Shown: piece by piece, positions 1 through 28,626 of the stretch
Numbering within the stretch: the stretch's first letter is position 1
Layout of the letters: each line of letters begins with the position of its first letter
Source: a virus
Virus record (IMG/VR): IMGVR_UViG_3300036670_000245
Location: 1 to 28,626 of that record
DNA: 28,626 nucleotides
Direction: 5' to 3' (one strand)
Program-made: the position numbers and the translations under genes
Notes under the pieces: generated by a model
Database searches by the model: none
Told to the model about the DNA's origin: nothing
The model's input: the letters and a program-made list of their open reading frames with translations, nothing else

Positions 1-713
1 TAGTAAGCAAATGGATTCTGAGATTTGTACTCATCAAATTGTAGCCCAATCTGTGATAACTGAAGCAATGCCTGACTTTGCATTTCGTCGTTGTAAGTAT
101 AACCTCGCCAGTTACTACGAGTACCATAACGTTCGCATAATTTCATATACATATCAGCCAGCTTGCGTGTGACTTCACCGTGTGTTTTACAAAATTCTCC
201 AGTTTGCAAGTCACCAGTCCAGTGACTCTTGCCTACCAGATATGCTTCCCCATGATCATCTACTTTAAAATGCTGGAATGGAGGAAAGTTGCACCTGGTG
301 TACTTGTCTGGGGTTGTGCCATCATCTGGTGCATCGAATTCCGATACTTCATCCTCATCTTCATCCACATATGCGGCAACTTTTTTGCCTTTTTTACTGT
401 TATCCACTGGAACGTGGTCCCAGGTGCTGACTCTGAACACCACATCGGTATCCAGTATGGAATCCACTTCCACACTATAATCATCCAACCGGTGCTTGAG
501 ACCGTCCAGGCAGGCTGCGTCATATGCCACCCGACCCAATCTCTCAGCCCGTTGTACCCGGCCTATATGTAGCGACTCAGTGTCCAGTTTACGCAAATCC
601 GGAACAATAATATCGTATTCAGCGAACTCTGGTGAGGCATATGCACAGTACGTAGTCTTGCTCTTGTGTATTTCTTTGAGTATGTCTCGATTGTTCAAAT
701 AATTATGTCGCAT
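1..713 (-). CDS. 55: Late-transcription RNA polymerase sigma factor, gp55-like (partial, C-terminus beyond left edge)
   Basis: In T4-like phages gp55 is the small sigma factor that directs host RNA polymerase to late promoters. Reading from the ATG at 713 leftwards gives 237 uninterrupted codons that run off the window. The N-terminus (MRHNYLNNRDILKEIHKSK) resembles the start of T4 gp55 (YNYVNNKELLQAI). Residues about 184-237 (LADMYMKLCERYG, NWRGYTYNDEM, QIGLQFDEYKSQNPFAYY) resemble T4 gp55 LAIMLIAEGLSKRF, NFSGYTQSWKQEM and FDETKYKNPHAY, the region-2-like core. Between these lie about 150 residues with no counterpart in the 185-residue T4 protein, including an acidic stretch near 117-131 (DEDEDEVSEFD). 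The start is supported by an AGGA Shine-Dalgarno at 722-719, five bases upstream. It is transcribed away from the baseplate operon. The family call is from recalled motifs, not from an alignment run. Confidence 0.85.
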   Translation of the reverse strand, partial: MRHNYLNNRDILKEIHKSKTTYCAYASPEFAEYDIIVPDLRKLDTESLHIGRVQRAERLGRVAYDAACLDGLKHRLDDYSVEVDSILDTDVVFRVSTWDHVPVDNSKKGKKVAAYVDEDEDEVSEFDAPDDGTTPDKYTRCNFPPFQHFKVDDHGEAYLVGKSHWTGDLQTGEFCKTHGEVTRKLADMYMKLCERYGTRSNWRGYTYNDEMQSQALLQLSQIGLQFDEYKSQNPFAY

Positions 714-775
714 GAAAATCCTATAATAGTTGTTGTTATTCTAACACAATAAATACTCAAAGAGCAAGTATTATC
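714..775. promoter_or_regulatory. Divergent intergenic region between the late sigma gene and the baseplate operon
   Basis: This is the only divergent junction in the window. Rightward it holds the late-type element AATAAATAC. Leftward it holds the AGGA ribosome site of the sigma gene. A weak sigma70-like pair on the minus strand (TTGCTC at 767-762, TAGAAT at 743-738, 18-base spacer) could drive the sigma gene. Only three of six -35 bases match the consensus, so this promoter is a guess. Confidence 0.4.
748..756 (+). promoter_or_regulatory. T4-type late promoter element (AATAAATAC)
   Basis: The element matches the T4 late -10 consensus TATAAATA at seven of eight bases (AATAAATA) and is followed by CTC, as is the near-perfect element before gp6. 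It ends 19 bases before the ATG at 776, so transcription would begin about 14 bases upstream of that start. It is the expected target of the gp55-like sigma factor encoded next to it. No clear Shine-Dalgarno lies between it and the ATG. Confidence 0.6.
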
Positions 776-1618
776 ATGGCAAATTTAAATTTTAGTTCAC
801 TTAATTCGCTGGTATCTAGCGCGACCGATGGGTTATCTGACACGGTAGTGGGGCTGGCTAAAAGCGCAGCATCAGCATTAGGACTGGGTGGGAGAGTTAC
901 GTCCAAAATTCTCACTGCTACTCAGGGAAAGTCAACTGTTAACCGCATGATGAATACCAATGTGTCGTTTGAAAATGCCACTCTGGACTGGCGCGTAAAA
1001 ATTAGTCTAGCAGCCAGTGCAGATTATCTCTATGCAGATGATTCCAATCAACTGCTATCTCCTATCAGAGCATCTGCAGGGGTGATATTTCCCTATACCC
1101 CTGATATTCAAATGAGTCACATGGCACGTTATGGATCGGCCAATCTTACACACAGCAATTATAATAATTACTCATACGAGGGCAGCGAAGTACAGGCCAT
1201 TACTATCACTGGAGATTTTACTGTGCAGACTCAGGAGGAGGGCAGGTATGTGCTGGCATGCATTTATTTCTTTAGAGCTGCTACTAAAATGTTTTTTGGG
1301 TCTGGGGCAAACATTGGGCACCCGCCGCCAATGGTTTTCCTCAATGGATACGGCAGTCATTATTTCCCCAATGTGCCCTGTGTGATTACCAGTTTCCAGC
1401 ATAAAATGCCGCAGGAGGTGGACTATATACAGGTATCAGCACCATCTGCCTCGCCAGCAGCCGGCGGTGTTAGTTTAACACCTGAAATTACCAGAGTACC
1501 CACTACTAGCCAAATCACAATCACACTTCAGCCCATATATTCACGGAAAAATACTTCTGAAAACTTTAATCTGGACAGCTTTGCCCAGGGTAAATTACTT
1601 GATAAGGGATTTATTTAA
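776..1618 (+). CDS. Baseplate tail-tube initiator/cap protein (gp48/gp54-type)
   Basis: The 280-residue product matches what I recall of the baseplate tube proteins of T4-like phages, which sit on the hub and start or cap the tail tube. The diagnostic block runs from about residue 104 to 218: FPYTPDIQMSHMARYGSANL, THSNYNNY, a beta-rich ITITGDFTVQTQEE, YFFRAATKMFFG, then GHPPPMVFLNGYG, FPNVPCVITSFQHKMPQEVDYI. The N-terminal 50 residues are Ser/Ala/Gly-rich and probably flexible. T4 has two related proteins here, gp48 (364 residues) and gp54 (320); I cannot say which one this matches, and a second copy is not in the window. Its stop codon overlaps the start of gp53 by one base (TAATG), which suggests translational coupling. 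It is first in the rightward late operon, behind the late promoter element. Confidence 0.75.
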   Translation: MANLNFSSLNSLVSSATDGLSDTVVGLAKSAASALGLGGRVTSKILTATQGKSTVNRMMNTNVSFENATLDWRVKISLAASADYLYADDSNQLLSPIRASAGVIFPYTPDIQMSHMARYGSANLTHSNYNNYSYEGSEVQAITITGDFTVQTQEEGRYVLACIYFFRAATKMFFGSGANIGHPPPMVFLNGYGSHYFPNVPCVITSFQHKMPQEVDYIQVSAPSASPAAGGVSLTPEITRVPTTSQITITLQPIYSRKNTSENFNLDSFAQGKLLDKGFI

Positions 1619-1923
1619 TGGCCACTATTAACTATTCTCCCACTAGTCCATATGCTACTACTGAAAATTTTGGTAAGTTCAAGGATGTATTGACCTATCG
1701 GGCAATAACTAAAAAGGCAGACGATGTAGTGTACGTCATTGATACAGTGTATCAGTATCGTCCTGATATGCTGGCACATGATCTGTATGGGGACAGCGCA
1801 CTCTGGTGGGTGTTTGCAGTGAGAAATCCCAATAGTCTGCAGGATCCAGTGTTTGGGTTCTATGCTGGGTTGCCCATTTATCTTCCTAGTAAACAAACGC
1901 TGATCACTGATCTGGGAATTTAA
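1618..1923 (+). CDS. 53: Baseplate wedge protein gp53
   Basis: A 101-residue baseplate wedge subunit. In T4, gp53 joins adjacent wedges around the hub. The core pattern is visible: YATTENFGKFKDVLTYR near the start, then YQYRPDMLAHDLYG (about 46-59), LWWVFAVRNPN (62-72), DPVFGFYAGLPIYLP (75-89). T4 gp53 is 196 residues; this one is a compact form holding only the conserved core. A good Shine-Dalgarno (AAGGGA, 1604-1609) lies eight bases before the ATG, inside the end of the upstream gene. Synteny with gp5, gp25 and gp6 supports the call. Confidence 0.88.
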   Translation: MATINYSPTSPYATTENFGKFKDVLTYRAITKKADDVVYVIDTVYQYRPDMLAHDLYGDSALWWVFAVRNPNSLQDPVFGFYAGLPIYLPSKQTLITDLGI

Positions 1924-1926
1924 TTC

Positions 1927-4473
1927 ATGGCACTACTAGATTTGCCCATTATAGCTTCACAAGTACAGCAGGGTGCAGCCAAGTTGTCAGACGTTTCAAA
2001 CTCACTGATTAATTCAGCTGGACAATCCGTGACTACTGCAACTACTGCCATTGGTTCTGCGCTGTCAGGTACTGCGATAGATGCTGATACCGTGACGTCA
2101 GGCGACACTATCCCAGTGGAGTCCAACCAATCTACCACAGAAGTCAATGATACATTGCCACCAACTCCTCGTGCTAATCCATTACATGCATATGCAACGT
2201 ACACCTATGGTATAACATTATTTCTTCTGTCAGCAGCTGAGTTTAACACAATTGCTGATTTGGACAATGCTGATGCAGCACAGGCCTGGGTTCCAGGTAA
2301 AGGCAGTGCATTAATATCATCAGCGGGCAATTATACTGGAGACGACCGTAATAGTGAATTCCACGAGGACTTTTATTTTGACAACCTGCGCATGCAAACA
2401 GCCATTGGGCTAAATGCCAGTGGCAGGGGCAGTAACTCAATTGAAATTGGATTCACTATCATTGAGCCCTATGGTATGTCATTATTAGATCGAATGATGG
2501 AAGCCAGTAGATTAGTGGGGGGGTACAATTATCTCAAACAGCCTTATCTCATGCAGATTGATTTTTACGGCAGCACTGACCTCGGAGATACGCAAGTACC
2601 TATTCCTGAATTGCGCAAGAGAATACCCATACAGTTCTTGGAATTCAAGATATCACCCAGCGTCAAAGGAACTGAGTACCGTGTGAATGCTATACCATTC
2701 AATCATGGTGCAATGCTGGAATCCATGAATGTAACTCCTGCCAATTTTTCAGTGCATGCCAGTACAGTGGGTGGGTTCTTTGACAGTAGTGATGCTGGAT
2801 TGGGTGACCAAATCAGTGTGAAAAATGCAGCCAGAATTGATGTGAATCTGGCCCGGGAGCGTGCGGCAGCGAACTTCACTGAATACCCAGATGCGATATC
2901 GCGTAAGTCACGACCAACAGTTGCAGAAAATGCTCGCACTGCCGCAGCAGTGGCAGTTATTGCTGCGCCCTATGTTGCATTAAACTATGGAGGTGCCTGG
3001 AATGCATGGAATCTAGACAATGTCACTGACAAATTAGTGGAATATCCAAACACTATTAGATTTTTAGTGGATCCTGGTATATCAGTCACTGCTATAGTGA
3101 CCCCTGAAAAAAATCCAGTGGCCAGGACTGCATTTGCTACTAACAGCAAGTCAGCCCAACAGGGAAACAACCCAGATTTAAACAGCAAGAATCCCAGTAA
3201 TGATTTTAGTAAACAAGCCGCGGTGTTTAATATTTCAGCTGGTACCAGTGTCGTTGATGTGATAAATTTGGTCATGCGAAATAGCACATACCTAACCAAC
3301 CAAATTATAAATGCTGGCACCAAAACAGAAGCATTACCACTGAATCAACTAGTACAATGGTTTAAAATAATACCCAAGGTTCATCTGGGACAGTTTGATG
3401 TTAAACGAAATGAATATGTCAAGGACATAACTTTTACAATCAAGCGATATGATTATTTTAATAGTAAAGTATATAGTTTACCCAAAAAGCAGCCCACTGG
3501 TGCAGTCAAAGAATATAACTATATTTACACTGGGAAAAACATAGACATACTTGAATTTCAAGTGGATTTCGATACTGCATTTTACACCAGTATAATTGCC
3601 AATCGCAATGCCTCAGAGGCCACACAGGCAGCAACCCCGGTGAACGGTAACGGTAGCCTGGCTGACCCAACTTCCGTACCTCCAGGAGGTGCTGGTACAG
3701 TAACCCCGGCTACCATGCAAGTTAAATCTGGTGATACCAGTGTGACTAGTACTACTGCTGACACTGCACCAGTGGTGCAATTGGCAGTGGCGGCGAAAAG
3801 CGTATATACTAGCAGTCGCGGCGACATGCTAAACATCAAATTGAAAATCGTAGGAGACCCCCATTTTATCAAACAGGATGATCTATATTTGAATCAGGGA
3901 GGGTCACAGGTTATGCTAAATCAGGGCACTCTATCCATGGATAATGGTGATATATTCTGTACAATAACATTCAAAAGTCCAGTGGACTATGATGAAACCA
4001 CTGGACTCATGCGCAATGACAAATATGCATCCACTGGATTCAGTGGATATTACAAGGTGATGTTGGTGTCCAGTGAGTTTTCGAGGGGGCAGTTTGTGCA
4101 AACACTGGATTGTATCCGAGTGTTTGATCCTACCCCAGTCACGACAACCATCAGTCCTGAACGTAATACTGCCATCACGTCAGGGCTGACCGCAGTGCAA
4201 GCTGCACAGGCTAGGACTGATTTTGCAGCAGTGGACCCCAGACTAATAGGGGCACCTGATATACAACTGAAACTACCTGCCATACCATCATTGGCCAGTG
4301 CAGAGATGTTAAACACCGCTGCTGCCCTGCCCGGAGTACCATCAATTGTGGGTCCCCTTAGCAGCCCGCAGGGTGGAGCAGGGCAATTGGCAGAGGTAAC
4401 CAGGGCATTTAGTGGATTAGATTTAAATGGCGCACCAGTGGTTGATATCACAAAATATTTGGGAGGTAGATAA
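1927..4473 (+). CDS. Large baseplate hub-type structural protein (gp27-like position)
   Basis: This 848-residue protein has motifs I recall from conserved structural proteins of marine T4-like phages located next to gp5: NPLHAYATYTYGITLF (about 84-99), SNSIEIGFTIIEPYGMSLLD (169-188) and YLMQIDFYG (207-215). A second conserved region lies at about 476-550 (WFKIIPKVHLGQFD, VKEYNYIYTGKNIDIL). The C-terminal domain spans about 634-736 (MLNIKLKIVGDPHFIKQDD, FSGYYKVMLVSSEFSRGQF). No signal peptide or membrane helix is evident. An Ala/Thr/Ser-rich N-terminal leader (1-80) and a linker around 560-610 look flexible. Its place directly before the gp5 spike and its size suggest it forms the hub ring that T4 builds from gp27, but I see no direct gp27 sequence match, so the functional role is inferred. 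Its stop overlaps the gp5 start (TAATG). Confidence 0.6.
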   Translation: MALLDLPIIASQVQQGAAKLSDVSNSLINSAGQSVTTATTAIGSALSGTAIDADTVTSGDTIPVESNQSTTEVNDTLPPTPRANPLHAYATYTYGITLFLLSAAEFNTIADLDNADAAQAWVPGKGSALISSAGNYTGDDRNSEFHEDFYFDNLRMQTAIGLNASGRGSNSIEIGFTIIEPYGMSLLDRMMEASRLVGGYNYLKQPYLMQIDFYGSTDLGDTQVPIPELRKRIPIQFLEFKISPSVKGTEYRVNAIPFNHGAMLESMNVTPANFSVHASTVGGFFDSSDAGLGDQISVKNAARIDVNLARERAAANFTEYPDAISRKSRPTVAENARTAAAVAVIAAPYVALNYGGAWNAWNLDNVTDKLVEYPNTIRFLVDPGISVTAIVTPEKNPVARTAFATNSKSAQQGNNPDLNSKNPSNDFSKQAAVFNISAGTSVVDVINLVMRNSTYLTNQIINAGTKTEALPLNQLVQWFKIIPKVHLGQFDVKRNEYVKDITFTIKRYDYFNSKVYSLPKKQPTGAVKEYNYIYTGKNIDILEFQVDFDTAFYTSIIANRNASEATQAATPVNGNGSLADPTSVPPGGAGTVTPATMQVKSGDTSVTSTTADTAPVVQLAVAAKSVYTSSRGDMLNIKLKIVGDPHFIKQDDLYLNQGGSQVMLNQGTLSMDNGDIFCTITFKSPVDYDETTGLMRNDKYASTGFSGYYKVMLVSSEFSRGQFVQTLDCIRVFDPTPVTTTISPERNTAITSGLTAVQAAQARTDFAAVDPRLIGAPDIQLKLPAIPSLASAEMLNTAAALPGVPSIVGPLSSPQGGAGQLAEVTRAFSGLDLNGAPVVDITKYLGGR

Positions 4474-7256
4474 TGAGCAGCGACAAGAGATTAATTAATC
4501 GGTTACCGGAACATGTACGTCGCGAGGATACCCCAGGTGTGCGCATTGATTCAGGCCCATTTATTGGGATAATCAAGAACAACGTGGACCCAGCCCGGGC
4601 AGGCAGGCTACAGGTGTGGATACCAGACCTGAGTGCCAGGGAGGATGATGCCAAGGGATGGAAAACAGTAAGTTATGCTAGTCCGTTTTCTGGTGCAACC
4701 ACACAGTTTATGAAACCGGATAACAATAGATTTGAGGATGTAGCACACAGCTATGGCATGTGGGCAGTGGTCCCGGATCTGGGAAACCAGGTAATCTGCA
4801 CTTTTATTGCTGGTGACCCGAACAAAGGTTATTGGTTTGCATGTGTGAACCCTAATCTAAGCCATCACATGGTACCAGCGGTAGCATCCAGCAGCAAAGT
4901 GGACAACTCTCTCACCTCAGTGGGTCTCCAGGAAAAGTTCACTGATGAAAGTAATTGGCCAGTTGCAGAGTTCAACCAGAATGTTCAGGCAAATTTCAGT
5001 CCAACCTGGACCAACAATAAAAAACCAGTGCATGAGTTCCAGGCTAATGTTCTAATCAATCAGGGGCTGGATCGTGATCGAGTCCGTGGGGCCATCAGCA
5101 GCAGCAGCCAGCGCGAGAGTCCCAGTCAGGTATTTGGGCTGAGTACGCCTGGCAGGCCCTTGCAAGATCCAGCTGATCAACCAGATTATGCTGAAAAGCT
5201 TGCAGCCGGTACCCTCAGTGTCAAAGATTTAACCATAACTGCACGAAAAGGCGGACATTCACTGGTAATGGATGACGGTGATCAATTGGGTGGTAGTCAG
5301 TTGGCTAGATTACGCACCAGCGGTGGGCATCAACTACTCATGGATGATACCAGCAAGGTATTGTACATAGCAAATTCAGATGGTAGTGCTTGGATTGAGT
5401 TTAGCAGATCAGGGCAAATTAACATGTACAGTGCTGGTGGTATTTCCATGCGCACTGAGGGCGATTTCAATGTACATGCAGGCAAAGATATAAACATGCA
5501 CAGTCAGGGCAGTATTAAACTGCGAGCTGATGCTGCTATTATATCACAAAGTCGTGATAATTTTATCAAAGCATCGGCCACAGTGGGGATTGATGCAGGG
5601 AAGATTAATCTCCTTTCGTCTGGTTCGCTGGGGTTACAAGGAACCACAGTCAATGCTAATTCCAGTGGTAATATGATACTGCGCGGGAGTAAACTACTGC
5701 TGAATACTGAAACACCAGCTGTAGTGCCCAGTGTACCAGGAATTAAATCATTTAGTAAAGCCGATACTTCCTGGGATAAGGTCAAGGGATTATGGGTCAC
5801 TCAACCTGATGTATTTGAAAGTATCACCACAGTGACCCCCAGTCACGAACCCTGGACTCGTGGTAAGGCGGCAGCAGTACCAGCGCCAAAAACAGAAAAA
5901 CAATCCAGTGTGTGTGTCCCGCCAGTTTCAGCACAGTCAAATACGGATACTGCTATCAGTACTACCCCATTATCATCAGGGAATGAGGGAATTATGGAGG
6001 CAGCATTGCGAGCATATGGGATAAATGGCCCAGTTAAACTGGCAGCCATAATGTCACAGTGTGCACATGAATCATTAAATTTTAAAATATTACAGGAGAA
6101 CTTAAATTATTCAGCAGCTGGTCTAGTTACTACTTTTAGTAAATACTTCCCCAACGTCAGCAGTGCTGAACCATTTGCACGGCAGCCTGAAAAAATCGCC
6201 AATGTGGTATATGGTGGTAGGATAGGTAACGGTCCGGCTGCCACTGGTGATGGCTGGAAGTTTCGCGGACGTGGTTTCATTCAATTGACCGGTAGATCAA
6301 ATTATACAACAGCTGGGTCGTCACTGGGGTTGGATCTGGTGAACAATCCAGACCTAGCCATGAGTCCTGAGTCAGCGGCTAAAATTGTTATATATTTCTT
6401 TTTTACACTGAATGCCGCCAGAACAGCCTCGATAAACTGGTCGGATGTCAGTGCAGTAACCAGATTAGTTAATGGCGGGGAAAATGGATTGGCTGATCGC
6501 AAGGCAAAATATGCAGCATATCTGACCAAGTATTCTTCAGGAGTGGAGACACCCACCGCAGCGACCAATGTTCAAACCAGTGCTCAATCATCAATGGCAG
6601 ATGCAGGGATTAACAGCGCCACTGGTCAGGCTGTAAACAATCCAGCACCAATTGAGTCCATGAAGAGGCAGGATATCCCTGCACCCGGTGCAATTCCAGC
6701 AGCATCCTCCAACACTCCAGGACTACTGGGGACCCAGTTACTGGCACTCATGGTTCAGATTGGGTACTCTGAGAGTCAGCTGGTATACACAGCTAATGAT
6801 ACCAAGTTAAACAGAATTGGTAGATATAAAATTAACGCACTGCTACTACGTGATAATGGATTTATTAAACCCGACTATGTGAGACAATACGGTGCGTCGG
6901 CAATATATCGTGCTGACGCTTACACTGGGAAATCAGGTATCTCCAGTTATCAGGCATATTTAGACAGCCCCACTGTACAGGACACCATCATGGAATCCAT
7001 ACTCACGGGCTATTACAGTATATTAGTGCAGACACAGGCCATACAAGTAGGTGATGATATTTGTACCGTGGCTGGTATGATAGCAGTTGCCTATTTCTAT
7101 CGTGATAATCAGGTTGGGCTAACCACTGGTAATCCAACCTCTAGTGCAAAATTCTGGAGAGCACAATCAGGGAACCCCAGTACACAGGGAATCACTGGGG
7201 ACGTACCCTATAATCAGGGACGTTATGCCATTGATGTACTGAGTTTAAACAAATAA
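4473..7256 (+). CDS. 5: Baseplate central spike gp5 with C-terminal GH19-like murein hydrolase domains
   Basis: gp5 homologues form the trimeric needle at the baseplate centre and help the tail cross the envelope. The 927 residues divide as follows. About 25-130 is the gp5 OB-fold (GPFIGIIKNNVDPARAGRL, YGMWAVVPDLGNQVICTFI). About 250-412 is a beta-helix needle with short repeats (INMYSAGGISMRTEGDFNVH, SIKLRADAAIIS). About 500-690 is a GH19 chitinase/endolysin-like domain with AHES (E533), QENLNYSAAGL (E542), VVYGGRIGN and GDGWKFRGRGFIQLTGRSNY; E533 and E542 are the likely catalytic acids. About 750-880 is a further helical domain (YSESQLVYTAN, GRYKINALLLRDNGFI) recalling transglycosylase-like folds. 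T4 gp5 has its lysozyme between OB-fold and needle; here nothing enzymatic is seen there. A strong Shine-Dalgarno, GGGAGGT (4461-4467), fixes the start. Confidence 0.88.
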   Translation: MSSDKRLINRLPEHVRREDTPGVRIDSGPFIGIIKNNVDPARAGRLQVWIPDLSAREDDAKGWKTVSYASPFSGATTQFMKPDNNRFEDVAHSYGMWAVVPDLGNQVICTFIAGDPNKGYWFACVNPNLSHHMVPAVASSSKVDNSLTSVGLQEKFTDESNWPVAEFNQNVQANFSPTWTNNKKPVHEFQANVLINQGLDRDRVRGAISSSSQRESPSQVFGLSTPGRPLQDPADQPDYAEKLAAGTLSVKDLTITARKGGHSLVMDDGDQLGGSQLARLRTSGGHQLLMDDTSKVLYIANSDGSAWIEFSRSGQINMYSAGGISMRTEGDFNVHAGKDINMHSQGSIKLRADAAIISQSRDNFIKASATVGIDAGKINLLSSGSLGLQGTTVNANSSGNMILRGSKLLLNTETPAVVPSVPGIKSFSKADTSWDKVKGLWVTQPDVFESITTVTPSHEPWTRGKAAAVPAPKTEKQSSVCVPPVSAQSNTDTAISTTPLSSGNEGIMEAALRAYGINGPVKLAAIMSQCAHESLNFKILQENLNYSAAGLVTTFSKYFPNVSSAEPFARQPEKIANVVYGGRIGNGPAATGDGWKFRGRGFIQLTGRSNYTTAGSSLGLDLVNNPDLAMSPESAAKIVIYFFFTLNAARTASINWSDVSAVTRLVNGGENGLADRKAKYAAYLTKYSSGVETPTAATNVQTSAQSSMADAGINSATGQAVNNPAPIESMKRQDIPAPGAIPAASSNTPGLLGTQLLALMVQIGYSESQLVYTANDTKLNRIGRYKINALLLRDNGFIKPDYVRQYGASAIYRADAYTGKSGISSYQAYLDSPTVQDTIMESILTGYYSILVQTQAIQVGDDICTVAGMIAVAYFYRDNQVGLTTGNPTSSAKFWRAQSGNPSTQGITGDVPYNQGRYAIDVLSLNK

Positions 7257-7260
7257 ATAC
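7252..7260 (+). promoter_or_regulatory. Possible late promoter element (AATAAATAC) overlapping the gp5 stop
   Basis: The nonamer is identical to the element at 748-756. It overlaps the TAA of gp5 and ends three bases before the gp25 ATG at 7264. Initiation about six bases downstream would fall at or just inside the gp25 start codon, so a transcript from here would be leaderless for gp25 or would serve only gp6 and later genes. It may also be a chance product of the stop codon context. Confidence 0.3.
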
Positions 7261-7263
7261 CAT

Positions 7264-7638
7264 ATGAAAACATACAGTGGGTTTAACACTATCAATCAGT
7301 CCAAAAAATTCAGGATCACTGGTATAGATCTGGTCAAAAGGGATATAATAAATCATTTTTCCATACGCAAGGGAGAAAAACTTATGAATCCAAATTTTGG
7401 CAGTCTGATCTGGAGCATGCTGTTTGAGCCACTGGATGACCAGACCAAGAAGATCATCATTGCTGATGTGGTTAGTATAGTTAATTACGATCCCAGGGTA
7501 GCAGTGGATGATGTGCTAGTACAGGAATTGGGATTAGGTATTAGACTACGAATTTCATTGACCTATATACCCACTGGTCAGACCTCTCTTATGCTGCTGA
7601 CCTTCAACAAAGATACTCAATCATTGACCACTGCATAA
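7264..7638 (+). CDS. 25: Baseplate wedge protein gp25 (GPW/gp25 family)
   Basis: A 124-residue member of the GPW/gp25 family, which sits at the inner baseplate and is thought to help start sheath assembly; relatives occur in type VI secretion and other contractile systems. The family signature is clear: IDLVKRDIINHFSIRKGEKL (21-40) followed by MNPNFGSLIWSMLFEPLD (41-58), then a helix and a C-terminal beta-rich half (LGLGIRLRISLTYIPTGQ). Length is close to that of T4 gp25 (132). No Shine-Dalgarno is visible before the ATG, and the only upstream signal is the AATAAATAC that abuts it. Position between gp5 and gp6 fits a wedge operon. Confidence 0.92.
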   Translation: MKTYSGFNTINQSKKFRITGIDLVKRDIINHFSIRKGEKLMNPNFGSLIWSMLFEPLDDQTKKIIIADVVSIVNYDPRVAVDDVLVQELGLGIRLRISLTYIPTGQTSLMLLTFNKDTQSLTTA

Positions 7639-7659
7639 TAGCAACAGATAATTCATAGC

Positions 7660-7667
7660 TATAAATA
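7660..7667 (+). promoter_or_regulatory. T4-type late promoter (TATAAATA)
   Basis: A perfect T4 late consensus TATAAATA followed by CTC lies in the 47-base gap between gp25 and gp6, ending 18 bases before the gp6 ATG at 7686. The extended form (CTATAAATACTC) matches the element at 748-758 apart from the first base of the octamer. It would start a transcript covering gp6 and the giant gene. The ribosome site between it and the ATG is weak (CGGGT at 7675-7679). Confidence 0.75.
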
Positions 7668-7685
7668 CTCTATACGGGTATTAAA

Positions 7686-10600
7686 ATGGCAGCAATCACC
7701 AGACAATCTTCACTGTTGGTCCAATCAGACTGGACCAAAATCTACCAAACATTCCGCAATGCGGATTTTCAGAGCTACGACTACGACACTTTACGTAAGT
7801 CCATGATCGACTATCTGCGCACGTACTATCCAGAAGACTTCACTGACTTCACTGATAGCAGTGAATATATTGCACTGATCGACCTGATTGCGTTTCTGGG
7901 ACAAAGTCTTGCGTTTCGCACTGATCTGAATGCTCGTGAGAATTTTATTGATACTGCTGAACGCAGAGATAGCATCCTCAAGCTGGCACGCATGATTAGC
8001 TACAATCCCAAGCGTAATACCCCGGCCACTGGGTATTTAAAGTTTAACAGTATCAGTTCAACTGAAACCATAATGGATAGCAATGGGCTGAATTTGGCCA
8101 ACCTGTTGGTTAGTTGGGACGATGCTAGTAATGAAAATTGGCAGGAGCAATTTACCACAGTAATAAATGCCAGTTTGGTAAATACCCAAGTAGTTGGAAA
8201 GCCTGGTGCTCGCAGTCTAATTAATGGGATTACCACTGATGAGTATGGTGTGAGCGTGGTTGCCACCACAGTGCCGGTGTTTAAGTTCGCCGCACTGGTT
8301 GAAGGCAACACCATGACATTTGAAGCAGTCAGCGCAACCAGTTACGATCAGAACTATATATACGAAAAAGATCCACGACCAACTGGTGTGTTTAACATGT
8401 TATATCGTAATGACAATCAGGGAAATTCCAGTGCTAATACTGGGTTTTTTTTATACTTCAAACAGGGAGATCTAAAGTCACTGGACTTCGCAGTTAATGA
8501 TAGTCTACCCAATCGTGTGGTAAACATTAACTATCCCAGAATTAATAATACTGATACCTGGTTGTATTCACTGAGTACACAAAATATAGTGGATACCCAG
8601 TGGGCACAGGTGCCCACGGTAGCAGGGTTGAATATCATATACAATCAGTCCAACCAACAAAATCTGTTTCAAGTGAATACCACCAGGGACGATCAGATTG
8701 ATTTGGTGTTTGGTGACGGTGCGTTTGCAGCAGTACCACAGGGTAATTTTAGATTTTTTTACCGCCAAAGCAACGGATTAGAATATAAGATCACTCCTGA
8801 TGAAATGCAAGCAGTGTCCATCAGGATTCCATATGTGAGTCGTAACAACCGCGCGGAAATTCTGACCATTGTGGCAGATTTAAACTACACAGTGGCCAAT
8901 GCGTCAGCCGCTGAGTCAATTGAAAGTATACGTACCAAAGCACCACAACAGTATTATACACAGAATCGTATGATCACTGGTGAGGATTACAACACACTAC
9001 CCTACACTAGTTTTAATGATATCCTCAAGGTAAAAACGGTGAATCGCACCAGCAGTGGTATTAGTCGTTATCTGGATGTGATGGATACCAGTGGTAAATA
9101 TTCCAGTACAAATATATTTTCTGATGATGGGCTGATTTATAAAAATTATGCAAACTCCACATCGACTTTTACTTACAATACTAACAGTGATGTGAATCGT
9201 ATATTATACAATGTGGCCAAGCCCATGATCAGCAGCAGAGAAATATCGCATCTGTTCTATGATTCCGCGGTTCCTATCATCACGCCAGTGGCAGTGTGGA
9301 CGCAAACACTAGTGAGTTCTGGTACCAGCGTGGGATACTTTAATGCTGGCGAAGGAATAGCCACCGCCACTGCCAGCGATTTTAGATTTTTGGATACCGG
9401 AGCACTGTTAAAATTTGTCCCCCCTGCAGGATATTATTTTAACAAGGATAACCAATTAATCATGGGCAGTAGCTCAGTGCCCACTGACAAAATGTACATA
9501 TATGCTGCGGTAAATCAGATATCTGGGATTAGGGCCACCTTGAGTCAGGTGATACCCACTGGTGCAGTGATGGAATCATTGATCCCCAAGTTCGTAAATG
9601 ATTGGTCCACTAGCTTGGTGACCAGTATGAGCAATAAAATACTGGCCAATAAAAACTTCGGAGTACGGTATAATATTCAAGCCACTGGGGTTGTACCGGA
9701 CACCACATGGGTACTGGTTGACGCATCGTCATTGAGTCTAGGCACGTTTGATGCCAGCACTGCTGGTACTCAGATGGACAGCAGCTGGTACCTGGCATTT
9801 ACTTATCAGGATGGGCAGTACACCATTACACAGAGAAATCTATATTACTATGCTGAGAGCGCTACTCAAACTAGATTTTACTTTGACCCTCAGGTAAAAG
9901 TGTACGACAGCAACACTGGGTTAACGGTAAGGGATCATGTAAAAGTTCTTAGATCCAACAGTCAACCAGACAATAACGCCGCATTAGCACACGATCAGCT
10001 GTGGTATATATATGATAGTGTATTGCAGCCAGATGGGTATAGAGACACACAAAAAATCCTAGTCACCTTTCCTGATGCAAATAACGATGGGATACCTGAC
10101 GATCCCACATTATTTACACAATTAGTGAGTAGTAGTGCGTCAGTTGGGCATGTGTTTTTTGAAAGAGTAGTTGATTACAGTAGTTTTATAAAATATCAAG
10201 TGTTGGACTCGGATAGAGTAGTAACCATGTATTCGGACAAAAATTCTATATTAAATAATTCAGTGCTATATCAAACTGGACAGTTATTTTACGCAACCGC
10301 AGAGAATAAATTTTATGTATCTGGAAATATTGCACTAGTTGAGGATACCAACCATGTGGCTCGACTGGGTCGGCAGGATATCTATTTTCAGTACCGACAC
10401 AATAGTCCCAATAATCGTAGGATAGACCCTAGTCCCAATAATATCATGGACTTGTACATACTCACTAGAGCATATTATACCAGCTATGCTGCTTGGGTGC
10501 GTGACACTAGTAATCGTGTGATTAAACCAGTGCCCCCTACCACTGAACAATTACGCACCAGTTACTCCAGCTTGGAGAATCTCAAAGCACTCAGTGACAC

Positions 10601-11015
10601 TATTATCTACGACAGTGTTAAGTTTAAGTTAATATTTGGTAGCAAGGCTGATGAGGAATTACGTGCAACTTTCAAGATTGTAAAAAATTCCAGTATTACT
10701 ATCAGTGATAATGATGTCAAGGCTCAGGTAGTGGCGGCCATTAATAGTTATTTTGAGATAGCCAATTGGGACTTTGGTGAAACATTTTACTTCAGCGAAC
10801 TTAGTGCATATTTGCACAATCAGCTGACGCCCAATGTGAGTTCCATTATAATGGTGCCCAATTCTGCCAGTGCACAATTTGGCGGATTATATCAGATTAA
10901 TGCTGAAGCAAACGAAATCATACAGAGTGCAGCCACAGTGGATAATGTGGCGATTATTAATGCAATCACCGCGTCTCAATTAAACCAGTCCGCGGCAGGG
11001 TTAAATACATTATAA
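7686..11015 (+). CDS. 6: Baseplate wedge protein gp6 (baseplate J-like)
   Basis: gp6 forms the inner ring of the baseplate wedges, as dimers that clamp neighbouring wedges. The first 112 residues carry the hallmark block of T4-like gp6: YYPEDFTDFTDSSEYIALID (47-66), FLGQSLAFRTDLNARENFID (70-89), then ERRDSILKLARMISYNPKR (92-110). A baseplate-J-type region follows (VFGDGAFAAVPQGNFRFFYR near 345) with RTKAPQQYYTQNRM and ITGEDYNTLPY at 416-440. At 1109 residues it is well above T4 gp6 (660). The added material lies largely between about 460 and 950 and is mostly beta-rich and unassigned. The C-terminus (SSIIMVPNSASAQFGGLYQI) resembles gp6 ends. It has its own late promoter immediately upstream and is followed after 13 bases by the giant gene. 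Confidence 0.9.
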   Translation: MAAITRQSSLLVQSDWTKIYQTFRNADFQSYDYDTLRKSMIDYLRTYYPEDFTDFTDSSEYIALIDLIAFLGQSLAFRTDLNARENFIDTAERRDSILKLARMISYNPKRNTPATGYLKFNSISSTETIMDSNGLNLANLLVSWDDASNENWQEQFTTVINASLVNTQVVGKPGARSLINGITTDEYGVSVVATTVPVFKFAALVEGNTMTFEAVSATSYDQNYIYEKDPRPTGVFNMLYRNDNQGNSSANTGFFLYFKQGDLKSLDFAVNDSLPNRVVNINYPRINNTDTWLYSLSTQNIVDTQWAQVPTVAGLNIIYNQSNQQNLFQVNTTRDDQIDLVFGDGAFAAVPQGNFRFFYRQSNGLEYKITPDEMQAVSIRIPYVSRNNRAEILTIVADLNYTVANASAAESIESIRTKAPQQYYTQNRMITGEDYNTLPYTSFNDILKVKTVNRTSSGISRYLDVMDTSGKYSSTNIFSDDGLIYKNYANSTSTFTYNTNSDVNRILYNVAKPMISSREISHLFYDSAVPIITPVAVWTQTLVSSGTSVGYFNAGEGIATATASDFRFLDTGALLKFVPPAGYYFNKDNQLIMGSSSVPTDKMYIYAAVNQISGIRATLSQVIPTGAVMESLIPKFVNDWSTSLVTSMSNKILANKNFGVRYNIQATGVVPDTTWVLVDASSLSLGTFDASTAGTQMDSSWYLAFTYQDGQYTITQRNLYYYAESATQTRFYFDPQVKVYDSNTGLTVRDHVKVLRSNSQPDNNAALAHDQLWYIYDSVLQPDGYRDTQKILVTFPDANNDGIPDDPTLFTQLVSSSASVGHVFFERVVDYSSFIKYQVLDSDRVVTMYSDKNSILNNSVLYQTGQLFYATAENKFYVSGNIALVEDTNHVARLGRQDIYFQYRHNSPNNRRIDPSPNNIMDLYILTRAYYTSYAAWVRDTSNRVIKPVPPTTEQLRTSYSSLENLKALSDTIIYDSVKFKLIFGSKADEELRATFKIVKNSSITISDNDVKAQVVAAINSYFEIANWDFGETFYFSELSAYLHNQLTPNVSSIIMVPNSASAQFGGLYQINAEANEIIQSAATVDNVAIINAITASQLNQSAAGLNTL

Positions 11016-11028
11016 CAGACAGAAATCA

Positions 11029-14000
11029 ATGGCAAACAATATCAAGACAACAGACTTTCTTCCAGAAGTATTCCGTACCGACACTAACCGTAAGTTTCTA
11101 AACGCTACCTTGGACCAATTGGTCAGTGAGCCCAAGTTCAAGAAAGTTAACGGGTACATTGGGCGTAAATTTGCACCTACTTATCAGGCCACTGATGACT
11201 ACATCAAGGAAATTAATATCGATCGACAGAACTACCAGCTGGAGCCAGCCGCAGTGGTGGTTGACCCTGATACTGATACTGTGGAGTTCTATGGTAACTA
11301 TGTGGACATGGTAAATATTATCAAGTACTACGGTGGTAAAACTGGAAATCACAGCAGACTGTTTAGTGGAGACATGTACAGCTATGATAGTCACTTTGAT
11401 TTTGATAAATTTGTAAACTTTAGCCAGTATTACTGGCTACCTGATGGCCCAGATGCCGTCACAGTTTCGGCAAGTGGTGTTCCCTTGGAATATACCTGGG
11501 ATGTCACCGTGGATGCAGCCACTGGTGCATATACTTTTTCTGACACTGGTCCTAATAATAAAAACCCCAATCTGGTGTTGGCACACGGTGGGAAATATAA
11601 ATTCAACATCACTGACAGTGAGTTTTGGATACAGGCAAAATCCAGCTTCACTGGGGTTGATCCATCCTTTCCTAACATCAATGTACGCAGTGTGCTGGGA
11701 GTAGAAAATAACGGTGCTAGTACTGGTACAGTATCTTTTAATGTGCCGCAATTCAATGGGCAGCTACGTTTTACTGGAATGCCGGTGGCGCAAACCGTAG
11801 ATTATGCCACTACACTGGATTATCGTGATTTACAAGGTGCACTTCAGACTGAAGTTATATCCAAGTTTGGTGGCATTGATGGAGTAATTACTGGATTAAA
11901 TAATAAAAAAATAATTTTTGTGGACAGTCAGCTGGACGATGAATTTTGGTCTAGTTATATTGTTGATCAAGCACTGGCAACTGAATTAGGTGATATTTTA
12001 CAGCTAAATGATAGAGATGCTGGGGTAAGCAGTCCTATCACTATTCCTGAATCATTAAGGACCAATGTTTGGGTAATATACGTGGATCAGGACGGATACA
12101 TATCACTGAATCCGTCAGCAGTTGTAAATTCCAATGAGCAAGTGTACGTTAACAGCGGGAATCAGAATGCCACCCGTAGTTACTACATTGATTATTTAGG
12201 ACACTATGTAGCAATACCATTAATCACCGCGCCACTATCCACCCTGTACTATCAGAATGCTCTCAGTGGCAGAGCTGCTGGGTTATTCAGCATAGTGGAG
12301 CCCAGTGCAGTGTCCATAGACCCAAGTACAGATATCATTGGCCGCTCCAGCTATGTTAGCCCCAGCGGTGTGATATTTACCAATGGATTAAAAATAAAAT
12401 TTGATAGCACTGCTGGGTCCTTTAGTAATACTGAATATTTTGTGGAAGGTGTGGGTACTTCCATTCAATTGATTGCTGTCAGTGGTCTGGTGGCGGCTGA
12501 ATTAGGTGATAGCTCGCCAGATTATTTAACTATCAATCGTGGTAGTATTGATTCCAATGCTTGGAGCAGATCAAATCGTTGGTTCCATATAGATATACTC
12601 AGCGTCACTGCTGGGTACAACACCAGCGAACTTATTTTAGATCAAGCTGCACGAGCCAATAGGCCCATAATTGAATTCTCCGCTGGTCTTAAATTATTTA
12701 ACCACGGCGCAGTGAGCAAAGGGACAGTGGATATACTGGACACCACTATCACTGATGCGTATCAGGTAGTGGAGAATTCAGTACTGGATAACCCAATCTC
12801 AGCAGTGTACTCAGTGGGCAGCCAGAGAGTTACGCTGACTCATGGTGACCGTGTAATTTTCTCTGCTGACACAAATGCATTGGTTAGCAGCAAGATCTAT
12901 ACTTTTGAAATTGTTAATAACAGTGCAGATAATTTTATCAATACCTATGTGGGGATCATACGTGAGACAGCTGATCCAGTGATCCTAGCAGGGCACAGTG
13001 TGTTAGTAAAAAATGTGGCCAAATCATACTGGTATAATGGTGTAAACTGGGTTTTATCACAGCAAAAAACCATACTGAATCAGGCGCCGCTATTTGATGT
13101 ATTTTCATCCAGTGGCGTGGGTTTTGGGGATAATAGTACATATGTTAATTCCACTTTTCAAGGAACTTCCATATTCAGCTATCGCCAGGGCACTGGTAAA
13201 AATGATACTGTGCTGGGGTTTCCGCTAAGCTATCGTACCTTTAACAATGTTGGTGACATACAGTTTAATAACAATTTTGACGTGGACCAATTTAGTTACC
13301 TGGTGGGTGCCAGTACACTGCCAGTGGCTGTTAGCACTGGATACTTACATATCACCAAGTCACTTAGTGAGGTTGTGGAAAGAAATATCTGGCAGCCAGC
13401 TGCTGAACAGAGTAAACAATACCAGGTGATCACTTATGTTGCAGACGGAGTTTCCAATCTATTTGAGATTGACGTACTCCCGGCTCCTAGTACAGATCTA
13501 CCCAATATCAAGGTACTGATCAACAGCAGAACAATCACAGTAAATGATTTTGGATTGGCGCGTGTGGGTGCCAGACTGGCAGTATTAGTGAATCCCGATA
13601 TGCTAGCGCCTAGCACCACAGTGGACATTTTACTCTACAGCGGCAGCAGTAGTGCACTGAGCTATTATCAGGTTCCACAGAACATGGATGTAAATCCATT
13701 GAATCAGAAATTTGATAGTTTAACACTAGGACAAATGCGTAACCATCTGGGTAAACTAGCAGAAAACAGTCAGCTGGTACTAGGTCCAGTTCCAGGATCC
13801 AGTAACTTGAGAGATTTAAATGTCAAGTCCCAGGGAGGTACCATACTTCGTCATGCTGCGCCGGCAGTGTATGCTGACTTGTTCCTAGTGGATGGAAACA
13901 TGAATTTCATGGAGTCCATCAGGCTAGCTCAGCGAGAATACAGTAGGTTCAAGAATAAAATACTGGAGATAAGCACCAGGGTAGAAGTGAATGTGCAGGA

Positions 14001-17000
14001 CATTGCTGGTACACTGGATGAAATATTATCCACTATTAATGCAGTAAAAAATAATAGTTTTAGTTGGTTTCATAGCGACATGTTACCCTGGGGCTTCAAT
14101 AAAAATGTGCTACCAGCCTATACTGTATTTGACCCTAGAATTCGAACATATGAGTTAACAACTAGATTTGACGACACTATACTCAGTGCACTGGCTGTAC
14201 TGATATATATAACCAAAACAGTGAACGGTAAAAAAACCACACAGTTATTGACTAAAGGACTGGATTATGAATTCAGCAAGCTAAGCCCCAGTTTTGCCAT
14301 TCATGCTAGTTATAATCTAAACTATGGTGACATACTCACTGTGGTGGAATACAGTAGCACAGACGGCAACTACCTACCTGAAACTCCCACTAAATTGGGA
14401 TTGCATCCTAGCTTTTTGCCTAAACTATATCTGGATGATACATACAGTAATCCCATGCTGGTAATTCAGGGACACGACGGCAGTATTACTCCCTCGTTTG
14501 GTGATTATCGGGACGACCTGCTGCTAGAATTCGAATTAAGAATATATAATAACCTCAAACAGCCATTTGCCAATCAGCATTTATATGATCAGCAGCCGGG
14601 TAAGTTCAGGATCACTGACTACTCATTGACTGAATATAATGAAGTATTAACTTCTAGTTTTCTAACCTGGGCTGGTGCCAATCGAGTTGACTTTACTAAT
14701 AACAAACTATTCCAGAGTAATAATCCGCTAACCTGGAATTACAAAAATTTTAGAGATACAATAAATGCTGAGTTCCTGCCTGGTGCCTGGCGAGCAGTGT
14801 TCCATTGGTTATTTGATACTGATCGTCCTAATACCCATCCCTGGGAGATGCTAGGATTCAGTGGTATGCCAGACTGGTGGGTGGCCCGATATGGTGTGGC
14901 CCCCTACACTGGTGGAAATTTGTTACTGTGGAGTGAGCTGAGTCTGGGCTATATACATGCAGGCCCACGTGCCGGGATCAGTAGTGCATATGCAAGACCA
15001 GGTCTGCTAACTATTATACCAGTTGATGATTCTGGTAACCTGTTGAGTCCAGAAAAATTCTGTGTGATAGGATTTAGTAGCTTGGATGCCAATGTAAGTT
15101 TTGCAGTGGGTGATCAGGGCCCAGTGGAAACCGCCTGGAGACGCAGTAGTGATTATCCATATGCATTACAGCAGGCGCAAGCACTAACCCGCCCGGCTGA
15201 ATATTTTAGTCACCTGGTGAATGTGGATAGATTTAAATACGATGCGCTAGTGGGACAATATTTGGTTACTGGCACTAATAGTCATCTGACTCCTACTCAG
15301 ATTGAGATTAATGGGCGCACAGATGATACTGGTGAAATTCAACGCACTGCTGGGTATATTAATTGGATCTGTGAGAATTTAAAAAATACTGGAATTGCTG
15401 ATCCACAGGATCGGATTAAACGTAATCTAAAAAATCTTGATGTATTACTCAGCTACAAGGCATCTGGATTCCTAGACAAAGGCTCAGTCAAGATACTAGC
15501 AGAACAAGGTAGCCCCACGAGCACCAATACCAGTGTGATCGTGCCTGACGAGAATTATCGTATTCAGCTGTACAAGAGTGTCCCAGTTGCTAAACTCACA
15601 TATAGCGCAGTAATTGTAGAAAAAAGTCAAAACGGATATACGGTCAGTGGTTACAGTATGTCTGACCCATATTTCATCATTGTGCCCAGCATACCTGATA
15701 GTAGCGCATATACTGTTACGTCAGGAAAACTAACTGGTATAATTTATAAGAACTATGAAAAAGTTCGAGTGAGAGTGCCATATGGATTTGAATTTACTAG
15801 CCAGCAGGAGGTTGTAGACTTTTTGGTCAGCTATCAGCGACAGTTACAGAGTGTAGGATTTGTGTTTAACGATTTTGATTACGACCTAGTTGCTAAACAG
15901 GACTGGGTACTCAGTGCCAGGGAGTTCCTACAATGGAGTCAGCAGGGATGGCGCCCTGGGAATGTAATCATACTCAGTCCAGTAAACCAGAGCATTAAAG
16001 TGGTAAGCACTGACAGCGTGGTGGACGAGATAACCAGTACCCCGGTGGGTTCCAAAATGCTGGACCCAAATTTCCAAGTAATCAAGAAAAATAATTTCAC
16101 TGTGTTGCGTGTGGATAACCAGTTCAGCGTAACCACTATCAAACCACAGACTATTGCTTATGCAGAACTGAATATGGTACAGTATGAACATGTGTTAATT
16201 TTTGATAACCGCACAGTTTTTAATGATATCATTTATAATCCAGGGACTGGAAATCGACAGTATCGTCTGAAGCTAGTGGGGATCAAGACTGCTGATTGGT
16301 CTGGTGCACTGAACCCGTCAGGATTTGTATACAACGATTCGCATGTGGATGACTGGCAGCCAGGTATAGACTACAAACGTGGTGATTTGGTTACATACAA
16401 GACCAACTATTATGTAGCACTGACTAAATTGATAGCCAGTGACCTGTTTATTAGATCCAGCTGGAAACGTATTGATCGCAACAGTATCAAAACTGGAATG
16501 CTTCCGAACTTTGCCACCAATGCAAAGCAATTCGAGTCATTCTACGATGTGGATAATCAACCCATTGACCCAAGCTTTAATTTCTATAGCAACGGATTAA
16601 TTGGATTTCGTGAGCGCGGGTACCTCACTGATTTAGCACTGGATATTGAAACTCAGGTTAAATTTTATCAGGGATATATCAAGCAAAAGGGCACCAAGAA
16701 TGCCATACTCGCGCTGGCCCGTGCCCAGGTCGCTGGCTCCAGAAATTTGATCGAGCTCAGTGAAGAATGGGCAGTGCGAGTGGGTGAATATGGTGCCCTG
16801 GATAGTAATCGGTATGTGGAACTCATATTACCAGAATCATCAGTGACTTCCAATCCTGCACCAGTGCAGCTGATTGCTAACTCACAGGTACCCAGTAGTA
16901 CCATATTACAGTACAAGATACAGGATTTATATCAGGCCAGTGCTAACACTGTGACTGACATATTTGAGGTATATAAAAGTGCAGCCGATCGGACAACTTT

Positions 17001-20000
17001 ACCTACAGCAGGGTATGTGAATATTGATGATGTGGATGCAACTGCATATGATCTGACTGACTTTACTAAACTAGCTGACCTGTTGCCCAGGTTAGTGCAA
17101 GGATTTACTATATGGTGTGCCAAAGACTTTCAAGGTCATTGGAATGTATTTCGTGCTAGTGAGACAGGCACGAATGTAATGAGTATCGCATACAGCATAG
17201 ATAATATTGCCAGTGTTACTACCAACAGATCACATACCCTGAGAGTTGGTGATGTAATTGCCATCAAACAGCTGGACAGCAGATTCGATGGCTTTTATTC
17301 AGTGAATCAGGTTACTGGGGGAAATACATTCTCCATAGTACTACGCGCCAATTATACTGCGCTGCGCAGCCTGATATCGCTGAGCGGTAGCGGTGTATTA
17401 TTTAAACTATCCAGCATGGTGGTGGATAATATAACGCAGATCAACGACATACAGCCACTCAGTGGCTGGAACGATCAGGATAGAGTATGGGTCAACAATG
17501 ATAATGCCGCTGAACAGTGGGCCACATATGTAAAATCCACACCCTGGACCAGTGATGTCAAGATACTAATGGACAATATTGACTATCGTGGGCAGGACCA
17601 ATTTGGTGCCAGTGTACAATTGAGTGATGATGGGTTAACCATGTATGCGGGTGCACCCGGAAGTGATACTGGTCGAGCAGCAATTTTTACCAGAATCACT
17701 GGTGGTGACTGGTATGAGAATAGTAATTTTACCTCAACAAGTAGCAGCACACGGCTGTTTGGGTCAGCTATTTCAGCCAATGATAAAACTTTTATAGTAG
17801 CTGCACCTGCTAGTAATAACAATGATGGTAGAGTTTTTGTATATAATATTAATCAATCTGATGGTATCACCCTGTCACAAGTACTCACAGTTCCCGGGGC
17901 CATTGGTGGCAGGTTTGGTTATAGTTTGAGTAGCAGCCAGGACGGAAATTGGTTATATGTAGGATCACCAGGAAACAACCAGGTACATGTTTATGCATGG
18001 ACCAACCTACCAATATTGGTAGCTCCTGCTACTATTTCAGGAGATGGCATCACTAGTAATTTTACTTTACCAGCGGGTTTCGCTAATAATAAGATTTCTA
18101 CCGCCAGTGATGTGCTGGTCACAGGAAATTTTGGTACATTGATTCCTGATATTGAATATCAGATCACTGGTAGCACTGATAATCCTGCAATTGAATTTAC
18201 AGTTGCACCCATTCCAGGGTCAAATACCACGGTCGCTATCCATAGTAGGTATCAGGAATCCACTATGTTCAGTGGTACGGGTGAATTCGGGCATTCAGTA
18301 AAATCCAACACCACTGGTGATCTAGTACTAGTAGGGGCGCCTGGTGCAAATATCAGTTCAATATACAGCAGAGTATCTGAGGGATTCAGAGCCACTGGAA
18401 TTACTAATAGTACATTTACTGTGTCTCGTCCCATATCAGAGAGTAAAAATATATACATAAATGATATTTTACAGACTGAAAAACTAGATTATGATTTAGT
18501 GGGCAACAGTATATATTTTACCAGTACTCTTCCCAGTGGGGTGTTGGTGACAGTGGAGACCACTGAGTTTGCACTAGTTCAAGAATTATCACAAGGATAT
18601 GATCAGAAATTTGGGCAAGTTGCTGACTTGATTGCTGGCGATATTATTGCAGTTTCTTCGCCAGCATATTCCACTACCAATTATGCTAGTGGTGCTGTGA
18701 GTATATTTTTTAATTACGGACTGGTGTACAATGAAGCACAGGGAACAGTAGTGGATCCAGTAATCAATCCTGGTGACAGTATTTTTATTAATGGTGTGGA
18801 AATAATATTTTCCACTGCCACTTTACTGGGTGCAGTGAATAGTATTAATCTAGGAAATTTACCAGGAGTGCTGGCTGAACAGATGGACGGTACATTAAAA
18901 ATTAATGGTGTAAATTCATTAAACATATTGCCCGGTCGTGGTAATGCATTACAGTCACTGGGTATTGAGGTGTATCAGCTGGTGCAGGATATTACTCATC
19001 CGTATGCTGATAACACTGAACACTTTGGTACCACAGTTAAACTCAGTGATGCTGGTGGACAATTGTTAGTGGGTAGTGTGGGGGCCGCAATATTTGATTA
19101 CACAATATTTGATCGTGAGTCCACTACCTATGACAGCTATAGTACCTACTTCAATGATCAGATTGGCAATACCGGTGCAGTATATGTGTATCAGCTGCTA
19201 CAAACTGACATTTCCACAGTGGTTGATCAGTATGCTTTCACACAGCAGTTGCGACCTGAGCAGGTGGGCAGTGACTTTAACTTTGGGTCGTCAATTGACA
19301 CTCATGGTGGTACCATAGTAGTAGGCGCCACCAATGACAGCGCAGTGTTGGTTAATGGTGGCAGTGTATTCAGTTTCACCGCCAATCCAGGCAGCCAAGG
19401 ATGGTCACTGGGTAATGCATTTGGGCCACTGGTTGAGCCATTGACCATAGATAAAATTTACATATATAATACAGTTACCGAGAAAATTCTCAGCAGATTG
19501 GACTTCATTGATCCAGTCAAGGGTAAAATACTGGGAATTGCACAGCAGGACATAGACTTTATGGTGGAAGCTGACCCAGCCATATATAATAATCAGGCAC
19601 CGGGTGCAACCTTCCATTGGACTGACCAGCAGATGGGTAAGATCTGGTGGGATACCAGCAGCATGCGATATCTAAACTACGAGCAGGGTGATATTGTTTA
19701 TCGCAATGCACACTGGGGGGAATTGTTTCCGGGTAGTGTGATCAGCGTATATGAGTGGGTTAGCAGTGCAGTATTGCCCAGCCAGTATATCACCACTGGC
19801 GGTAACGGGGTTCCGAGAAACACTGACAACTCTAAATATGTTGCCTATACTCGGGTGGATGCTAGTACTGGAATGTTCAGTACCATGTATTATTTTTGGG
19901 TGTCGGGAAAAACATCAGTGAGTGTAGAAGCCAGTAAAGTCAACAGTGTGAGTGCTATCAGTAGATTAATATCCAATCCTAAAGAGCAGGGTATTAGCTA

Positions 20001-23000
20001 TGCGGCGGCCATCAGTACTGACGCAATTAGTCTGTTTAACGTGGCCAGTCAGTTGACTGCCAGTCAGGTTGCGGTGCATATTTCCTATAGCCCAGTGAAT
20101 AACACTGATATCATACACAGTGAGTATGAATTAATATCAGAGAATTCAGCCACAGTACCAGTTCCTACACGGATAGTGGATAAGTTGCAAGACAGTTTAG
20201 CTGGGCTGGATAGGTTTGGTCTGATTGTACCAGATCCCACTCTACGTCCAGTGAATCGGACTGGAATTAGTATCCGTCCACGTCAGGGAATGTTTGTAAA
20301 TCGTCAATTGGCATTGGAAAATTTTGTAAAATTTTGTAATAATGTTTTCCTATTATATCCTATCGTGGATCAGACTGATCTGTCCATACTGGGCAGCCAG
20401 GAGCTAACTCCAGCGTTTAGCTTGGGGCAGTGGGCACAACAGGTAGGGACATATGCTGAGCTTACCTATATTGACTTAACATTGATATCTGATGGACACA
20501 CAGTACTGATTAATAGTGATGAGCGATATTATGATGCAGCGTATAACACTACATTATGGACTATTAATCAGTGGTCCACTGATACTAAATCCTGGAGTAT
20601 TAATAAGATTCAAAGCTACAATACCAACTTGTATTGGAAAAAGGTTGATTGGTGTGATGCTACTTTTGACGTTACAGTAAAACCCACGCACACAGTGGAT
20701 TATTTTTATCAAATTGAAAAACTGTCCCTTGCTGCTGGTGATACTGTGCGATTAAATGACAACGGCGCAGGAAGATTTGCATATTACGGCTATGACGGTA
20801 CCACAATAACGCTGAGATGCATACAGGCTGGTACCATACAATTAAGTTCCACCATATACGATCTGGCCAGTGGTAACATGGGGTTTGATAACGACAACTT
20901 TGATACCATCAGATTTGATCAGACACCCAATCAGGAAGTAAGATATATTATTGAGTCAGTGTACCGAGATATTTTTGTCGGTCAATTGAAAATCGAGTTC
21001 AACACATTATTCTTTAGCCTGGTAAATTATATCTTTAGTGAGCAACAATCCACTGATTGGATATTTAAAACTAGTTTCGTGAATGTATTACACAAGATTC
21101 GTGATCTAGCACAGTATCCCAGCTACAAGCGAGACAATACTGATTATTATCGGAGTTATATTGATGAGGTTAAGCCCTATCGTACACAGGTACGAGAATA
21201 TGTACCAGTGTACCCTGGTGCAGATCCAGCACATGTGGGTGCCACTGACTTTGATTTACCGGGATATTTTGATGCAGTAAGTGGGACATTCCGTAGCCCG
21301 GACGGAACTTATGCATCAGATTCCCAGACATTGCAATCTAACCAGTATGCTGATTGGACTAGAAATCATACCTTTAGTGTTACTGGGGTGGAAGTAATCA
21401 CTGGTGGAACAGGATACTCTCTGGTTCCCACGGTGACCATCAGTGGTGGCGGCGGGACAGGTGCGCTGGCAGTTGCGTTAATTGATATCAGTACTGGTGC
21501 GATTACGTCAATTCAGTTAAAAAATGCTGGCAGCGGTTATACTTCCACTCCAATGGTAACTGTTAACGGAAACGGAACTGGTGCAGTGTTGAGTGCCAAG
21601 CTGCGTACGGAATATTTTTCATCCAATGTAGCAATGAGCTATAATGCTCCACGTAGTATTACCACTGAACTGAAGTTTGATCGTATTTCTTATACTTCCA
21701 ACATGGTAACATGGTCGCCCAACACTGAGTACCAATTGCAGCTGGGCGGTGATGGGATCACAGTGTGGGTTGAAAGTGGTGATCTGGTAACACATCAGGG
21801 CCTGGTGTATCAGCCGTTGGCTGGTGTAAGCAACAGCGAACCAACTTTTGATGCAGGATTATATCAGCTGGTATCAGCTGGAAATGTTTTGTTGCATAAT
21901 AATGATAGAGTTAGTGCATACTATGCGCCAGGCATTGGTATGCCAGTGAAGGATTTAAGTATACTAGTTGACGGCATAGACTATCCCGGAACACAAGTGC
22001 TTGGCGCAGGATTTCAGAATTTTACCAGTAATCTAATTATTGGAGGAAATATATCATTCTTCAATGCAAACTCCAGTATAGTGAGTACAGATAAGACAGT
22101 GAATTTCATTGAGCTGGGGTATCAATTGAATCAGACCATCAGAGTATATGGATCGGATCTAAACGATACCAACTTTGGTATTGTGAATTTCACATCAGTA
22201 ATTGGGACTGAGAGTACTGCTAGTCCATATTCCATGATAGTGGATACTAATACTGTAAGCAATGAGTTTAACAGTGTGAATCTCACATTTGGATATACTG
22301 ATTTCAACGACGTAAACACACTGGACAGTGTGGTTTCCAGTGACTACTTGGATTCAGCACTGGGTACTAGACCCCAGGACATTTTGGTGCAGGGTGGAGC
22401 ATATGTGGATTTATATGCTAGTCATGCCCCTCAGGAAATGATTCCTGGGCGAATGTTTGATGCGTTGAACATCAGTGTGTATACTCAGTTGGATAGTGGT
22501 ACTGTAGGGTATCGCATCAGTCATAATATGCAAACCAATCCAGCTGTGTACATTGACGAAGTAACCTGGAATATCACCAGTACGCTCACTGATGCACAGA
22601 AATTGGAGCAGTACACTGCAAAAAATACAGTGCCCAAGTATTTCAAAATCAGCGATAGTGAAACCACAGTTAACCGTAGTACATCACTGACTCAGGCACT
22701 ATATCTGACTGACACACTGATACATGTAGTAAATGCTGCACTGATATCTCCACCAGATTCCAGCGTAAATCGTCCCGGCGTAGTGTATATAAACGGAGAG
22801 CGTATTACGTTTTGGTCAATGGACCTGAAAAATCACACGCTGGGAAATTTAAGGCGTGGTACTGATGGCACTGGCGCGCCAGCTGTGCACCCAGTCAGCT
22901 ATGTCAAGCAGGTAAACACATTCGTGAACGGGCAAATAGTAGAAACCACAATGGTAGCTGATGTGATCACTGATGTAGTTGATGGCAGTGATCAGCAAGA

Positions 23001-23529
23001 ATTGCCTGATATGTTTAGATCGCACACCACCTCCTGGTTGAATACTTTTAGGACAGCCAATTATATTGTGGATAACAACAATAATTTCCTAGTTGATAAT
23101 TTTGAAGCTTCAATCATCGACGTGCAGCAACTGGCCAGCAGTACATTGATAGCCGGCGCCAGTGTCCTGCCCAGTGATATTGTTGACAACCAGGGCAATG
23201 TGGTTGTAGATAATTTTGGTACTACAATTGTTGCCAGTATCCCGTATACTTTACCCAGCAGTAGCTCAGTGTCAGGGCTATTTGTAATTGCTAATCCAGC
23301 GGTTAACCGGGGACAATTGTTGACCAATGTTGCAATTGCATATGATTCAGTAACCGGTGACACTGAGTTGGGTAATTGGGTTGTTACTGATTCATCGCCT
23401 GGCATTAATGCCAAGTTGGTGGATGATCTGGATCAACAGTTGGGTCAAGTGGGATTTGATAGTGCAATTCTTGATGGGTCAGGACTTAGCGGTAGCCGAA
23501 CACCACAGGCGGTATTCCTGAAGAACTAG
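11029..23529 (+). CDS. Giant baseplate/fibre-associated virion structural protein (4166 residues)
   Basis: A single uninterrupted 12.5-kb frame. The N-terminus (FLPEVFRTDTNRKFLNATLD, YIGRKFAPTYQATDDYI, RQNYQLEPAAVV) matches what I recall of very large uncharacterised structural proteins in environmental T4-like phages. Visible modules: a DGxxxxF beta module (about 803-880); a WxxGxxYxxGDLVxYxxxYYVAL segment like small carbohydrate-binding modules (1776-1800) with a related one at 3562-3600; seven FG-GAP repeats (2192-2785); a GKIWWDTSSMRYLNYEQGD block (2870-2888); YIDEVKPYRTQVREYVPVY (about 3376-3394); a GGTGY/GSGY glycine module (3454-3525); INGERITF and LGNLRRGTDGTG (from 3921); and a short tandem repeat at 4013-4069. 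No membrane segment is evident. It follows gp6 by 13 bases without a Shine-Dalgarno. T4 has gp7 in the equivalent place, so a peripheral wedge or fibre-docking role is inferred. Confidence 0.75.
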   Translation: MANNIKTTDFLPEVFRTDTNRKFLNATLDQLVSEPKFKKVNGYIGRKFAPTYQATDDYIKEINIDRQNYQLEPAAVVVDPDTDTVEFYGNYVDMVNIIKYYGGKTGNHSRLFSGDMYSYDSHFDFDKFVNFSQYYWLPDGPDAVTVSASGVPLEYTWDVTVDAATGAYTFSDTGPNNKNPNLVLAHGGKYKFNITDSEFWIQAKSSFTGVDPSFPNINVRSVLGVENNGASTGTVSFNVPQFNGQLRFTGMPVAQTVDYATTLDYRDLQGALQTEVISKFGGIDGVITGLNNKKIIFVDSQLDDEFWSSYIVDQALATELGDILQLNDRDAGVSSPITIPESLRTNVWVIYVDQDGYISLNPSAVVNSNEQVYVNSGNQNATRSYYIDYLGHYVAIPLITAPLSTLYYQNALSGRAAGLFSIVEPSAVSIDPSTDIIGRSSYVSPSGVIFTNGLKIKFDSTAGSFSNTEYFVEGVGTSIQLIAVSGLVAAELGDSSPDYLTINRGSIDSNAWSRSNRWFHIDILSVTAGYNTSELILDQAARANRPIIEFSAGLKLFNHGAVSKGTVDILDTTITDAYQVVENSVLDNPISAVYSVGSQRVTLTHGDRVIFSADTNALVSSKIYTFEIVNNSADNFINTYVGIIRETADPVILAGHSVLVKNVAKSYWYNGVNWVLSQQKTILNQAPLFDVFSSSGVGFGDNSTYVNSTFQGTSIFSYRQGTGKNDTVLGFPLSYRTFNNVGDIQFNNNFDVDQFSYLVGASTLPVAVSTGYLHITKSLSEVVERNIWQPAAEQSKQYQVITYVADGVSNLFEIDVLPAPSTDLPNIKVLINSRTITVNDFGLARVGARLAVLVNPDMLAPSTTVDILLYSGSSSALSYYQVPQNMDVNPLNQKFDSLTLGQMRNHLGKLAENSQLVLGPVPGSSNLRDLNVKSQGGTILRHAAPAVYADLFLVDGNMNFMESIRLAQREYSRFKNKILEISTRVEVNVQDIAGTLDEILSTINAVKNNSFSWFHSDMLPWGFNKNVLPAYTVFDPRIRTYELTTRFDDTILSALAVLIYITKTVNGKKTTQLLTKGLDYEFSKLSPSFAIHASYNLNYGDILTVVEYSSTDGNYLPETPTKLGLHPSFLPKLYLDDTYSNPMLVIQGHDGSITPSFGDYRDDLLLEFELRIYNNLKQPFANQHLYDQQPGKFRITDYSLTEYNEVLTSSFLTWAGANRVDFTNNKLFQSNNPLTWNYKNFRDTINAEFLPGAWRAVFHWLFDTDRPNTHPWEMLGFSGMPDWWVARYGVAPYTGGNLLLWSELSLGYIHAGPRAGISSAYARPGLLTIIPVDDSGNLLSPEKFCVIGFSSLDANVSFAVGDQGPVETAWRRSSDYPYALQQAQALTRPAEYFSHLVNVDRFKYDALVGQYLVTGTNSHLTPTQIEINGRTDDTGEIQRTAGYINWICENLKNTGIADPQDRIKRNLKNLDVLLSYKASGFLDKGSVKILAEQGSPTSTNTSVIVPDENYRIQLYKSVPVAKLTYSAVIVEKSQNGYTVSGYSMSDPYFIIVPSIPDSSAYTVTSGKLTGIIYKNYEKVRVRVPYGFEFTSQQEVVDFLVSYQRQLQSVGFVFNDFDYDLVAKQDWVLSAREFLQWSQQGWRPGNVIILSPVNQSIKVVSTDSVVDEITSTPVGSKMLDPNFQVIKKNNFTVLRVDNQFSVTTIKPQTIAYAELNMVQYEHVLIFDNRTVFNDIIYNPGTGNRQYRLKLVGIKTADWSGALNPSGFVYNDSHVDDWQPGIDYKRGDLVTYKTNYYVALTKLIASDLFIRSSWKRIDRNSIKTGMLPNFATNAKQFESFYDVDNQPIDPSFNFYSNGLIGFRERGYLTDLALDIETQVKFYQGYIKQKGTKNAILALARAQVAGSRNLIELSEEWAVRVGEYGALDSNRYVELILPESSVTSNPAPVQLIANSQVPSSTILQYKIQDLYQASANTVTDIFEVYKSAADRTTLPTAGYVNIDDVDATAYDLTDFTKLADLLPRLVQGFTIWCAKDFQGHWNVFRASETGTNVMSIAYSIDNIASVTTNRSHTLRVGDVIAIKQLDSRFDGFYSVNQVTGGNTFSIVLRANYTALRSLISLSGSGVLFKLSSMVVDNITQINDIQPLSGWNDQDRVWVNNDNAAEQWATYVKSTPWTSDVKILMDNIDYRGQDQFGASVQLSDDGLTMYAGAPGSDTGRAAIFTRITGGDWYENSNFTSTSSSTRLFGSAISANDKTFIVAAPASNNNDGRVFVYNINQSDGITLSQVLTVPGAIGGRFGYSLSSSQDGNWLYVGSPGNNQVHVYAWTNLPILVAPATISGDGITSNFTLPAGFANNKISTASDVLVTGNFGTLIPDIEYQITGSTDNPAIEFTVAPIPGSNTTVAIHSRYQESTMFSGTGEFGHSVKSNTTGDLVLVGAPGANISSIYSRVSEGFRATGITNSTFTVSRPISESKNIYINDILQTEKLDYDLVGNSIYFTSTLPSGVLVTVETTEFALVQELSQGYDQKFGQVADLIAGDIIAVSSPAYSTTNYASGAVSIFFNYGLVYNEAQGTVVDPVINPGDSIFINGVEIIFSTATLLGAVNSINLGNLPGVLAEQMDGTLKINGVNSLNILPGRGNALQSLGIEVYQLVQDITHPYADNTEHFGTTVKLSDAGGQLLVGSVGAAIFDYTIFDRESTTYDSYSTYFNDQIGNTGAVYVYQLLQTDISTVVDQYAFTQQLRPEQVGSDFNFGSSIDTHGGTIVVGATNDSAVLVNGGSVFSFTANPGSQGWSLGNAFGPLVEPLTIDKIYIYNTVTEKILSRLDFIDPVKGKILGIAQQDIDFMVEADPAIYNNQAPGATFHWTDQQMGKIWWDTSSMRYLNYEQGDIVYRNAHWGELFPGSVISVYEWVSSAVLPSQYITTGGNGVPRNTDNSKYVAYTRVDASTGMFSTMYYFWVSGKTSVSVEASKVNSVSAISRLISNPKEQGISYAAAISTDAISLFNVASQLTASQVAVHISYSPVNNTDIIHSEYELISENSATVPVPTRIVDKLQDSLAGLDRFGLIVPDPTLRPVNRTGISIRPRQGMFVNRQLALENFVKFCNNVFLLYPIVDQTDLSILGSQELTPAFSLGQWAQQVGTYAELTYIDLTLISDGHTVLINSDERYYDAAYNTTLWTINQWSTDTKSWSINKIQSYNTNLYWKKVDWCDATFDVTVKPTHTVDYFYQIEKLSLAAGDTVRLNDNGAGRFAYYGYDGTTITLRCIQAGTIQLSSTIYDLASGNMGFDNDNFDTIRFDQTPNQEVRYIIESVYRDIFVGQLKIEFNTLFFSLVNYIFSEQQSTDWIFKTSFVNVLHKIRDLAQYPSYKRDNTDYYRSYIDEVKPYRTQVREYVPVYPGADPAHVGATDFDLPGYFDAVSGTFRSPDGTYASDSQTLQSNQYADWTRNHTFSVTGVEVITGGTGYSLVPTVTISGGGGTGALAVALIDISTGAITSIQLKNAGSGYTSTPMVTVNGNGTGAVLSAKLRTEYFSSNVAMSYNAPRSITTELKFDRISYTSNMVTWSPNTEYQLQLGGDGITVWVESGDLVTHQGLVYQPLAGVSNSEPTFDAGLYQLVSAGNVLLHNNDRVSAYYAPGIGMPVKDLSILVDGIDYPGTQVLGAGFQNFTSNLIIGGNISFFNANSSIVSTDKTVNFIELGYQLNQTIRVYGSDLNDTNFGIVNFTSVIGTESTASPYSMIVDTNTVSNEFNSVNLTFGYTDFNDVNTLDSVVSSDYLDSALGTRPQDILVQGGAYVDLYASHAPQEMIPGRMFDALNISVYTQLDSGTVGYRISHNMQTNPAVYIDEVTWNITSTLTDAQKLEQYTAKNTVPKYFKISDSETTVNRSTSLTQALYLTDTLIHVVNAALISPPDSSVNRPGVVYINGERITFWSMDLKNHTLGNLRRGTDGTGAPAVHPVSYVKQVNTFVNGQIVETTMVADVITDVVDGSDQQELPDMFRSHTTSWLNTFRTANYIVDNNNNFLVDNFEASIIDVQQLASSTLIAGASVLPSDIVDNQGNVVVDNFGTTIVASIPYTLPSSSSVSGLFVIANPAVNRGQLLTNVAIAYDSVTGDTELGNWVVTDSSPGINAKLVDDLDQQLGQVGFDSAILDGSGLSGSRTPQAVFLKN
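17602..19383 (+). other. Seven-repeat FG-GAP beta-propeller domain inside the giant protein
   Basis: Seven FG-headed repeats occur at residues 2192 (FGASVQLSDDGLTMYAGAPG), 2244 (FGSAISANDKTFIVAAPA), 2296 (FGYSLSSSQDGNWLYVGSPG), 2420 (FGHSVKSNTTGDLVLVGAPG), 2528 (FGQVADLIAGDIIAVSSPA), 2666 (FGTTVKLSDAGGQLLVGSVG) and 2752 (FGSSIDTHGGTIVVGATN). Each is followed by a strand ending in a pattern such as GRVFVY or GAVYVY. This is the integrin-alpha-type FG-GAP pattern, and seven is the classic blade number. Spacing is about 52 residues between the first three, then widens to 86-138 because extra modules sit between blades. The propeller role, such as ligand binding or protein docking, is inferred. 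Confidence 0.75.
21388..21603 (+). repeat. Glycine-rich GGTGY/GSGY repeat module in the giant protein
   Basis: Residues 3454-3525 contain two matching halves: GGTGYSLVPTVTISGGGGTG and, after ALAVALIDISTGAITSIQLK, NAGSGYTSTPMVTVNGNGTG. Such GxGY...P.VTI.GGGGTGA units are frequent in phage fibre and surface proteins and are expected to form a small beta structure. Confidence 0.6.
23065..23229 (+). repeat. Short tandem protein repeat near the giant protein's C-terminus
   Basis: Two 17-residue copies are separated by 21 residues: IVDNNNNFLVDNFEASI (23065-23115) and IVDNQGNVVVDNFGTTI (23179-23229). The DNA copies have diverged at many positions but keep the GATAATTTTG core, so the similarity is mainly at the protein level. 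Confidence 0.7.
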
Positions 23530-23542
23530 TATAGTTGATGCG

Positions 23543-23550
23543 GATAAATA
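23543..23550 (+). promoter_or_regulatory. T4-type late promoter element (GATAAATA)
   Basis: The 50-base gap after the giant gene holds GATAAATAAATATAA (23543-23557), which contains a seven-of-eight match to TATAAATA. It lies 29 bases before the ATG at 23580, and a good Shine-Dalgarno (AAGGA, 23569-23573) sits between them. It is placed to start transcription of the fibre gene block. Confidence 0.6.
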
Positions 23551-23579
23551 AATATAACGAAGAAGTTTAAGGATTTATT

Positions 23580-24803
23580 ATGGCTGGGACAATAACAATT
23601 GGTAACTTACCAACACAGGCTGCTGTATTTGACGCTACTGCGTTTCCTGCAGAAACCGCAAGTGTTACCTACAAAATCAGTGCCCTGGCACTAAAAACTT
23701 ACCTGAGCAGCAATGTGAGTGCTCTTACTACCACTGGATTAATAACGGCCAGTGGTGGCATTGCTACTTCATATATCGCGGCCACCGCGAATATTTCTGC
23801 ACCACTGATCAGTGGTGGCACTATCACTGGCGCAATCATTGGAAATATAGGTACAGTGTTAGTGGGGTCGTTGAGTACCGCCAATCAACCTAATGTGACT
23901 GGTCTAGGTACATTGGTATCTGGTACCTGGAATGCAGGCGTAATTTCACCTGCATACGGTGGCACTGGGGTGAACAATGGTAACAACAGTCTCACAGTGA
24001 CTGGGGTAAGTTTCGTTAATCAGGACCTGAGAGTCTCAGCCAGCCCATCCTTTGCAGGAGTCACTGCCACCGTATTCAACGGCGGGGGCGCCGGATTATT
24101 TGGCACCGCCAGTGGATTGAGTATTGGTGGCCTGGCTGCCACTGCGACACAGGCTGCCAGCGCAACAAAATTAGCCACTGCCAGAGCAATTAACGGAGTG
24201 AATTTTGATGGAACCAGTGATATAAATATCACTGCGGTGGCTGCTGCCAACACTCTCAGTGGTACGGTACTGGCAGTGAACGTTACTTCCTCTAGTTTGA
24301 CATCACTGGGTACACTTTCTGGTCTGGTGGTTAGTGGCGCAATTCAGCCCACTACCAATGGAACAATCAACCTGGGTAGTGCTGGTAACAAATTTGCCAC
24401 CATATATGGATTAGCTACTAGTGCACAATATGCTGACTTGGCTGAAAATTATGTGGCTGATGCCGTGTACCCTGCTGGTACAGTTGTGGTATTTGGTGGT
24501 AGCGCGGAAGTCACAGTACATACTACCTCACACTGTCCACACGTGGCTGGTGTGGTTTCTACCAATCCAGCCTATTTAATGAATAGCGAAACTGCCGGAG
24601 TACCAGTGGCACTGGCTGGACGGGTTCCGTGTCTGGTCATGGGTCCTGTCAGTAAAGGTACCAGATTAGTAAATGCAGGGCCTGGCTATGCTGGTGCACT
24701 GGATCGTTACCTATACGACCCAGGCTGTGGTATTGGGTATGCATTGGAAGATCACCCAAATTCAACCATTAAAATGATTGAAGTAGCTGTATTGAAGTTT
24801 TAA
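23580..24803 (+). CDS. Tail fibre protein with repeated shaft modules and conserved C-terminal domain
   Basis: A 407-residue, Gly/Ala/Ser/Thr-rich protein with fibre signatures. Residues 102-130 (NQPNVTGLGTLVSGTWNAG, then AYGGTG) and 238-255 (SSLTSLGTLSGLVVSGAI) are related shaft modules. ATKLATARAINGVNFDGTS at 195-213 is a very common phage tail-fibre motif. NLGSAGNKFATIYG (264-277) followed by AQYADLAENYVADAVYPAG (282-300) begins a C-terminal domain of about 125 residues with HVAGVVSTNPAYLMN and GVPVALAGRVPCLVMGPVSK. That domain resembles C-terminal domains of phage appendages that include the intramolecular-chaperone (Peptidase_G2-like) group; I cannot confirm autocleavage. Good Shine-Dalgarno and own late promoter. 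Exact location on the virion is unknown. Confidence 0.75.
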   Translation: MAGTITIGNLPTQAAVFDATAFPAETASVTYKISALALKTYLSSNVSALTTTGLITASGGIATSYIAATANISAPLISGGTITGAIIGNIGTVLVGSLSTANQPNVTGLGTLVSGTWNAGVISPAYGGTGVNNGNNSLTVTGVSFVNQDLRVSASPSFAGVTATVFNGGGAGLFGTASGLSIGGLAATATQAASATKLATARAINGVNFDGTSDINITAVAAANTLSGTVLAVNVTSSSLTSLGTLSGLVVSGAIQPTTNGTINLGSAGNKFATIYGLATSAQYADLAENYVADAVYPAGTVVVFGGSAEVTVHTTSHCPHVAGVVSTNPAYLMNSETAGVPVALAGRVPCLVMGPVSKGTRLVNAGPGYAGALDRYLYDPGCGIGYALEDHPNSTIKMIEVAVLKF

Positions 24804-24810
24804 GGGTAGC

Positions 24811-25464
24811 ATGTACAATAGTAACACACCAATCACGGATGGTGTCCATCAGGTATTTGACACCACGAAAACTGACGAACACCAGGGTATGAGTATTCGG
24901 GGACACATACTCATCACTGATCCTGATACCAACGAAATCATACAGGATAAGACCAACGCCATCCATTATGAAAATATCAGTGAGGCCATGGCATCCAGCC
25001 TGGCTGGTAAATCAGGTAATTTTATACGTACCATGAACTTTGGTAACGGTGGCACCAGTATTGACCCCACTGGAGTGATAAATTATCTGCCGGCCAACAC
25101 GTTTAGTCAAAATTCCACATTATACAACCAGACCTATGCAAAATTGGTAGACGACTCCAGTGTGGACAATCTGGATCCAGCCAACAGCAAAATTGAAATC
25201 AGGCACGTGCCTGGGAAAGTTTATACTGACATACTGGTTACTTGTTTGATTGACTATGGTGAACCAGCAGGGCAAGCGGCATTTGACAACAGCCAGAATT
25301 TAAATGAAGATTATGTGTTTGATGAGCTGGGACTATTTTCAACCACTGGAAAAATGCTGACACATGTGGTGTTCCACCCAGTACAAAAATCACTAAATCG
25401 TAGAATTAAAATAGAATATACAGTGAGGATTCAAACACTGTCCAACCTGAGTTCAATTGGCTAA
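24811..25464 (+). CDS. Conserved virion structural protein of T4-like phages (fibre/baseplate associated)
   Basis: A 217-residue protein of unknown precise role. It shows a compact conserved pattern that I recall next to fibre genes in marine T4-like phages: SIRGHILITDPDTNEIIQDK (28-47), NAIHYENISEAMASSLAG (49-66), MNFGNGGTSIDPTG (75-88), VTCLIDYGEPAGQAAFDN (143-160), DYVFDELGLFS (167-177), and the strongest stretch THVVFHPVQKSLNRRIKIEY (184-203). No catalytic motif or membrane segment is seen. An AAGGG Shine-Dalgarno (24802-24806) overlaps the stop of the fibre gene before it, and only two bases separate it from the next gene, so the block is probably co-translated. A fibre-attachment or baseplate-plug role is possible but unproven. 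Confidence 0.65.
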   Translation: MYNSNTPITDGVHQVFDTTKTDEHQGMSIRGHILITDPDTNEIIQDKTNAIHYENISEAMASSLAGKSGNFIRTMNFGNGGTSIDPTGVINYLPANTFSQNSTLYNQTYAKLVDDSSVDNLDPANSKIEIRHVPGKVYTDILVTCLIDYGEPAGQAAFDNSQNLNEDYVFDELGLFSTTGKMLTHVVFHPVQKSLNRRIKIEYTVRIQTLSNLSSIG

Positions 25465-25466
25465 TC

Positions 25467-27407
25467 ATGGCATATCTAGTAAATAAAACAGATGGTACTC
25501 TGCTGGTCAGAGTACTGGACGGTCAGACCAACAATACTACCAGTAGCCTGGTGTTCATCGGCAAGCAGGTAACTAACTACGGTGAATTACAGAACGAAAA
25601 TTTTCTTAGACTTCTGGAAAATTTTAGTAACACCACAGACCCAGTGAATCCAGTGGCTGGGCAAATTTGGTGGGACACTGTAACCCAGAGTATGCGGGTG
25701 TTCAATGGTAGTGTCTGGCGACCAGTTACTGGATTTACCAGTGCGCAACTGCCCCCAGCCGTACCACGAGAGGGCGATCGGTGGTGGGACTCAGTGAATC
25801 AGCAGTTACGTATCTGGACTGGAACTGAATGGGTTGTGGTTGGGCCATCATTCAGTGTGCTATCAGGAAAAGCTGGTGCATTGGTTGAGACTGTGCCGGA
25901 CATATACTCAGTTCAACATTCTGTAACCAAGTTGTATAATAACGGATCAGTGACTGCTATACTCAGTTCAGATGCAGAATTCACGCCAGCAATTCCAATT
26001 GATGGATTCAGCAGCATACCACCTGGCATGATACTGCGTGATTTAACAAAATTCACCGGAACAGCTACCAACTCAGATCAATTGGGATCATTACTACCAG
26101 TGCAATTCTTACGCAGCGATGTACCATCCGTAACTACTGCAAACTTAACAGTGCGGCCCACTCTTACCGTGGGCAACGCAGGTGAGTTGGCATTCAGCGC
26201 CAATGGCACGTCAACTATTGCTAGCACTGGCAATCTACGGATAGTGTCTGGCACGCATGTATCGCTGGGGGTCAACGGTGGCACTGGATTGGTGAGTGTT
26301 ACGGGAAACCCAACAGAAAATCTACATATTGCACCAAAACAGTTTGTGGACCAGTCAATTAATCAGCTAAAAAATGGATTACTAGAAAAAATTGGTGCAA
26401 TAGTAGAAGTAATTCTGGATGTCAATGGTGCCAGTCATACTATATCCAAATTATATAATAATACAGTGGTTACTGCAATAGTAAGTGCAGATGACAGCTT
26501 TGTTCCATTGATTCCCATATCAGGATTTACCACAGTGACTCCGGGCATTACATTAAATAATAATGGGATACTTGGTGGAACTGCGCTAAATTCTCAGAGA
26601 TTGGGTAATTTAGAACCCACTAGATTTTTGAGAACTGATGTACCATCCACCAGCACATCTGATCTCGCTATCAGGGGGTCATTGAGTATTGGACCTGGGA
26701 ATCAACTATTAGTAAACTCAGCGGGAATCACCTCCACTGGAAATCTGATAGTATCAGCTGGTGCATATACTGCATTTTCAATTAACAGTATTTCTGGGTT
26801 GGTTAGTGTGGCAGGATTACCCAGTCAGGCCCTACATATTGCACCCAAACAATATGTGGATTCAACTGTTGAACAACTGCGTACGACCACCACTGGCTAT
26901 ATTAATTCTAGTACGCTGGTGATAAATGGTACTATTGAGTCGGTTCAGGCGCAAGTAACGCAAGCACGTAACGATATAGCAGCACTGGCAGTAAACAAAG
27001 CATCAGTAAGTAGCCCGGTTCTCACAGGTATACCCAGCGCGCCTACTGCTGGCGTTGGTACCAGCACCAGTCAGCTGGCAACCACTGCATTTGTTACTGG
27101 GGCCACTTCAGTTTTTGATACTGGCAGAATCTTTAACGGTAGTAGTTACGTGAGGGTTGATACCAGCAGTATTAGCCTGGCGGCCAGTGGAATCTTGGCC
27201 GCCACGGTGACTACCACTGGAATAGTAACCATAACTCAGCCCGCTAAATCAAACTCTACATTGGCAGCTACTACTGCATATGTGGACCGTGGGGATAAAA
27301 ACTTTATACTCAGTGGTACGAACTATCAACCCACCAACTATGTATCACCATTGGCGCCCAATAATAGCATCGGGGTAGATGGTGATTTTTGGTTTCAATA
27401 TATCTAG
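25467..27407 (+). CDS. Tail fibre protein with WWD modules and a duplicated shaft unit
   Basis: A 646-residue fibre protein. The N-terminus (VFIGKQVTNYGELQNENFLR, 29-48) resembles the attachment end of related phage fibres. Two tandem WWD modules follow: GQIWWDTVTQSMRVFNGSVW (65-84) and GDRWWDSVNQQLRIWTGTEW (103-122). Then come two copies of a unit of about 150 residues (151-301 and 324-471), each beginning with SKLYNN or TKLYNN and ending in LHIAPKQ(F/Y)VD. The C-terminal part carries the widespread fibre motif SSPVLTGIPSAPTAGVGTST plus QLATTAFV (515-543), a coiled-coil-like stretch at about 484-512, another ATTAYVD (601-607), and a terminal DGDFWFQYI. No clear Shine-Dalgarno; the ATG follows the previous stop by two bases. 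Confidence 0.8.
   Translation: MAYLVNKTDGTLLVRVLDGQTNNTTSSLVFIGKQVTNYGELQNENFLRLLENFSNTTDPVNPVAGQIWWDTVTQSMRVFNGSVWRPVTGFTSAQLPPAVPREGDRWWDSVNQQLRIWTGTEWVVVGPSFSVLSGKAGALVETVPDIYSVQHSVTKLYNNGSVTAILSSDAEFTPAIPIDGFSSIPPGMILRDLTKFTGTATNSDQLGSLLPVQFLRSDVPSVTTANLTVRPTLTVGNAGELAFSANGTSTIASTGNLRIVSGTHVSLGVNGGTGLVSVTGNPTENLHIAPKQFVDQSINQLKNGLLEKIGAIVEVILDVNGASHTISKLYNNTVVTAIVSADDSFVPLIPISGFTTVTPGITLNNNGILGGTALNSQRLGNLEPTRFLRTDVPSTSTSDLAIRGSLSIGPGNQLLVNSAGITSTGNLIVSAGAYTAFSINSISGLVSVAGLPSQALHIAPKQYVDSTVEQLRTTTTGYINSSTLVINGTIESVQAQVTQARNDIAALAVNKASVSSPVLTGIPSAPTAGVGTSTSQLATTAFVTGATSVFDTGRIFNGSSYVRVDTSSISLAASGILAATVTTTGIVTITQPAKSNSTLAATTAYVDRGDKNFILSGTNYQPTNYVSPLAPNNSIGVDGDFWFQYI
25917..26879 (+). repeat. 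Tandem duplication of a ~150-residue unit in the tail fibre
   Basis: Copy 1 (25917-26369) and copy 2 (26436-26879) share the order of motifs: TKLYNNGSVTAILSSD versus SKLYNNTVVTAIVSAD; IPIDGFSSIPPG versus IPISGFTTVTPG; FLRSDVPS versus FLRTDVPS; ASTGNLRIVSG versus TSTGNLIVSAG; GLVSVTGNP versus GLVSVAGLP; LHIAPKQFVD versus LHIAPKQYVD. The copies are clearly homologous but not recent, given many substitutions and small indels. Confidence 0.85.
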
Positions 27408-27415
27408 GATAATTT

Positions 27416-28615
27416 ATGGCAGCAAATAGTGATACCATAGTAACTGTGGTTCTACCATATTCTGGTGGTCGATATTTTCAAACCATGCCCGCAGATGGGT
27501 TTAACTATCTATTAGAATATAAAATATGGGGGGCCGGCGGTGGTGGTGGCGGTAATGATAGTCAGGTTGGCGGCGCTGGGGCTGGCGGAGGATTTGTTCA
27601 GGGCATAATTAATCCTTTACAAGCTGGCAAGCTCATTGAAATATTTGTGGGCGGCGGCGGCGCAGCCGGTATCAGTGGGTATAGTGCAGGCGGGGATAAC
27701 GGAAAAAGTTTAAATGGGCACAGTGGCGGGGCTGGTGGTAGGCCTGGACCGCGTGGCTGGAGCGGCGGCGGGGGTGGGGGCGGCGGCGCCACTGTTATTC
27801 GTATTGGTGGTAACATACTTGCGATAGCAGGGGGTGGCGCAGGCGGCGGCGGTGGTGGAAATTATAGTGCCGGGGAAAACGCAGGAAACAATTTTAATCA
27901 TCAGCAAAAAGATCAAGTCGCATCAGCAGATCAGGGCAAGGGGATAGCGGGTCAGTCACACCCTGGGGACGGTGGCGGAGCTGGCGGCGGAGGCGGCGGC
28001 GGAGCTGGCGGTGCTGGGGGCACGGTTGGATTTGGTGATGTAGGTGCACTTGCTGGTGCAACAGGTAGTAATAACCAGGAAAATCTACAACCACTCACTG
28101 TTGGTCAATATACAACAAATCAAACTGCTGGTGGCACCGGTGTCACTGGTTACCAGGACGGGGTAGGTCGTGGTGGAAATACTGGTACCAATGGTGGACC
28201 AGGATTGGTTGAGTTAACATTTTATCGAAACAGCGGATTTTATGTCAAACAGCAGGGCGAATATAAACGCATACGCCCCAGGGTTAAGTCAGCTGGCTCC
28301 TTCAACAACCGTGTGTCAACATGGGTAAAGATAGCAGGTGTTTGGCGCAGCATCAATGGTAGTAACTCAATCACGTTTAACCAGGATCAAACGTCATGGG
28401 GTGACCCTGGTCTGGCAGCAGTGTATATCGTCCCCAGTTATACTTCGTCAGATTTTCTGTACGGCAGCGGAGACAGCGGTGGTGGATTTAGCAGCAGCGG
28501 CAATGGCGACGGGGGCCAGGGTGAGGGTGGCAGTAGCAGCAGTGACGGCAGTAGCAGCAGTGCTGGTGATGGTAGCGGCAGTGACGGCAGCGGTGGGGAC
28601 AGTGCATCAGCCTGA
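27416..28615 (+). CDS. Glycine-rich tail fibre tip / receptor-binding protein
   Basis: A 399-residue protein. A short ordered N-terminus (TVVLPYSGGRYFQTMPADGF, 10-29; YKIWGAGGGGGG, 35-46) leads into a domain of about 220 residues with repeated glycine runs (GAGAGGGF, WSGGGGGGGG, IAGGGAGGGGGG, GGGAGGGGGGGAGGAGG) and spacer segments. It closes with GPGLVELTFYRNSGFYVKQQ (261-280), then KIAGVW, and a low-complexity Ser/Gly/Asp tail (349-399). Poly-glycine sandwiches are the receptor-recognising part of gp38-type adhesins (T2-like and S16-like phages), where spacer loops contact the receptor. By composition and by being last in the fibre block, this is probably the tip adhesin; direct homology to gp38 is not claimed. 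Shine-Dalgarno AGGA (27406-27409) sits six bases before the ATG. Glycine codons make this locally GC-rich. Confidence 0.7.
   Translation: MAANSDTIVTVVLPYSGGRYFQTMPADGFNYLLEYKIWGAGGGGGGNDSQVGGAGAGGGFVQGIINPLQAGKLIEIFVGGGGAAGISGYSAGGDNGKSLNGHSGGAGGRPGPRGWSGGGGGGGGATVIRIGGNILAIAGGGAGGGGGGNYSAGENAGNNFNHQQKDQVASADQGKGIAGQSHPGDGGGAGGGGGGGAGGAGGTVGFGDVGALAGATGSNNQENLQPLTVGQYTTNQTAGGTGVTGYQDGVGRGGNTGTNGGPGLVELTFYRNSGFYVKQQGEYKRIRPRVKSAGSFNNRVSTWVKIAGVWRSINGSNSITFNQDQTSWGDPGLAAVYIVPSYTSSDFLYGSGDSGGGFSSSGNGDGGQGEGGSSSSDGSSSSAGDGSGSDGSGGDSASA
28464..28612 (+). repeat. Low-complexity Ser/Gly/Asp-coding tract
   Basis: The last ~50 codons of the glycine-rich gene are built from degenerate GGCAGCGGT, AGCAGC and GGTGAC-like units encoding Gly, Ser and Asp almost only. 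Such tracts expand and contract easily by slippage or recombination. The stop codon TGA follows at 28613-28615, and the remaining 11 bases of the window show nothing. Confidence 0.75.
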
Positions 28616-28626
28616 AGTAATATAGC

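Follow-up and report, generated by a model that had tools for sequence, protein, structure and literature searches.

A predicted seven-bladed FG-GAP propeller of integrin-alpha type in one hairpin of a giant virion protein from an uncultured jumbo phage

Introduction

Among the closest described counterparts of the domain reported here are beta-propellers at phage baseplates. In the jumbo myophage PhiKZ, the C-terminal part of gp131 is a seven-bladed propeller (PDB 4GBF) located at the baseplate periphery, for which receptor binding has been suggested and is unconfirmed (PMC4901313). The same source describes the receptor-binding protein of Staphylococcus phage phi11 as a baseplate beta-propeller with a proposed GlcNAc-binding cavity (PMC4901313). 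FG-GAP repeats also occur in stand-alone proteins of phages and giant viruses, such as the Atu_ph07 'hemagglutinin' A0A2L0UZX4, which have similar predicted propellers. In Sinorhizobium phage Phosso (PV764938.1), at about 48.4-68.9 kb, most of 42 FG-GAP_2 matches fall in two open frames, of 3182 and 3702 aa, and the distribution of these matches suggests that the Phosso giant proteins may be chains of several propellers. A search of the literature available without subscription found no paper joining FG-GAP to phage, baseplate/propeller, tail fiber or integrin.

Results

The giant protein and its neighbours

The window, meaning the whole stretch of DNA analysed here, is a 28.6 kb virus record from an uncultured jumbo phage. 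From left to right it begins with a late sigma factor on the reverse strand, followed by virion and gp53-like wedge proteins, a gp5-like hub with an endolysin/chitinase-like part, gp25, gp6, a giant protein of 4166 residues and fibre-like proteins. The gp25- and gp6-like wedge genes lie directly upstream of the giant gene and the fibre-like genes downstream (Table 1). The endolysin/chitinase-like domain is fused to the hub protein at 4473-7256 (phrog_181 and others). A tail-fibre-like gene at 23580-24803 sits between the giant gene and a 217-aa gene, and an ORF is found at the same position in L001, L014, L020 and L066; in L008/L009 and most loci with a bare propeller or empty hairpin, the giant gene is followed directly by a gene of roughly 230 aa.

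The core of the giant protein is matched by phrog_10938 (E=0, 1070.7 bits), and distant homologues with about 25-30% identity are present in the named jumbo phages RaK2, CBB, PA5oct, Atu_ph07, Phosso and SCTP-2. The record of the PA5oct homologue is marked ESI-MS/MS (mass spectrometry), and the CBB homologue CBB_236, which adjoins gp6 and gp25, was reported as a structural protein, detected by 21 peptides (PMC5259590). An earlier reading made from the sequence alone (the sequence-only reading) had placed the propeller in a phage structural protein, and the detection of these homologues in virions by mass spectrometry bears this out. The PHROGs category of phrog_10938 is head and packaging, and the gene neighbours in the named phages checked are baseplate wedge genes. 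One relative of the giant protein (L017 / L103) has an open frame exceeding 6460 aa. Upstream of the propeller, at 16354-16422, the giant protein has a chitin-binding type 3-like motif (CBM_5_12, 22.4 bits, just under the cut-off), and a PA5oct-like homologue carries an annotation for a chitin-binding type 3-like domain.

The position of the giant gene after gp25 and gp6 parallels that of T4 gp7 in the T4 order gp6-gp7, and it is this gene order that suggests homology to gp7. With small alignments, hhalign of the core against T4 gp7, gp8 and gp10 revealed no homology, and the probability against five gp7 sequences was <1%. A model of the adjoining core (residues 2795-3520, 26 sequences) had low global confidence (pTM 0.46) and no fold match in the PDB, so gene order is what places the propeller at the baseplate.

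Table 1. Coordinates of the features in the window, with the basis for each assignment
Feature	Position	Strand	Basis
gp25-like baseplate wedge subunit (context)	7264..7638	+	phrog_43 / phrog_261
gp6-like baseplate wedge subunit (context)	7686..11015	+	phrog_10646 1.3e-290, phrog_219 1e-26
Giant virion/baseplate-associated protein, 4166 aa, propeller carrier (phrog_10938 family)	11029..23529	+	single ORF; homologues in jumbo phages
Predicted seven-bladed FG-GAP beta-propeller including N-terminal closing strand (residues 2171-2794)	17539..19410	+	AF2 model; integrin alpha alignment
Blade 1 (residues 2185-2228)	17581..17712	+	leave-group-out blade HMM 31.3 bits
Blade 2 (2236-2281)	17734..17871	+	blade HMM 21.9 bits
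Blade 3, strands 1-3 (2290-2328), motif DGNWLYVGSPG	17896..18012	+	blade HMM 41.5 bits
Module 1, strand 3-4 hairpin of blade 3 (about 2334-2404)	18028..18240	+	DSSP of model; homologous to module 2
Blade 4, strands 1-3 (2413-2455)	18265..18393	+	blade HMM 27.3 bits
Module 2, strand 3-4 hairpin of blade 4 (about 2456-2505)	18394..18543	+	DSSP; module HMM 71.5 bits
Blade 5, strands 1-3 (2522-2568)	18592..18732	+	blade HMM 9.9 bits, weakest
Module 3, strand 3-4 hairpin of blade 5 (about 2569-2645), flagellin-IN-like	18733..18963	+	module HMM 108.1 bits
Blade 6 (2658-2729), long strand 2-3 loop common to many relatives	19000..19215	+	16.0 bits; alignment
Blade 7 (2744-2790), predicted closure by N-terminal strand near 2173-2179	19258..19398	+	23.2 bits; DSSP strand model 19-25

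Seven repeats and a predicted closed propeller

Residues 2185-2790 of the giant protein contain seven FG-GAP repeats. On the isolated residues 2180-2790, Pfam FG-GAP_2 (PF14312) scores 38.8 bits (E=1e-9) against a cut-off of 23; against the whole 4166-aa protein it reaches 20 bits, under threshold. A search of the genome with PF13517 (FG-GAP_3) returned nothing, and FG-GAP_2 is the fitting family. A blade HMM trained on 257 blades from relatives, with the group nearest to the window left out, found exactly seven repeats at 9.9-41.5 bits; its sole further match scored -2.2 bits, and the top score in 200 shuffles of the giant protein was 5.6 bits. The count of exactly seven in the sequence-only reading is thereby confirmed, as is the spacing it described, with blades 1-3 close together and gaps of 88, 72 and 96 residues between HMM matches after blades 3, 4 and 5. 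Among propeller-bearing slots of relatives, the HMM count was seven in 59 of 72 and 6 or 8 in the remainder. The strand 2-3 loop of blade 6 (19080-19190) has an FDSxTTxFDxxSTxFxDxIxxSGAVYVY-like sequence found in many relatives, and should lie on the face opposite the modules.

Structure prediction agreed with the proposed seven-bladed, integrin-alpha-like fold. An AlphaFold2 model of residues 2155-2835, made with seven homologues, had a pLDDT of 76.7 and a pTM of 0.82. In VIA-align, all of its blades aligned with integrin alpha propellers (Z 36-38, 2.6-3.0 A, about 340-360 residues, model residues 17-640), and Foldseek concurred. The predicted model has four-stranded blades and terminal strands that would close the ring, with the N-terminal strand (model 19-25) at the position of the integrin closing strand; we infer closure because the model aligns to closed seven-bladed propellers. 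As modelled, the region forms a complete integrin-alpha-type FG-GAP propeller with seven blades. In a PDB sequence search, a propeller profile matched integrin alpha-IIb at E=0.02, which is not significant. The window propeller has no match to the calcium pattern [DN]x[DN]x[DN]G, and DxDxDG occurs 4 times in the slots of 113 relatives. We rejected an integrin-style calcium site in the propeller, as the motif is missing from the window. A Pfam scan of the 4166-aa protein found no integrin thigh/calf Ig-like domains or membrane parts.

Modules within the blades

By DSSP, the strand order in blades 3, 4 and 5 of the model is 1-2-3-module-4. Together with the HMM gaps, this supports the module insertions after blades 3, 4 and 5 noticed in the sequence, and assigns each to a strand 3-4 hairpin. 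Modules 1 and 2 are mutually homologous (hhalign 98.3%, E=2.7e-14), and module 3 is unrelated to both. The module 3 of one relative matches PF07196 Flagellin_IN (24.6 bits, cut-off 22.7); the window copy has no Pfam match. Weak matches of modules 1 and 2 to CBM_X2 and CoV_NSP2_C fell under the cut-off and were disregarded. Some relatives have a bare propeller with no modules (e.g. L072, L096), others have modules after blades 4 and 5 only (L053, L054, L089, L165, L177) or after blades 3 and 5 (L081), and the window and most others have them after blades 3, 4 and 5.

In propeller topology, strand 3-4 loops and strand 1-2 loops share a face, and the ligand face of integrins is formed by strand 2-3/4-1 loops. 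Because strand 3-4 loops pair with the 1-2 side, the modules should exit opposite, pointing away from an integrin-type ligand face. The suggested analogy to integrin ligand-binding loops thus fares poorly: topology would put the modules on the other face, and DxDxDG is absent.

One hairpin, empty, filled or swapped

Between two conserved core blocks, the giant protein is highly variable among IMG/VR relatives, whose contigs measure 250-375 kb. The flanks of this region form a hairpin (W-x-VY...turn...W-x-x-x-R...P-x-VD), and across about 115 relatives the propeller occupies this one single hairpin. The hairpin is empty in the outgroups PA5oct, SCTP-2, Atu_ph07 and L234, as well as in L068, L110, L111, L113, L116, L122, L129, L140 and L144, which are nested among propeller-bearing phages. 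The empty hairpin of L068 reads GWAVYTYNGSAWVRTRQQSPSVD, and the downstream core of the propeller-bearing L117-L119 is 64-66% identical to that of L068. FG-GAP repeats are absent from the slot in the six named phages examined, the homologues of RaK2, PA5oct, Atu_ph07 and SCTP-2 lack the propeller, and none of the named isolated phages examined has one in the slot. A tblastn search of 50,697 named phages with the propeller gave no match; the flanks of the same protein match about 60 records.

In L090 (8477-10138), the hairpin that elsewhere holds the propeller contains a YHYH domain (PF14240, E=5.8e-31). Slots without FG-GAP in L193-L196 resemble the L090 slot by eye. A LamG-like domain in SCTP-2 and L249, for which Pfam gave no match, was considered as another occupant; it is not counted as a swap because the hairpin is intact (RWAVYYFNSGKWNLDYKEQ) and the domain lies just upstream of it.

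A FastTree tree of the downstream core was built from 115 rows: 99 with propeller, 12 without, 1 with YHYH and 3 other. SCTP-2 and Atu_ph07 are labelled 'other' despite their empty hairpins, which leaves the nested losses unaffected. The propeller state changes at least 6 times on this tree, 4 of these changes being forced by starred branches, and empty rows are nested among propeller rows. The core tree by itself cannot separate gain from loss, and deep placements are uncertain given the length of the outgroup branches. That the outgroups are empty and that further empty lineages are nested within the tree suggests a single gain of the propeller, after which it was lost several times and replaced once.

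Both core stretches that flank the propeller are better conserved than the propeller itself in 18 of 21 related pairs; identity averages 0.62 in the propeller, against 0.71 and 0.74 in the flanks. As the pairs were hand-picked and share ancestry, the faster divergence is a tendency and not a test. Divergence above that of neighbouring structural parts, as expected of a receptor-binding protein, is seen in those 18 pairs.

Possible functions

We favour, with moderate confidence, an accessory role in host-surface recognition or adhesion; we infer the propeller's position in the virion, its exposure and its binding function. An autonomous propeller domain would be inserted in the turn of one beta-hairpin of the giant virion protein, whose gene adjoins baseplate wedge genes of T4-like jumbo phages. 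Its first strand probably closes blade 7, bringing both ends together, and since these ends adjoin, the propeller could sit on the hairpin and leave the host fold undisturbed. In blades 3, 4 and 5, the outer (strand 3-4) hairpins carry one small beta-rich module each, and these three modules would shape what the propeller binds. Such a domain would most likely project from the baseplate rim, tunable by its modules and removable without breaking the virion. That close relatives have the hairpin empty or filled with another domain suggests that the virion has here an exchangeable part for surface recognition. Its loss, its swapping and its faster divergence speak for an accessory domain for surface recognition rather than for an obligatory scaffold; however, a non-adhesive accessory role would likewise account for the faster divergence and the dispensability. 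We see an even case for a two-tier nested, exchangeable host-recognition device, in which the hairpin would be an evolutionary socket, either vacant or occupied by an integrin-like propeller or a YHYH domain, and the blades second-level sockets for small modules.

The main rival is an internal docking platform, in which the propeller face or the modules would hold tail fibres or baseplate subunits with no host contact. The propeller lies within a giant protein adjoining wedge genes, fibre-like protein genes come next, and the similar modules 1 and 2 have a related module elsewhere in the giant proteins of some relatives, all as such a platform might have it. However, close relatives without the propeller keep the same downstream gene types, an unrelated YHYH domain replaces it in one lineage, and it evolves faster than the core, so that we consider internal docking unlikely. 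As the genes downstream are of the same types whether the propeller is present or the slot is empty, the propeller is not tied to a particular fibre set, and a platform on which every fibre set depended becomes less likely. The sequence-only reading had offered receptor contact or protein docking; of the two, a putative receptor-contact role fits the loss, the swapping and the faster divergence, and docking of the kind that all fibre sets require has lost ground.

Repeated loss or gain of the propeller with the rest of the giant protein intact would also be expected of a size or stability element, or of a neutral passenger decorating the baseplate without a specific partner. Such an element seems improbable to us: about 100 relatives retain seven blades, and most of those with modules have them at the same three positions; a neutral passenger would show neither. 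That the repeats form no closed seven-bladed propeller, as the weak blade 5 (9.9 bits) and HMM counts of 5, 6 or 8 blades in a few relatives might hint, is hardly credible given the model's pTM and its alignment to closed seven-bladed propellers over model residues 17-640.

Discussion

Natural relatives with an empty site or a swapped domain have otherwise similar cores, which makes the function of the propeller directly testable. If it is an adhesin, uncultured jumbo phages would have a widespread second layer of host recognition besides tail fibres, and virus proteins would employ the same scaffold as animal adhesion receptors.

Like the integrin alpha propeller, the window propeller has seven FG-GAP blades and extra domains inserted into it, at about 15% identity. 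Integrin alpha has the calcium motif DxDxDG, whereas the window propeller does not. The alpha-I insertion site of integrins lies between blades 2 and 3, in contrast to the inserts described here, which occupy the strand 3-4 hairpins of blades 3-5. The common fold gives no evidence of a common function.

Among viral proteins, the stand-alone FG-GAP proteins are separate polypeptides, whereas the window propeller is inserted in a baseplate-adjacent giant protein. The RaK2-, PA5oct- and Atu_ph07-like giant proteins of phrog_10938 have the same core and gene position as that of the window, but the slot is without FG-GAP in the six named phages examined. The phi11 receptor-binding protein, as described in the part of the source that covers it, is five-bladed and trimeric and belongs to a siphophage, and that description gives no FG-GAP basis, unlike the window propeller (PMC4901313). 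PhiKZ gp131 shares a seven-bladed propeller at a jumbo myophage baseplate; comparing the two by that source's description, gp131C is the C-terminal domain of another protein, whereas the window propeller is a hairpin insertion in a wedge-adjacent giant protein. Baseplate beta-propellers are already known, and what differs here is the nested, exchangeable insertion in a giant protein next to the wedge genes.
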